This document shows positions 1 through 56,679 of a stretch of 56,679 bases of DNA, in pieces. The notes beneath the pieces were generated by a model. It did not search any database and was not told the DNA's origin. It saw only the letters and a list, made by a program, of their open reading frames with translations. How positions within the stretch are numbered: the stretch's first letter is position 1; each line of letters begins with the position of its first letter. Made by a program: the position numbers and the translations under genes. The DNA is from Nitrospirota bacterium (GTDB lineage Bacteria; Nitrospirota; Thermodesulfovibrionia; Thermodesulfovibrionales; UBA1546). Location: positions 1-56,679 of the forward strand of contig JACRGY010000040.1 in the NCBI GenBank assembly GCA_016212165.1. The letters run 5' to 3'.

Positions 1-732
1 GCCCTGGTCTTTCCTGAATTCCTCGACCATCCAGTCTATAATCCTGATATCAAAATCATCGCCGCCAAGATATGTATCGCCGTTTGTGGATTTTACCTCA
101 ATTACTCCCTGTCCAATCTCAAGTATTGATATATCAAACGTCCCGCCGCCTAAATCATAAACTGCGATCTTTTCCTCTTTCTTTTTGTCCATGCCATAGG
201 CCAGAGAAGCTGCTGTAGGCTCGTTTATTATCCTGAGGACATTTAGCCCTGCAATCTTTCCCGCGTCTTTCGTGGCCTGACGCTGACTGTCATCAAAATA
301 GGCAGGGACTGTTATAACAGCATCGTTAATGGTCTCTCCGAGATAATCCTCGGCTGCCTGTTTTAGTTTCTGGAGTATCATTGCTGAAATCTCCGGCGGT
401 GAATAACGCTTGCCCCTTATCTCGACATGGGCATCTCCGTTTGGCGCCTCCACAATCTTATATGGAAGGCGTTTCTTTGCATGGTCCACCTCAGGGGAAT
501 TATATTTCCTTCCCATCAGCCTTTTTATGGAGAATATCGTGTTCTCAGGATTTGTGATTGCCTGTCTTTTTGCTATCTGCCCTACCAGTCTTTCTCCTTT
601 TTCCGTAAATGCAACAACAGAAGGGGTTGTCCTTGTTCCCTCCTGGTTCGGTATTACTACCTGCTCTCCGCCCTGAACAACTGCAACAACAGAGTTGGTT
701 GTCCCAAGGTCTATTCCAATTGCTTTAGCCAT
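1..732 (-). CDS. dnaK: Chaperone DnaK (Hsp70), N-terminal part, cut by the window edge
   Basis: ATP-dependent cytosolic Hsp70 chaperone working with GrpE and DnaJ. The 244 codons present cover the first part of the nucleotide-binding domain. They begin [19 protein letters not shown] (phosphate-1 loop), followed by the EGTRTTPS segment, [32 protein letters not shown] and the phosphate-2 loop [10 protein letters not shown] full protein has about 640 residues, so roughly 60 percent lies left of the window. The start ATG lies 1 nt after the grpE stop, and its AGGAGG ribosome site is inside the last grpE codons, so the two are translationally coupled. It is the third gene of hrcA-grpE-dnaK, controlled by the CIRCE site at 2503. 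Confidence 0.97.
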
Positions 733-733
733 C

Positions 734-1450
734 TTACATCTCCTCCTCTATGTTTTCTTCTGTATTTTCTTTTTCTTCTTCAACTTCTGACTTCTGACTT
801 CTGACTTCTGACTCCTGTATACTGTCTTCTGTCTTCTTGGATACTGCCACCAGTGAAGGCCTTAATACCTTATCCCTGAGCATATATCCTTTTCTGAATT
901 CCTCCACAACCGTATGCTCATCAACATCGTCCCTCTCAACTTGTGTCATCGCATGGTGCAGTGAAGGGTCAAATATCCTGTTAATCGCAATTATTGGAGT
1001 AAGCCCAAACTTATCAATGACCTTTAAAAATTCCCTTAGTGTTATTTCCACGCCCTGAACAAGCCCTGCCATCCTCGGTTGATATTCTGCCGATGTATCA
1101 CCATTTACATCATTTGACGCGTGCTTTAAGGCCATTTCAAGGTTGTCAAGCACAGGCATAAGCTCATAAAGCAGTGATTCATTGCCATACCTTACGAGTT
1201 CCTCCTTATCCTTGGCCACCCTTTTCTTATAATTCTCAAACTCTGCATACAGCCGCAGATATTTGTCTTTCTGGTCATTCAGCTCTTCCTCAAGATTCTT
1301 TCCCTGTAAAACTTCAGCCTCGGCATCTTGGTCGCGAGTCGTACCGACTTTTTTTTCAGCCTCGGCAGAATCCTGATTTTCAGCATCTTCAATGCCCGCC
1401 ACTTTATCTGTCCCGTTTTCTATAAAATCCTCTTTCTTTCTTTTCTTCAT
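734..1450 (-). CDS. grpE: Nucleotide exchange factor GrpE
   Basis: Co-chaperone that releases ADP from DnaK. 238 residues: an acidic low-complexity N-terminus (1-50), a long coiled coil (about 50-95), then the beta domain with family motifs LHHAMTQVE and [19 protein letters not shown]. The C-terminal tail after about residue 205 is abnormal: [19 protein letters not shown] followed by a run of Glu. It is produced by heptanucleotide tandem repeats at 784-818. It overlaps hrcA by 4 nt (ATGA), in the same operon. The tail is probably disordered and tolerated rather than functional. Confidence 0.95.
784..818 (-). repeat. Heptanucleotide tandem repeat inside the 3' end of grpE
   Basis: On the plus strand CTTCTGA occurs four times perfectly (784-811) with a fifth imperfect unit to 818. 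A second 7-bp motif, CTGTCTT, is repeated twice at 823-836. Three 7-bp units equal seven codons, so the repeat is translated as a seven-residue peptide repeat (SQKSEVR) in the disordered GrpE tail. A comparable 7-bp array sits in hisC at 50114. Confidence 0.9.
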
Positions 1451-2481
1451 TTTCTGTCTGTTACTATCCTCGTAAGGAATCTCGCAGTCGTATTAACCAC
1501 TGCAATAGCCCTGGAATAGTCCATCCTCGTGGGGCCGATCATACCAACACAGCCGATGGGCCTGTCACCCTCTTTATAAGACGCTGCCACAAGGCTGAAT
1601 CCCTTCATCTGCATTATAGAATTTTCAGCTCCGATTATCACCTTAACACCATCAGTATCAGAAATCTTTTCAAGTATCTGCAGCATGTGATGTTTGTCCT
1701 CTATTGCTTTCGAAATCTCTTTTATCTTTTCCACATCCGATAAATCAGGCAGCCCGAGGACCTCTGCAAATCCTGAAATAAAGAGGTCATCATAAGGGAA
1801 AAACAATGCGTCTTTACATATCCTTATGGCCCTGGAAATGAGCGTATCGCACAGGTCTTTCTCTCTTGCCATTTCCCTGAGTATCTTTGCGCGGATCTCG
1901 ATAAGGGAATAACCATGGAATTCTGAATTAAGGTATTCGGATATCCTGTTAAGATGGCGCTGCGAAAGCTCTGACCCCACATCCAGGACCTTATTCTTGA
2001 TAAGCCCCTCATCCGTAAGAAGCACCGCAACTACCTGGCTGCCCCTGTGCCTTAAAAATTCAATCCTGTTAAAAGTAGATATCCTTGTACTGGGAGAAAC
2101 TGCTACGCTGAGATAGTGGGAGAAACCGGAAAGCCTTTTAGTTGTTTCCTCAAGAAGTATATTTATGTCATCCTTTATGGATTCCAGCTCATTAACCATT
2201 TTGTAAAGATTGGACCTGTTATCAGGCTGGTATTCAATCTCTGAATGCAGAGAATTTACAAATAACCTGTAACCCATGTCTGTGGGTATCCTGCCGGCAG
2301 ATGTATGTGGCTGGCTGAGAAAACCCTGTTCCTCAAGGTCTGCCATTATATTCCTGACCGTAGCCGGAGAAAGGTTAAAGGCATATCTCTTTGTAATAAA
2401 CCCTGACCCCACAGGTTCAGGGTTGTTTATATAGGTCTGTACTATAGCGCAGAGTACCTTTTGGCTTCTTTCATTAAGCAT
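1447..2481 (-). CDS. hrcA: Heat-inducible transcription repressor HrcA
   Basis: Repressor of class I heat-shock operons; it binds CIRCE and is kept active by GroEL in characterised bacteria. 344 residues, normal length. An N-terminal winged helix (1-75) contains GSGFITKRYAFNLSPATVRN and MADLEEQGFLSQPHTSAGR, followed by a GAF-like dimer and inserted domain ending VGMIGPTRMDYSRAIAVV. It is the first gene of hrcA-grpE-dnaK and begins 22 nt downstream of a perfect CIRCE inverted repeat, so it should be autoregulated. Confidence 0.96.
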   Translation of the reverse strand: MLNERSQKVLCAIVQTYINNPEPVGSGFITKRYAFNLSPATVRNIMADLEEQGFLSQPHTSAGRIPTDMGYRLFVNSLHSEIEYQPDNRSNLYKMVNELESIKDDINILLEETTKRLSGFSHYLSVAVSPSTRISTFNRIEFLRHRGSQVVAVLLTDEGLIKNKVLDVGSELSQRHLNRISEYLNSEFHGYSLIEIRAKILREMAREKDLCDTLISRAIRICKDALFFPYDDLFISGFAEVLGLPDLSDVEKIKEISKAIEDKHHMLQILEKISDTDGVKVIIGAENSIMQMKGFSLVAASYKEGDRPIGCVGMIGPTRMDYSRAIAVVNTTARFLTRIVTDRK

Positions 2482-2502
2482 TTTCTTAGACCTCTAAGGG
2501 TA

Positions 2503-2529
2503 TTAGCACTCTCACATTGAGAGTGCTAA
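2503..2529 (-). promoter_or_regulatory. CIRCE operator of the hrcA operon
   Basis: Perfect match to the consensus: TTAGCACTC (2503-2511), nine-base spacer, GAGTGCTAA (2521-2529). It is the HrcA binding site in front of hrcA-grpE-dnaK. Confidence 0.97.
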
Positions 2530-2635
2530 TAGTTTATCAGGAAAACATTTTTCATGTCAAGTGACCCAATTTTTTTCTTCTTTTTAAAAGACTTAGCATT
2601 AATTTACCAGAAGTTTTTAATGCCTGGGAGTCTCC

Positions 2636-3472
2636 CTACCACTCAAGCTTTTTCTGCATAAGTTTTTCGTACATGCCTTTGGGCAGAAAAGCCTGTTGGT
2701 GTATCTCGTCGCTGTAATACTTTGTCTTTATATCGAACTTTTGCCTCATCTCGCGGGGCGAAAGCCCTTTTGAGCCAACAGAGAAAGTCCACCAGTTGCC
2801 TGCATAGGTTGCTATCGGCGCTGCATAGAGGTCCACCAGCGGGAATACACCCTTCATCGTCTCCTGTACCTCTATGACAATCTCCTTATGAAAATGAAGG
2901 GACTCGGAAAGTGTCACGTAAAACCCGTTCTCAGTCAGGCAGTTTTTTATTGATGTGAAAAATTCTTTAGTGAAAAGGCTCGTTGCAAAACCCACTATAT
3001 CTGTTGAATCAACTATCACGGCATCAATATCAGAACTGCGGCCTCTCACAAACTCAGCTCCGTCCATGCATTTTATCTCAACGCGGGGGTCATCAACATC
3101 ACATGCCACTGCCGGGAAAAACTTTCTTGAAACATTTATGACCTCTTCGTCTATCTCTATGAAATATACCTTTTCAACTGTCTTATGCTTTAAAATCTCT
3201 CTCACGGCTCCGCCGTCTCCGCCTCCGATAACAATCACCTTCTTTGGCGCAGGGTGGGCATGAAGCGCAACATGGGTGAGCATCTCATGATAAAAGAATT
3301 CATCCCTCTCGGTTATCTGGACAACTCCGTCAAGGATAAGCATCTTTCCAAAGTGCGGATTTTGAATAACCATTATCTCCTGAAACTTGCTCTTGCCCTT
3401 ATAAAGAATATTTTCAACCTCATATGAATACTGAATTGGCGCATATGGGTCTTTTTCATGAAACTTTATCAT
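2636..3472 (-). CDS. speE: Polyamine aminopropyltransferase (spermidine synthase)
   Basis: Transfers an aminopropyl group from decarboxylated S-adenosylmethionine to putrescine or a similar diamine. Rossmann methyltransferase-like fold. ERDEFFYHEMLTHVAL is the substrate-gating region, VIVIGGGDGGAVREILKH the nucleotide loop, and DAVIVDSTD the catalytic Asp region (commonly DSSDP; here the Pro is replaced by Ile). I start at ATG 3472 because AGGAGG lies 6 nt upstream; an in-frame TTG five codons earlier has no such site. It is downstream of the decarboxylase gene, together a polyamine locus. Exact product (spermidine or another polyamine) cannot be decided here. Confidence 0.9.
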   Translation of the reverse strand: MIKFHEKDPYAPIQYSYEVENILYKGKSKFQEIMVIQNPHFGKMLILDGVVQITERDEFFYHEMLTHVALHAHPAPKKVIVIGGGDGGAVREILKHKTVEKVYFIEIDEEVINVSRKFFPAVACDVDDPRVEIKCMDGAEFVRGRSSDIDAVIVDSTDIVGFATSLFTKEFFTSIKNCLTENGFYVTLSESLHFHKEIVIEVQETMKGVFPLVDLYAAPIATYAGNWWTFSVGSKGLSPREMRQKFDIKTKYYSDEIHQQAFLPKGMYEKLMQKKLEW

Positions 3473-3577
3473 CTTGTCCCTCCTCAAATAAGCAGCTTCA
3501 AAAGTTCAAATAGGTTAAGCAGGTCAATTGAAACTTTTTAACCTGTTTCCCCTTTTTAACCTTTTTTACCACAGAGC

Positions 3578-4741
3578 TTATACCAAAATCGTCTTTGGTA
3601 TTGAAAACCCGTTAAATTCCGATGCATAAGATATTGTATAGGCCCCGCTTGAAAGTATAAGTACCAGCCCGCCAATCTCCGGCTCGGGAAGCATCACATC
3701 CTTGTCAATCACGTCAAAACTGTCACAGCTCGGGCCTGCCAGTGTCCATCTCTTTTTATGTTTTGTATCTCTTGATGTCTCGACAAGATAGGTATACTTT
3801 ATCCCCCCGACGCTTTCCATCAGGCCGTTAAAAACCCCTACATCTATATGAAGCCAGTTCGTATCAGCCCTTTTGGCCTTTCCTATGACTGAAGTTACAA
3901 ATATGCCTGCATCGCCTACAACCGCCCTTCCCGGCTCTATAAACACCCTGACATCATGAGGAAATTTTTCACGGATGAGCTTATTTATATTTTTATCTAT
4001 TGCATCAACATCAACTACATTTTTTGTGTATTTTATCGGATACCCTCCGCCGATATTCAGGACAGAAAGCCTTATGCCCCTTTCCCCTGCGACATCCCAT
4101 AAGGCCTTTGCCTTATCCAGTGCGCTGTTCCAGTTATACATGTTAGTGCACTGAGAACCCACATGAAATGTGACGCCGGCAGGATTAAGCCCCTTGTCCC
4201 CTGCATAAGAGAGCAATTCCGCAGCCTCATCAACTTCAACTCCGAACTTCTTGCTGAGCGGCCATTCGCTGCCCTCATTAGGCACAGAAAGCCTGACATA
4301 GACATTGCATCCCGGCAGAATCCTTGCAAGCTTATCCACCTCTGCCACAGAATCATAGGAGAAATAATTCACGCCGCAGGAAGCGGCAATCTTTAAAAAC
4401 TTAAAAGATTTTACGGGATTGCTGGATATGATTCTATCGGGCTTAACGCCTATGGATGTGAGCAGTTTCAATTCCCCCTCAGAGGCTATCTCAAAGCCCA
4501 TCTCAAGTTTATTGACAAGTTTTATTACCTCGATATCAGGATTGGCCTTAACAGCATAAAAGACCGTGGAGTTTTTTATATTGCGGCCTATCAGGGATAC
4601 TTTTTCCATGACCTTTTCTTTATCCACAAGGAGAAAAGGCGTCTCAATATTCTTCCGTTCAAGGTACTTTAAGACCTTGAACAATGTTGTCTTGGAAACA
4701 ATCCCTGTGTGATACTTTTCTACCTTAAAGGTCCTGGGCAT
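3578..4741 (-). CDS. Fold-III PLP decarboxylase (ornithine/lysine decarboxylase type)
   Basis: Decarboxylates a basic amino acid to a diamine, feeding SpeE next door. Alanine-racemase-like TIM barrel plus beta domain. The PLP lysine is in FYAVKANPD (about Lys65), the glycine-rich phosphate site is NIGGGYP, and the catalytic-Cys loop is GPSCDSFD, as in eukaryotic-type ODC and bacterial lysine/ornithine decarboxylases (not the DAP decarboxylase pattern). The longer frame starting at 4783 is rejected: its first 14 codons fall in a dispersed repeat, while ATG 4741 has GGAG 6-7 nt upstream. Substrate (ornithine, lysine or both) is not resolved. Confidence 0.87.
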   Translation of the reverse strand: MPRTFKVEKYHTGIVSKTTLFKVLKYLERKNIETPFLLVDKEKVMEKVSLIGRNIKNSTVFYAVKANPDIEVIKLVNKLEMGFEIASEGELKLLTSIGVKPDRIISSNPVKSFKFLKIAASCGVNYFSYDSVAEVDKLARILPGCNVYVRLSVPNEGSEWPLSKKFGVEVDEAAELLSYAGDKGLNPAGVTFHVGSQCTNMYNWNSALDKAKALWDVAGERGIRLSVLNIGGGYPIKYTKNVVDVDAIDKNINKLIREKFPHDVRVFIEPGRAVVGDAGIFVTSVIGKAKRADTNWLHIDVGVFNGLMESVGGIKYTYLVETSRDTKHKKRWTLAGPSCDSFDVIDKDVMLPEPEIGGLVLILSSGAYTISYASEFNGFSIPKTILV

Positions 4742-4758
4742 TATATCTCCTGAAAATG

Positions 4759-4813
4759 TGTCATGCTGAACTCGTTTCAGCATCTTAGACCCTGAATCAA
4801 GTTCAGGGTGACA
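4759..4813. repeat. Dispersed palindromic repeat (TGTCATGCTGAAC type)
   Basis: Terminal inverted repeat TGTCATGCTGAAC (4759-4771) and GTTCAGGGTGACA (4801-4813), 11 of 13 positions complementary. It lies just upstream of the decarboxylase and creates a false N-terminal extension of it. With the next repeat it fills most of the 328-nt gene-free stretch 4742-5069; in the rest (about 4814-4918) I see only AT-rich sequence. Confidence 0.75.
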
Positions 4814-4918
4814 AGAGGAATTAATTATAAAACATATTTCATATTTTTACGCAATTGTTTTTGGCGATTGTTAAGAAAAGGGGGATATAGTAAACGAAAT
4901 AAGTAATGTTACATTTTC

Positions 4919-5018
4919 TGTCATTCTGGCTTGTCCAGAATCTTTCTTTACGATTCCGAACCGATCCTCGACAAGCGAGGACAAGAGTCGAAAGGATTCC
5001 CGACAAGCGGGAATGACA
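4919..5018. repeat. Dispersed inverted-repeat element (TGTCATTC...GAATGACA)
   Basis: About 100 bp bounded by TGTCATTC and GAATGACA, with internal short inverted repeats (for example TCCTCG...CGAGGA and TTCCCG...CGGGAA). It sits between the 3' end of the hybrid kinase gene and the decarboxylase gene. It is related in its ends to the repeats at 17046, 50303 and 51290. Confidence 0.75.
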
Positions 5019-5069
5019 ATACTAAAGGGTTATGTCAACCTACCTAGTGCGTTTGTATTATTTTGTCTT

Positions 5070-7706
5070 TTACGGAATGCTGTCCACTCTTTTTTTATCA
5101 AGTATTTCCCTCACCTTTTTCAAAAACTCTGTAGGAGAAACAGGCTTTGGAACAAAATTTATTCCTTCTTCAAAAAGCCCTTTCCCGTCCGATATTTCTG
5201 CAGGATACCCGCTTGTAAAAAGCGCCCGGATATCAGGCCTTATCTTTTTTATCTCTTTATATGCCTCTTTACCGGTCTTCTTTGGCATTATTACATCAAA
5301 TATAAGAAGCTCAATCTTATCTCTGTTTTCCACGAATTTATTTACGGCGTCTTCTCCATCCACCGCCTCTATAACCTTATATCCGAATTTCTCCAGGACG
5401 GTCTTTGTTATCTGCCTCACTTCTTCTTCATCCTCTGCCAGAAGCACTGTCTCTGCGCCTTCCATTGACGGAGCTATTTCAGCAAGTTTTGTTTCTTTAA
5501 CCTCTGCTTTATGAGTCAGGGGCAGATATATATTAAATGTCGTGCCCTGTCCCTGTTCACTGTAGACATTGATGTACCCGTTGTGCTGTTTGATTATGCC
5601 GTATACTATTGCAAGCCCGAGCCCGGTGCCTTTTCCTACCTCTTTTGTTGTAAAAAAAGGGTCGAATATCTTTTCTTTTGTACTTTCATCCATCCCTGTT
5701 CCGGTGTCTGTAACAGAGACAAAGGCATACTTCCCTTTCTTCCCGTAGTTATGGGCCATTATAAATTCATTGTCCAGTTCCACGGCTTTTGTAATGATTG
5801 TTAAGGCCCCTCCTTCCTGCATGGCATCTCTTGCATTGGTTGCAAGGTTTATAATTACCTGTTCTATCTGGCCGGGGTCTGCCATTATTGTTAAATCATC
5901 CTCTGAAAATAATGTCTTAACCTCTATGTCCTCGCCAATGAGCCTCACCATAAGTTTTTTCACCACACCTATTATCTCGTTCAGGTTTACCGGCCTTGGG
6001 TTCATTATCTGTTTTCTGCTGAATGCCAGGAGGCTCTGGGTCAGGCTGGCAGCCCTTTCTGCCGATATGAGTATCGGGTCTACATAAGCCCTTAATGGCT
6101 CATCTGCCTGCATCTTCATCTGCAAGAGGTTTCCGTAACCGATTATTGCCGTAAGGATATTGTTAAAGTCATGCGCAATGCCCCCTGCAAAGGTCCCGAT
6201 TGCCTCCAGTTTCTGGGAATGCCGGAGCTGGTCTTCAAGCTTCTTTTTCTCTGTGATATTATTAATTACCTCTATAGCTGACACAACTTCCCCTGATTCA
6301 TTTTTAACAGGATATGATTTTATCTCCACAAAAACCGGATTCCCTTCTTTATCATAGTGCGTATGGACAGCTGTGCCGGGATTACCTGTCTTAAAAGTAT
6401 CTTTTACCGGGCAATCCTGGCCCGCCTCGCAGCAGGGTTTATATATATGATGGGAGATTTCATAACAATGTTTGCCTATAACATCCTCAACAGGAATATC
6501 AACCATCTTGAGATAAGACTTGTTAGCAGAGAGTATTCTGTATTCATGGTCTATGACAATAAAGCCTTCGTCAACGTTTTCAAGGATATTTCTGACAAAT
6601 TCCTCTGCCTTCCTTCGCCCGGTAATATCCTCGCCTGAACTTAAGGTGCCGGAGATTATGCCGTTTTCATCTGCAATCAGGGCATTGTGCCATGAGATTA
6701 ATTTCTCTTCACCGCTTTTAGTAAGAACAGGGTTTTCATAATGCTCGATAGGTTCAATCTCCCCACGCATCATTTTATCGAAAACAACCTTCACTTCATC
6801 CCTTATTCTTTCAGGAACAAAGTTATCGAACCAGTTCTTGCCAAGAATATCTTCTTCACAATATCCCAATATCTCACAGCCCTTTTTATTTATAAGGGTG
6901 ATTCGCTGTTCGGCATCTATTGCCACAAGCATGACCCCTGCAATATCAAGATACAACTGTGCCTTGTCCCTCTCTTTTTTTAATATGTCCTCCATCTTCC
7001 TGCGCTGAGTTATATCGCGGGCAATGACCTGAGCGCCCGGCTTACCCTGATAGATAAAAGGAGTTGCAGCCACTTCCACATCAACAGAACTTCCGTCAAG
7101 GCGAAGATACTTTTCCTCAAGAACAGGGACTTCTGCCTTTTCTTCTTTCAGTATCTGAATTCGCTCATTTACTATGCCCCTGAAATCAGAATGCATCAAT
7201 TCAAGCACCGGTTTGCCTATAAGCTCTTCAGCGCTGGTTGCTCCAAAAAGCTTAACACCGGCAGGATTTATAAATGCAAACTTGCCTTCGCTTTGAATAA
7301 AGATCGCATCAGGGGAAAGATTCACGAGACTGCGGTAACGTTCTTCGCTCTCTATCAGAGTATACTCTGACTGCTTGCGCTCGACAATTGCAGCTTTAAA
7401 TTCTCTCCACCTGCGCAGAGAAAAAACAGCAAAACCCGCTGCCACTATTATAAATGCACGTATAAACTCGTTAGTGTCCCATCCATATTTTTTTTGGAGC
7501 CATCCTTCTAAAAGTTCAAATGCTTTAAAATTGTATTCAGCTAAAAACAAAAAAACAGAGGCCGTAGAGATTATAAGCAGGTCTCTGATTGAGCTTGAGT
7601 ATCTATCTGAATTCTTTCCATTCACAAATAAAGGATAGCAAAAAAAGAGATACGTTGCGAGAAATAAAACACAAATTATGTATTTTTTAAAAAATGATAT
7701 AATCAC
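5070..7706 (-). CDS. Membrane hybrid histidine kinase: 3 PAS, kinase core, C-terminal receiver
   Basis: Sensor kinase. Hydrophobic segments near the N-terminus (SFFKKYIICVLFLATYLFF, then two more) are followed by three PAS domains (from YRSLVNLSPDAIFIQ, AQLYLDIAGVMLVAID and NILENVDEGFIVIDHEYR). HisKA has the phospho-acceptor in GGIAHDFNNILTAIIGYG, then a HATPase with DTGTGMDESTKEKIFDPFF and GTGLGLAIVYGIIKQHNG. The C-terminal receiver has its Asp in LLIFDVIMP. The third PAS holds a Cys cluster, CCEAGQDCP. The frame is open up to 7865, but that would overlap the divergent gene starting at 7710. I use the GTG at 7706, the last plausible start before the first membrane segment; it is uncertain. 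The signal is unknown. Confidence 0.82.
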   Translation of the reverse strand: MIISFFKKYIICVLFLATYLFFCYPLFVNGKNSDRYSSSIRDLLIISTASVFLFLAEYNFKAFELLEGWLQKKYGWDTNEFIRAFIIVAAGFAVFSLRRWREFKAAIVERKQSEYTLIESEERYRSLVNLSPDAIFIQSEGKFAFINPAGVKLFGATSAEELIGKPVLELMHSDFRGIVNERIQILKEEKAEVPVLEEKYLRLDGSSVDVEVAATPFIYQGKPGAQVIARDITQRRKMEDILKKERDKAQLYLDIAGVMLVAIDAEQRITLINKKGCEILGYCEEDILGKNWFDNFVPERIRDEVKVVFDKMMRGEIEPIEHYENPVLTKSGEEKLISWHNALIADENGIISGTLSSGEDITGRRKAEEFVRNILENVDEGFIVIDHEYRILSANKSYLKMVDIPVEDVIGKHCYEISHHIYKPCCEAGQDCPVKDTFKTGNPGTAVHTHYDKEGNPVFVEIKSYPVKNESGEVVSAIEVINNITEKKKLEDQLRHSQKLEAIGTFAGGIAHDFNNILTAIIGYGNLLQMKMQADEPLRAYVDPILISAERAASLTQSLLAFSRKQIMNPRPVNLNEIIGVVKKLMVRLIGEDIEVKTLFSEDDLTIMADPGQIEQVIINLATNARDAMQEGGALTIITKAVELDNEFIMAHNYGKKGKYAFVSVTDTGTGMDESTKEKIFDPFFTTKEVGKGTGLGLAIVYGIIKQHNGYINVYSEQGQGTTFNIYLPLTHKAEVKETKLAEIAPSMEGAETVLLAEDEEEVRQITKTVLEKFGYKVIEAVDGEDAVNKFVENRDKIELLIFDVIMPKKTGKEAYKEIKKIRPDIRALFTSGYPAEISDGKGLFEEGINFVPKPVSPTEFLKKVREILDKKRVDSIP
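7695..7703 (+). promoter_or_regulatory. Extended -10 promoter of the class IV PLP enzyme gene
   Basis: TGATATAAT: TATAAT at 7698-7703 preceded by TGN. The ATG follows after only 6 nt and no Shine-Dalgarno is visible, so the transcript should be leaderless. No good -35 box. Confidence 0.6.
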
Positions 7707-7709
7707 TGC

Positions 7710-8567
7710 ATGTTCGTTTACCTGAATAACAGGGTTGTGCCTGAGCTTGATGCAAGGGTATCTGTTTTTGACCATGGTTTCCTGTACGGAGACGGGATTT
7801 ATGAAACAATGCGCTCCTATGACAGTGTTGTCTTTATGCTTGACGAGCATATCAGGAGACTGCATCGCTCGGCATCATTGATAGGGCTTCGTATTCCAAA
7901 AAATGCCGCAGGCATAAAAGCGGCAATCCATGAGACACTGAAAGCAAATTCTCTCAAAAATGCATACATAAGGCTGACTGTATCAAGAGGCCCCGGCCCT
8001 GTCGGGCTGGACCCTGAGCTATGCAAAAAGCCGACATTTGTAATCATTGCCAATGAGTTCAAGGAATATCCAAAAGCATATTATAAAAATGGCATTAAGT
8101 TAATCATATCCGGAACAAAAAGAAATCTTAAAGAGGCAGTCAATCCACAGATAAAATCCCTTAACTTCCTGAACAACATCCTTGCAAAGGCCGAGGCAAA
8201 AGAAAGAGGCGCCTATGAGGCATTGATGCTGAACTCGATGGGCTATCTCACCGAGGGAACGATAAGTAATATTTTTTTTATATCCAATCAAATCCTGTGT
8301 ACACCCTCAACAAACTGCGGAATACTTGACGGCATCACAAGAAAAATCATACTGGAATTAGCCGTAAAAAACAGGATAAAGATTAAGGAAGGCAGATTCA
8401 GGAAAGAGGCCCTGTACAATGCCTCTGAGGCCTTTATAACCAATACAACAATGGAGGCCATGCCTGTAAGCCGGGTTGATAAGAATAAATACAAGGTTGG
8501 AACTATAACAAGATTGCTTCACAGAGAATACAAAAAAGAAGTAAACTCTAACATAGGCAGGACATAG
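7710..8567 (+). CDS. Class IV PLP aminotransferase/lyase (BCAT, D-amino acid transaminase, ADC lyase family)
   Basis: 285-residue fold-type IV PLP enzyme. Visible motifs: FDHGFLYGDGIYETMRSY, the PLP lysine in QIKSLNFLNNILAKAEA, and LTEGTISNIFFISN near the cofactor. The FLYGDGxxET form and short N-terminus are closer to D-amino-acid aminotransferase or aminodeoxychorismate lyase than to classic IlvE, but sequence alone does not choose. Alone on the plus strand, convergent with the next kinase gene (8-nt gap) and divergent from the hybrid kinase. Apparently leaderless (TATAAT 6 nt before ATG). Confidence 0.85.
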   Translation: MFVYLNNRVVPELDARVSVFDHGFLYGDGIYETMRSYDSVVFMLDEHIRRLHRSASLIGLRIPKNAAGIKAAIHETLKANSLKNAYIRLTVSRGPGPVGLDPELCKKPTFVIIANEFKEYPKAYYKNGIKLIISGTKRNLKEAVNPQIKSLNFLNNILAKAEAKERGAYEALMLNSMGYLTEGTISNIFFISNQILCTPSTNCGILDGITRKIILELAVKNRIKIKEGRFRKEALYNASEAFITNTTMEAMPVSRVDKNKYKVGTITRLLHREYKKEVNSNIGRT

Positions 8568-8575
8568 TATTTGAA

Positions 8576-10102
8576 TTATTCTACCGGCGGAAGGGTAATG
8601 CGAAAAGTGGTTCCATTGCCTTCGTGAGGTTCAAGCGTAAGGTCTCCGCCGTGTTCCTTGATTATGCCGCGGCTTATGGCAAGTCCAAGGCCTGTTCCTC
8701 TGTCCGGCTCTTTTGTTGTAAAGAACGAATCAAAAATCTTGTCCCTTATTTCCCTGGGAATGCCGCTGCCGGTATCACTGACATCAATCGTAACCCCGCC
8801 GTCCGGGTTTTTGCGCCCGCGTATGCTCAGCACCTGCTTCTCATTTCTTGGCTGGTTTTCCATTGCGTCTCTGGCATTGGTCATAAGATTCAGGAAAACC
8901 TGCTCAATCCAGCTTGGGTTTGCCAGCACATCCGGAAAATCAGGAGGGAAATGCATTTCAACCCCTATATCTCTTACTTTAAGCTGCTCTTCTATCAATA
9001 ACAATGCACCCTTAACAGAATCCGCAACATCTATCAGGTGAAAGTGGCTGCCGCCTGTCTCTTTCCGGGAAAAAACCCTCAAATGTTCAATAATGTCCTT
9101 GACCCTTGCTATCTGATTATCTATCTTGTTGAGGCTTCTTTCCACTACAGGTAATGACGGAATTTTCCCGTCCTTTGTGTCAACCAGCATTGAATGGTTA
9201 GTGCGGGAGATGCTGTTTAACAGCAGGTTGATTTCACGTGCTATCCCCATGGCCATTTCACCAAGTTGCGACAGACGGCCTGTATGAAATACATGGGCAT
9301 ATGCCTCCTCCAGCTCCTTTTGCACCCTCTTGGATTCGGTCATGTCTTCACAGATAGTGACAATGCCTATAGGCTCCCCGTCGTCGTTTTTCACGAGATC
9401 CGACATCAGATAAACCGGGAATATGCTTCCATCCTTTTTTATATTGAGACTTTCCCGCGCCCAGCCTTTTATCGCATTCATGTCCTCAAATTCTATGGGC
9501 CGGCCCATTCCTGGCGGAGAGAAAATCCTGACGCTCTTGCCAATAAGTTCCTCCTGCGCATATCCGTGCATCTTAGCCTCAGCCGGATTCGTATAACGGA
9601 TTACATTGTCACGGTCGGCAAATGTAATCCCTGTTTTGGTATTTTCAACAGCTTTCACCATCAGCAAAAGCCCCTCTTCTGCGCGTTTGCGCTTGATAGT
9701 CTCTTCTTTTAGTTCAGATGTCTGATCCTCCAGGCGCTTCGTAGTCGCTTCAAGTTTTCTCATGAGATTATTAAAAGAAACCGATATGTCATGGAGTTCA
9801 GCAGTGCTTTTCTGTACCTCCATCATATACATTTCTCCGGCCTCTGCCTTCTTCATATAACCGGAGAGCAGTATGAATTCACTGAAAACCTTCCTCAGAA
9901 TAATCAGGCCGGCAAAGGCAAGAACAAGCGTCAGCCCGATCAAGACCAGGTAAGAATTATCCGACCTTAAAGAGATATTTTCTTTATATAAAATATACAG
10001 GATGACAAAAGAAGGCAGCAAAAACAGCAGGGAAGCAATAACCGTAAGTTTATTTCGTAAGCCCTTGCCCTCTATACTCAATTTTTCAGGGATAGTCATC
10101 AT
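8576..10102 (-). CDS. PAS histidine-kinase-like protein lacking the phospho-acceptor His
   Basis: About 508 residues from ATG 10102, chosen because GGAG lies a few nt upstream; a longer frame to 10171 has no such site. Two membrane helices (LTVIASLLFLLPSFVILYI; LVLIGLTLVLAFAGLIIL), a HAMP-like linker with coiled coil, and a PAS domain (KTGITFADRDNVIRYTNPAE). The dimerisation region reads MAMGIAREINLLLNS where GxAHEINNPL is expected. The His is Arg (codon at 9236-9238 is CGT, one base from CAT). The ATPase domain is intact (DTGSGIPREIRDKIF; GTGLGLAISRGIIKEHGG). Probably an ATP-binding sensor that cannot autophosphorylate in the usual way, a partner for another kinase, or a decaying gene. Confidence 0.85.
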   Translation of the reverse strand: MMTIPEKLSIEGKGLRNKLTVIASLLFLLPSFVILYILYKENISLRSDNSYLVLIGLTLVLAFAGLIILRKVFSEFILLSGYMKKAEAGEMYMMEVQKSTAELHDISVSFNNLMRKLEATTKRLEDQTSELKEETIKRKRAEEGLLLMVKAVENTKTGITFADRDNVIRYTNPAEAKMHGYAQEELIGKSVRIFSPPGMGRPIEFEDMNAIKGWARESLNIKKDGSIFPVYLMSDLVKNDDGEPIGIVTICEDMTESKRVQKELEEAYAHVFHTGRLSQLGEMAMGIAREINLLLNSISRTNHSMLVDTKDGKIPSLPVVERSLNKIDNQIARVKDIIEHLRVFSRKETGGSHFHLIDVADSVKGALLLIEEQLKVRDIGVEMHFPPDFPDVLANPSWIEQVFLNLMTNARDAMENQPRNEKQVLSIRGRKNPDGGVTIDVSDTGSGIPREIRDKIFDSFFTTKEPDRGTGLGLAISRGIIKEHGGDLTLEPHEGNGTTFRITLPPVE

Positions 10103-10217
10103 TTTACTCCAAGGATTGTATCTTCTCATATACTTCTCAGTCAAACAGTTGCATATCTGCTTACAAATCATATCATAACAAAGTCACATTTGCCACAAAG
10201 AAAATTCAGGTGATAAA

Positions 10218-10763
10218 TTATACCATGCCCAGCCCTTTAATCCCATCCTCTATGTCTTTTCTTATAACATTTATCACATCCGGAAAATTCAGCGGCACCT
10301 CTCCGAGTTCCGGCCTTATCTCCTTTGTATTGATGGAATAAACCTTGCCATCCCGCCTGTGTTCATAGAGAAAATCAACCTGGGGATTGCCTGCGATTAA
10401 AACAATGAGGGTATCAGCAATATTACCGAGAGGCTTTCTGTCTATGTGGCTGTATTTAAAACAGGCAGATATCGTAGTGCCTTTGCCCTCTTTTGATTTT
10501 ATTGAGATATCTCCATCTGCCTCCCTTGCCGACTGGGCAAGGAATGAAAGCCCGAAACCGGTTTTTCTTGTTGTGCGCGTTGTATAAAAAGGGTCCAGGA
10601 CCTTTTTTATGAACTCGTCCGTAATACCCCTGCCGTTATCTTCAATTTCAACAGAGAGAAGGTCTTTGCCTGTATCCTCGGCTATTGTGATTTTTATGAT
10701 AGCTGCGCCCGCAGCTATAGAATTTTCCGCTATATCAAGTATATGTAGGGAAATGTCTTCCAT
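10218..10763 (-). CDS. GHKL-type ATPase (kinase-like, no His-containing domain)
   Basis: 181 residues. The N-terminal half is a HATPase fold with N box LHILDIAENSIAAGA, G1 EDNGRGITDEF and the kinase-style KTGFGLSFLAQSAREADG. The C-terminal half (from about residue 110) is not recognised. There is no HisKA domain or membrane segment. Proteins of this type accompany Hnd/Hyd hydrogenase-like operons in clostridia and sulfate reducers (recollection, not searched). Last gene of the nuo/hnd train, 5 nt after the PHP gene. Role likely regulatory. Confidence 0.75.
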   Translation of the reverse strand: MEDISLHILDIAENSIAAGAAIIKITIAEDTGKDLLSVEIEDNGRGITDEFIKKVLDPFYTTRTTRKTGFGLSFLAQSAREADGDISIKSKEGKGTTISACFKYSHIDRKPLGNIADTLIVLIAGNPQVDFLYEHRRDGKVYSINTKEIRPELGEVPLNFPDVINVIRKDIEDGIKGLGMV

Positions 10764-10768
10764 ATAAA

Positions 10769-11509
10769 TTAAAAACTAACCTTTCTTCCCTCAACGCCCT
10801 TGAGGGCCAGAGATAATTCCTCAAATGTGGAATGGTTCATCAGACATCTTGTTGTCCTTCTGCCTATGTCTTCTACCCTGTGCGCGTCAGATGAGGAAAT
10901 CCATGGGATATGACTGTATGCGCCGTATCTTATCAGCGCCTCTTTAAGTTTCAGCCTGCAGGAGATTTCCAGCGCATCAAATTTAATGTCAGGATGAATG
11001 AACCCGAGCTGCCCTATGATTCCAAACACATCCCTGTCAATATGGCTTGCTGCTGCAATACCGTTAAAGCTGTGTATCAAATCAACTATTTTATTCACTG
11101 AGAGGCTTGCAGCGCCTATCAGGAGCCTCTTATTAAACCCCAGGACCTCATTGTCTTCATTAACAACTACCTGCATGCCGAATTTATCCTCGTCATTTTC
11201 TCCTGCCTGAAGTTTCTCATAAACAACTTCCTGCATCTTAAGGACGCTTTCTGTGTCTTTGAAAAAACCAAGGACATGGACCTCTTCCGAAGAACTGATT
11301 TCCATTCCTGCAATAACAGTTATCCCTTTTTTCTTTGCAAGGCCTTTTGTTACTTCAACATTTTCAGCGGAATTATGGTCGCAGACAGCTATTATGTTTA
11401 TCCCGAGCGATGCAGCCTTTTCCACAATTCCCTTCGGCGTCATCGAAAGCTCTGCACACGGGGAAAGACATGTGTGAATATGAAGGTCTGCTACAAATTC
11501 TACCGGCAT
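10769..11509 (-). CDS. PHP-domain metal-dependent phosphoesterase
   Basis: 246 residues. PHP motifs: VADLHIHTCLSPCAELSM (HxH), IIAVCDHNSAENVE, ASHIDRDVFG and WISSSDAHRVEDIG, all metal ligands of the polymerase/histidinol-phosphatase superfamily. Predicted to hydrolyse a phosphoester; substrate unknown. Overlaps the preceding DRTGG gene by 10 nt, so it is co-translated within the regulatory block after nuoG. Confidence 0.82.
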   Translation of the reverse strand: MPVEFVADLHIHTCLSPCAELSMTPKGIVEKAASLGINIIAVCDHNSAENVEVTKGLAKKKGITVIAGMEISSSEEVHVLGFFKDTESVLKMQEVVYEKLQAGENDEDKFGMQVVVNEDNEVLGFNKRLLIGAASLSVNKIVDLIHSFNGIAAASHIDRDVFGIIGQLGFIHPDIKFDALEISCRLKLKEALIRYGAYSHIPWISSSDAHRVEDIGRRTTRCLMNHSTFEELSLALKGVEGRKVSF

Positions 11510-11841
11510 CTCAGGCCAAGGGTATAAAGCCTGCCAGCAAGTTCAAAGGCTGCAAGCGGGCTTGTCATTACCGGAATATTCTCTTCAGACGCCTTTTTCA
11601 GGGTATCGCCATCAGGCATCCTGTTATTCACAAGAATGATCCCTGCAAGGCCCTTTAAAGAAGCTACTGCCACGATATTAAGGTGGACCTGAAGCGTTAT
11701 CCAGACAGACCCTTCCTTTGCATTCCCGATTACATCAGACAGGAGGTCGCTCGCATAACCTCCGGTTACTTCCCTGTTTAAATCCATTCCCGGCGTCTTT
11801 ACTTCAAGAGAAAGGCTGTTAACAAGCTCCTGCAGTTTCAT
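11500..11841 (-). CDS. DRTGG-domain protein (second copy)
   Basis: 113-residue stand-alone domain of the DRTGG type: N-terminal LQELVNSLSLEVKTPG, central REVTGGYASDLLSDVIGNA and C-terminal NIPVMTSPLAAFELAGRLY. A paralogue of the protein at 12284-12640 (same order of motifs). AAGGAG precedes the ATG. Such domains occur as ligand-binding regulators beside CBS domains and in Hnd/Hyd operons; the ligand is unknown. Confidence 0.72.
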   Translation of the reverse strand: MKLQELVNSLSLEVKTPGMDLNREVTGGYASDLLSDVIGNAKEGSVWITLQVHLNIVAVASLKGLAGIILVNNRMPDGDTLKKASEENIPVMTSPLAAFELAGRLYTLGLRCR

Positions 11842-11852
11842 GGTTTACTCCT

Positions 11853-12287
11853 TCAGGCAGTTTTATTTAAATTTATAATAAACTCTAGTGTGGTCCCCTC
11901 TCCGACAACGGAATTTACAGTCAGTTTGTCAGTGCTTTTTTTGATATTCGGAAGCCCCATGCCGGAGCCGAACCCCATCTCCCTGATGTAATCAGGCGCA
12001 GTTGAATAACCTTCTGTCATTGCAAGTGCGATATCCGGAATGCCCGGCCCCATGTCCTGAACAATTATCTTTATCATCTCGGAGGTTATGGAATAGTGCA
12101 TCATGCCTGCCACGGCATATATAATCACATTCACTTCTGCCTCAAAGGCTGCTATGGCCGCCCTCCGGATAATATCAGGCTGGACGCCCATGCCTTCAAG
12201 TATTGCTTTTAAATTGCTTGATGCAACACCTGCCTTTGCAAAGTCCTTTCCCGTCAGAAAAAATACACCCTCTGTATTCCTATTCAT
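11853..12287 (-). CDS. RsbW-like anti-sigma/serine kinase ATPase
   Basis: 144 residues, GHKL fold without receiver or His: IIRRAAIAAFEAEVNVIIYA (N box), IIVQDMGPGIPDIALAM (G1) and GSGMGLPNIKKSTDKL (G2). It resembles RsbW/SpoIIAB-type serine kinases. Starts 4 nt inside the end of the upstream DRTGG gene (ATGA overlap) and precedes the second DRTGG gene. A sigma or anti-anti-sigma partner is not visible here, though an RsbRD-like protein is encoded upstream of dsrM. Confidence 0.75.
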   Translation of the reverse strand: MNRNTEGVFFLTGKDFAKAGVASSNLKAILEGMGVQPDIIRRAAIAAFEAEVNVIIYAVAGMMHYSITSEMIKIIVQDMGPGIPDIALAMTEGYSTAPDYIREMGFGSGMGLPNIKKSTDKLTVNSVVGEGTTLEFIINLNKTA

Positions 12288-12640
12288 TTATCTCTGTTAG
12301 AACGCCCCGGAAGCCCCTTCTCAAAAAGCCTGCCGCATGTGCCAAACATCGAAAAATCAGTCACAAGCAAAGGAATATTTTTTTCTTCTGCAAGAGAAAT
12401 TGTTTCCAGGTCAGGCCGTTTACCCTGAACAAATACTATTGCATTCATATCAGCCATCTCAGCGGTGCGTATAACCTGAGAATTGGTCAGGCCTGTTATC
12501 AGGAGGGAGTTGGTAATGGAAAATGCAAGAACATCGCTCATAAGGTCAGCGCAGTAGGCCCTCCCTATTTCAAGCTCCATATCGCCATTTTTTGAAAGCA
12601 CCACTGCATTAAGTATCGCTTTGATCTGGCCTAATTTCAT
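12284..12640 (-). CDS. DRTGG-domain protein (first copy)
   Basis: 118 residues: MKLGQIKAILNAVVLSKNG, RAYCADLMSDVLAFSITNS, NAIVFVQGKRPDLETISLAE and PLLVTDFSMFGTCGRLFEKG. Same fold and order as the protein at 11500-11841. Follows nuoG by 18 nt. Probably a small regulatory or ligand-binding partner of the flavoprotein module; function unproven. Confidence 0.72.
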   Translation of the reverse strand: MKLGQIKAILNAVVLSKNGDMELEIGRAYCADLMSDVLAFSITNSLLITGLTNSQVIRTAEMADMNAIVFVQGKRPDLETISLAEEKNIPLLVTDFSMFGTCGRLFEKGLPGRSNRDK

Positions 12641-12658
12641 GCTTTTGATAGATGCCTC

Positions 12659-15112
12659 TCAGACCTTTACCGCCTCTATCTTTACAGCATCTGTGTATGC
12701 TGTGCCGTTTTCTGAAAAATGCGTAAGCGCATTAACGCGCCCGTGCGGAAAATGAACTGACGTAAATACTGTCCCTGCCGGAACTGCATCTGAAACCTTT
12801 GCCTTCAGATAAACAGTGCCCCTTCTTGATGTCACCTTGACATGGCTGTTGTCGGATATTGCGTACTTTCCGGCATCTTCGTCATTTATCTCAAGGAATG
12901 CCTCTGAGACAACCAGGTCAAGGGCCTTGGATCTTGTTGACATGGTCCCTGAGTGCTGCAGGACATCTCTTGTCACGAATGCCAGCGGATATTCTGTGTC
13001 AGGCTCTTCTGCCGCTGCATAAGACACAACGTTAAAGGCCCTTTTATCTGATGCAGGTTGTTCCTGTATTGTGTTCCTGATTTCTTCTGAGATATCTTCA
13101 ATATTTCTGACGGCAATCTCTCTTCCCATAGATAAAGACAGGTTCCTAAGTATCTGCCAGTCAGGCAGGGACTGGCCCGGAGCATCAACTATCTTTTTTA
13201 ATTTCTGGGTTGCACCCTCAGCATTGATGAATGTGCCGTCTTTTTCAGCCCAGCTTGAAGCAGGAAGTACCACATGAGCCAGCTTCGCTGTCTCTGTTAA
13301 GGCAATATCCTGAACAACAAGCAGTTCAAGGGATTTAAGGTTCCCCATTATCTTTGAATTGTGCGGAAAAGCAGAAACAGGGTCTTCGCCCATTATGTAG
13401 AGCGCATGGAAAGAGCCGGATTTATACAGCATATCGAATATATTTTTATTGCCTGCCGCGCCCTGCCCCATGTTATACAGCCCGTATGTGTTTGCATATT
13501 CCGCGGGTATCTGCAGCGAACCTGCGTCCTCTCCCAGAAGGATTATCATATTCGAGGCAGCAAGCACCGTGTCAGCGCCTTTTGTGTTTTCTGTAAGGCT
13601 GACAGTAAAGGAGATCATCCTGCTCTTTGCCTTTGCAAGCATCTCTGCCGCAGCTGCAAGGTCTTCTCCGGATATGCCTGTAATCTTTGAGACCTTATCG
13701 GCAGTATAGTCCTTCAGGCTATTTTCAAACTCGGGGAAACCCGGGAACTTTGAGACAATCTCCCTGTTAAAAAGGCCCTTGTCTATAATAAGTTTCATTA
13801 ACCCGTTAAGAAATGCAACTGAGGTCCCCTGTTTCATTCTCAGATGGCTTAAACTGTGCCGTGTAAGCTTTGTCTCCCTTGAATCCGCCACAATCAGGTT
13901 TGAGCCTTCTCTCTTTGCCTGAAGTATATTAAGGCCGAAAACAGGGTGGGTAATGCTTATATCCGACTCTATTATCAGAATAACTTCCTTGCCCAAAGGC
14001 GCTTTCAGGTTTATCCGGTGTGTTTTCATCCCCAAAGCCTTATCCAGCGCCTTCTGGACCTTTGAATATCCAAAGGCAGCAGAAGAGTCAATATTATCTG
14101 AACCAATAACATTCAGCATGAATTTTTTCAGCATGAAGTTGTCTTCATTTGTGCACCTGTGAGAACCTATGGCGCCTACAGATTCCCTGCCATAGGAGCT
14201 TATAACGTATTTCAGGCTTTCGCTTATATATGTCAATGCCTCTTCCCATGTCGCAGGGACAAGGTTCCCCTCTTTTCTTACCATAGGCGTCTTAAGGCGG
14301 TTCTCGCTGTATATGTAATCAAACCCAAACCTGCCTCTTCCGCACAGGTTACCGTCGCTTCTGCCGTTATCTTCTTTGGCCCTTGACCTCAGTATCTTTC
14401 CTTCCCTTATTCCCAGTGTCAGGGTGCATCCGCAGCCGCAGAAAGGACAGATAGTGTCTTTTTCCTCGAGAAACCATGCACGCGCCTGAAACTTGAAGGG
14501 CTTGCTCAAAAGCGCGCCTGTAGGGCATATGTCTATACACTGCCCGCAGTAATCACATTCAAGGATTTCACCGAATGCAGGCTGAACAACTGTGGGGAAG
14601 CCCCTGCCGATAAATCCCAATGCGCCCCGGCCCTGATGCTCGGAGCATATACGCACACATTTGCCGCAGAGGATGCATCTGTTGGCAGTCAGTTCAACCA
14701 ATGGCCCCCTTACATCAGGAGGCATGTCTTTCCTGTGCCTTTTAAAACGGCCTTCGGGTTTGCCGTATTCATAGGCTATGTCCTGAAGGTCGCATTCGCC
14801 TGCCTTATCGCATACCGGGCAGTCCAATGGATGATGGATAAGTAAAAGTTCAAGTACCGTCTGACGCGCTTTTCTTAACTTTGGAGTGTCTGTTTTAACT
14901 ACCATGTTGGGAGCTGCAGGTGTCGAACATGAGGCAAAAAGCCTGGGCTGGCCTTCGACTTCAACAACACAGAGCCTGCATCCTCCGTAAGGCCTGAGCC
15001 TTTTGTCATAGCACATATTGGGTATCTTAATCCCGTTCATCTGGGCTGCCTTAAGAATTGTAGTGCCCTCTTCCACGGATATCTTTTTATTGTCAATTAT
15101 AAGGTCTACCAT
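12659..15112 (-). CDS. NuoG-like iron-sulfur/molybdopterin-fold subunit without catalytic Cys/Sec
   Basis: 817 residues. N-terminal [2Fe-2S] domain (MCYDKRLRPYGGCRLCVVEV), His-Cys3 [4Fe-4S] (HHPLDCPVCDKAGECDLQD), two ferredoxin clusters (CILCGKCVRIC; CDYCGQCIDICPTG), the fourth-cluster motif CPFCGCGCTLTLG, then a molybdopterin-oxidoreductase fold and a C-terminal beta-barrel domain. Where NAD-formate dehydrogenases carry Cys or Sec (in CxxHGPSVA) this protein reads DSSAAFGYSKVQ, so it is NuoG-like electron wiring rather than a formate dehydrogenase. It takes the position that HndD hydrogenase holds in hndABCD. No H-cluster motifs are present. Confidence 0.88.
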   Translation of the reverse strand: MVDLIIDNKKISVEEGTTILKAAQMNGIKIPNMCYDKRLRPYGGCRLCVVEVEGQPRLFASCSTPAAPNMVVKTDTPKLRKARQTVLELLLIHHPLDCPVCDKAGECDLQDIAYEYGKPEGRFKRHRKDMPPDVRGPLVELTANRCILCGKCVRICSEHQGRGALGFIGRGFPTVVQPAFGEILECDYCGQCIDICPTGALLSKPFKFQARAWFLEEKDTICPFCGCGCTLTLGIREGKILRSRAKEDNGRSDGNLCGRGRFGFDYIYSENRLKTPMVRKEGNLVPATWEEALTYISESLKYVISSYGRESVGAIGSHRCTNEDNFMLKKFMLNVIGSDNIDSSAAFGYSKVQKALDKALGMKTHRINLKAPLGKEVILIIESDISITHPVFGLNILQAKREGSNLIVADSRETKLTRHSLSHLRMKQGTSVAFLNGLMKLIIDKGLFNREIVSKFPGFPEFENSLKDYTADKVSKITGISGEDLAAAAEMLAKAKSRMISFTVSLTENTKGADTVLAASNMIILLGEDAGSLQIPAEYANTYGLYNMGQGAAGNKNIFDMLYKSGSFHALYIMGEDPVSAFPHNSKIMGNLKSLELLVVQDIALTETAKLAHVVLPASSWAEKDGTFINAEGATQKLKKIVDAPGQSLPDWQILRNLSLSMGREIAVRNIEDISEEIRNTIQEQPASDKRAFNVVSYAAAEEPDTEYPLAFVTRDVLQHSGTMSTRSKALDLVVSEAFLEINDEDAGKYAISDNSHVKVTSRRGTVYLKAKVSDAVPAGTVFTSVHFPHGRVNALTHFSENGTAYTDAVKIEAVKV

Positions 15113-15113
15113 T

Positions 15114-16982
15114 TTATGATTCCCCCTTTTTTGTTTCAGTTTCGGTTGTCACTCCGACTAATTCCGAAGGGTCGCCTTCAAAGTTGGCAGGCAGAATTTT
15201 TATAGACTTGAATTTGCATGCCTCATAACAGCTTCTGCAACGCACGCAAAGTTCCTGAATAATCTTGTGCGGCTTTTTCTTCTCGCCCATTATGGCCTTG
15301 GACGGGCACCCTCTCAAACAGGCCCCGCAGCCCTTGCACATTTTTTCGTCAATCCAGAAGGTAGTCAGGCTGCGGCATACGCCTGCCTTGCACCACTTGT
15401 GTTTTATATGGGATTCATATTCGTCCCTGAAGTATTTTATTGTTGTAAGCACCGGGTTCGGAGCTGTCTGTCCAAGGCCGCAAAGAGATGTAGAAATTAT
15501 GTCCCGGCCCAGGTCCAGAAGGGTATCTATATCTTCTTCCTTTCCCTTTCCTTCTGTAATGTCAGTAAGCATATCAAGCAGTATTTTTGTCCCCACCCTG
15601 CACGGCGTGCATTTGCCGCAGGATTCATCTGCCGTAAATTCAAGGAAGAATTTGGCTGTCCCGACCATGCAGGTATTATCATCCATGACAACCATTCCGC
15701 CTGAGCCTACAATTGCTCCTGTTGCAACGATATCTTCGTATGTTACAGGTATATCAAGGAGACTTTCAGGTATACAGCCTCCTGAAGGCCCGCCCATCTG
15801 CACGGCCTTGAATTTTCTTCCTTTCTTGGGTCCGCCACCTATGTCATATATGATAGTTCTCAAGGGAATTCCCATCGGGACCTCAACAAGCCCAACATTA
15901 TTTATAGCGCCTGTAAGTGCAAAGACCTTGGTGCCTGTGCTCTTCTCAGTGCCAAGGCTCCTGTACCAGTCAGAACCATTCAGAATTATAGGCGCTATCT
16001 GTGCAAGGGTCTCAACATTATTAAGCACCGAGGGTTTGTCCCACAATCCCTTATGAGCAGGGAATGGAGGCCTCGGCCTGGGCATCCCGCGCCTTCCCTC
16101 CAGGGAGCGCATAAGCGCAGTCTCTTCACCGCATACAAAAGCGCCTGCTCCAAGATAAATCTCAAGTTCAAAATCAAACCCTGTATCAAGAATATTTTTA
16201 CCAAGGAGGCCTGCCTCTGTAGCCTGATCTATTGCCAGATGGAGGCGTTTAACAGCCAAGGGGTATTCAGCCCTGACATAGATATAACCGTGATGCGCTC
16301 CTATGGCCCTGGCCCCTATAATCATGCCCTCTATTACTGAATGAGGGTCTGCCTCCATAACAGACCTGTCCATGAATGCACCGGGGTCTCCTTCATCGCC
16401 GTTACAGAGCATGTATTTGATATCGGATTTAACCTTGGATGCAAAGTCCCATTTCAGCCCTGTAGGAAAACCTGCGCCTCCCCTTCCTCTCAATCCGGAG
16501 TCTTTCACGACCTTGATTATCTCTTCAACAGTCATCTGTGTAAGCGCCTTTGCCGCTGCCTGATAACCGTCTCTGGAAATGTATTCTTCAATCTTTTCAG
16601 GGTCTATAAGCCCTTTGTTCCTTAAAACCCTTAATACCTGATGCTTGAAGAAAGGAATGTCTTTCATCAGAGGTATTGCTGTTTTTTTCTCGGGTTCTTT
16701 AAACATCAGTTTCTCGTAAGGCCTGCCTTTGAGAAAATGCTCTTCAACTAATCTGGGGATTTCTTCAACTGTTAATTTTTGATAAAAGATTTCATCCGGA
16801 TAAACCGACAGGACAGGGCCTTCAGCGCAATAGCCGTTGCATCCTGTCAGGACTATCTTTATTTCTTCATCCAGCCCCCTTTTTTGAATTTCCTCCCGAA
16901 GGGCGTCTCTGACTTTATTTGTTCCGCTGGCAACACAGCCTGTTCCTGCACATAACATTAAATTTGCACGAAACTTTTCCAT
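15114..16982 (-). CDS. NuoF/HndC-type NADH-binding flavoprotein with extra Fe-S domains
   Basis: 622 residues, the NADH/FMN subunit. N-terminal thioredoxin-like [2Fe-2S] domain (LMLCAGTGCVASGTNK; LTGCNGYCAEGP), NuoF core with GLRGRGGAGFPTGLKW (FMN/NADH) and CNGDEGDPGAFMDR, an SLBB domain, the N3 cluster CGKCTPCRVGTK, and a C-terminal two-cluster ferredoxin (CKGCGACLRGC; CVRCRSCYEAC). This arrangement is that of HndC/HydB in flavin-based bifurcating enzymes, not of simple complex I NuoF. AGGAGG 6 nt before ATG. Adjacent to the NuoG-like gene (1-nt gap). Confidence 0.92.
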   Translation of the reverse strand: MEKFRANLMLCAGTGCVASGTNKVRDALREEIQKRGLDEEIKIVLTGCNGYCAEGPVLSVYPDEIFYQKLTVEEIPRLVEEHFLKGRPYEKLMFKEPEKKTAIPLMKDIPFFKHQVLRVLRNKGLIDPEKIEEYISRDGYQAAAKALTQMTVEEIIKVVKDSGLRGRGGAGFPTGLKWDFASKVKSDIKYMLCNGDEGDPGAFMDRSVMEADPHSVIEGMIIGARAIGAHHGYIYVRAEYPLAVKRLHLAIDQATEAGLLGKNILDTGFDFELEIYLGAGAFVCGEETALMRSLEGRRGMPRPRPPFPAHKGLWDKPSVLNNVETLAQIAPIILNGSDWYRSLGTEKSTGTKVFALTGAINNVGLVEVPMGIPLRTIIYDIGGGPKKGRKFKAVQMGGPSGGCIPESLLDIPVTYEDIVATGAIVGSGGMVVMDDNTCMVGTAKFFLEFTADESCGKCTPCRVGTKILLDMLTDITEGKGKEEDIDTLLDLGRDIISTSLCGLGQTAPNPVLTTIKYFRDEYESHIKHKWCKAGVCRSLTTFWIDEKMCKGCGACLRGCPSKAIMGEKKKPHKIIQELCVRCRSCYEACKFKSIKILPANFEGDPSELVGVTTETETKKGES

Positions 16983-17045
16983 CCCATGCCTCCTATATAT
17001 GAATCATTTTATGTTCTATATACAACGAATGAGTGTCATAGATTC

Positions 17046-17109
17046 TGTCATTCCGGGCTTGACCCGGAATCCAGTTCCTTTCTGGATTCCCGCTTTCGCG
17101 GGAATGACG
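17046..17109. repeat. Dispersed TGTCATTCC repeat between hndB-like and nuoF-like genes
   Basis: TGTCATTCCGGGCTTGACC at the left and CGCGGGAATGACG at the right, enclosing nested hairpins (CCGGGCTTGACCCGG; GGATTCCCGCTT...). It lies in the 183-nt gap inside the gene train, so it could form a transcript hairpin between the two genes. Confidence 0.75.
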
Positions 17110-17165
17110 CATTTTTCTTGAGATAACCGTTTTCATTATTAATTTATTTTCACCGAGCACATTTT

Positions 17166-17549
17166 TTAATATGTTGTCTCACTTCCAATTACCAGTGCAT
17201 ATTTTTCTACAGGATTGCCGCCGAGTATATGCTCTTTAAATATTTCCCTTATCTTGTCATCGCTCAGGTCGCAGTACTTTACAGGCGCCTGATTCATTAT
17301 CTCTACAGTAGCCAGCGGCTCGCGCGCACAGAGGCCTGCACAACCGGAGGTAGTAACTATAATATCGCTTGTGTTGGCCTTTGCTATCTCATCCATTAAT
17401 GCAGTCATGACATTTCTCGCTCCTGCCGCAATCCCGCATGTGCCCATATGGACTGTCACCTTTGCCTTGTAGCCGCCTTCCCTTAGCGTGAAATCCGCCT
17501 TATGTTTTTCCTTAATCTTCTGAAGGTCTTCTATTTTCAACCTGGTCAT
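17166..17549 (-). CDS. HndB-like thioredoxin-fold [2Fe-2S] subunit
   Basis: 127 residues. VHMGTCGIAAGARNVMTAL and TTSGCAGLCAREPLATVEI match HndB of NADP-reducing hydrogenases as I recall that family. I count three cysteines in the cluster region (one in the first motif, two in the second), so cluster ligation is not fully certain. Between the REC-NuoE gene (1-nt gap) and the nuoF-like gene. Cytoplasmic; presumed structural or electron-transfer subunit of the complex. Confidence 0.82.
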   Translation of the reverse strand: MTRLKIEDLQKIKEKHKADFTLREGGYKAKVTVHMGTCGIAAGARNVMTALMDEIAKANTSDIIVTTSGCAGLCAREPLATVEIMNQAPVKYCDLSDDKIREIFKEHILGGNPVEKYALVIGSETTY

Positions 17550-17550
17550 A

Positions 17551-18489
17551 TTACCCCTCCTTCTCCGCCATTTCTTCCATCTCTGAGGCAGATACTGCCT
17601 CTAACATTGCCGGTTCATACTGGCCTATAATCTCCAACGCCTTCTTTGGAGTCATGGCGCCGTGTGTTTCCTGGTCAATGACCATTACAGGCGCAAGCCC
17701 GCAGGCCCCGAGGCAGCGAACACCTTCCAGGGAAAATTTTCTGTTTTCCGTAGTATCTCCGATGTTTATCTTTAAGGCATCTGTAATTTTACTCAGGACG
17801 CGTTCAATCCCTTTAACGTAACATGCAGTGCCAAGGCATACCCTGATATTGTGGTCGCCCCTCGGCTTCATCGTAAAAAAGGAATAGAAGGATACAACAC
17901 TGTGCACTTCTGCTACCGGTATATTTAATCCCTTTGAAATTTTCTTCTGGACTACAGGAGGAAGATACCCTACTATTTCCTGTGCGCGCTGAAGAACAGG
18001 TATTAAAGCGCCCTGCTTTCGCCTTAAGTCAGCAATAACTCTCTCCAGCTCTGCTTCCATTGCAGGAGGGAATTCCTCTTTAACCTTCTTTTCCTCAGGT
18101 TTTTCAGGTTTCCTGCCCTTTATCCACTCCGCGGCCCTTTCAGTAACATCTAAAAGCACCGAAGGAGTAAAGGGCTTTGGCACATAGTCAATTATTCCTA
18201 ATTCAAGCGCTTCCTTTATAGTATCCTGCGACGGATATCCTGTAATGATGACAATCCCTATGGAAGGCTTTGTTTTTTTTATCCACCTGATAAGGGTTAT
18301 CCCGTCAACTTCAGGCATCTTAAGGTCAGTGAAAACAAGGTCATAGCTGTTTTGCTCTATCTTCGTAATCGCTTCTCTTCCGCCCAGAGCGCCTTCAACA
18401 TCATATCCCTCTGCTTTAAGCACCCTCTCGGCGCTTCTTATGACTATAAGCTCATCGTCAACAATTAAAATCCTGGGTTTTTCCGCCAT
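17551..18489 (-). CDS. Response-regulator receiver fused to NuoE/HndA [2Fe-2S] subunit
   Basis: 312 residues in two domains. Residues 5-120 are a complete receiver: acidic pair Asp11/Asp12, phospho-acceptor Asp55 in LVFTDLKMP, Thr83 and Lys105. After a charged linker (125-145), residues 145-300 are the 24-kDa NADH dehydrogenase subunit, with all four cluster cysteines: Cys218 and Cys223 (CLGTAC), Cys259 and Cys263 (CLGAC). The helical front (LIPVLQRAQEIVGYLP) and HSVVSFYSFFTM are typical NuoE. It is the only nuoE in this locus, so it should be the working subunit. The fusion suggests phosphorylation-dependent control or docking of the complex. I know of no standard family with this architecture. 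Confidence 0.92.
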   Translation of the reverse strand: MAEKPRILIVDDELIVIRSAERVLKAEGYDVEGALGGREAITKIEQNSYDLVFTDLKMPEVDGITLIRWIKKTKPSIGIVIITGYPSQDTIKEALELGIIDYVPKPFTPSVLLDVTERAAEWIKGRKPEKPEEKKVKEEFPPAMEAELERVIADLRRKQGALIPVLQRAQEIVGYLPPVVQKKISKGLNIPVAEVHSVVSFYSFFTMKPRGDHNIRVCLGTACYVKGIERVLSKITDALKINIGDTTENRKFSLEGVRCLGACGLAPVMVIDQETHGAMTPKKALEIIGQYEPAMLEAVSASEMEEMAEKEG

Positions 18490-18530
18490 AAACTACCCCC
18501 TATATAAAATTCAAAATTATTCATTTTGTA

Positions 18531-19298
18531 TTAAACCGTTATAGGCTGGACCCTCGCCAGCCAGAGAAGCCACCCTTCGCTCAGGTTATCCCTGATTAAT
18601 GCGCTCATGGCTGTATTGGCATTTGTATTTGTCTCTTTGACCATGCCGTTCATCGGTGAAACAAGGTCCTCTGTCTGACCGGAACCCGATAAGATTTTCC
18701 CGAAGGACGCTCCTGCGGTAACCATCTTAAGCCCCTCAGGAATATCAATATACATAAGCTGTCCGCTGAGCAGCCAGTATCTTATGTCAAAGCCGATCTC
18801 CCAGAGCCCATCCTTTATGGGCCTGGCCCATGTCCCTTCTTTATAAAAGATAACAGGATTCTGCGTGTCCCTGAGAGATACAATGTCGTTCCTGAATTCA
18901 TCAATGAACGCCTTTCTTAAAATCCATCCCCTCTGGTCAAAAACCTTACTGGCAACATTCATCATAAAATCAGGAGTGAAGGGCTTCTCTATGTATTCGA
19001 ATGCGCCGAGCCTTACAGATTCTTTGGCATCGTCCAATGTCGGGTAACCTGTAATTATGACCACGTCCAGCTTGGGCTGTATAATCTTTGACTCTTTTAA
19101 TACAGTAATGCCGTTAACATCAGGCAGCCTTATGTCTGAAATCAGAAGATCGAATTCCTCATTAGAGATTCTCTTGATAGCGTCTTCGCCCTTGTCTACA
19201 GTTATGATATTGTAGCCTTCAGCGCCGAGGATTCTTTTACAGCTCAGAGTTACTACAGGGTCATCATCTAATACTAATATCTTCCCCTTTTTTTCCAT
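18531..19298 (-). CDS. Receiver fused to a GcvH-like (lipoyl-fold) domain lacking the lipoyl lysine
   Basis: 255 residues. A receiver at 5-120 has all active residues (Asp11, Asp12, Asp55 in LLISDIRLP, Thr83, Lys105). Residues 158-250 follow the glycine-cleavage H-protein pattern: WEIGFDIRYWLLSGQLMYID, then VTAGASFGKI, DLVSPMNGMVKETNTN and EGWLLWLARV. Where H protein has ESVKA with the lipoylated Lys, this reads SGSGQTED, so it cannot carry lipoate there. AGGAGG precedes the ATG. Upstream (19299-19577, 279 nt) is an AT-rich gap after the NtrC-like gene in which I see no clear promoter. A possible adaptor; function unknown. Confidence 0.82.
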   Translation of the reverse strand: MEKKGKILVLDDDPVVTLSCKRILGAEGYNIITVDKGEDAIKRISNEEFDLLISDIRLPDVNGITVLKESKIIQPKLDVVIITGYPTLDDAKESVRLGAFEYIEKPFTPDFMMNVASKVFDQRGWILRKAFIDEFRNDIVSLRDTQNPVIFYKEGTWARPIKDGLWEIGFDIRYWLLSGQLMYIDIPEGLKMVTAGASFGKILSGSGQTEDLVSPMNGMVKETNTNANTAMSALIRDNLSEGWLLWLARVQPITV

Positions 19299-19577
19299 AA
19301 TTAAGCCTCCTTTCTGTATTTCAATAAAGTTCTAAACCCCGTTCCCAAACAAATATACATTAATCCATACAACTAAATCTACAATTATTAAGATAGCAAT
19401 AATAATACCAGTTTATAAAACCCAAACAAATCAACAGATTGAAGAATTTCAATGGCTTGTAACCTTTGATTTTGTATAATTATTAAATACAGTTTTTCTC
19501 ATGTAATCGGGTGCAAAGCCAATAGAATCAAGGGTTGAGGCTGTGTATGATTTTTATATACAGCTAATAAATAAAAA

Positions 19578-20978
19578 CTATCTTGTCTTTGCCGGCACTC
19601 TGGAGATATTGTGTTTTTTGAGGAGGGCATGGAAATTCGTGCGTTGCATTCCAACGTCAAGCGCAGCCCTTGATATGTTCCACTCATTTCTTTTCAGGGC
19701 ATCCACAAGAAAAGCCTTTTCAATGTCTTCTATTGATTTCAGGCGAAGGCCTTTTTTCCTGCCCTTCAGTTCGACGATGGTCCTGGGAACTCCTTCACCA
19801 TCGTCTGCCACGCCAGGCGGAGGAAGATGCGCTGGCTGCAGGGTCTTGCCCTGACAGAGTATTATGGCCCTCTGAATTGTATTTTCCAACTCCCTGACAT
19901 TGCCGGGCCACTCATAATTGATAAGCGCCTTCATTGTCTCTGCAGAGATATGTGTAACGTCCTTTTCTGTCTCCTTGCTGTATTTCTGAAGAAAGTGGTA
20001 TGCGAGCATGGGGATATCTTCTTTCCTGTCTCTTAAAGGCGGGATGCTTACAGGAAAGACATTAAGCCTATAAAAAAAATCTTCCCTGAATGTGCCTTCC
20101 TTAGTCATGGCCTCCAGATTTTTGTTTGTTGCGACAATGAACCTCATATCACACTTTAGGGGATTCTTGCCTCCGAGCGGCCTGAATTCTTTCTCCTGAA
20201 GCGCACGCAGGAGTTTAGCCTGAGTTGAAAGATTTAGATTACCTATCTCATCAAGGAACAGGGAGCCTTCATCAGCAAGCTCCATCAGCCCTTTTCTGTT
20301 TTCTATTGCGCCTGTGAAAGCGCCTTTAACATGCCCGAATAATTCAGACTCTATCAATGCATCAGGGATGGTTCCGCAATCAACCACTATAAAAGGCCTG
20401 TCTTTCCTTGGGCTGTTATAGTGGATGGCCCTGGCAATCAATTCCTTTCCTGTCCCGCTTTCTCCGGTTATGAGAACTGTGCTTCCTGTAGAGGCCACCT
20501 TTGCGATGAGATGGAAAACCCGCTGCATTGTTTTTGATGTGCCGATAATATTTTCGAGTTTATACTGTTCTGTAAGTTCGCTTCTGAGCCTGAGATTTTC
20601 AAGGAGAAGGCGCTTTCTTTCAAGAGACCTTGAGACAAGTATTATCAGTTCATTGGGCCTGAAGGGTTTTTCTATATAATCAAAGGCCCCGAGCTTCATC
20701 GCATTTACAGCAGTAGCCACAGTGCCATAGCCGGTTATGAGTATTACCTCAGTGTCGGGCCAGCCCTCCCTTACCCTCCTGAGAACTTCTATGCCGTCCA
20801 TATCAGGCATCTTCAGGTCTGTCAGCACAAGGTCAAAGGCCTCATTTTCCAGCAGCCTTAAACCATCTGCTCCGCTTTTAACTGCCGTAACATCATAACC
20901 TTCCGGTTCGAGCGCCCTTTGACAGCTGATCCTTACTATATCTTCATCATCAATGACAAGGATCCTGGGCCTATCCAT
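19578..20978 (-). CDS. NtrC-family sigma-54 response regulator
   Basis: 466 residues: receiver (Asp in LVLTDLKMP), AAA+ domain with Walker A GESGTGKE, the sigma-54 loop GAFTGA, Walker B LFLDEIGNL and NVFPVSIPPLRDRKEDIP, then a Fis-type helix-turn-helix (EWNISRAALDVGMQRTNFHA). It activates sigma-54 promoters when phosphorylated. The receiver is closely similar to its three neighbours (shared IVxxSCxRAL and DMDGIEVLRRVxEGWP segments). Targets are not visible. Confidence 0.93.
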   Translation of the reverse strand: MDRPRILVIDDEDIVRISCQRALEPEGYDVTAVKSGADGLRLLENEAFDLVLTDLKMPDMDGIEVLRRVREGWPDTEVILITGYGTVATAVNAMKLGAFDYIEKPFRPNELIILVSRSLERKRLLLENLRLRSELTEQYKLENIIGTSKTMQRVFHLIAKVASTGSTVLITGESGTGKELIARAIHYNSPRKDRPFIVVDCGTIPDALIESELFGHVKGAFTGAIENRKGLMELADEGSLFLDEIGNLNLSTQAKLLRALQEKEFRPLGGKNPLKCDMRFIVATNKNLEAMTKEGTFREDFFYRLNVFPVSIPPLRDRKEDIPMLAYHFLQKYSKETEKDVTHISAETMKALINYEWPGNVRELENTIQRAIILCQGKTLQPAHLPPPGVADDGEGVPRTIVELKGRKKGLRLKSIEDIEKAFLVDALKRNEWNISRAALDVGMQRTNFHALLKKHNISRVPAKTR

Positions 20979-20986
20979 TCTGCCTG

Positions 20987-21364
20987 CTACTGATTTGCCC
21001 TGCGCGCAACAGCATTATTTACTACTGTTAAAATCTGTTCCGGCGTAAAAGGCTTTTCAATATAATCAAACGCCCCCAGTTTTATGGCCTTCACAGCAGT
21101 CTCGACCGTCTGATAACCTGTTATAATAATGACCTCAATGGCAGGCCATCCCTCCTTTACCCTCCGGAGGACTTCTATGCCGTCCATATCAGGCATCTTC
21201 AGGTCAGTCATTACAATGTCAAAGGCTTCATTTCCAAGCAGAGTTATGCCATCTGCTCCTCTTCTGACCGTCTTGACATTATAGCCTTCGGGAGTGAGCG
21301 CCCTTTTGCAGCTCAAGAGCACTATGTCTTCATCATCTACTACAAGGATATTGCCTTTATTCAT
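20987..21364 (-). CDS. Stand-alone receiver-domain protein
   Basis: 125 residues, CheY-like: DDEDIVLLSCKRAL, phospho-Asp in DIVMTDLKMPDMDG, IIITGYQT, YIEKPFTPEQ. Nearly a paralogue of the NtrC-like receiver (identical EVLRRVKEGWP-type helix). GGAGG before the ATG. It sits directly after the heme-sensor kinase gene and could be a shuttle or sink for phosphoryl groups between the kinase and the fused receivers. Confidence 0.9.
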   Translation of the reverse strand: MNKGNILVVDDEDIVLLSCKRALTPEGYNVKTVRRGADGITLLGNEAFDIVMTDLKMPDMDGIEVLRRVKEGWPAIEVIIITGYQTVETAVKAIKLGAFDYIEKPFTPEQILTVVNNAVARRANQ

Positions 21365-21482
21365 AGCAAACCTCCGTCCCGCAATGAAAATTGCAAAATG
21401 TAAAATAAAAAATTGAGACAGAAAAATTATCCGCTAATTTTAAATTTTGATATTTGTATTTTGAATTTTGCATTGTTGTCTG

Positions 21483-23063
21483 TCATCCCTCATAAAAAGG
21501 GAGCCTCACAAAGAAACTTGTACCTTTTCCAATTGTGCTTCTCACGCGTATTCTGCCCCCGTGGTCCTGAATAATACCGTGACTTACAGCAAGGCCAAGC
21601 CCGGTGCCCTTGCCAACAGGTTTTGTCGTAAAGAAAGGCTCGAAAAGTTTTGGAATGTCTTTTTCATTTATGCCAGGGCCTGAATCATTAAATTCAACCT
21701 CCACAAAGGGAACGCCGTTTTCATCAACCTTTCGTGTGGTAACGGTAAAGGTCCCTTTTCCTTCCATTGCATCTGCTGCATTGATAATCATATTTAAAAA
21801 TACCTGCTGAATCTGGGATGCATCGGCCTTTATGGAAGAGAGAGACTCATCAAAATTCAGAACTATCTTGATATTAAAAAAGTCTGCCTTATGCCGCACC
21901 ATGTTTAAAGAACTGTTTACTATATCATTTACATTTATAGAGCTTTTCTCTGCCGAGCTTGCCCTTGCAAAGCCGAGCAGCCCTTTTATGATATTCGAAC
22001 ATCTGTTGGCCTGTTCAATAATGACCTCAACATCTTCCCGTTCCTGGCTGCCCTCCGGAAATTTCTTAAGCAGGAGATGGCCAAAGGTAACGATGCCTGT
22101 TAAGGGGCTGTTTATCTCATGAGCCACACCCGCTGCCATCCTTCCAAGTGATGCAAGTTTTTCAGAATGTATGAGTTTTGCCTGCGCCTTGCGGATCTCT
22201 TCGGTTTTCTCTTCAACCTTTTTCTCAAGGGTATTGCCCCATTCAACAAGCTCGTCCTTTGCCTTCTTGAGGTCAAATGTCATGGCGTTAAATGCCGTTG
22301 CAAGCTCGCCCATCTCATCCCTGGTATCTATCTTCACGGTATGGTCCAGTTCACCCGCAGCCACTCTCTCCATGCCATGCGTAAGTACACTGAGAGGGGT
22401 GGATACAAGGTTCCAGAGTATCGTACAAAGGACCACAGAGAGCAGGCATATAAAACCAAGCACATAGGCTGTTATAGCCAGTTCCTGTTTTTTTACGGCC
22501 TTATCGAGAAGGGATAAAGATATATCAGCCTCTGTAAATCCGAGAATGGCGGTCCCGATGGAATGCACATGGCAGGAAGATGTATAACATGCAGGTTCAT
22601 TATAAATGGGCTGCAGAAGATTCAGTATCCTGTACCCATCCTTGTCTTTTTTTATAGACCAGCTTGGCATCTCTACTGCCTTGCGGGAATTAGAATGGCA
22701 GAGCATGCAGACAGATTCATTTTTGCCCAGCATGGTGCCCTTCTCTTCTTTTACCGAAGAATATGCAATCTTGCCTCTGCCATCGAACATCCTTATCTTA
22801 ACAATCCCCTCGGCTGAACCTATAGCCTCAACAGTCTGCTGTATCAGGAGCTGCTGAAAGGTGAGCATTCCGTAACGCGTGCTTTTTTCTACAAAGTCTA
22901 CAAAAGAATGGCCGTATTTTACAGAATTTCTGAGAAGTTCCTTCTCCTGAAAATGTATAAGAAAATACCAGAAGATAGTGCTTCCCACCACCATCAGAGT
23001 GCCTATGGTAATAATTAATTTCCCTGTCAGGGAATAGATGGTTTTCTTTACATGCGCTCTCAC
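21483..23063 (-). CDS. Membrane histidine kinase with periplasmic c-type heme motifs
   Basis: 526 residues. TM1 at about 15-36. An extracytoplasmic sensor (37-195) contains CMLCH (Cys119-His123) and a second Cys site, CYTSSCH (Cys159-His165, CX4CH). TM2 at about 198-218, then HAMP, a coiled coil, HisKA with AAGVAHEINSPLTGIV and a HATPase with DSGPGINEKDIPKLFEPFF and GTGLGLAVSHGIIQDHGG. Predicted redox or gas sensor through covalent heme. First gene of the train that runs through four receivers and the nuo/hnd genes; GTG start with no Shine-Dalgarno. Confidence 0.88.
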   Translation of the reverse strand: MRAHVKKTIYSLTGKLIITIGTLMVVGSTIFWYFLIHFQEKELLRNSVKYGHSFVDFVEKSTRYGMLTFQQLLIQQTVEAIGSAEGIVKIRMFDGRGKIAYSSVKEEKGTMLGKNESVCMLCHSNSRKAVEMPSWSIKKDKDGYRILNLLQPIYNEPACYTSSCHVHSIGTAILGFTEADISLSLLDKAVKKQELAITAYVLGFICLLSVVLCTILWNLVSTPLSVLTHGMERVAAGELDHTVKIDTRDEMGELATAFNAMTFDLKKAKDELVEWGNTLEKKVEEKTEEIRKAQAKLIHSEKLASLGRMAAGVAHEINSPLTGIVTFGHLLLKKFPEGSQEREDVEVIIEQANRCSNIIKGLLGFARASSAEKSSINVNDIVNSSLNMVRHKADFFNIKIVLNFDESLSSIKADASQIQQVFLNMIINAADAMEGKGTFTVTTRKVDENGVPFVEVEFNDSGPGINEKDIPKLFEPFFTTKPVGKGTGLGLAVSHGIIQDHGGRIRVRSTIGKGTSFFVRLPFYEG

Positions 23064-23071
23064 TAATGGAA

Positions 23072-23101
23072 TTTATACTAAATTTAGCACCTATTATGCA
23101 A
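23072..23101 (-). promoter_or_regulatory. Putative promoter of the heme-kinase gene train
   Basis: On the minus strand TTGCAT (23101-23096), 18-nt spacer, TATAAA (23077-23072). The GTG start lies 8 nt after the -10 box, so the transcript could start at or next to the start codon. Visual match only. Confidence 0.45.
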
Positions 23102-23251
23102 GCAAAAACTGACAGGCATATCAGGATAGCTCCGGAAAAGTTGTGATAGGACTAAAATCTGAGGGGGTCATTTGCTTGCGAGACCAATAAAAAAGGGCTG
23201 CATCGGGCCCTGATCTGCCCGCCAAAATATTTCCTGATTATATTTTTAATC

Positions 23252-23260
23252 TGTTATAAT
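23252..23260 (+). promoter_or_regulatory. Extended -10 promoter upstream of scpA
   Basis: TGTTATAAT; the ATG begins at 23278, giving a leader of about 10 nt without a Shine-Dalgarno. The 214-nt gap 23064-23277 otherwise holds the divergent kinase promoter and a weak hairpin near 23190. Confidence 0.5.
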
Positions 23261-23277
23261 ATAGGCCACTTTAGCCG

Positions 23278-24030
23278 ATGGAAGATATTTATAATATAAA
23301 AATCCCTGTATTTGAAGGCCCCTTTGACCTTTTACTGCACCTCATCAAAGAAAATAAGCTGGATATTTACGACATACCCATTGCCTTGATTACCGGCCAG
23401 TACCTCCAATACATCGAGATAATGAAAGAACTCAACCTCGAAATTGCAGGTGAATTCCTTGTTACGGCCGCAACGCTTATCCATATTAAATCAAGGATGC
23501 TGCTTCCGGCTGATGAAGAGGCTCCCGCAGAAGAGCAGGAGGATCCAAGACTTGAACTTGTCCAGAGGCTGCTTGAATATCAGGCCTTCAAGGACGCTGC
23601 GCTCGGCCTGAGGGAAAAAGAAGAGGAGTGGATGAATATATTCCGCAGGGAACCGGTAAAAGAAAAAGAGGCTGAGACAGAAAAAGAAGAAGAAGGAGAA
23701 CTGTATCTCTTTGATGTAAACCTGTTTGACCTCCTCGGCGCATTCAAGGGCATGCTGGATAAGGCGCCGCCGGAGGTTGTTGAAATAACAAGAGAGACCC
23801 TGACTGTAAAAGACAGGATATCCCTGATAATGGAGATGCTTGAAAATCAGGACACTATAAGATTTGAAGACCTTTTCAAAGAAGACAGGACACGGCCTCA
23901 GTTAATTGTCACATTCATCGCACTCCTTGAACTTATAAGACTCGGCCTTGTCAGGGTATATCAGGAAAAAGATTTTGGGAATATCTGGGTTATAAATCCA
24001 CAGAAAAGAGAGATACAGGCCCCGGCATAA
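23278..24030 (+). CDS. scpA: Segregation and condensation protein A
   Basis: Kleisin subunit that bridges SMC heads in the bacterial condensin. 250 residues, normal length: N-terminal FEGPFDLLLHLIKENKLDIYDIPIALITGQYL, an acidic middle rich in Glu and Lys, and a C-terminal winged helix (LIVTFIALLELIRLGLVRVYQ). scpB does not follow, contrary to the common scpAB pair; instead come an amidase and an actin-like gene. Confidence 0.93.
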   Translation: MEDIYNIKIPVFEGPFDLLLHLIKENKLDIYDIPIALITGQYLQYIEIMKELNLEIAGEFLVTAATLIHIKSRMLLPADEEAPAEEQEDPRLELVQRLLEYQAFKDAALGLREKEEEWMNIFRREPVKEKEAETEKEEEGELYLFDVNLFDLLGAFKGMLDKAPPEVVEITRETLTVKDRISLIMEMLENQDTIRFEDLFKEDRTRPQLIVTFIALLELIRLGLVRVYQEKDFGNIWVINPQKREIQAPA

Positions 24031-24115
24031 AAGCAAACCTTAAATATGCTGCCTGACAAGAACAGGGAATCAGAAACCATCCTTAATATTGAATTTTTTT
24101 GAATAAATTGGTAAA

Positions 24116-25186
24116 GTGATGCTATCTATTATGTTATTCATGATCCCTAAAAAAAGAGAGCTAAAAGTGAGGGAGGCCATTCTCAGAGGCGTCTATGAAG
24201 ACAATCTGAGAATAATCGGGAAAAATCCCGTTATCCTCTCAGGCAGGGTACCTGTCTTTTTTAAAAAAATGTTTCTTTTTTTCTCTATAACACTTCTCAG
24301 TATCTTAGTAAACGGGAACTATCTGAATCTTCCTTTGTTCCCGGAAAAACAGACAACAGCAAGCCTCATAACACAAAGGCCTTCTTCCCTGCCCGCGGAA
24401 AAACCGGTGGTCAAGCCTTCGGATTACGAAGCCTTTCTCGGCGGCAAGGAAATGCCGTTAAGCCGCGTCTTCGGATTAGGAGTAAAGACTATCATGATAG
24501 ATCCGGGGCATGGCGGTTCCGACCCAGGCACCGCGGGAAAGATGGGGACAAAAGAAAAGGATATCACACTGGACATAGCAAAACGGCTGAGGGAACGGCT
24601 TAAAAAATACGGGCTTTACGACGTGTTGATGACCCGCGAGCAGGATGTAACGCTCCCGCTTAATAAAAGAGTGGAACTGGCAAATTCAGGCAGGGCAGAC
24701 CTTTTCCTATCCATACACCTGAATTACCTGCCTTCCAAGCCCATAAATATCATTGAGACTTATTATTTTGGGCCGTCTGACGATGACAAAACACTAAGGC
24801 TTGCCGAACAGGAAAATGCAGGCTCACATTATGGGCTGAGCGATTTTAAAGAAATAATAGGAAAGATAGGGGAGACACTGAAACTCCAGGAATCTAAAGA
24901 GTTTGCGGCCTCTATACAGAAAAATCTTTTCCTGAACAGCAAAAAACAAAATGCAAATGTTTATAATTTTGGCGTTAAGAGAGCGCCATTTGTTGTCTTG
25001 CTGGGAATAGATGTCCCCGCTGTTCTGGCAGAGGTCTCATGCCTCAGCAACAAAGAGGAAGAGATAGAACTTAATACTGAAAGCCACAGAGAAAATATTG
25101 CGCGTTATCTCGAGGCTGGCATACTGGATTATCTAAATAAAGGAGAGGTAAGCTATGAAGCAAAAAGAAGCTCAGGGAGAAGGTAA
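24116..25186 (+). CDS. N-acetylmuramoyl-L-alanine amidase, membrane anchored
   Basis: Cleaves the amide between muramic acid and the stem peptide. An N-terminal cytoplasmic piece and signal anchor (FFSITLLSILVNG, about 52-65) precede a linker and the Amidase_3 domain from about 120: MIDPGHGGSDPGTAG (His ligand), GTKEKDITLDIAK (Glu ligand), FLSIHLNYLP (His ligand) and PAVLAEVSCLSNKEEE (catalytic Glu). No LysM or AMIN domain. The last 32 nt overlap the start of the actin-like gene, so the two are translationally coupled. Confidence 0.88.
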   Translation: MMLSIMLFMIPKKRELKVREAILRGVYEDNLRIIGKNPVILSGRVPVFFKKMFLFFSITLLSILVNGNYLNLPLFPEKQTTASLITQRPSSLPAEKPVVKPSDYEAFLGGKEMPLSRVFGLGVKTIMIDPGHGGSDPGTAGKMGTKEKDITLDIAKRLRERLKKYGLYDVLMTREQDVTLPLNKRVELANSGRADLFLSIHLNYLPSKPINIIETYYFGPSDDDKTLRLAEQENAGSHYGLSDFKEIIGKIGETLKLQESKEFAASIQKNLFLNSKKQNANVYNFGVKRAPFVVLLGIDVPAVLAEVSCLSNKEEEIELNTESHRENIARYLEAGILDYLNKGEVSYEAKRSSGRR

Positions 25187-26183
25187 CATCTTATTCGTAG
25201 GGATTGACCTCGGGACATCGAGAAGTTCAATCTCTGCAAGCAACAACACAAGGGAATGGATAGAAAGCTATGTAGGCTGGCCCAAAGACTTTATCTCTTT
25301 GCAGGTAGTAGGAAAGCCCGTCCTCTTCGGAGCAGATGCCCTCAAGAACCGGCTCTCGCTTGACCTTTGCAGGCCTCTCGAACACGGAGTAATAAAAGAA
25401 GGCATCGAAAAAAGCGAAGAGGCAGTTAAAGAAATAATTAAATACCTTATCGAACTTGCAAAACCTCAGCCTGAGCAGAAGATATATGCTGTAGTTGGCG
25501 TGCCTGCCGATACGTTAAAGGTAAACAAACTTGCAATCAGAAGGGCTGTATCAGAATTTGCACATTCACTAATGGTTGTCTCAGAACCGTTTGCAGTGGC
25601 TTACGGGATGAACCTGCTCAATAATTCGCTGGTAATAGACATAGGCGCCGGCACAACTGACTTATGTATCATGCATGGCACTATACCATCAGAAGAGGAC
25701 CAGAAAACGATACTGGCTGCCGGTGATTACATAGACGAGCAGCTTTACAGCTATCTGACCGAGAAATACCCTAATTCAAAGTTCAATAAAAATATGGTCC
25801 GCCAGTTCAAAGAACAATATAGTTTTGTAAAGGAGCTTTCCGGAGATATTCGTGTAGAAATCCCGGTTGACGGGAAGCCTGTTATGCATGACATTAAAAA
25901 TGAGGTCAAACGCGCATGTGAAAGCATCCTGCCTGCGCTGGTAGAAACAACCACCGAGATGATAGCAAGATTTGACCCGGAGTTCCAGGTAAGGATAAAA
26001 AACAATATCGTGCTCGCAGGCGGCGGCAGCCTGATAAGGGGCTTACGTGAATATCTGCAGAATGCATTGAAAGAGTACGGCCCCTGTAATGTAACCTGTG
26101 TGGAGGATCCTCTGTTTTCAGGTTCAAACGGTGCGCTAAAACTGGCGCAGGATATGCCTGCAAAATACTGGGAACCGCTATAA
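25155..26183 (+). CDS. MamK-like bacterial actin
   Basis: 342 residues, actin/HSP70 ATPase fold: phosphate-1 FVGIDLGTSRSS, phosphate-2 LVIDIGAGTTDL and adenosine motif IVLAGGGSLIRGLREYL. The segments YVGWPKDFISLQVVGKP, VVSEPFAVAYGMNLLNN, GPCNVTCVEDPLFSG and PAKYWEPL are recognisably those of MamK, the magnetosome filament protein, rather than MreB. AAGGAGAGG precedes the ATG. No other magnetosome gene is present here, so it is a homologue of uncertain role, probably a filament used with the amidase upstream and the SPOR protein downstream. Confidence 0.85.
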   Translation: MKQKEAQGEGNILFVGIDLGTSRSSISASNNTREWIESYVGWPKDFISLQVVGKPVLFGADALKNRLSLDLCRPLEHGVIKEGIEKSEEAVKEIIKYLIELAKPQPEQKIYAVVGVPADTLKVNKLAIRRAVSEFAHSLMVVSEPFAVAYGMNLLNNSLVIDIGAGTTDLCIMHGTIPSEEDQKTILAAGDYIDEQLYSYLTEKYPNSKFNKNMVRQFKEQYSFVKELSGDIRVEIPVDGKPVMHDIKNEVKRACESILPALVETTTEMIARFDPEFQVRIKNNIVLAGGGSLIRGLREYLQNALKEYGPCNVTCVEDPLFSGSNGALKLAQDMPAKYWEPL

Positions 26184-26205
26184 TAAAAAAGAGGAGTAAT
26201 TCATT

Positions 26206-27603
26206 ATGTTAGGCGAAACAATCCTTGTAATTGATACCGACTCAGAGACTACACAGCAGATTGTGTCAACCCTTGAATCTGAAGATTATCTTGTTTTCAC
26301 AGCCCAAAGCGGGGACATTGGCCTCACAATGGCAAAAAAAGTTAATCCATTATTGATATTTGTAAATCCTGCAATGACCGGCACAAGCGGCCTTGAGGTC
26401 TGCAAGACAATCCATAGTACGAAATCCCTCAAGAACATTCCCATTGTTGTGCTTTCAACCTTTGAAGGAGCTACAGACCCGCGTTATACTGCCTTATACG
26501 GCATTGTTGGTTCGCTTAAAAAACCTTTCAGCCCTGAAGAACTTGTTTCAAAGACCAGGGAGATCCTTTCCATGAAATCCTTCGATGTCCAGCCCGCAAC
26601 CGGGCTGCAGCAATCTGAAGCAGAAGAGGATTCAGGGTTCAATCCTGAAGAAGAGACACTGGTAAAAGGACAGGAGATGCCGGGGTTTCCACCCCTGATG
26701 CCTGGCCTTGGAAATGAGGTTTCTGAAGAAACGGATTTTTCAGACAAAACCGCAGTAAAGACACCAGAAGATATGGATTTTGCTGATAAGACCCTGGTAA
26801 CGATGAAGGAAGATATTCACTCTTTCGATGATAAGACTCTGACCAAACAAATAAAAAGTGGTGCAAAAGAAGAAAAAGAAGAAGAAAAAACTGATTATAT
26901 AGGTACCCCGGGTAAAAAATCTGATGAGGGAATGAGCGGAGAACGTGAAAGGGCTTATGTGCTGAAAAAAAACATAAGGAGGAGAGGGATGAGAAACAGA
27001 CTGTTAGTACCAATTATTGCCGGAGTTGTAATCATTATCATACTTGGCGTATCAGGAATTATACTTTATAAAAAAGGCATGTTGCCCGGACTAAAGCCCA
27101 AGCCGCCGGTTGCTGTTAAGCCGGCTCAGCCTGTTCAACAGGAAGCTGCTAAAGCCATTCCCTCTCAGGAACAGCAAGTCCCTCATCAGCCAGCTAAACC
27201 TGCGCCTGCACAGACACCTGCGGCCCCTGTACCTGCGCCCAAGGCTGCTCCGGCGCCTGCTGCCAAACCAGCAGACAAACCTGCACATGTACCAATACTC
27301 ACAGTTAAACCAGCAGTTAAACCAGCAACTACTGCGTCTATCCCAAAACCTGAGGCTAAGCCGTCAGCCAAAGCAGCTTTTCACATTCAGGTCGGCGCAT
27401 TTAAAAACGAGGCCAACGCAGCTGCATTGACAAACCAGTATAAAGACAAAGGCTATGATGCCTTTACAAGCAAGGCGCAAAAAGAAAAAGAGATAATTTA
27501 CAGAGTCCTAATCGGCAAGTTCGAAAACAGGAAAGAGGCTTCAAAACTGGCTGAAGACATAGGCAGAAAAGAAAAAACCAAGGCAATTGTTTTTAAGGAG
27601 TAA
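26206..27603 (+). CDS. Membrane protein with degenerate receiver and SPOR domain
   Basis: 465 residues. The N-terminal receiver-like domain (5-122) keeps Asp10, Asp12, Ser84/Thr85 and Lys106 but has Asn54 (IFVNPAMTG) in place of the phospho-acceptor Asp. A linker follows with three or four copies of a DKTxVT-like motif (for example DKTAVKT, DKTLVT, DKTLTK). One TM helix (about 265-288, VPIIAGVVIIIILGVSGII) and a Pro/Ala/Lys-rich periplasmic stalk precede a C-terminal SPOR domain (FHIQVGAFKNEANAAALTNQ) that binds denuded glycans at division sites. The topology would link a cytoplasmic filament to septal peptidoglycan. Confidence 0.85.
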   Translation: MLGETILVIDTDSETTQQIVSTLESEDYLVFTAQSGDIGLTMAKKVNPLLIFVNPAMTGTSGLEVCKTIHSTKSLKNIPIVVLSTFEGATDPRYTALYGIVGSLKKPFSPEELVSKTREILSMKSFDVQPATGLQQSEAEEDSGFNPEEETLVKGQEMPGFPPLMPGLGNEVSEETDFSDKTAVKTPEDMDFADKTLVTMKEDIHSFDDKTLTKQIKSGAKEEKEEEKTDYIGTPGKKSDEGMSGERERAYVLKKNIRRRGMRNRLLVPIIAGVVIIIILGVSGIILYKKGMLPGLKPKPPVAVKPAQPVQQEAAKAIPSQEQQVPHQPAKPAPAQTPAAPVPAPKAAPAPAAKPADKPAHVPILTVKPAVKPATTASIPKPEAKPSAKAAFHIQVGAFKNEANAAALTNQYKDKGYDAFTSKAQKEKEIIYRVLIGKFENRKEASKLAEDIGRKEKTKAIVFKE

Positions 27604-27605
27604 GA

Positions 27606-28082
27606 TTAAAGCCCGATAATCTCTGCATCCATCTTGTTCAGGTCTAAAATAGCCGCTGTTGGTTTGCCATAAAGCCACCCGCAAACTTCTCCAGGATTAA
27701 TTAACAGCGAGGCATTCCTTTTTACGAGGGGCTCGTGTGTATGGCCGTAAACAACAACGTCAAAATGCCCGCTGTCTGCAAGCGCATTAACCGTATGATG
27801 TTCATGAACGACTACTATTTTTTTATTATCAAGTGTCAGCATAAGCGGCTGGTTTTTGATACTGCCCTCTGACCTTTCCTGCAAAAGAAGCTTATCGCCG
27901 TCATTGTTGCCGAATACCCCGGCATACCTGCATTTCAGCTCGCTGAACAGCTTTAATGTAAATGGTGACGTGAAATCCCCTGCATGTATCATATAATCAA
28001 CCTTTCTGTCATTGAAAAGCTCAACCGCCTTTTTGGTCATAGGCAAATTGTCATGCGTGTCAGCCATAATTCCCAAAAGCAT
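27606..28082 (-). CDS. YfcE/MJ0936-type metallophosphoesterase
   Basis: 158 residues, single calcineurin-like domain: GIMADTHDNLPMTKKAVEL, MIHAGDFTSPFTL, VFGNNDGDK, VVVHEHH, VYGHTHEPLVKRN. Binuclear metal phosphodiesterase, substrate unknown. Convergent with the SPOR gene (2-nt gap). Confidence 0.88.
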   Translation of the reverse strand: MLLGIMADTHDNLPMTKKAVELFNDRKVDYMIHAGDFTSPFTLKLFSELKCRYAGVFGNNDGDKLLLQERSEGSIKNQPLMLTLDNKKIVVVHEHHTVNALADSGHFDVVVYGHTHEPLVKRNASLLINPGEVCGWLYGKPTAAILDLNKMDAEIIGL

Positions 28083-28137
28083 AGTAAAATTCCCCTTACA
28101 GAATGATTGAAAATGTTATGCACCGCAAACTATGTTT

Positions 28138-28728
28138 TCAGTGCTTGATAATGTTTGTAACTCCTAACCGTATCATCATTACAGCTATTGAAGCAAGGAG
28201 TATGGCCATTATCTTTGATATTGCAGCAACCCCTCCCCGGCCGAATAATTTTGTAATTGCATCAGCATTAATAAAAGAAAGATATACAATAATCAGGTTT
28301 AATATCAGTGCCATCAGCGTCGGCAAAATACCATAATGGTCAACAAGCACTAAAAGGGTAGTGAGCACTGCCGGCCCCACAATCAATGGAACCCCGATAG
28401 GAACGACACCCATCTTGCCGGTAGGCCTTCTCCTCTCTTCGCTATGTTTTACTACATCAAGGATTGCAAAAACAAGAAGGATAAGCCCGCCGGCAATCTT
28501 GAAATCATTGCTCGTAATGCCGAGTATCCTGAAAATTGCTTCACCTACTGCAACAAACGCCAGGCTGACCACTACTGCCGTAAGTATGGATTCTCTGACC
28601 ACTGTCAGCCTTTTGGCCTTTGACATATCCTCTGTTATAGAGATAAATATAGGAAGGACCACAAAGATATCTATTGCCACAAAGATAGGAATAAACGTAT
28701 TCAGCAGCACCCTCAAAAAATTCTCCAT
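28138..28728 (-). CDS. MarC family integral membrane protein
   Basis: 197 residues from ATG 28728, about six TM helices; family features FIPIFVAIDIFVVLPIFISI, GVPLIVGPAVLTTLLVL and GRGGVAAISKIMAILLASIAV. Function of MarC proteins is not established. A longer in-frame start at 28764 is rejected because it falls in the promoter; the ATG used lies 7 nt after a TATAAT box, so the gene looks leaderless. Confidence 0.85.
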   Translation of the reverse strand: MENFLRVLLNTFIPIFVAIDIFVVLPIFISITEDMSKAKRLTVVRESILTAVVVSLAFVAVGEAIFRILGITSNDFKIAGGLILLVFAILDVVKHSEERRRPTGKMGVVPIGVPLIVGPAVLTTLLVLVDHYGILPTLMALILNLIIVYLSFINADAITKLFGRGGVAAISKIMAILLASIAVMMIRLGVTNIIKH

Positions 28729-28735
28729 GGCTTTA

Positions 28736-28764
28736 ATTATAATAGTTAACGATGCCGACGTCAA
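28736..28764 (-). promoter_or_regulatory. Near-consensus sigma-70 promoter of the MarC gene
   Basis: TTGACG (28764-28759), 17-nt spacer, TATAAT (28741-28736) on the minus strand. The start codon is 7 nt downstream of the -10 box. The best promoter match in the window. Confidence 0.75.
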
Positions 28765-28864
28765 AACTTATCTGTTTTAATCATAATCAGAAGGGGCTTA
28801 CCTATTGCATTACCTTAACTAAATCTGATAATCTTCTTAATAGTTCATTCCGGAGGGGAACAAC

Positions 28865-29107
28865 ATGGACGAAAAGCTTAAAGAATTGATAGCCCTTGCC
28901 AATGCGAGGGGCAGCAAGTATATGAAAGGCGAGACAAGCGTCAGCGGCATACCTGAAAAGGTGTCGGAGCTTGGGGTTTTTCTCTTAACCAAGACAACAA
29001 GGATATCTGAACTCAATGGCGACAAATTAAGAGAAGAACTGAATGATGTCCAGCAGAAGATTGATGACCTGAGAAAGGCAATTTTCTCCAATAAATTAAA
29101 AAAATAG
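28865..29107 (+). CDS. Small soluble hypothetical protein
   Basis: 80 residues, not recognised. Starts MDEKLKELIALANARGSKYM and ends with an amphipathic, coiled-coil-like helix (LREELNDVQQKIDDLRKAIF). Strong GGAGGGG site before the ATG and a hairpin 70 nt after the stop support a real gene. Monocistronic. No signal peptide or metal motif. Confidence 0.65.
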   Translation: MDEKLKELIALANARGSKYMKGETSVSGIPEKVSELGVFLLTKTTRISELNGDKLREELNDVQQKIDDLRKAIFSNKLKK

Positions 29108-29174
29108 TAAATATTTTATAAGGAAAGCTGCTCAGTCCTGAACCTTTTGGAGGCCTTCACCTGCCCTCTTATTT

Positions 29175-29196
29175 GACGGCAATCTTAACTGCCGTC
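29175..29196 (+). terminator. Hairpin after the 80-residue hypothetical gene
   Basis: GACGGCA / TGCCGTC stem with an 8-nt loop. Weak T tract, so termination is uncertain. Part of the 182-nt gap 29108-29289. Confidence 0.45.
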
Positions 29197-29229
29197 TCTA
29201 AAGTACTTTTATCAACGCATCCTGCTAAT

Positions 29230-29264
29230 AAAAAAGGGAACAGAAAATTCTGCCCCCTTTTTTT
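29230..29264. terminator. Bidirectional intrinsic terminator
   Basis: A-tract, GGG..CAGAA / TTCTG..CCC stem, T-tract. It can terminate both the plus-strand small gene and the minus-strand ferredoxin gene. Confidence 0.8.
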
Positions 29265-29289
29265 ATTTTCAATTTTACCTGAGAAAAAC

Positions 29290-29475
29290 TTACATCTCTT
29301 TGAGAGTAACTGCTCCGCTGGAACAAACACTTACACAGGTCTCGCAACCTTCGCACAGGTCTGCCTGATACGGGTTTGCCTTGCCATTTTCCATCTTGAA
29401 AACCTGAACAGGACAGTTATTGGCGCACTCCTCGCAACCCTCACACTTTTCTGTATCCACTGTTACCAAAAACAT
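29290..29475 (-). CDS. 2[4Fe-4S] ferredoxin-like protein
   Basis: 61 residues with two cluster motifs, CEGCEECANNCPVQVF and CEGCETCVSVCSSGAV; each gives CxxCxxCxxxC followed by Pro or Ser. Cytosolic low-potential electron carrier, possibly an acceptor for the Hnd/Nuo module or a partner of sulfur metabolism (inference). AGGAGG lies about 11 nt before the ATG; the terminator at 29230 follows. Confidence 0.9.
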   Translation of the reverse strand: MFLVTVDTEKCEGCEECANNCPVQVFKMENGKANPYQADLCEGCETCVSVCSSGAVTLKEM

Positions 29476-29624
29476 TTAAACATTCACCTCCTTAGAAAAT
29501 TGTACAGCTCTTTCTGAATAATAAAATAAAACCTGCTAAAAAATCCACCAATTTTTTATTATTGTAAAATAAATTGAGTTATAATAATTTTATGCACTGC
29601 TGATTGTGCTTAAGGAGGACCACA

Positions 29625-30212
29625 ATGATAAAATTCAATGGCATAAATCATCTGGCAATGGCAACAGGGGATATGGATAAGACAACCAGATTCTGGCGGG
29701 ATCTGCTCGGAATGAGGCTGGTTGCAGGGCTTGGAAAACCCGGGTACAGGCACTATTTCTTCGAGATTTCAGAAAATGACCTTATAGCTTTTTTTGAATG
29801 GCCGGGAGTTATCCCTGTAGAAGAAAAAGAGCATGGTTATCCTGTTAAAGGTCCCTTTATCTTTGACCATATATCTTTTGGCGTAGAAACAGAAGATGGC
29901 ATATGGGAACTGAAGGATAAGCTTGAAGCAGCGGGTTTTGGAGTCTCAGAGGTCATAGACCACGGCTTCATACACTCAATCTATGCCTTTGACCCTAATG
30001 GCATCCCGATTGAGTTCAGCCACAATGTCGAGGGCAAAGACATAAGAAAAACACCCAAGATGATTGATAAGGCCCCTTCAGCAATTACTAAAGAAGGCCC
30101 GGAACCTAATCTCAATGTCTGGCCAAAGGTCAAAAAACCGACTCCGAAGAATGAGCGGAAGGTATATCCTGGCGCAGGGAGTGAGTTGTTTCATGGGATA
30201 AAAAAGGAATAA
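29625..30212 (+). CDS. VOC (glyoxalase/dioxygenase) family protein
   Basis: 195 residues from ATG 29625, which has AAGGAGG upstream; an earlier in-frame ATG at 29604 precedes the ribosome site and is rejected. VOC pattern: INHLAMATGDMDKTTRFWRD, YRHYFFEISENDLIAFFEW, FDHISFGVETEDGIWELKD and DPNGIPIEFSH (His and Glu metal ligands). Substrate unknown. A TATAAT box is at 29580. Confidence 0.85.
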   Translation: MIKFNGINHLAMATGDMDKTTRFWRDLLGMRLVAGLGKPGYRHYFFEISENDLIAFFEWPGVIPVEEKEHGYPVKGPFIFDHISFGVETEDGIWELKDKLEAAGFGVSEVIDHGFIHSIYAFDPNGIPIEFSHNVEGKDIRKTPKMIDKAPSAITKEGPEPNLNVWPKVKKPTPKNERKVYPGAGSELFHGIKKE

Positions 30213-30213
30213 A

Positions 30214-30245
30214 AAAAGCCTGCCTCTTTCGAAGCAGGCTTTTTA
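30214..30245. terminator. Bidirectional intrinsic terminator between the VOC gene and dsrP
   Basis: AAAAAGCCTGC / GCAGGCTTTTT stem with a short loop, A and T tracts on both sides. Serves the VOC gene on plus and the end of the dsr operon on minus. Confidence 0.88.
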
Positions 30246-30270
30246 AACCTGTTATTTATAAAAACATTTT

Positions 30271-31443
30271 TTAGTGTTCTATCTCAATCCCTGCTGTTTC
30301 TTCTCTTACAGTAACTGCAATCTTGTAAAGGACTGTGAGGATAAAAAAACCCGTCGCCCAGATTGCTATCGTTATAATCGTTTCAGGGATCGTCGGCCAG
30401 TATTCCGTTACCCTCTCAAACATATTCGGCACAAATCCGCCGATAACCAGGCCGAAGCCCTTGTCTATCCATAAGGAAATAAACAACGAAACACAGGCAA
30501 AGGCAAGCACACCCTCTTTTTTCCTGAATGAAGGGAATATCAGGATTAACAGAGATACTACTGCCAGTATGCTTGAGGTCCACATCAATGGAACAAGCTT
30601 GTTGTATTCGCCAATTCCAGCGTACAGATACTGGAATGAGTGCTGATGCGCCGGGATGCCGCTGTAGAAGGCTGTAAAGAATTCAAGCCCGAGGAAAAAT
30701 ACATTGGCAAACATTGCATAAGTGACAATCTTTCCAAGCGCCTGAATAGGCTCCTTACCGGGGTCGAATTTGGTCAGTTTTCTTACGAGCAGCGCCAGGA
30801 TAATGAGCAGCGCAGGGCCTCCTGCAAATGCCGATGCGAGGAACCTGGCTGCCATGATGGCGCTAAGCCAGAAGTGCCTTCCCGGAAGGCCGGCATATAT
30901 GAACGCCGTCACTGTGTGGATGCTGACTGCCCACGGCACAGAGAGATAAATGAAAGGCTTTATCCACTGCGGTGGCTTTATGCCCTTGCTGTCTGATTCA
31001 AGTGTAATCCAGCCTATGATTATATTCAAAAAGAGATACCCGTTAAGGACTACGGTGTCCCAGAACAATACTGAGTTCAGGGTCGGGTGCAGGAATATGT
31101 TCATGACCCTCATCGGCTGGCCCATGTCCGCCATTATGAACAGCATGCACATGGCGACTGCGGAGATAGCAAGAAATTCTCCGAGAATAACGATCTTCCC
31201 GAATTTCTTATAGTCATGCAGATAGTAGGGTATTACGAGCATCACTGCAGAGGCCGCAACTCCTACAAGAAATGTAAACTGTCCTATGTACAGGCCCCAC
31301 GAGATATCCCTGCTCAGGCCTGTTACTCCCAAACCGTTTTTAAACTGGTAAAGATAGGCAAGGAAACCTGCCCCCATAATGCCCGTTAAAAAGAACAGCC
31401 ATCCCCAGTATCCCCGACTTCCCTTTAATGCCTTATCAAGCAT
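30271..31443 (-). CDS. dsrP: DsrP, NrfD-like quinone-interacting membrane subunit
   Basis: Integral membrane subunit of DsrMKJOP, which links the menaquinone pool to DsrC trisulfide reduction in sulfate reducers. 390 residues with about ten TM helices; NrfD family features GWLFFLTGIMGAGFLAYLYQ, MADMGQPMRVMNIFLHP, FWDTVVLNGYLFLNII, VTAFIYAGLPGRHFW. I choose the second ATG (31443), 8 nt after AGGAGG; the first (31449) is only 2 nt from it. Last gene of the operon. Confidence 0.92.
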   Translation of the reverse strand: MLDKALKGSRGYWGWLFFLTGIMGAGFLAYLYQFKNGLGVTGLSRDISWGLYIGQFTFLVGVAASAVMLVIPYYLHDYKKFGKIVILGEFLAISAVAMCMLFIMADMGQPMRVMNIFLHPTLNSVLFWDTVVLNGYLFLNIIIGWITLESDSKGIKPPQWIKPFIYLSVPWAVSIHTVTAFIYAGLPGRHFWLSAIMAARFLASAFAGGPALLIILALLVRKLTKFDPGKEPIQALGKIVTYAMFANVFFLGLEFFTAFYSGIPAHQHSFQYLYAGIGEYNKLVPLMWTSSILAVVSLLILIFPSFRKKEGVLAFACVSLFISLWIDKGFGLVIGGFVPNMFERVTEYWPTIPETIITIAIWATGFFILTVLYKIAVTVREETAGIEIEH

Positions 31444-31457
31444 AGTCATTACCTCCT
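31439..31457. repeat. 19-bp direct repeat, copy at the dsrP start
   Basis: The plus-strand 19-mer AGCATAGTCATTACCTCCT contains the dsrP ribosome site and start codon. The same 19 bp recur exactly at 31509-31527 inside the last codons of dsrO, 70 nt away. Confidence 0.9.
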
Positions 31458-31487
31458 GTTATGTGGCAAATACCGAGCACTGTATGA

Positions 31488-32336
31488 TTATAAAAGCTCA
31501 GGGACAATAGCATAGTCATTACCTCCTATCACATAGAAAACACTTGGTTCTGTCCCAAGCTCCGGCTTGCGGCGGATGGTGTATTTTGTATTGATTATCT
31601 TCCTGACCTCTGAGTTAGGATCAGCCAGATCGCCAAAAACCAGGGCCCCTTTTGAAAACTCATCTGAAACTTCCACACATTTCGGGAGCTTGCCTACAGC
31701 AAGCCTTTCTGTGCAGAAAGTGCATTTTTCAACAACACCGATCATCCTTGTAGGATATGCTGTATTCTCTTCTTTGATAAGCGGCTGGCCATTCTCATCC
31801 TTGCCGCGCGGGCTTCTGTAATTAAAGCTCCTTGCGCCAAAAGGACAGGCAGCCATACAGAACCTGCAGCCGATACAGCGGTGCATATCCTGCATAACAA
31901 CACCGTCTTTTCTCTTGAATGTAGCCTTTGTCGGGCAGACCCTCACACAGGCAGGGTTAGCGCAATGATTACACAGAAGCAGAAAAGATTTCTCTTTTGT
32001 CTCTTCGTTCATATACTTATGTTCCTGGCCTGGGAATGCATGCTCAAATGTCTCCGGCCATATCCATTTTATCTCGTCCTTGGGATTATTGAAATTAGGG
32101 ACATTGTGAGTGCTATGACAGGCATCCATGCACTTTTTATAATCCTCAGGGGTCTTGAATTTACTCATGTCAATTACCATAGCCCACTGTTTTGCATTCA
32201 GGGCCTCGGGGCCGGCAGTAAACTCAGATGCCTCCAGTGCATTATTCTGGAGCTTATTAAATACAGACACGCCTCCAACACCAACAAGAGTGGAAATTCC
32301 TGCAAGTTTTATAAATTCTCTTCTATTCATACTCAT
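31488..32336 (-). CDS. dsrO: DsrO, periplasmic iron-sulfur subunit
   Basis: 282 residues from ATG 32336 (AAGGAGAAG upstream; the frame is open to 32405 but without such a site). Tat signal MNRREFIKLAGIS, then four cluster motif groups including CNHCANPACVRVC, CIGCRFCMAACPFGARSF and CTFCTERLAVGKLPKC. Exported folded and docked to DsrJ and DsrP. The start overlaps the dsrJ stop (ATGA). The C-terminal GGNDYAIVPEL is encoded in part by a duplicate of the dsrP ribosome site and start region, so this tail may be a recent addition. Confidence 0.92.
   Translation of the reverse strand: MSMNRREFIKLAGISTLVGVGGVSVFNKLQNNALEASEFTAGPEALNAKQWAMVIDMSKFKTPEDYKKCMDACHSTHNVPNFNNPKDEIKWIWPETFEHAFPGQEHKYMNEETKEKSFLLLCNHCANPACVRVCPTKATFKRKDGVVMQDMHRCIGCRFCMAACPFGARSFNYRSPRGKDENGQPLIKEENTAYPTRMIGVVEKCTFCTERLAVGKLPKCVEVSDEFSKGALVFGDLADPNSEVRKIINTKYTIRRKPELGTEPSVFYVIGGNDYAIVPELL
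31509..31527. repeat. 19-bp direct repeat, copy inside the 3' end of dsrO
   Basis: Exact second copy of the dsrP start-region sequence at 31439-31457. It carries a potential ribosome site and ATG codon within dsrO. Confidence 0.9.
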
Positions 32337-32737
32337 AGCTTCTTCTCCTTCGGCGCGATATGGCAATCCCAGCAGTAAGGTTTTACTGCCATATAATTGT
32401 GGCATTTATCACAAAAATCTTTTTTGTTCGAATGGCACCTCATGCATTCATTCTGCAGGCTCATATTAAACTCTTTGCTGACAGAATTTTTATAAACCCT
32501 GTTGCCATTGCGGACAACAGAATCTCTCCAGTCATTCAGGAGCTGCATATGCCCGCCCCTCATAAATTCCTTGGGCTCCACGCATTTCCTTTCCTGCTCC
32601 GGCAGTTTCTGGATTTCAGGTGTATCAATCTTCAGTTCAGGCTTGGCATTGACCTTCCCTATGTTGTTATAAAAAGGAAAAGTCACCAGGGCTATGAAGA
32701 TAATAAGTCCAACGATTATTTTTCCGCTGTCATACAT
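32333..32737 (-). CDS. dsrJ: DsrJ, triheme cytochrome c
   Basis: 134 residues. An uncleaved N-terminal anchor (GKIIVGLIIFIALVTFPFY), the conserved CVEPKEFMRGGHM segment known in DsrJ to supply an unusual Cys heme ligand, and three heme sites CMRCH, CDKCH and CWDCH. Periplasmic electron carrier of DsrMKJOP. Shares one base with dsrK's stop and overlaps dsrO by 4 nt. Confidence 0.94.
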   Translation of the reverse strand: MYDSGKIIVGLIIFIALVTFPFYNNIGKVNAKPELKIDTPEIQKLPEQERKCVEPKEFMRGGHMQLLNDWRDSVVRNGNRVYKNSVSKEFNMSLQNECMRCHSNKKDFCDKCHNYMAVKPYCWDCHIAPKEKKL

Positions 32738-34347
32738 TACTCTTTACCCTCCTTTCCTGGAAGGGGTTCTCCCCGCAAGTCAGTCTCTCTATCCTTTTCC
32801 CCCTTCATTATCAGGGCATTGGCCACAAGCTCGTGAACACCGGTAACTTTTACACCAGGGACCCAGTAATCCATAGAGGCTGAAAGCGTGGCCCTGTCAA
32901 TCGCACAGATATTAGCCAACATGTTTACGCCATGCTGGTCCCGAACATGTTTCACGGCATTTGCCCTCGGGAGGCCTCCCCTCATCCTCAAATCCATATT
33001 CTCTGATGCATTCAGGCCTGTACCGCTGCCGCAGCAGAAGGTCTGCTCCCTGATAGTGTTGTCAGGCATCTCATAGAAATGGTTGCAGACATTATTTATG
33101 ATATAACGAGGTTCCTCTAAAAGCCCCATACCTCTGGCGGTATTGCAGGAGTCATGATATGTGACCTTCAGATTGTCATTCCTGCGAGGGTCAAGTTTAA
33201 GTTTGCCGTGCTTTATTAAATCAGCTGTAAATTCAGTTACGTGAACCATCTTCATGGATTTTGCATTGTCAAAAACAGTTCCTGTTATCGGAGATTTGGG
33301 CACCTCAAGAAAATCAGCAGGCCCGTTCCATGTGTCCATATACTGGCTAAGCACCCTCCACATGTGCCCGCATTCTCCGCCAAGAATCCATTTCACTCCC
33401 AGCCTCTTGGCTTCAGCGTATATTTTTGAATTAAGCCTTTTCGCTGTCTCGTTGGAAGTGAAAAACCCGAAGTTTCCTCCCTCAGAGGCATAGGTGCTCC
33501 ATGTATAGTCAATCCCAAGCTCGTGGAAAAGCATCATGTAGCCCATGCAGGTGAAGGTGCCGGGATCAGCGAAGAGGTCGCCGGAGGGAGTGACAAACAG
33601 TATCTCTGCACCCTTCCGGTTAAAAGAAGGTTTTATCCTGATACCTGAAATGGTCTCTATGTCGTCAATCATGCCCTCGATGCTGTTCATGATGGCGTGG
33701 GGCTCGAGGCCAAGGTGGTTCCCTTTCATGTAGCAATTGGCAACAGGCCCTGAAATCCAGCCTATATTCAGGCCAAGCAGATTCATGAACTCCCTTCCCA
33801 TCATGGTAATCTCAGCAGTATCAATGCCGTAAGGGCAAAAAACTGAGCAGCGGCGGCATTCAGTGCACTGATAGAAATAATACCACCACTCCTTAAGCAC
33901 ATCCAGCGTAAGTTCTCTGGCTCCGGCTGTCTTGCCGAATATCTTGCCGCCTGTTGTGTGATACTTTCTGTATACAGACCTCATAAGCTCGGCCCTGAGA
34001 ACAGGCATATTCTTTGGATCTCCGCCTCCGATAAAGAAATGGCACTTATCAGCACAGGCGCCGCATCTCACACATATATCCATAAAAAGCCTGAAAGAAC
34101 GGTACTTGCTGAGACGGTCTGCCATTGCTTCCAATATTGTATCTTTCCAGTTTTCAGGCAGTTTCCAGTCTTCTTCCTTAGGCGACCAATCCCGTGCATT
34201 GGGAAAGTCAAGTACCTTAAGGTCTTTACCTTTTGCACCCCAGCAATACATGCCTTCCTTAAATTCAGTGGGAGTATCCATCCAGTCTTTCTTGGGCGGG
34301 GTATAATCTATCTTTATGAGTTCTTCCGGTTTCTGAAATTTTGCCAT
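32737..34347 (-). CDS. dsrK: DsrK, catalytic iron-sulfur (HdrD-like) subunit
   Basis: 536 residues. Two [4Fe-4S] sites (CVRCGACADKC; CTECRRCSVFCPYG) and a CCG-type noncubane cluster region (YHDSCNTARGMG; REQTFCCGSGTGLNASEN), as in HdrD. Proposed in the literature to reduce the DsrC trisulfide with electrons from DsrM. AAGGAG upstream of the ATG; sits between dsrM (2-nt gap) and dsrJ. Confidence 0.95.
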   Translation of the reverse strand: MAKFQKPEELIKIDYTPPKKDWMDTPTEFKEGMYCWGAKGKDLKVLDFPNARDWSPKEEDWKLPENWKDTILEAMADRLSKYRSFRLFMDICVRCGACADKCHFFIGGGDPKNMPVLRAELMRSVYRKYHTTGGKIFGKTAGARELTLDVLKEWWYYFYQCTECRRCSVFCPYGIDTAEITMMGREFMNLLGLNIGWISGPVANCYMKGNHLGLEPHAIMNSIEGMIDDIETISGIRIKPSFNRKGAEILFVTPSGDLFADPGTFTCMGYMMLFHELGIDYTWSTYASEGGNFGFFTSNETAKRLNSKIYAEAKRLGVKWILGGECGHMWRVLSQYMDTWNGPADFLEVPKSPITGTVFDNAKSMKMVHVTEFTADLIKHGKLKLDPRRNDNLKVTYHDSCNTARGMGLLEEPRYIINNVCNHFYEMPDNTIREQTFCCGSGTGLNASENMDLRMRGGLPRANAVKHVRDQHGVNMLANICAIDRATLSASMDYWVPGVKVTGVHELVANALIMKGEKDRETDLRGEPLPGKEGKE

Positions 34348-34349
34348 CG

Positions 34350-35339
34350 CTACTCCTTTTCTACTGGTAATCCAGCTTTTTTCATTTTATCCCTGAAATC
34401 GTTTTCGTACTCTTCATATGTATGAACATGGACAGGGTAATTCCATGGATTTATGTGCCTGACCTCACGGCTGTTATTCGCAAGATTTCTCGTCGGGCTC
34501 AGGAATACTCCGCCCAGATGCATCAGTTTGCTGAACGGGAAATATGCAAATAAAACACTTATAAGGAACAGATGTATGTAAAATAAAACCCCTATACCTT
34601 CAGGAATACTTGGTTTAAGGCTGACCAGTCCCATAGCCAACTGCTTCACGCCTACAATATGCACCTTGAAAAAATACCTCATAAGCACGCCGGATATGGC
34701 AATGCCAAGTATCAGAAATAGAGGGAAATAATCAGATGCAAGGGAGATATATTTTATCTGCGGGATATAGACCCTTCTGAAGAAAAGATAGGTCACAGCT
34801 ACCAGAATGACAGCATCGGTTATGTAGAACAGCGGCACGCCTACCTGCAGGAAACTGTCCAGGCTCTCAATAAGTTTGATAACCGGGGGTACATTTTCTG
34901 CAAAGAATCTGAGGTGCCTGACAAGGATTATAAGGAAAGACCAGTGAAATGCCAGGCCTGCCATCCAGAGCCACTTCTCCAGCCCGTACACGACCTTCCC
35001 GTCCTTCAATTCAGTTTTCAAATTCCTGAAAAGGGAACGGAAAACAAGCACCTCAAGCGCCATCCTGACGATGACCCCAAGAGAGCCTGATGGGTTTTCG
35101 ATCTTATTCTGCTTAATCCACGGCAAAGACTTCTGCTGTCCGCAGGTTGTGGGAATATGGAACGGAACAGGAGAACTTCCCCATTTCACAACGCGGTAAA
35201 GGACTCCGAACAAAAATACGGCCAATGCCGCATACGGGATTACAACCCCGAACAAGAACTGCATACCCGCCATATTCACCCCGGCGAAAACAAGCAGAAC
35301 AAGCACTATAACTGCAAAGAAGGGAAATAAGGTTTTCAT
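34350..35339 (-). CDS. dsrM: DsrM, heme b membrane subunit
   Basis: 329 residues, about six TM helices, related to NarI: FHWSFLIILVRHLRFF supplies His ligands for heme b, and FPFSKLMHLGGVFLSPTRN is the conserved C-terminal segment. Takes electrons from menaquinol and passes them to DsrK. The start overlaps the RsbRD-like stop by 4 nt. Confidence 0.94.
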   Translation of the reverse strand: MKTLFPFFAVIVLVLLVFAGVNMAGMQFLFGVVIPYAALAVFLFGVLYRVVKWGSSPVPFHIPTTCGQQKSLPWIKQNKIENPSGSLGVIVRMALEVLVFRSLFRNLKTELKDGKVVYGLEKWLWMAGLAFHWSFLIILVRHLRFFAENVPPVIKLIESLDSFLQVGVPLFYITDAVILVAVTYLFFRRVYIPQIKYISLASDYFPLFLILGIAISGVLMRYFFKVHIVGVKQLAMGLVSLKPSIPEGIGVLFYIHLFLISVLFAYFPFSKLMHLGGVFLSPTRNLANNSREVRHINPWNYPVHVHTYEEYENDFRDKMKKAGLPVEKE

Positions 35340-35908
35340 TTCGTTACCTCTTTTCTTTTTACGTTAAGATTCTTGCTGCCAATCAGAGCCTGCTCCGGCT
35401 CGGAGAGCTCACATATCAGATTTGCCCTTTGCAAAAGCCTGAAAGTCATATTTCTCAGCTCATTTGCCTTAATGTCATAAATCTTTTCCCTGCATGTCAC
35501 GTATATATCAACAGAGAGCATAGCCATTTTATCTATTCTGGCTTCTATTGCAAATAATTCATCAGAGAGCTGATTTTCTGAGATTTCTTTTTCCAGCTCT
35601 TCCCTAATCACTTTTTTAAGATGAAAAATAAAGGCAACAGCCTGAGATGGAGTAAAATCCTGAACAGCCCTTACCCTGATGATATTATCGAGAAAAGCAG
35701 AGATTGTATCGGAATCCTTGCCGCTCAGGAGTTCTTCAAAAATACCGTTTATCCCCTGAGAGATAGCAGCGCCTACAGGATTAGCAAACTGGTTTTTTTG
35801 CTGTTTAAGAAAACTTGAAGTGTCAGCGGGATAGCTGTCTAATACCATTTCGAACCACCTTTCCAGGATGGCGGCTCTCTTTTCTGACAGGAGATTCTTC
35901 AGTATCAT
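35336..35908 (-). CDS. RsbRD-like N-terminal domain protein
   Basis: 190 residues, helical globin-like fold of RsbR N-terminal domains: LSEKRAAILERWFEMVLDSY, ANPVGAAISQGINGIFEELL, FTPSQAVAFIFHLKKVIREEL, YVTCREKIYDIKANELRN. No STAS domain follows. A gene of this type is often found directly before dsrM in sulfate reducers (recollection). Likely senses something for, or assembles with, the Dsr membrane complex; unproven. The 170 nt to dsrC hold a hairpin. Confidence 0.82.
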   Translation of the reverse strand: MILKNLLSEKRAAILERWFEMVLDSYPADTSSFLKQQKNQFANPVGAAISQGINGIFEELLSGKDSDTISAFLDNIIRVRAVQDFTPSQAVAFIFHLKKVIREELEKEISENQLSDELFAIEARIDKMAMLSVDIYVTCREKIYDIKANELRNMTFRLLQRANLICELSEPEQALIGSKNLNVKRKEVTK

Positions 35909-36017
35909 TTATCTTCCAGGCCACTCCTTACATTATTCAAAGTAAAGAAAACCTACTACCGCATGCAGCAAGGATAAAGCCCCCTCTTCATTTTTCGAGG
36001 GAGCCAAAGTTTAAGAA

Positions 36018-36049
36018 GGCACCCCTGTGATCAATATCATAGGGGCGCC
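36018..36049 (-). terminator. Hairpin between dsrC and the dsrM operon
   Basis: On the minus strand GGCGCCCCT pairs with AGGGGTGCC (one G-U), with an additional inner TGAT/ATCA stem. Followed by a modest T-containing tract, so it may be a partial terminator that lets dsrC be made in excess over dsrMKJOP. Confidence 0.6.
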
Positions 36050-36078
36050 GGTCATTCATTAAACTTTATTAATAAAAA

Positions 36079-36414
36079 CTATACGCAACCAGTTGGTTTT
36101 GGAAGCCCTGCGTACTTACATGCCTGCTTTGCAGGTCCGCCCGGATAGAGCTCATAAAGATATTTTGTGTTGCCTTTCTCAGGCCCCATTGCCTTACCAA
36201 TCTCTTTAACGAGAATCTTTATCATTGGAGCAATCTGATACTGCTTGTAATAGTCTCTCAGGAAGTTGATAACCTCCCAATGAGACTCTGAAAGCGTTAT
36301 ACCATCCATCCCTGCTAAATGAACTGCAAGCTCTTTAGTCCAGTCATCAAGATTAATAATATATCCGTCATCATCAACCTCGATCTGTTTTCCCTGAAAA
36401 TCCATCATTGGCAT
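36079..36414 (-). CDS. dsrC: DsrC, sulfur carrier of dissimilatory sulfite reduction
   Basis: 111 residues. Carries the sulfur atom from DsrAB as a trisulfide to DsrMKJOP. The C-terminal arm ends ACKYAGLPKPTGCV with both redox cysteines: the penultimate residue and one separated by exactly ten residues, as in true DsrC and not TusE. GGAGGG upstream of the ATG. dsrAB are not in the window. Confidence 0.96.
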   Translation of the reverse strand: MPMMDFQGKQIEVDDDGYIINLDDWTKELAVHLAGMDGITLSESHWEVINFLRDYYKQYQIAPMIKILVKEIGKAMGPEKGNTKYLYELYPGGPAKQACKYAGLPKPTGCV

Positions 36415-36453
36415 TTTACGTCCCTCCTTCTTTTGTTAAGAATTTTCTGTTAA

Positions 36454-36525
36454 GGGAGAAATCTCCCCATAACCAACAAGCATCAATTGCCTTATTTTTG
36501 GGCAAGACCTAAACTTTATATTATA
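36454..36525 (-). promoter_or_regulatory. dsrC upstream region: -10 box and palindrome
   Basis: On the minus strand TATAAT at 36525-36520 without a clear -35, followed in the leader by the perfect palindrome GGGAGA-TT-TCTCCC (36467-36454), about 40 nt before the ATG. Could be an operator or leader hairpin. The rest of the 220-nt gap is AT-rich and featureless. Confidence 0.4.
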
Positions 36526-36634
36526 ACGTTCCTGCTATTTTTGGTTTCCGGTCTTTTTATCATTTTTGAAATTAGGCTATACACACTAATACATCTGCAC
36601 AGCTTCGGTCAAATAAATAAATTTTATTAGTAAA

Positions 36635-37018
36635 TTATATTTGTTTATCAGTCGCCGATTGACTTTCTTCTTTATTCTTTAATGTAATAAATAAAAGATT
36701 TTCCATTGGCCGGCCGCCCCTCTTGCTCCCTTCAAGCAACTGATGATTTTCCCTGTCATAATAAAATGATTCTACCCTGTAATCTACGTCAGGGGTCAAT
36801 GTCCAGGCTGTTTCCCAATCGCCGTTGCAGGCGAATACAAGCCCATCAACATATGCCTCTCCGAGATTATGGCCCGAGCGGTCAAAGACATATACAGCCC
36901 CGCAAGCGCATTTGCCTCCCGTGAAAATATTTCCTAATTCACCCTTTATATCACAAGGGCTTTCAAACAGTCGCCCGCAAAAAGGGCATTTAGGTTCTCC
37001 GCCCCTGCCTCTTCTCAT
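36635..37018 (-). CDS. Zinc-ribbon hypothetical protein upstream of dsrC
   Basis: 127 residues, family not recognised. CPFCGRLFESPC near the N-terminus and KCACGAVYVFDRSGHN give a likely four-Cys zinc or Fe site; the rest is a compact domain with ACNGDWETAWTLTPDVDY. Overlaps the upstream gene by 4 nt (ATGA) so they are co-translated. Its place before dsrC suggests a sulfur-metabolism accessory role, but this is only context. Confidence 0.7.
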   Translation of the reverse strand: MRRGRGGEPKCPFCGRLFESPCDIKGELGNIFTGGKCACGAVYVFDRSGHNLGEAYVDGLVFACNGDWETAWTLTPDVDYRVESFYYDRENHQLLEGSKRGGRPMENLLFITLKNKEESQSATDKQI

Positions 37019-37497
37019 AGTTTATACCCTATTTTCCTTAAAAATTCTTTCCTGTGAGCCTTGTCTTGTGCTGCCTCTATTCCTTTAGGTGCAAAACCGT
37101 CAATAACCCCCAGTACCCCATTGCCCTGCGGCGTAACCGCTATGATAACCTCAACAGGATTTGCTGTTGCGCAGAATATCCTGCATACCTCCTGACAATT
37201 TTTTATCTGGTTGAGAACATTTATAGGATATGCATCCTTCAACAGTATGCAAAACACATGGCCTGCTTCCAATTTCTGAAGGTTTTTAACACATATATCA
37301 ACAAGCTCTTTATCATTGCCTTCCGTCCTTATCAGGCATGGGCCGGACGCCTCTGTAAATGCACTGCCAAAACGCGCATGCGGAACAGCTGTAACTATAA
37401 TCTCATAAAGGTCTTCCGCAGTCTTTATAAAGTGTGCCTGCCCCAGTATTACATTACAATTCTCAGGGATATCTATCTTTACAGCTTTAATATCCAT
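37015..37497 (-). CDS. Adenosine-specific kinase family protein
   Basis: 160 residues. Resembles the small archaeal/bacterial adenosine-specific kinase family: GQAHFIKTAEDLYEIIVTAV, RFGSAFTEASGPCLIRTEGN, GHVFCILLKDAYPINVLN, FCATANPVEVIIAVTPQGN and GVLGVIDGFAPKG. The biochemical assignment of the family is limited. First of a two-gene unit with the zinc-ribbon protein; AGGAGGGG before the ATG. Confidence 0.8.
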   Translation of the reverse strand: MDIKAVKIDIPENCNVILGQAHFIKTAEDLYEIIVTAVPHARFGSAFTEASGPCLIRTEGNDKELVDICVKNLQKLEAGHVFCILLKDAYPINVLNQIKNCQEVCRIFCATANPVEVIIAVTPQGNGVLGVIDGFAPKGIEAAQDKAHRKEFLRKIGYKL

Positions 37498-37618
37498 AAA
37501 CCCCTCCTTTTTCGGGTTGTTAGTGAATAGTCTACCTTATTTAGCCCATAATTTAGTTCGTAGAAAAGCAACAACTGTTCATTATCCGGTATTCACTGTC
37601 TACTATACTTTATTGGTA

Positions 37619-37627
37619 TGGTATAAT
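37619..37627 (+). promoter_or_regulatory. Extended -10 promoter upstream of the DUF4390-ntrYX genes
   Basis: TGGTATAAT; no clear -35. Start codon at 37666, with GAGGAG at about 37646. Confidence 0.5.
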
Positions 37628-37665
37628 GAACAATAAATTTTTTCCGAGGAGATGTCAAGTCTAAA

Positions 37666-38241
37666 TTGATAAATAAGAGATGGCAGTTTATTTTCTGTTT
37701 TTCTATTCTCACTTGTTGCCTGTTGCTCTTCCCTTCTCTATCAAGCAGTACAGAAATAGTCGGGCCTGAAATAAAAACCGTAAATAACGAGCTGTATGTT
37801 ACAGCGGGCCTCCTGCTTGACGGAAAACAGGTACAGGACCTGAAAAACGGAATAGCAAAAGAAATCACGTTTTACATAGACCTGTTCAGGATATGGAATA
37901 TGTGGCCTGATGAATTTGTCCTTGGGAAAACCTTTGTAAAAACACTGCGTGCCGATCCCGTCAAAAAAGAATATGTGGCGACATCATTATATGGAAAGAC
38001 TATTGTAGAAAAAAGGTTCAACGAGCTTGATTCATTATTAAAATGGTCTTTAAACATCAATGACCTGAAGCTCACAAATATAAAGGAACTTGAGCCTGAC
38101 GATTACTTTGTCAGGATAACAGTCGAGTCCAGATTAAGAAGGCTTCCTCCTGTCATCGGGTACTTGTTCTTCTTCGTACCTGAGAAAGAGTTTACAACTG
38201 TAAAAGACTCATCAATCTTCCGCGTGGGGCATATCAAATGA
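37666..38241 (+). CDS. DUF4390 exported protein
   Basis: 191 residues. Signal peptide (FIFCFSILTCCLLLFPSLS), then the DUF4390 pattern: GPEIKTVNNELYVTAGLLLD, LKNGIAKEITFYIDLFR, VEKRFNELDSLLKWSLNI and PPVIGYLFFFVPEKEF. TTG start; the GAGGAG site is about 14 nt away, so the start is not certain. Overlaps ntrY by 4 nt. Probably a periplasmic partner of the NtrY sensor (inference from constant neighbourhood). Confidence 0.82.
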   Translation: MINKRWQFIFCFSILTCCLLLFPSLSSSTEIVGPEIKTVNNELYVTAGLLLDGKQVQDLKNGIAKEITFYIDLFRIWNMWPDEFVLGKTFVKTLRADPVKKEYVATSLYGKTIVEKRFNELDSLLKWSLNINDLKLTNIKELEPDDYFVRITVESRLRRLPPVIGYLFFFVPEKEFTTVKDSSIFRVGHIK

Positions 38242-40265
38242 GAAATCTTAAGAACGGGCTCATATCGCTGAGCATTTTTATGTTTATAATTGCTGCCTTT
38301 ATAATTGAGTTGCACTACATCAGGCTTGGAACCGTATCTATCCTGACAAGGGTCCTCCTCCTTGTCCTTCTGAACCTTAATATAATTGCCTTGCTGACAT
38401 TAATGTTCTTTGTAGGAAAAAATTTCTTTAAGCTATATATTGAGAGAAAACAGAAGATCCTCGGATACAAATTCAAGACAAAGATTGTTGCCGTGTTTGT
38501 TGTACTTACATTCATACCGGCAGCCATTCTATTCTTTGTAGCAAGCGGCCTTGTCACAAATTATATAGATAAACTGCTGACCCCTCAGTTCAGACAACCT
38601 CTCACAAGCTCTCTCGAAGTTGCAAAGGCAGTTTACGAAATGGAAAGACAAAAAACTATGGGGTTTGCAAAAGCGTTATTGTCCGGTGAAAAGCACTCGT
38701 CCGAATACAAAATCGTGCATATGAGTAAAAGTCCTGATAATCCAACAGAGACGATAAAGGCCGGATTTGATGGAAAAGAGGGCACAGAGGTCATATCCGG
38801 CGAAGATGGAGATACTATCAGGGCTGTTATTCCGGAGTATAGCGGGAGAAAGTTAACAGGCATTGCAGTTATCGAAACGCACCTGCCAAAAGATATTGTA
38901 ACTAATGTTGAAAAAATAAAAAGCGCATACGAGGATTATATAAAACTGGAATCATGGAAAGTACCGTTAAAAATGAACTACCTTTTAATACTTGCTTTCT
39001 TTACGTTAATCGTTGTGTTTACGTCTTTATGGGTAGCCCTGAAGATAGCAAACGGCATCACCAGCCCCATCCAGAGTCTTGCACAGGCGACAGAAGAAGT
39101 TGCAGCCGGGAACCTTAATATTCACCTCAACCTCCACAGGGAAGATGAGATAGGCCTCCTGATAAATTCCTTTAACCACATGGTATCTGAGCTGAAAGGG
39201 GGGAAAGAAACGCTCCAGAAGGCTTATGTAGAAATGAAAAACATACTCGCAAATATTAACTCAGGCGTTGTTTTCCTTGATGTTACAGGCAGGATACTGA
39301 CCATAAATAATGCTGCATGTTCTATCCTGAATATAAATCTGGTGGAAGTCAAAGACAAAAATTACAGGGAGCTGATGGCAAAGATTACATCGGAAGAACT
39401 TCACGCCTTCATCAATGGAATAATAATTAAAGACCTTCACGGCACTAACAATAAAGAGGTAAGGGCAATAGTTGGAGAAAAAAGCCTTACATTGAAGGTC
39501 TTTGTCACCACGCTGAGGGATGATACCTCAGCGCCGATTGGCCTTCTGGTAGTCTTTAATGACCTCACGGATACAATAAAGGCTCAAAAAGCGCTTGCAT
39601 GGGAAGAGGTTGCAAAAAGAATGGCCCATGAGATAAAAAATCCGCTTACTCCAATTAAACTTTCGGCAGAGAGGCTGTTAAAAAAGTGGGAACAAAAAGA
39701 TAAAGATTTTGACCAGATATTTGAGCCTTCCACAAAGACAATAGTGAAGCAGGTCGACAGCCTCAAGAGGTTTGTAGATGATGTTTCAAGGCTCGGGAAA
39801 ATGCCGGAGATAAAAAAGACGCCGACAAATCTTACCGCTATAATAGAGGAAGTTCTGGAACTTTATAAGGACTATAAAGGATTCGGCATTAAGGTATCAC
39901 TACCTGATAATATACCGCTTATAGACCTGGATGGAGAGCAGTTCAAGAGAGTCCTGATTAATATTTTCGACAACGCATTCCAGGCCATGGGCAATAGTGG
40001 TAATATAGAGCTTAAAGTGAATGCGGACAAAACATCAAACAGGGTATTCATTGATATCGCGGATGACGGGCCTGGCATGAGGGAAGAAGACAAGGAAAGA
40101 ATCTTCCTGCCATATTTTTCTACTAAAAAAGGAGGCACAGGACTTGGACTTGCCATTGCAAATAAAATTGTTACAGAACACAGAGGTTACATCAGATTAA
40201 GAGATAATGCACCCAAAGGCACAATCTTTACAATAGAAATACCGATAAAAGGCTACGAACTATAA
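38238..40265 (+). CDS. NtrY-like membrane histidine kinase
   Basis: 675 residues: several N-terminal TM helices, an extracytoplasmic loop (about 120-245), a TM helix, HAMP (ANGITSPIQSLAQATEEVAAG), PAS (ILANINSGVVFLDVTGRIL), HisKA with KRMAHEIKNPLTPIKLSAER and HATPase (DDGPGMREEDKERIFLPYF; GGTGLGLAIANKIVTEHRG). NtrY family by the NPLTPIKLSAERL segment. Forms a pair with the NtrX-like regulator 12 nt downstream. Confidence 0.9.
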   Translation: MRNLKNGLISLSIFMFIIAAFIIELHYIRLGTVSILTRVLLLVLLNLNIIALLTLMFFVGKNFFKLYIERKQKILGYKFKTKIVAVFVVLTFIPAAILFFVASGLVTNYIDKLLTPQFRQPLTSSLEVAKAVYEMERQKTMGFAKALLSGEKHSSEYKIVHMSKSPDNPTETIKAGFDGKEGTEVISGEDGDTIRAVIPEYSGRKLTGIAVIETHLPKDIVTNVEKIKSAYEDYIKLESWKVPLKMNYLLILAFFTLIVVFTSLWVALKIANGITSPIQSLAQATEEVAAGNLNIHLNLHREDEIGLLINSFNHMVSELKGGKETLQKAYVEMKNILANINSGVVFLDVTGRILTINNAACSILNINLVEVKDKNYRELMAKITSEELHAFINGIIIKDLHGTNNKEVRAIVGEKSLTLKVFVTTLRDDTSAPIGLLVVFNDLTDTIKAQKALAWEEVAKRMAHEIKNPLTPIKLSAERLLKKWEQKDKDFDQIFEPSTKTIVKQVDSLKRFVDDVSRLGKMPEIKKTPTNLTAIIEEVLELYKDYKGFGIKVSLPDNIPLIDLDGEQFKRVLINIFDNAFQAMGNSGNIELKVNADKTSNRVFIDIADDGPGMREEDKERIFLPYFSTKKGGTGLGLAIANKIVTEHRGYIRLRDNAPKGTIFTIEIPIKGYEL

Positions 40266-40277
40266 AGGAGATTTGAA

Positions 40278-41624
40278 GTGTTAAAGCCTGCTGTTCTTAT
40301 TGTAGATGACGAAGAAGGGATACGAGAAAGCCTGTCAGGCATATTAGAAGACGAAGGCTATGATATCTTGACTGCAAAATCAGGAGAAGAAGCGATAAAG
40401 ATGCTCGGGGAGTCCTCTCCCGACCTTGTCTTCCTGGATATATGGCTTACCGGCATGGACGGAATTCAAACCCTTCAGGAAATTAAGGCAATAAAACCTG
40501 ATGTGCCTGTAATCATGATATCTGGGCACGGGAATATTGAACTGGCAGTAAAGGCAGCAAAGATGGGTGCATATGATTTTCTGGAAAAACCTCTCTCTCT
40601 TGAAAAGGTAGTGCTTGTGGCCAAAAGGGCGCTCGAAAAAAGAACTCTTGAGATGGAAAACATAGTGCTTAAAGAAAATCTGATAAAAAAATGGAAACTT
40701 GTCGGAGAATCGCAAAAAATAAAAGAATTAAGAGAACAGGTAGAGATGGCTGCCCGGAGTAATAGCCGTGTCCTGATATTTGGTGAAAGCGGCACAGGCA
40801 AAGAAGTTGTTGCACGGCTGCTGCATGAGAAAAGTACAAGAAATGAGAAGCCTTTTATTGAAGTAAATTGCGCTGCTATCCCCCAGGAGCTGATAGAGAG
40901 CGAGATGTTCGGCCATGAAAAGGGATCTTTTACAGGGGCCTTTGAAAAAAAGAACGGGAAATTTGAGCTTGCCGACAAAGGTACCCTGTACCTCGATGAG
41001 ATAGGCGATATGTCATTGCAGACTCAGGCAAAGGTATTGCGGGTTATAGAGACCCAGGAATTTCAAAGAGTTGGAGGCAATAAAAATATAACTGTTGATG
41101 TCAGAATTATTGCTGCCACAAATAAAGACCTGAGAGAAGAGGCCAAAAAAGGCAACTTCAGGGAAGACCTTTATTTCAGGTTAAACGTCATACCTTTATT
41201 CATCCCGCCATTAAGAGAAAGAAAAGAGGATATACCGCTCCTCGTCGAATACTTTCTTGAGTCCCTTGGAGCAGAATACGGCAAGCACGCCAAAAAGATA
41301 ATACCGGAGACGCTGGAAAGCCTTATGTCATACGACTGGCCCGGCAATGTAAGGGAATTAAAGAATGTTATTGAAAGGCTTGTCATAATGACGCCTTCAA
41401 ATACAATAACCAGCAAGAATCTGTTCATGCCGGGCGAAAATGAAACCCTGAACTATTTCACATATAAAACACTCAAGGATGCAAGAGATGCCTTTGAAAA
41501 AGATTATATTATAAAAAAACTCGGGGAAAACAACTGGAACATATCTAAGACAGCAGAAATTCTGGATATAGAAAGAAGCAATCTTCACCGCAAAATTAAG
41601 ACTTATGACATAAAGATGCCTTAA
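40278..41624 (+). CDS. NtrX-like sigma-54 response regulator
   Basis: 448 residues, GTG start with AAGGAG upstream. Receiver (Asp in LVFLDIWLTG), AAA+ domain (GESGTGKE; GSFTGA instead of GAFTGA, as in NtrX; LYLDEIGDM) and Fis-type helix-turn-helix (WNISKTAEILDIERSNLHR). Cognate of the upstream kinase. Regulon unknown; nitrogen or envelope processes are possible. Confidence 0.9.
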   Translation: MLKPAVLIVDDEEGIRESLSGILEDEGYDILTAKSGEEAIKMLGESSPDLVFLDIWLTGMDGIQTLQEIKAIKPDVPVIMISGHGNIELAVKAAKMGAYDFLEKPLSLEKVVLVAKRALEKRTLEMENIVLKENLIKKWKLVGESQKIKELREQVEMAARSNSRVLIFGESGTGKEVVARLLHEKSTRNEKPFIEVNCAAIPQELIESEMFGHEKGSFTGAFEKKNGKFELADKGTLYLDEIGDMSLQTQAKVLRVIETQEFQRVGGNKNITVDVRIIAATNKDLREEAKKGNFREDLYFRLNVIPLFIPPLRERKEDIPLLVEYFLESLGAEYGKHAKKIIPETLESLMSYDWPGNVRELKNVIERLVIMTPSNTITSKNLFMPGENETLNYFTYKTLKDARDAFEKDYIIKKLGENNWNISKTAEILDIERSNLHRKIKTYDIKMP

Positions 41625-41659
41625 TTTATGTCCTGGCAAAAAATACTTTAAAGATATTC

Positions 41660-43216
41660 ATGAAATACTATATCATTCTTATACTGCTTGTTGCGTTTGC
41701 ATTTGCAAATTCTATTCAGAATTCATTCGTATGGGATGACTACGGGCTTATTGTAGAAAATCCCAGAATTAACCTCCCCCTAAATGAGATCCCGTCGATT
41801 TTTATAAAACCCATGTGGAAGATGGCCGGTTATACCGAATATAAGCAGGTCTACTACAGGCCGATGGTATCACTCCTGTTTGTGCTTAACTATAAGGCAT
41901 GGGGATTAAACCCTACCGGCTTTCACCTGATAAATATATTTGCCCATTTAATTGCTGTAGTAATTCTCTACAGGACCGGACTGTTTTTATTTGCTGATGA
42001 AAAGAACAAGGAACTGATATCAATCATTGCGGCCTCCATATTTGCTGTCCATCCCGTTCACAATGAGTCTGTCGGCAGGGCAGCTTCAGGAGAGGTGATA
42101 TTTGGGTTATTTGTGATTCTGGCCCTTTACTTTTATCTCAGAGAAAATAAATACCTCTCCCTTATTACATTCTTTCTTGCGCTTCTTTCAAAAGAACCTG
42201 CCGTTATGTTCCCTTTTGCACTTCTGATTCTCACAACTCATAAAAAAGGCATTAAAAAAGGGCTGATAGAGATAATCCCTTATTTTGCACTTATCGGTGT
42301 ATATCTTATACTTCGTGTTATGACCCTCGATACTGTTCTGGGCATGAAGGTATCAGAGCCGGTATTTACCCGGATTCTCACAATGGCTGTTGCAACCCTT
42401 GATTACATAAGACTTCTTTCAATTCCCTATCCTTTAAGCCTGTTTTACCCCGCAAGGTGGTATTCATCCATACTTGAGCCAAAAGTCATTATTGCAATAA
42501 TGCTCCTAATATCAATATTCTACCTACTCTTTAAGCTAAGAAAAGACAATATCATGCTCTTCCTTCTATCATTTCCATTTATAATGCTATTGCCTGTTAT
42601 ATGGCGGGTGAATACATTCCCTGCAGGGCAGGACCTGTCATCTATAGCAGAGAGGTTTTTATATGTGCCTGCAATGCTGTTTTCTCTTTTTGCAGTTGCA
42701 GCTCTCATAAGGCTCAGTGGAGATAAAGGGAAAAGATATGTGTTGATCGGGGGCATATTGATAACAGGTATATTTTCGGCTATAACCGTTTATGCAAACA
42801 GGATATGGACGACTAACATCACTCTTTTTGAGAAGATCGTGGAAAAATCACCCAATTCTTTGTTGGGCCATTTCGCTCTCGGTGATGCATACAGAAAAGC
42901 AGGGCTTCTGGATGAGGCAATGCGCGAATGGCAGATTGCGCTCCAACTCAATCCCAACCAAATAGAATTGTTCAACGCTGTCGGTAATATATATTTCTTA
43001 AGAGGCGATTATGAAAAAGCAATAAATATGTATGAAACAGCTCTTGTAAAGGGCAGTCAAACCGTTGAATTATACTATAATCTTGCGCTTTCACTGGAAA
43101 GCGTGGGAAAAAAAGATAAGGCATCTGTTTACTATAGAGAATTCATAAAAATTGCGCCTGCGCAATACAAAGACATTGTTTCGGAACTTAAAATACGTTT
43201 GGAAAACAGCAAATAA
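41660..43216 (+). CDS. TMTC-like membrane glycosyltransferase with TPR repeats
   Basis: 518 residues. About ten TM helices with the GT-C style acidic motif SFVWDDYGLI after TM1 and AVHPVHNESVGRAASGE. The C-terminal soluble part (about 395-515) has TPR repeats (GHFALGDAYRKAGLLDEAMRE; NAVGNIYFLRGDYEKAINMY; YYNLALSLESVGKKDKASVY). Probably transfers sugars from polyprenyl phosphate to exported targets. Its stop abuts the pyk stop with no gap. Confidence 0.85.
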   Translation: MKYYIILILLVAFAFANSIQNSFVWDDYGLIVENPRINLPLNEIPSIFIKPMWKMAGYTEYKQVYYRPMVSLLFVLNYKAWGLNPTGFHLINIFAHLIAVVILYRTGLFLFADEKNKELISIIAASIFAVHPVHNESVGRAASGEVIFGLFVILALYFYLRENKYLSLITFFLALLSKEPAVMFPFALLILTTHKKGIKKGLIEIIPYFALIGVYLILRVMTLDTVLGMKVSEPVFTRILTMAVATLDYIRLLSIPYPLSLFYPARWYSSILEPKVIIAIMLLISIFYLLFKLRKDNIMLFLLSFPFIMLLPVIWRVNTFPAGQDLSSIAERFLYVPAMLFSLFAVAALIRLSGDKGKRYVLIGGILITGIFSAITVYANRIWTTNITLFEKIVEKSPNSLLGHFALGDAYRKAGLLDEAMREWQIALQLNPNQIELFNAVGNIYFLRGDYEKAINMYETALVKGSQTVELYYNLALSLESVGKKDKASVYYREFIKIAPAQYKDIVSELKIRLENSK

Positions 43217-44668
43217 CTATTCGCCAATCGTATGCAATTTCATAAGATTTGTTTTTCCCGGAGTTCCCAGGGGTGAGCCGGCCGTAATAACAATACTATC
43301 ACCTTTCCCGGCAATCCTGGAATAAATAAGAGATGTTTCAACCTCTTTTATCATGGCATCAGTGCTTGCCAGATGCCTTATCAGCATCGGCGTCACTCCC
43401 CAGTATAAAGACATCCTGCGCTTTATCTTGCTGTCAGGAGTAAACGCTATTACAGGAACTTTTGGCCTAAACTTGGAAACAAGCCTTGCCGTGAACCCCG
43501 ATTGAGTGAATGCGACTATGGCCTTTGCCTTGATTTCTTCTGCTGCAGAACATGCCGCCTCAGCAACAGCACTGGAAAAATCCGAAAAATACGAATCAAG
43601 CCCTTCTATGTGTCGTAGACTCGACTCTCCGAGAGGATGGCCCCGGTATTCGGAAAACTTAGACTCTGTAAACCTTATAATCTTATCCATCATCCTGACT
43701 GCTTCCAGAGGATGTTTGCCAGTTGCTGTTTCAGCGGAAAGCATCAATGCATCCGTACCGTCAAGCACGGCGTTTGCCACATCTGTTGCCTCGGCCCTTG
43801 TCGGCCTGGTATGCTCTGTCATTGATTCGAGCATCTGCGTGGCTGTTATCACAAGCTTTCCTTTCTCATTCGCCCTGAGGATAAGGGTCTTCTGGAGCAT
43901 GGGCACCTCTTCAGGGGATATCTCAACTCCAAGGTCTCCTCTTGCAACCATTATACCTTCCACCTCAGAGAGTATATTATCAATGTCATCAAGAGCCTCA
44001 GGTTTTTCAATCTTCGCTATAATGGGCAATGTCGTGTGCCTTTTTTTAAGCCATTCTTTTACAACTCTTATATCTCCCGCGCTCCTGACAAATGAAAGTG
44101 CGGCATAATCAATGCCCATCTTAAGGCCAAAATCAAGGTCTTTTCTGTCTTTGCCGGTAAAAGATGACAGGCTTGTCTTAGTATGAGGAAGATTCACTCC
44201 CTTTTTATCTTTTAATATACCGCCTTCAATTATCTTCGCCCTCAGGCCGTCCCTTATTTTTCCTGTTATGCGTGCCTGAATCAATCCATCATCAAAAAGT
44301 ATCCCCTCGCCTATCCTGGCATCTTTTTTAAGGGCAGGATAAGATATAAATATATGTTCAGCGCTGCTAACTTCTGTCCCGCCATGAAGGAATATCTCTG
44401 CTCCCTTTTTAAGTTCAACAGAGCCGCCAGTGATAAGTCCAACCCTGATCTTAATACCCTGAAGGTCCTGCAGTATGGCAACAGGTTTTCTAAGTTTTTT
44501 AGATTCCTCCCTTATAAAACCTATGACCTTCCTGTGAGATTCATAGTCGCCATGCGAGAAATTCAAACGTGCAACATCCATCCCATTTTTTATAAGAGAA
44601 TGTATCATTCCCCTGCTCCCGGATGCGGGGCCTATCGTACAGACTATCTTTGATTTTCTCATATTCAT
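43217..44668 (-). CDS. pyk: Pyruvate kinase
   Basis: Converts phosphoenolpyruvate and ADP to pyruvate and ATP. 483 residues: KIVCTIGPASGSRGMIHSLI, ARLNFSHGDYESH, the catalytic-Lys signature IIAKIEKPEALDDIDNIL, MVARGDLGVEISPEEVP and QMLESMTEHTRPTRAEATDV; a C-terminal allosteric domain ends GSPLGTPGKTN. Monocistronic. The 86 nt upstream hold an imperfect palindrome (CGGCGATTCGCCG). Confidence 0.96.
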   Translation of the reverse strand: MNMRKSKIVCTIGPASGSRGMIHSLIKNGMDVARLNFSHGDYESHRKVIGFIREESKKLRKPVAILQDLQGIKIRVGLITGGSVELKKGAEIFLHGGTEVSSAEHIFISYPALKKDARIGEGILFDDGLIQARITGKIRDGLRAKIIEGGILKDKKGVNLPHTKTSLSSFTGKDRKDLDFGLKMGIDYAALSFVRSAGDIRVVKEWLKKRHTTLPIIAKIEKPEALDDIDNILSEVEGIMVARGDLGVEISPEEVPMLQKTLILRANEKGKLVITATQMLESMTEHTRPTRAEATDVANAVLDGTDALMLSAETATGKHPLEAVRMMDKIIRFTESKFSEYRGHPLGESSLRHIEGLDSYFSDFSSAVAEAACSAAEEIKAKAIVAFTQSGFTARLVSKFRPKVPVIAFTPDSKIKRRMSLYWGVTPMLIRHLASTDAMIKEVETSLIYSRIAGKGDSIVITAGSPLGTPGKTNLMKLHTIGE

Positions 44669-44754
44669 AAAGTAGTTTTTAGTTGTCAGTTTCCGGTTGT
44701 TACTCTATCTCCTTCGGCGATTCGCCGTGGCGAAAAAACTGAAAAACTGTTACA

Positions 44755-46323
44755 TCATCCACAACTTATTCTATCATCTTCTCTGCTGCATGCAACATGT
44801 TTCTGCCAGTCTTTGCCTTTCTCTTTATAGTCAGACCTGAAATGAGCGCCGACACTTCCCTTCCTCAGATAAGCTGTCTCGGTAATTATCATTGCGACCG
44901 TAAGCATATTTTTTAACTCAAGCTCCCGCCTTGTATAAAAAGCCTTATCCAGAATAAAGGACCACTCAGCAAGCTTTTTTCTGGCATCCTCAAGAGACCC
45001 TCCGCACCTTATTATGCCTACCCGCTCCCACATAAGTTTTCTCAGTGTCATTCTTATCTCGTCATGCTCAGGGATAGAATGATATGCCGGTGAATACTGC
45101 GTTGCATATTGAGCCTTAAGCTGTAACTCTTTTAAGCTCACTACAGACTCGCGTGCTGCCCTGCCTGCCCGCGCGCCATAAACAAGCCCCTCAAGAAGGC
45201 TGTTGCTTGCAAGCCTGTTCGCACCGTGCACACCGGTGCATGCAACCTCGCCAGATGCATAAAGTTCCTTTATGCTTGTAGCACAGTTTAAGTCAGTTTT
45301 AACTCCTCCCATCATATAATGGGCAGCCGGAGATACAGGGATCAGGTTCTCTGTTATGTCTATATTATACTGAAGGCATGTAGAATAAATTTTAGGGAAT
45401 CTTTTCTTGACAAAATCCTTTCCGAGATGAGTCATATCAAGATATACATGATTGCTCTCTGTCCTGACCATCTCAGAGATTATGGCCCTTGAGACAACAT
45501 CCCTTGGCGCAAGTTCCGCATCGCTGTGATAATTTCTCATAAAATGTTCTTTATTTATATTTTTTAAGGCTGCCCCCTCGCCTCTCATCGCCTCGCTCAG
45601 CAAAAATTGCGGGGCGTACGGCGAATACAGGCTTGTAGGATGAAACTGCACAAACTCCATATCCTCAAGCACTGCCCCTGCACGAAAGGCGATCGCCATA
45701 CCGTCTCCGGTTGCTACCATAGGATTGGTTGTTCTCGCGAATATCTGCCCCACACCTCCTGTGCACAGGATTGTTGACCTGGCAATAACCGCGCTCATTT
45801 TTCTATCTTTCAGCACGTAGGCCCCATGGCACTCGCCGTCTTTTACAATCAGGTCAACAGTAAATGCAAAAGGGTATTTTTTTACCGACGGAAAAGAGCG
45901 GACCTTGTTTATAAGAACACGCTCCAGTTCCTTCCCTGTGGAATCTCCATGCGCATGGAGAATTCTTCTCCTTGAATGAGCAGCCTCAATTGTAAAATCA
46001 AGCTTTGTTCCTTCTTTGTCAAATTCAGCGCCCCATGAAATAAGCTCAAGAATCCTCTCCGGCCCTTCTTCAACCAATATTTTTACGGCCTCCTCTCTGC
46101 AAAGGCCGTCTCCAGCCTTGAGAGTATCATCAAAGTGTATTACAACCTTATCCTCATCACTCAGTGCAACTGCAATTCCTCCCTGGGCATATTCAGTACT
46201 GCTTTCTCTTGGCATATCCTTTGTGGCAACAAGGACATTTCCGTAAGGTGCAAGCTCTATCGCAGCCCTTAGCCCCGCGACCCCGCTTCCGATAATCAAA
46301 AAATCAACAATTTCAATGTCCAT
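44755..46323 (-). CDS. nadB: L-aspartate oxidase
   Basis: First step of de novo NAD synthesis; FAD enzyme oxidising aspartate to iminoaspartate, able to use fumarate anaerobically. 522 residues: FAD motif FLIIGSGVAGLRAAIELA, STEYAQGGIAVALS, the active-site loop HAHGDSTGKELERVL, FVQFHPTSLY, ASGEVACTGVHGANRLASNS. GAGAGAG ribosome site 3-4 nt before ATG. Its leader contains element copy 1 (46344-46504). nadA and nadC are not nearby. Confidence 0.95.
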   Translation of the reverse strand: MDIEIVDFLIIGSGVAGLRAAIELAPYGNVLVATKDMPRESSTEYAQGGIAVALSDEDKVVIHFDDTLKAGDGLCREEAVKILVEEGPERILELISWGAEFDKEGTKLDFTIEAAHSRRRILHAHGDSTGKELERVLINKVRSFPSVKKYPFAFTVDLIVKDGECHGAYVLKDRKMSAVIARSTILCTGGVGQIFARTTNPMVATGDGMAIAFRAGAVLEDMEFVQFHPTSLYSPYAPQFLLSEAMRGEGAALKNINKEHFMRNYHSDAELAPRDVVSRAIISEMVRTESNHVYLDMTHLGKDFVKKRFPKIYSTCLQYNIDITENLIPVSPAAHYMMGGVKTDLNCATSIKELYASGEVACTGVHGANRLASNSLLEGLVYGARAGRAARESVVSLKELQLKAQYATQYSPAYHSIPEHDEIRMTLRKLMWERVGIIRCGGSLEDARKKLAEWSFILDKAFYTRRELELKNMLTVAMIITETAYLRKGSVGAHFRSDYKEKGKDWQKHVACSREDDRISCG

Positions 46324-46343
46324 AAACTCTCTCGTACTGCTCT

Positions 46344-46504
46344 ATAGACATGGCCTTGTATCCGAGCGGTTTTATTTTGCCGATATTCAGACAGCTTACC
46401 CCCCTTAATTCCCCCCTTGGCAAGGGGGGAACAAAAGAGGGGTGAGGTAAAATACCTCGGAGGCCAGAGGCCGAGAATGAGCGAGGATATAAGGCCATGT
46501 CTAT
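46344..46504. repeat. Structured inverted-repeat element, copy 1
   Basis: Outer stem of 20 pairs with one G-U: TAGACATGGCCTTGTATCC (46345-46363) against 46485-46503, plus one more pair outside. The interior holds a CGG...CCG hairpin (46367-46381), GCCGATATTC and ACAGC, then an inserted C-rich palindrome, a GAGGTA/TACCTC hairpin, and the CTCGGAGGCC...GGCCGAG hairpin (46457-46475) followed by AATGAGCGA. The interior matches copy 2 at 52101-52226, but the outer stem sequence does not. It lies between the YrfG-like gene and nadB. A 67-codon frame across it is not taken as a gene. Confidence 0.8.
46396..46443. repeat. C-rich palindromic insert nested in element copy 1
   Basis: The core palindrome CCCCCCTTG-G-CAAGGGGGG (46411-46429) is flanked by a C-run on the left and AGAGGGGTG on the right. 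Copy 2 has only a short unrelated stretch here, so this looks like a separate miniature repeat inserted into the loop of copy 1. Confidence 0.75.
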
Positions 46505-46512
46505 TACTCCCT

Positions 46513-47181
46513 TCATTCCATCAGCTCATTAAAATCAAAAATATGCAAAAAATCCTTTGAAAGCTTCGGTTTAATCTTCGAGCTTGCCTTTGCCTTATAA
46601 AGTATATATTTGATTCCAAACTCTCTTGCAGTCCTCAATATCTCCTCTGTATCATCTATAAAAAGGGTCTTCTCCTTATCAAATCCAAGCCTTTTCTCCG
46701 CCTTTTTCCAGAACTCTATCATCTCTTTCGGATACCCCATCTCGCATGAGGTTATTGTATCATCAAAATATTTCCCTATCTCTGTTTTTTTAAATTTCAG
46801 GGCAAGCACCTTGTAATGCGCATTTGTAACGAGAAAGACCTTTTTCTTATGTCTCCTCAGCATCCTCAGAAAATCCTCTACATGAGGATGCACCTCTATC
46901 ATGTGCCTTATCTGCTCTTTTAGGGCCGGGATATCCAGAGCGAGTTCCCCTGACCAGAAATCTATATCTGTCCAGTTCAAGGTCCCTTCATGGTGCTTGT
47001 ATTTTTTTAAAAGTTCTTCTTTTGCTTTACCAAAAGTTATATCGTGTTTCTCGGCATATTTTTCAGGCACAAGGTGTTCCCAGAAATAATCATCGAAATA
47101 CTTATCAAGGAGAGTACCGTCCATATCAAGGAGGACGTATTTAATTTCTCTAAGGGGAATTTCATCAATCAATGATTTCAA
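46513..47181 (-). CDS. YrfG-like HAD-family nucleotidase
   Basis: 222 residues. HAD motifs: LLDMDGTLLDKYFDDYFWEH, FLVTNAHYKV, GYPKEMIEFWKKAEK and TLFIDDTEEILRTAREFG. The FDDYFW and LNWTDIDFWSGELALDI segments resemble E. coli YrfG, a GMP/IMP 5'-nucleotidase; substrate here unproven. Overlaps the upstream diguanylate cyclase by 4 nt, so both are one unit. Confidence 0.87.
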   Translation of the reverse strand: MKSLIDEIPLREIKYVLLDMDGTLLDKYFDDYFWEHLVPEKYAEKHDITFGKAKEELLKKYKHHEGTLNWTDIDFWSGELALDIPALKEQIRHMIEVHPHVEDFLRMLRRHKKKVFLVTNAHYKVLALKFKKTEIGKYFDDTITSCEMGYPKEMIEFWKKAEKRLGFDKEKTLFIDDTEEILRTAREFGIKYILYKAKASSKIKPKLSKDFLHIFDFNELME

Positions 47182-48566
47182 TATTCCTCAACAGTCCACA
47201 TATCCTTTGCGAATCTCACAATCCTGTTCCTGCCGGCATTTTTCGCCTTATACATCCCTATATCAGCATATTTTATTGCCTGCCATAATTTAGGGGTATC
47301 TTTAGGAAACTCAGAAATGCCGACACTGATCGTCTTTTGTATAAACCCTCTCGGTATTTTTATCTTGGTATCTTCAATCGCCTTCCTTATCTTTTCTGCA
47401 ACATCCTCTGCCTCGCCTTCCTTGATGTCCATAAGGATTACAAGAAATTCCTCGCCGCCAAACCTCACTACCATATCAGATGCCCTCACGCATTCCCTTA
47501 TGACATTTGCAGTCTCTTTTAATATCGCATCGCCGACATTATGGCCATATATATCATTGACCTCTTTAAAGTAATCTAAATCACACATAAGCAACCCCAT
47601 CAGAGCATTCCTTCTCTGTGATATGGCCACCAGTGTTTCAGTGTATTCCTCAAGAAATCTCCTGTTATATAAGCCTGTAAGAGCATCTCTCAGGGCGGAC
47701 TCTTTCAGTGTGTCCATCATACGCTTTGCTTCAAGGACAGGCACTGCCTCCCTTATATATCTCGAGGCCTTGACAACTTTCCTGTTCACTACATCAAATG
47801 CCTCTTGCTCGCCTGCCTTGTCAAAGACAAATTGAAAAACTCCGCCGGTACTCCCGCCCATTATCATCGGGATACAGATATGGTTTCTTTCACCACTCTT
47901 AAAAAAGTGCTTGCATATCCCGGGGTACGGAAAAGAAGAAACAACCTCGCCGGTCTTTTTTGCCCTGCAGCGACTGCAGTCTACCAATATGTCCCTGTTA
48001 CAATAATCCTCTGTCACGTCATGAAGAGCTGTTGTATATACCGGCCTCATGATATTCTTGCTGTTAGAAACCTCATAAATTACAAACGGATTCAGAGCCA
48101 GATTCTCATTGATTGTCTTCCCCAGCCTTGCGTATATATCCTCAGCAGTATCATCCTCTTCCACAACCCTTTTAAAAGAACTCATGTCATGGATAGTATC
48201 CAAAAACTTATTAAACCGTGAGGAAAGAATACCTATTTCATCTTTTGATAATATTTCTATCTTCTTCGTCAGATCGATATCGCCCTCGGAAAGAATATCA
48301 ATCTGTTCTATCATAGCCTCTATCGGCTTTGTAAATGCACGGGAGATCCATACAGCAAAGAGGGTCAGCAAACTCAGGGCTATTAACAGAGCACCGATTA
48401 TTATTAAGCGATGAACTGTATCCTGGATTCCTAAAAGCGCAACAACAGCAATAACCACAAACCAGAATGCACAGCCGACCCAGAAGAGGAGAAATTTTTT
48501 GCGTATGGGGATATCAACAAAGGTAACTAAATTGATAAGCCGTTTAAAAAGGTCTTTTAAGAACAT
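47178..48566 (-). CDS. Membrane diguanylate cyclase with HAMP and Cys-bearing GAF-like domain
   Basis: 462 residues. Two TM helices (FLLFWVGCAFWFVVIAVVAL; LIIIGALLIALSLLTLFAVW), HAMP, a GAF-like domain (about 135-280) with a Cys cluster (VDCSRCRAKKTGE and GICKHF), a short linker and a GGDEF domain. The active site RFGGEEFLVIL is preceded by RASD five residues before it, an intact inhibitory I-site. Makes c-di-GMP and is feedback-inhibited (inference from motifs). The input could be redox or metal through the cysteines. Confidence 0.9.
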   Translation of the reverse strand: MFLKDLFKRLINLVTFVDIPIRKKFLLFWVGCAFWFVVIAVVALLGIQDTVHRLIIIGALLIALSLLTLFAVWISRAFTKPIEAMIEQIDILSEGDIDLTKKIEILSKDEIGILSSRFNKFLDTIHDMSSFKRVVEEDDTAEDIYARLGKTINENLALNPFVIYEVSNSKNIMRPVYTTALHDVTEDYCNRDILVDCSRCRAKKTGEVVSSFPYPGICKHFFKSGERNHICIPMIMGGSTGGVFQFVFDKAGEQEAFDVVNRKVVKASRYIREAVPVLEAKRMMDTLKESALRDALTGLYNRRFLEEYTETLVAISQRRNALMGLLMCDLDYFKEVNDIYGHNVGDAILKETANVIRECVRASDMVVRFGGEEFLVILMDIKEGEAEDVAEKIRKAIEDTKIKIPRGFIQKTISVGISEFPKDTPKLWQAIKYADIGMYKAKNAGRNRIVRFAKDMWTVEEY

Positions 48567-48619
48567 ATAAATTCCCTTTTAATCCTAACCCTGCCCTAAA
48601 ACTATAGCTTTAGGGCAGA

Positions 48620-49210
48620 TTATAACATACCTTTTGTAGTCAAAACACCCTTTATTTTCTTATCTATGGAAACAGCACCTCTTAGCGCCCTTCCGAGCCC
48701 TTTGAAAATCGCTTCGATTATATGATGTATGTTCCTGCCGTAGAGAACATTGACATGCAGCGTGATATTGCTGTTGCTCACAAATGCCTGAAAAAAATCC
48801 TCGATAAGGTCAGGATCAAAATCCTTTATCTTCCCTTTTTTGGGAAACTCCACTTTGTATACAAGATAAGGCCTTCCGCTTATATCAAGGCTCACTGTGG
48901 CAAGCGCCTCGTCCATGGGCACAGATGCCTGCCCGTATCTGTTTATGCCCTTCATATCTCCGAGCGCCTGCCTGACTGCCTTGCCAAGGACTATGCCGAT
49001 ATCTTCCACAGTATGGTGGTCATCAATGGTGATGTCACCCTTTGCCTTTAGCCTCACATCAAAAAGTCCGTGCCTGCACATAAGGGAAAGCATGTGGTCA
49101 AGAAACGGGATAGAAGTGTTTATAGAATACTTGCCGCTGCCGTCAAGGTTTAAATCCAGAGATATGTCAGTCTCCTTTGTCTTTCTCTTAATCAATATTT
49201 TCCTGCTCAT
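48620..49210 (-). CDS. hisB: Imidazoleglycerol-phosphate dehydratase
   Basis: Histidine synthesis, sixth step. 196 residues, monofunctional: [74 protein letters not shown]; two HHxxE-type manganese motifs. Overlaps hisC by 4 nt. Confidence 0.96.
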
Positions 49211-50265
49211 TTTATCACCTCTTTAAGTGCTTTAAGAAAAGCATTATTTTCATATTTTGTCCCTACTGTCACCCTTAAACATCCGTTCACAACACCTTTC
49301 ATATTTCTCACAAGCACACCTTTTTTGAGGAGTTTTTGATAAACCTTATCAGATTTTTTTACTTTAAATAATATAAAATTTGCTTCTGTCGGATATGGCT
49401 TTATGCCTTTTATTTCCGAGAGTTCACCAAAAAGCCTTTCTCTTTCAGCGACAATTGTGCTTATGTATAGTCCCATCATCCTTTTATTCTTCAGCGCCTC
49501 TGCTGCTATGGCCTGAGATAACAAATTTACATTAAATGGAAGCCTCACTTTGTTGACCTCTTTGATTATCCCGACATCAGCAATCAAAAACCCTACCCTC
49601 AAACCTGCAAGCCCTATCTTGCTCAGCGTCCTCATAATAACAAGATTTTTATAATCACGGAGCAACGGCAAAAACCCTCTCTCGCTCGAAAAAGGCTGAT
49701 ATGCCTCATCAACAACAACGATGCCTCTGGATACCTCTATTATCTTTAATATTTTGTCTGAAGAAAAGCAGTTGCCTGTAGGGTTGTTAGGACTGCTCAG
49801 GAATATAAGCTTTGGTCTTAGCTTCTTAATCGAAGTCAATATTTTATCAGGGTTAAGATCAAACTCTTTATCAAGTTTAATCGCTATACCTTTCTCTCCA
49901 AGCGCCTGAGAAATAATGCCATACATGGAAAAGGTAGGCACAGGATAAAGCACCGGGCCTCCGAATGTGGCAATAAGATAATAAATAAGCTCATCAGAAC
50001 CGTTTCCCAATAGAATATTCTCAGGCTTCAGCTTGCTATCTTTTGCAATGATTCCCTTTAATGCCTTTGCTTCCGGATCCGGATAGCGGTTCAATGTCTG
50101 AAATATTTTCCCAACGCTGAACGCTGAACGCTGAACGCTGAACGCTGAATACGGGCTTTCATTCGCATCGAGCTTTATTTTACATCGGATCTCTTTTGCG
50201 TTATAAGCCCTGAGGCTCAAGACTTCGGGTTTGACTAATTTTTTTATGTCTATAGATTTTTTCAC
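49207..50265 (-). CDS. hisC: Histidinol-phosphate aminotransferase
   Basis: 352 residues, fold-type I PLP enzyme: [62 protein letters not shown], the PLP lysine in [15 protein letters not shown]. Between NESPY and [12 protein letters not shown] there is an extra stretch, [13 protein letters not shown], encoded by a heptanucleotide array at 50114-50148. hisG is upstream after a 127-nt gap with a short repeat. Confidence 0.94.
50114..50148 (-). repeat. Heptanucleotide tandem repeat inside hisC
   Basis: Five perfect copies of ACGCTGA (plus strand). Translated on the minus strand as a seven-residue repeat SAFSVQR. Located near the N-terminus, between the substrate-binding NESPY and the conserved RYPDP segment. 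Confidence 0.93.
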
Positions 50266-50302
50266 CCTTATTCTCTCTCCTGTGAGGGTTCAAGGATTCA
50301 CT

Positions 50303-50328
50303 GGATTCCCACTTTCGTGGGAATGACA
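50303..50328. repeat. Half copy of the TGTCATTCC repeat
   Basis: GGATTCCCACTTTCGTGGGAATGACA; hairpin TTCCCAC/GTGGGAA. Lies between hisG and hisC. Confidence 0.65.
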
Positions 50329-50392
50329 AAATAATTCTTTGATATTTTACTCGCCCCCCTGAACCCTTGACCCCTCGAACCCTATTCTTAAT

Positions 50393-51268
50393 TTACGGTA
50401 TCACCTTGCTTAAGGGATACTCAACTATCCCTGTTGCTCCGGCCATCTTGAGCTTAGGGATAATATCCCTTACAGTCTTCTCAGCAATTATGACCTCAAG
50501 CGCATACCAGCCCTTATCAGAAAGCGCTGAAATAGTCGGTGAGTGCATCGCGGACAACAGACTCATCACCCTTCTAAAGGACTTCTCAGACACATTCATC
50601 TTGAGCCCGACCTTTTCCTCAGCTGACAAAGCACCCTTTAAAAGCATGACGATATTCTGCATCTTCTGCTTCTTCCACTTGTCCTGCCAGGCCTTTTTAT
50701 TTGAAATAAATCTTGTGCTTGATTCAAGAATCGTTTCGACAATCCTCAGGTTATTTGCCTTTAAAGACGTTCCTGTCTCTGTAAGCTCGACTATTGCATC
50801 TGCAAGATATGGGGGCTTTACCTCAGTTGCGCCCCATGAAAAATCCACTTCTGCCTTTATGCCCTTTGATTTCAAATATCTCTTTGTAAACCCGACAAGC
50901 TCTGTTGCAATGCGCTTGCCATTCAAACCTTTCACGCTTTTTATCTTTGAGTCATTCGGAACAGCAATAACCCACCTTACAGGCCTTAAGCCCTCTTTGG
51001 CATAATTAAGTTCAGCTACTTCATGTACATCTGCATTCTGCTCGAGTATCCAGTCCTTGCCGGTAAGGCCGCAATCGAGTATGCCGTCCTGGACATACCT
51101 CGCCATCTCCTGCGCCCTTATCAGCATAGCCTCGATCTCAATGTCATCAAATGACGGATAATAGGAACGGCTCGATACCGTAATGTGATACCCCGCCTTC
51201 CTGAAAAGTTTTAATGTTGACTCCTGAAGGCTGCCCTTTGGAATGCCAAGCTTTAAAATCTTACTCAT
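50393..51268 (-). CDS. hisG: ATP phosphoribosyltransferase (long form)
   Basis: First step of histidine synthesis. 291 residues: [36 protein letters not shown], the PRPP/ATP region [19 protein letters not shown], and a C-terminal ACT-like regulatory domain ([30 protein letters not shown]) that confers histidine feedback, as in HisG long form. GGAGAGG upstream of the ATG. Confidence 0.95.
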
Positions 51269-51289
51269 AATTAAACCTCTCCTTTATGC

Positions 51290-51358
51290 TGTCATTGCGA
51301 GGCCAATATGACCAAAGCAATCTTTCTTAGAGATTCCTTCGCTCTGCTCGGAATGACA
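51290..51358. repeat. Dispersed repeat (TGTCATTGCGAGG...GGAATGACA)
   Basis: About 69 bp bounded by TGTCATTGCGAGG and CTCGGAATGACA. In the 202-nt divergent gap between hisG and trpF. Confidence 0.7.
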
Positions 51359-51453
51359 AATTAAAAACTAGCCGCCACCACCTTATTTGCTGCTTCTGCA
51401 CTTCCGCACTTTCTATGATACACAAGGGCATAAGAATTATTCAAATTCAGATA

Positions 51454-51462
51454 TGCTATAAT
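51454..51462 (+). promoter_or_regulatory. Extended -10 promoter of trpF
   Basis: TGCTATAAT; the ATG starts 8 nt after it (51471), no ribosome site is visible, so the mRNA is probably leaderless. Confidence 0.6.
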
Positions 51463-51470
51463 TCTTTCAA

Positions 51471-52085
51471 ATGGTTAGAGTCAAAATATGCGGAATAACA
51501 AATCTTGATGACGCGCTGGCAGCAGTAGATCACGGCGCTGACGCGCTTGGGTTTGTATTCTTCAAAAAAAGCCCGAGACATATTTCCCCTGCAAAGGCAA
51601 AAGCTATTATTAAAAAGCTACCCCCATTTATTTCATCGCTAGGAGTGTTTGTTAATGAGAATAAAAAAAATATAGAAAAAGTTATTTCCCATACAGGAAT
51701 AAACACAATCCAGCTTCACGGCGATGAACCTCCCAAGGCATGCAATTTTTCAAGGCCTGCAATAAAAGCTATACGGGTAAAATCCATTGATAACCTTAAA
51801 ATAATCTCAAAGTACAAAAATAAAGTCTCGGCATTTCTGCTCGATACATATACTCCTGAAATCTTTGGCGGCACAGGACAGATATTCAACTGGGATATTG
51901 CAATAGAGGCAAAACAATTCGGCAAAATAATCCTTGCGGGCGGCTTAACTCCTGAAAATATCGAACAGGCGGTGCGCCAAGTACATCCCTATGCTGTTGA
52001 CGTAAGCAGCGGGGTTGAGGCAGAAAAAGGCAAAAAAGACCATCGCAAGATGAAGCTCTTTATCGAAAGAGCTAAGGGTATTTAA
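51471..52085 (+). CDS. trpF: Phosphoribosylanthranilate isomerase
   Basis: Tryptophan synthesis; TIM barrel. 204 residues: [101 protein letters not shown]. Alone, without other trp genes. Apparently leaderless. Element copy 2 begins 15 nt after the stop. Confidence 0.95.
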
Positions 52086-52100
52086 CATTAACAAAGTCCA

Positions 52101-52226
52101 GGGGCGGGATGTAGTATTCGAACGGTTTATTTTTCCGATATTCCAACAGCATAAATCATGGGTCAAGAGGAAAAATCCTCGGAGGCCGAAAGGCCGAGAA
52201 TGAGTGAAAATACTACATCCCGCCTT
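52101..52226. repeat. Structured inverted-repeat element, copy 2
   Basis: Outer stem GGCGGGATGTAGTATT (52103-52118) pairs perfectly with 52209-52224, with two further G-U pairs outside. The interior holds a CGG/CCG hairpin (52123-52137), CCGATATTC, ACAGC, a GAGGA/TCCTC hairpin and CTCGGAGGCCGAAAGGCCGAG (a GGCC-GAAA-GGCC cap) followed by AATGAGTGA. The right arm overlaps the last queF codons and its stop. Same orientation as copy 1, 5.7 kb away. Confidence 0.8.
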
Positions 52227-52608
52227 GAATCTCTCTTGAACAAACTCTTATTACTGTCTTCACATTCCCCCTCGGATTGAAATCGCCAATGACTTCAAGG
52301 GATCTGGGAGTTAGTTTCTTCTTTAGCTCTGAATAAATCTTATTTGTAGCCTCTTCATGCGAGATATGCACATCGCGGAAGGAATTAAAATAGAGCTTCA
52401 GTGATTTCAGCTCGGCAATCTTTTTATCAGGGACATAGACGATATTTATTGTTGCAAAATCAGGATACCCTGAGCGCGGGCAGAGGCAGGTAAATTCAGG
52501 GAAACTTATGTTGATTTCATAGTCCCTTTCAGGATAAGGGTTGTCCCATATCTCAAGTTTGACCTTTTTTACTGCCTTTTCTCCATATCTCATAGAAAAA
52601 TTTACCAT
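52213..52608 (-). CDS. queF: 7-cyano-7-deazaguanine (preQ0) reductase
   Basis: Reduces preQ0 to preQ1 for queuosine in tRNA, NADPH dependent. 131 residues, unimodular type: [20 protein letters not shown] holds the catalytic Cys and Asp, and [19 protein letters not shown] the substrate and NADPH region. The last three codons and the TAG stop lie in the arm of element copy 2. Other que genes are not nearby. Confidence 0.94.
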
Positions 52609-52774
52609 GCAGGTATTGACAAAAGCAACTTTATTCTAGTACTATCTATCTACGATAGTTCAAATCGTGTTTTAAAACCCCCCAGGATAGGCTCAAGAAT
52701 CCGCTAAGGCGGAAAAGACCTACCGGGTATTATTATATAAACCACACATAGAAAATCCCAAATAGGAGCTAATT

Positions 52775-54034
52775 ATGGAAAACGTCTCTATTTCAGAACT
52801 CAAAGAAAAAACCATTGATGAATTAACAACATTTGCAAAGTCTCTCAATGTAGACGGCGCCTCAGGAATGAGAAAACAGGATCTCATATTCGCAATTCTT
52901 CAGGCACAGACAGAAAAAACAGGCAATGTTTTTGGAGCAGGCGTTCTTGAGATACTGCCGGATGGTTTCGGGTTTCTGAGGTCACCTGATTACAGCTATC
53001 TCCCGGGGCCTGATGATATCTATGTCTCTCCGTCACAGATACGCAGGTTTACCCTAAGAACAGGAGATCTTGTTTCAGGCCAGATAAGGCCTCCCAAAGA
53101 AAGCGAAAGATATTTCGCGCTGCTTAAGGTAGAGGCAGTAAACCATGAATCACCGGAAGACAGCATCAACAGAACCCTCTTCGATAACCTCACGCCATAT
53201 TACCCTACAGAAAGGATAAAGCTCGAATACGACCAGAATGATTATTCAACAAGGGTCATGGAACTTATATGCCCTGTCGGCAAAGGGCAAAGAGGGATGA
53301 TAGTTGCCGCACCAAGGACAGGCAAGACAATGCTCCTGCAGTCAATCGCTAAAGCTACGAAGAAAAACCACAGGGAAATACACCTCATAATACTCCTTAT
53401 AGATGAAAGGCCGGAAGAGGTAACAGACTGGAAAAGACAGGTCTCCACAGCAGAAATAATCAGCTCAACATTCGATGAGCCCCCGCAGAGGCACTGTCAG
53501 GTTGCTGAGATGGTTATATACAGGGCCAAAAGACTCGTTGAGAGCAAGCGTGACGTAGTTATACTCCTGGACAGCATAACAAGGCTTGCAAGGGCTTATA
53601 ATGCCATCATACCTACAAGCGGAAAGGTTTTATCAGGCGGGCTTGATTCAAACGCCCTGCAGAAACCAAAGAGATTTTTTGGAGCTGCAAGGAACATTGA
53701 AAACGGCGGGAGCATTACAATCCTTGCAACTGCCCTGGTTGACACCGGGAGCAGAATGGATGATGTCATATTTGAAGAATTTAAAGGCACCGGCAATATG
53801 GAACTTCACCTGGACAGAAAACTCGTTGACAAGAGGATATTCCCGACTATAGATATAAATGCATCAGGCACAAGAAAGGAAGAACTCCTCGTTGACAAAG
53901 ACGTTCTTAACAAGATGTGGATATTAAGAAAGGTATTGAATCCGCTCAGCACTGTTGAAAGCATGGAGTTTCTGCTGGGGAAACTTACCGGCACAAAAAC
54001 CAATAAAGATTTTCTCGATATGATGAACACGTAA
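52775..54034 (+). CDS. rho: Transcription termination factor Rho
   Basis: 419 residues. N-terminal helical and OSB-fold RNA-binding domain ([30 protein letters not shown]), Walker [63 protein letters not shown]. Hexameric RNA helicase. Leader of 166 nt (52609-52774) contains CCGCTAAGGCGG and could take part in autoregulation as in other bacteria; nothing more specific is seen. Ribosome site AGGAGC. Confidence 0.97.
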
Positions 54035-54064
54035 TTTAATTCAGGCAATACCCAACAGGCACGG

Positions 54065-54481
54065 TTAAAACTTAGACGGAAGCTTGAGATGACACGCATA
54101 ACAGAATTTCTTGCCTTTTAATATTCTCCTTAGATAATGCGTCTTCTTACCCGTAAGTTTGTTTACGGCAGACATGTGAACATCGTGGCACGTTATGCAA
54201 CTGACCCTGCCTTCCTTGTCAAGCGGCAAATCTACCGGAACTATAACCTTTGGGACCATGCCAACGGGATGAGAAAGCCTTTTTTCGAGTTTATGGCACC
54301 TCACGCATATTTTTTCAATATTAGTTCTGAGCAGCAAAGCAGTTTTCCCCAGGGGTAATTTTTCATGGCACTCAAAACATCCAACCTTGCCTATGAAATT
54401 ATGCCCTGCTGCCATTTCCGGCGTGGCAAAGACCAGCAAGAGAATCATTAAAAGCATCACTCTGCTATATCTTGAATGCAT
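54065..54481 (-). CDS. Tetraheme cytochrome c
   Basis: 138 residues from ATG 54481 (AAGGA upstream; GTG at 54493 is also possible). Signal peptide (VMLLMILLLVFATPEMAAG), then CFECH, CVRCH, CITCH and CYACH. The heme spacing is of the doubled-CXXCH type and resembles the N-terminal half of the heptaheme protein at 55042. Periplasmic. Overlaps the HAMP gene by 17 nt. Confidence 0.88.
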   Translation of the reverse strand: MHSRYSRVMLLMILLLVFATPEMAAGHNFIGKVGCFECHEKLPLGKTALLLRTNIEKICVRCHKLEKRLSHPVGMVPKVIVPVDLPLDKEGRVSCITCHDVHMSAVNKLTGKKTHYLRRILKGKKFCYACHLKLPSKF

Positions 54482-55031
54482 CAAGTCCTTCACGTAACTC
54501 CTCTATATTTTTTTTGAGCAAATCATTTTTTTGCTTAAACAATTCCCTGTCATTATGGTAGATTCCCATATCCGTAGCAGTAGCAGAAAGTTCGGCAAAA
54601 CGGTCTTTTATTTTCAGGAACTTATCCCTCATTGCCTTCCCCATTAAATCAAAATCTTCGGCTATATCCTTAAATTCATCATCTTTCCTAAGCCTGATAT
54701 TGACGGTCAGGTCCCCATCTATCAGCTTTTGTATATCCTGTGAAACTCTGAAAAGCGGTCCTGCTACCTTCCAGAAAGTTGATTTCATGGCCAGTATCAG
54801 GGCAATCATAACAATAAGAAGGCCTGCGAGATTAGCTGTAATCACATATGGCAACAGAAATTCATCAATGCTGCTTGGCAGATGAAATGTATAAATGACT
54901 TCTTCCAGCCGCCTGTTTGTGATTATATAAAATAAAATCGTTGCAACAATGCCTCCTGTTGCAGTAATTACAATAAACCGCAGAAGCATATTTTTCTGAA
55001 ATCCCTTTAAAGTAAATCTTTCCGTCCTCAT
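54465..55031 (-). CDS. HAMP-domain membrane protein (second of two)
   Basis: 188 residues: TM1 (LLRFIVITATGGIVATILFYI), short loop, TM2 (YVITANLAGLLIVMIALILA), HAMP (LFRVSQDIQKLIDGDLTVNI) and a coiled-coil tail. No kinase, methyl-accepting or cyclase output. Paralogous in plan to 55839-56411. Lies between the two cytochromes; probably a membrane partner of them. Confidence 0.82.
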   Translation of the reverse strand: MRTERFTLKGFQKNMLLRFIVITATGGIVATILFYIITNRRLEEVIYTFHLPSSIDEFLLPYVITANLAGLLIVMIALILAMKSTFWKVAGPLFRVSQDIQKLIDGDLTVNIRLRKDDEFKDIAEDFDLMGKAMRDKFLKIKDRFAELSATATDMGIYHNDRELFKQKNDLLKKNIEELREGLDAFKI

Positions 55032-55041
55032 ATTTCCTCCC

Positions 55042-55842
55042 TCATCTGTTATGGCATCTCAGACAGATTGCGCTGCCTTTATTACTCATAACAAGTTTAT
55101 TTTTCTCTGTAGAGTATGGATCATGGCATGAACCACAACCGAGTTTGCCGCTAAAGAGCTTCACAGGCGCCAGAGACGACTTAGGCTTATATCCGTTAGG
55201 ATCCCTCATCCTTGCCTCATCATAGCTTACGCCTATCGGATGACCGCCAAGATGTTGCGCAAGGTCTTTGGAATGCGTCCAGAAACCAGCGCCAACGATA
55301 GAGTCACCTTTACCTATTGAGCTGTCATGGCATGAGAGACACTGTATGGAGAGGCTGTCAAGTGCGTCTGAATTATTTGTACGTATATACTTGGAACCTG
55401 CGCCATGCGCAAAAGCGAGCACCCTTGTATGCGATATCTTACCCGGATTTTCCTCATGGCATGTACTGCAGAATTCCATGCCTTTGACAGGCCTTCTTAA
55501 GAGAGAAACCATTTTGCTCCACTCTAAAGAAGTGTGTATATCATGGCAGGTAGCACAGGTCAGTTTCTTCTCCGCCGACAATGGCATATCAGCAGGAACT
55601 CTCGCTTTATCAGGCGCTACCTCATCAGGATGGGAGTATTTTCTGACGACATTAGAGTGACAACGGCTGCAGAGAGTCCTGACCTTTCCTATCATAGGCA
55701 AGGGGCTTTTCTGTCCGGGTCTTGGCATGCCGGCATGACAGCCTTTGCATTCCTCAGCAGAAAATTCATGCGGCCTGTCGAAAAGCGCATAACCCGCGGC
55801 GCCAAGAATAATTAATAAAAATAGCACATAAAAAAATTTCAT
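55042..55842 (-). CDS. Heptaheme cytochrome c
   Basis: 266 residues. Signal/anchor MKFFYVLFLLIILGAAGYAL, then seven CXXCH: CKGCH, CSRCH, CATCH, CSTCH, CLSCH, CGSCH, CLRCH. Conserved extra histidines (SHPDEV, GGHPIGVSYDEA) are of the doubled-CXXCH family. Periplasmic electron transfer; redox partner unknown. Overlaps the first HAMP gene by 4 nt. Confidence 0.9.
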   Translation of the reverse strand: MKFFYVLFLLIILGAAGYALFDRPHEFSAEECKGCHAGMPRPGQKSPLPMIGKVRTLCSRCHSNVVRKYSHPDEVAPDKARVPADMPLSAEKKLTCATCHDIHTSLEWSKMVSLLRRPVKGMEFCSTCHEENPGKISHTRVLAFAHGAGSKYIRTNNSDALDSLSIQCLSCHDSSIGKGDSIVGAGFWTHSKDLAQHLGGHPIGVSYDEARMRDPNGYKPKSSLAPVKLFSGKLGCGSCHDPYSTEKNKLVMSNKGSAICLRCHNR

Positions 55843-56411
55843 GCTCTTATTTTATCAAGAATTCTGTCTATCTGTTTAGTTGTTTCCATCAATTCTTTAA
55901 GTTCAGCCCTTATCTCCTCATGGGCGTTCTTATCCATCCGACTTCCAATATCTTTCTGTATTGTTTCAAGTTTTGCAACAGCCTCTTTAACAGAACTCAG
56001 CCTTACCTGATAAACGTCTATGAGTTCATTAAGCCGCGGCGTAAGAGGAAACAGGTCAGCGCCCTCAAGAGGAGGCCTCTTTGAAAAATCTCCGCTGCCC
56101 AGTATTGCAGAGAAATCCGAGATAGCCTTAAGCGGGGTCACAATCTTTTTTGTTAGGGACTGGCTTAGCGCAATTACCCCGATGAAAATAAATACCGCAA
56201 CCGGCAGATATATTAGATATGTTTTCAGGTAAAGACTTGCCTCAAGTTTTTGCAAGGCCCTCAATGCCTCAGTGTATGTTGGAGGAAGCTCTTTGGGAAA
56301 AACAAAATAAAGAATAACAGAAGAGACTATCGCTCCCAGAAGAATAACCAGAAACAGATTTGTCCCAAATTTATAAAAAGAACTTTTCTTAAAAACGGCT
56401 GATGGCTGCAT
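55839..56411 (-). CDS. HAMP-domain membrane protein (first of two)
   Basis: 190 residues: TM1 (FGTNLFLVILLGAIVSSVIL), a 40-residue extracytoplasmic loop, TM2 (LIYLPVAVFIFIGVIALSQS), HAMP (IVTPLKAISDFSAILGSGDF) and a long C-terminal coiled coil. No recognisable output domain. First gene of the HAMP/cytochrome/HAMP/cytochrome operon. Confidence 0.82.
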   Translation of the reverse strand: MQPSAVFKKSSFYKFGTNLFLVILLGAIVSSVILYFVFPKELPPTYTEALRALQKLEASLYLKTYLIYLPVAVFIFIGVIALSQSLTKKIVTPLKAISDFSAILGSGDFSKRPPLEGADLFPLTPRLNELIDVYQVRLSSVKEAVAKLETIQKDIGSRMDKNAHEEIRAELKELMETTKQIDRILDKIRA

Positions 56412-56495
56412 ATGCCCTCCTAATCCGGGTTTTTGGTCTTTGCCTTATTCTCTCATAGAACCTTATCGGTATTCAATAAGAAAACTTTAGAGGCT

Positions 56496-56679
56496 TTATT
56501 TTTGTGGTTCCATTTCTTCCAATCTATCACAGACTTTCTCCCTGAATCTCTTTATATGCGAGCCTTCCCAATAAATATTGCCGCACTCCTTGCACCTTGA
56601 AAATCTGTTATATTGCACATAGATATGTTCCGGGACCAACCCTCGCACGCTTTTTTTCTCTATCCCTGCGATAAGCATA
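56496..56679 (-). CDS. Mut7-C type RNase-domain protein, C-terminal part, cut by the window edge
   Basis: About 60 residues remain, the N-terminal part is outside. YNRFSRCKECGNIYWEGSHI matches the zinc-ribbon end of Mut7-C (DUF82) proteins, which join a PIN-like nuclease fold to a four-Cys site. An ATG at 56678 occurs but the frame stays open to the edge, so it is treated as partial. Confidence 0.72.
   Translation of the reverse strand, partial: MLIAGIEKKSVRGLVPEHIYVQYNRFSRCKECGNIYWEGSHIKRFREKVCDRLEEMEPQK

Follow-up and report, generated by a model that had tools for sequence, protein, structure and literature searches.

The window analysed here, the whole 56,679-nucleotide stretch of contig JACRGY010000040.1 (assembly GCA_016212165.1) from a Nitrospirota bacterium, carries on its minus strand a gene (17551..18489) in which a response-regulator receiver domain (REC) and a NuoE-type electron-transfer subunit share one reading frame. 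The open reading frame runs from an ATG at 18489 to 17551 without an internal stop and specifies 312 amino acids, of which Pfam assigns residues 7-114 to Response_reg (E = 1.2e-28) and residues 149-291 to 2Fe-2S_thioredx (E = 2e-48), both far over the curated cut-offs; orthologues show the same layout. The receiver (18148..18471) has the acidic pair Asp11 and Asp12, the phospho-acceptor Asp55 (codon 18327-18325), Thr83 at the Thr/Ser position, and Lys105. The NuoE/HydC domain (17617..18045), identified by Pfam, AlphaFold, and its cysteines, consists of a four-helix bundle and a thioredoxin-like [2Fe-2S] domain with the cluster cysteines Cys218, Cys223, Cys259, and Cys263. Between the two Pfam domains, residues 115-148 (18046..18147) comprise the end of REC helix 5, a flexible linker, and the start of the NuoE helical bundle, and AlphaFold confidence falls below a pLDDT of 50 only at residues 126-138 (window about 18114-18076), so that the low-confidence linker forms the junction, as expected from a preliminary description that had placed it around 18090. 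That description, made from the letters of the sequence, had also read the gene as an intact receiver (Asp55, Thr83, Lys105) joined in frame to an intact NuoE with four cysteines, and Pfam and alignments bear this out. The AlphaFold model has two folded parts (pLDDT 79.6, pTM 0.45), and the packing of REC against NuoE is predicted without confidence. Among PDB structures, the NuoE domain comes nearest to subunit C of a bifurcating NiFe-hydrogenase (7t2r), and the best 60 PDB matches include no solved chain spanning both domains.

Three genes follow directly downstream on the same strand: a 127-residue thioredoxin-like, [2Fe-2S]-ferredoxin-like protein, here called Fd127 (17166..17549), recognised by its sequence and as a neighbour in most orthologous loci, in which His34, Cys38, Cys70, Cys74, and His107 are invariant; a 622-residue NuoF/HydB/BfuB-type subunit (15114..16982), assigned by Pfam, alignment to 7t2r, and conserved ligands; and an 817-residue BfuA-type subunit with NuoG-like Fe-S and formate-dehydrogenase-like molybdopterin domains (12659..15112), assigned by Pfam, alignment, and folds. 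The gene order REC-GcvH, REC-NuoE, Fd127, NuoF, NuoG is found in most loci, and the grouping of REC-NuoE, NuoF, and NuoG holds at 39-50% identity. The Bfu family is defined by a BfuBC core with diagnostic B2 ligands (Schut et al., 2022; PMC9304861). The B subunit here has an FMN and an NAD site, an N-terminal [2Fe-2S] cluster, and two C-terminal [4Fe-4S] clusters (PF01512, PF10589, and Fer4 over the Pfam cut-off; SLBB and several two-cluster Fer4 models under it), and it aligns over its full length with 7t2r_B, its best PDB relative. The B2 ligands Cys438, His525, Cys531, and Cys536 are invariant in the 83-87 sequences compared (His525 in 83/83), and position 476, where Cys or Thr is allowed, is Thr in most. 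The B1, B3, and B4 cysteines are kept in every complete B subunit sampled except one, which departs at two B3/B4 cysteines, and the B5 [2Fe-2S] ligands Cys11, Cys16, Cys48, and Cys52 are present in the window protein and in 103 of 114 orthologues. The C subunit in turn has the four cysteines of the C1 [2Fe-2S] cluster in 108/108 fusions. Together, B and C carry ligands for the full bifurcating set of cofactors. The preliminary description spoke of an NADH-oxidising complex; rather than as a plain NADH dehydrogenase, the complex is better identified from its ligands as a cytoplasmic, HydABC-like NAD(H)/ferredoxin module of the Bfu family, for which bifurcation is predicted. As a separate observation, 11 of the 114 orthologous B subunits have His11 and Gly16 at two B5 positions in an N-terminal domain that resembles Fd127, and, among the loci examined for gene order, those in which Fd127 is not encoded separately seem to belong to this group.

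The A subunit departs from its closest folds at the catalytic centre. Its best PDB folds are of the formate dehydrogenase type (9ktl, 6tg9, and 7vw6), and its Fe-S cysteines are conserved; Gly348 (codon 14071-14069), however, occupies the Sec/Cys ligand position in 79/79 sequences, and Tyr349 replaces the adjoining His in 76/79, so the complex is not an ordinary formate dehydrogenase. The lost ligand alone is no proof of an inactive A-subunit site, since some molybdenum enzymes have no protein ligand to the metal at all and an FdhD gene adjoins the A subunit in a few loci (L109 and L113, and by resemblance L136); the fold is retained, and a pterin may still be bound. A bifurcating hydrogenase is rejected in view of the lack of a hydrogenase domain in the A subunit, of a hydrogenase catalytic subunit in the complex, and of any PF02906 (FeFe) match in the genome. 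Respiratory complex I is rejected as well: membrane-arm genes are absent from the window, and the complex I of this genome lies on contig C2 with its own NuoEFG. Among the loci examined, no additional catalytic subunit occurs consistently on the 3' side of NuoG.

Regulatory genes, all on the minus strand, flank the complex on both sides. Upstream, next to REC-NuoE and conserved beside it, is a second receiver fusion, to a GcvH-like domain (18531..19298; Pfam and conserved residues), in which D11, D12, D55, and K105 are present in 77/77 sequences and T83 in 76/77, and from which the lipoyl lysine is absent. Beyond it lie an NtrC-type sigma-54 response regulator of REC-AAA-Fis layout (19578..20978; Pfam), a stand-alone CheY-like receiver (20987..21364; Pfam and alignment), and a membrane histidine kinase (21483..23063; Pfam and motifs), which lies close to the fusion gene in many of the orthologous loci, is missing or distant in some, and is a candidate for the cognate kinase. 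Its His box is invariant, and its sensor region carries two putative haem-binding motifs, CxxCH in 39/43 and Cx4CH in 42/43 sequences, which make it a candidate haem-based redox sensor. Downstream of the complex are a DRTGG-domain protein (12284..12640; Pfam), an anti-sigma-factor-like HATPase protein (11853..12287; Pfam), a second DRTGG-like protein (11500..11841; a match under the cut-off together with conserved synteny), and, from profile matches, a PHP-domain protein (10769..11509), a second HATPase protein (10218..10763), and a second sensor histidine kinase of PAS-HATPase type (8576..10171), the final gene of the run, whose membership is uncertain. Outside the class Thermodesulfovibrionia, in family f23, a close but unfused NuoE is encoded within a complex I operon alongside DRTGG, HATPase, PHP, and Fd127 genes, and in locus L178 the DRTGG/HATPase/PHP set flanks an FeFe-hydrogenase Bfu module with an unfused NuoE. 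Since these genes also accompany unfused Bfu modules, the receiver is the added element. L178 additionally encodes, at 9545-12607 and adjoining the FeFe-hydrogenase, a 1020-residue fusion of NuoF to an NfnB/GltD-like pyridine-nucleotide oxidoreductase. A search of the 19298-19578 gap for a sigma-54 promoter returned one site with two mismatches, with matches across the window not above chance, and Rfam found no RNA element in 8000-24000.

The source genome is a fragmented MAG of 202 contigs with 8% contamination, which might raise the suspicion that an assembly error or a chance in-frame join produced the fusion. We consider that probability negligible, because the complete fusion recurs, at 54-99% identity, in independently assembled relatives of the same genus, family, and order, and 108 distinct fusion sequences are available. 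When 396 Nitrospirota genomes were searched with a profile, full-length orthologues (39-99% identity) came from more than 100 of them, single-contig genomes included, and the assembly error named in the preliminary description as a refuting possibility is thereby excluded. All of these genomes belong to Thermodesulfovibrionia, none of the sampled Nitrospirota outside that class has the fusion, and some lineages within it, such as genus g14, lack it. In a scan of genome contigs from 84,980 species, the best 80 of 400 loci carry the fusion, nearly all of them titled as Nitrospirota-type MAGs; plasmid records hold no place matching the whole query, and viral contigs yielded a 119-residue match to the receiver alone. 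Fusions in other phyla may nevertheless exist. In a tree of 40 fused and 40 unfused NuoE domains, which are short and include some long branches, the fused domains fall on one side of a branch with 98/94 support, and the fused group was recovered in 200/200 bootstrap trees. The fusions form one clade, and therefore REC and NuoE were joined once and not separated again within the sample. The sequences thus show a fusion that is real, old, and of single origin, with the functional residues of both halves kept. One locus (L144, 8633-9493) has a solitary REC-NuoE gene without NuoF or NuoG neighbours.

Conservation within the fusions bears on what the receiver does. In 92 distinct fusions there is no variation at Asp11, Asp12, Asp55, Thr83, Lys105, or any of the four cysteines; when the most divergent loci are added, bringing the number to 108, the cysteines are still present in all and each REC catalytic residue in 104-107. 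Three lineages (L136, L137, and L138) account for most of the exceptions, with receivers degenerate at Asp55 and at other positions, and they retain the fusion and its NuoF/NuoG neighbours despite this. The capacity for phosphorylation is therefore strongly constrained in most of the class and dispensable for the fusion as such, and phosphorylation is not needed always. In five genomes, second copies of the complex (L181-L185) keep the receiver and the NuoE bundle and have lost the [2Fe-2S] domain; two of these paralogues have Glu at the phospho-Asp position, and in L181 NfnAB-like genes lie upstream. Because all five keep both parts in the absence of the [2Fe-2S] domain, REC and bundle behave as a unit. 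In L186 (7331-8182), the HATPase gene of the cluster is fused to a receiver that closely resembles that of the neighbouring REC-NuoE, which ties receiver, HATPase, and NuoE into one circuit. This fusion and the REC-bundle copies lacking the [2Fe-2S] domain both lend support to a regulatory role for the receiver.

In the published model of Bfu enzymes, C1 moves between FMN and B2 and thereby gates the ferredoxin against the mid-potential branch (PMC9304861), and importance has likewise been ascribed to the HydC [2Fe-2S] cluster in HydABC. Our preferred reading, to which we assign a probability of roughly one half, is that REC-NuoE is a C subunit acting as a two-component output, so that a Bfu enzyme comes under direct control. 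The histidine kinase of the cluster, with its two putative haem motifs, would phosphorylate Asp55, which would make the enzyme complex itself the output of the two-component system. Phosphorylated REC would most plausibly bias the C1 gate or the docking of the C subunit, because the receiver adjoins the bundle that holds the domain of C1, and ferredoxin-coupled electron flow could then be raised or lowered in a matter of seconds with no need for transcription. The same kinase would also be answered by the REC-GcvH protein and the NtrC-type regulator. We infer the effect on activity, the direction of information flow, and the pairing of kinase and receiver, the last from gene neighbourhood. The linker, predicted to be flexible, and a model (pTM 0.45) with no fixed REC-NuoE packing count against this reading, as do the three lineages with a dead phospho-site, and any allosteric route from REC to NuoE is hypothetical. 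The suggestion in the preliminary description that phosphorylation could gate or localise an NADH-oxidising complex is plausible given the conserved REC residues and a histidine kinase in the cluster. The extension to a class-wide phosphorylation switch on the bifurcation gate, setting NADH/ferredoxin coupling rather than gene expression, is tentative, and we regard it as somewhat doubtful.

That the fusion has been kept across the class suggests that a sensor kinase either controls NADH/ferredoxin chemistry directly or learns from it, and the second possibility, the main rival, deserves to be set against the first. The complex could be a redox sensor in which C1, charged by NADH or ferredoxin, alters how REC takes up, keeps, or releases phosphate, or else blocks the kinase; the true outputs would then be the NtrC-type regulator and REC-GcvH. 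The Gly found in place of Sec/Cys in 79/79 A subunits would suit a device in which turnover of a third substrate has ceased, and the cluster supplies a sensor kinase and three other REC proteins. There is also a precedent in FixT of Caulobacter, a single-domain, Fe-S-binding receiver that feeds back on its kinase (PMC7078487). FixT resembles REC-NuoE in combining a receiver and an Fe-S cluster with a link to redox state; in FixT, however, the cluster is bound by the receiver itself, and the protein stands outside any oxidoreductase. We hold such a reversal of flow to be fairly unlikely, since the electron-transfer and NAD-site features are all conserved, as for an enzyme carrying real flux, the A subunits of Bfu enzymes and complex I commonly have no Mo ligand and yet are not sensors, and fewer than half of the sampled loci have the NtrC gene close to the fusion.

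The receiver might instead be a docking or assembly module that holds the complex to the kinase, a cell site, REC-GcvH, or the HATPase proteins, with phosphorylation optional. The dead phospho-site in L136, L137, and L138, the flexible linker, the paralogues that have lost C1 but retain REC and bundle, and the REC-HATPase fusion of L186 all speak for this, but docking alone hardly explains why the five catalytic residues are near-universal down to about 45% identity, and we find it distinctly improbable. The three lineages with degenerate receivers could even suggest a passenger without present function; an ancient, single fusion that no sampled member of the clade has split or lost, and whose active site is invariant elsewhere, leaves this a very slight likelihood. 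Direct control of the enzyme through the C subunit remains the reading we prefer.

Among known systems, the closest are the Bfu enzymes of A. mobile (NiFe-HydABCSL, 7t2r), T. maritima (HydABC, 7p5h), and A. woodii (HydABC), which share with this complex the FMN, NAD site, and B1-B5 ligands of BfuB, including the unique B2 His, a BfuC with C1, and a BfuA with NuoG-type cluster motifs. They differ in that the complex described here has an N-terminal receiver on BfuC, two-component genes of its own, a pterin domain without Sec/Cys, and no hydrogenase domain or subunit. The A. woodii cluster, with its HydD and HydE, is matched here by a HydD-like protein and a HATPase gene; in A. woodii the HATPase gene hydE is said to lie outside the enzyme and possibly to serve assembly or signalling (PMC3315566). 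Response regulators and kinases are not mentioned in the searched text of the Bfu family paper (PMC9304861). NAD-dependent formate dehydrogenases of the FdsABG/MeFDH1 type share the fold of the A subunit, whereas the complex here has Gly for Sec/Cys, Tyr for His, and a B subunit with extra bifurcation clusters. The Nitrospirota Nuo-Bfu/complex I of family f23 has a close NuoE and shares the neighbouring DRTGG, HATPase, PHP, and Fd127 genes but has no receiver, a NuoG of 721 aa, and linked membrane-arm genes. Response regulators of the CheB, PleD, and RpfG types likewise join an N-terminal REC to a C-terminal enzyme part, but REC-NuoE has as its output a single electron-transfer subunit from a redox complex of several subunits. 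The earlier remark that no described enzyme has this architecture stands: neither REC-NuoE nor a kinase-controlled bifurcating enzyme is described in the literature searched, and, as far as this literature, the PDB, and plasmid records can tell, REC-NuoE is a variant of the Bfu family without a published description.

Known enzymes regulate electron bifurcation through redox state, the binding of nucleotides, and the motion of domains. With a receiver in the gating subunit, present class-wide, an environmental sensor would have direct access to bifurcation chemistry. Such control is also easily testable, because acetyl phosphate or beryllofluoride can switch receivers in vitro, giving a handle on the role of the C1 gate, and homologues with an intact REC, with a dead REC, without the cluster, and without the fusion offer a natural comparison panel.

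Any such control would act within a genome that has several NADH-linked complexes. The statement that this is the only nuoE here is correct for the window but not for the genome, which has six full-length NuoE genes including REC-NuoE. The other five lie in or next to a complex I operon (C2), two NuoEFG sets linked to CODH (C37 and C160), the genes of an NAD-formate dehydrogenase (C89), and a NuoEF pair (C136). A separate nuoE used in its place had been offered as grounds for abandoning the proposal; five exist, four beside complexes of their own and one in the NuoEF pair, and this leaves the role of the fusion unrefuted, since the others sit mostly with their own partners and REC-NuoE has its own NuoF and NuoG and is therefore not redundant. 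With several NuoE present, control through the receiver would touch one of several NADH-linked complexes and not NADH oxidation in the whole cell. The C89 set (NuoE-NuoF-FdhA) is of the selenocysteine type and separate from the window complex: its formate dehydrogenase alpha gene (L127, 10727-13450) carries a TGA codon in frame, precisely where selenocysteine is expected. On contig C140 of the same genome (L170), a match to a NiFe/NiFeSe hydrogenase large subunit contains two TGA codons. Within the window itself, what appears by eye to be an operon for a DsrMKJOP-like membrane complex (30271-35339) suggests sulfur metabolism.
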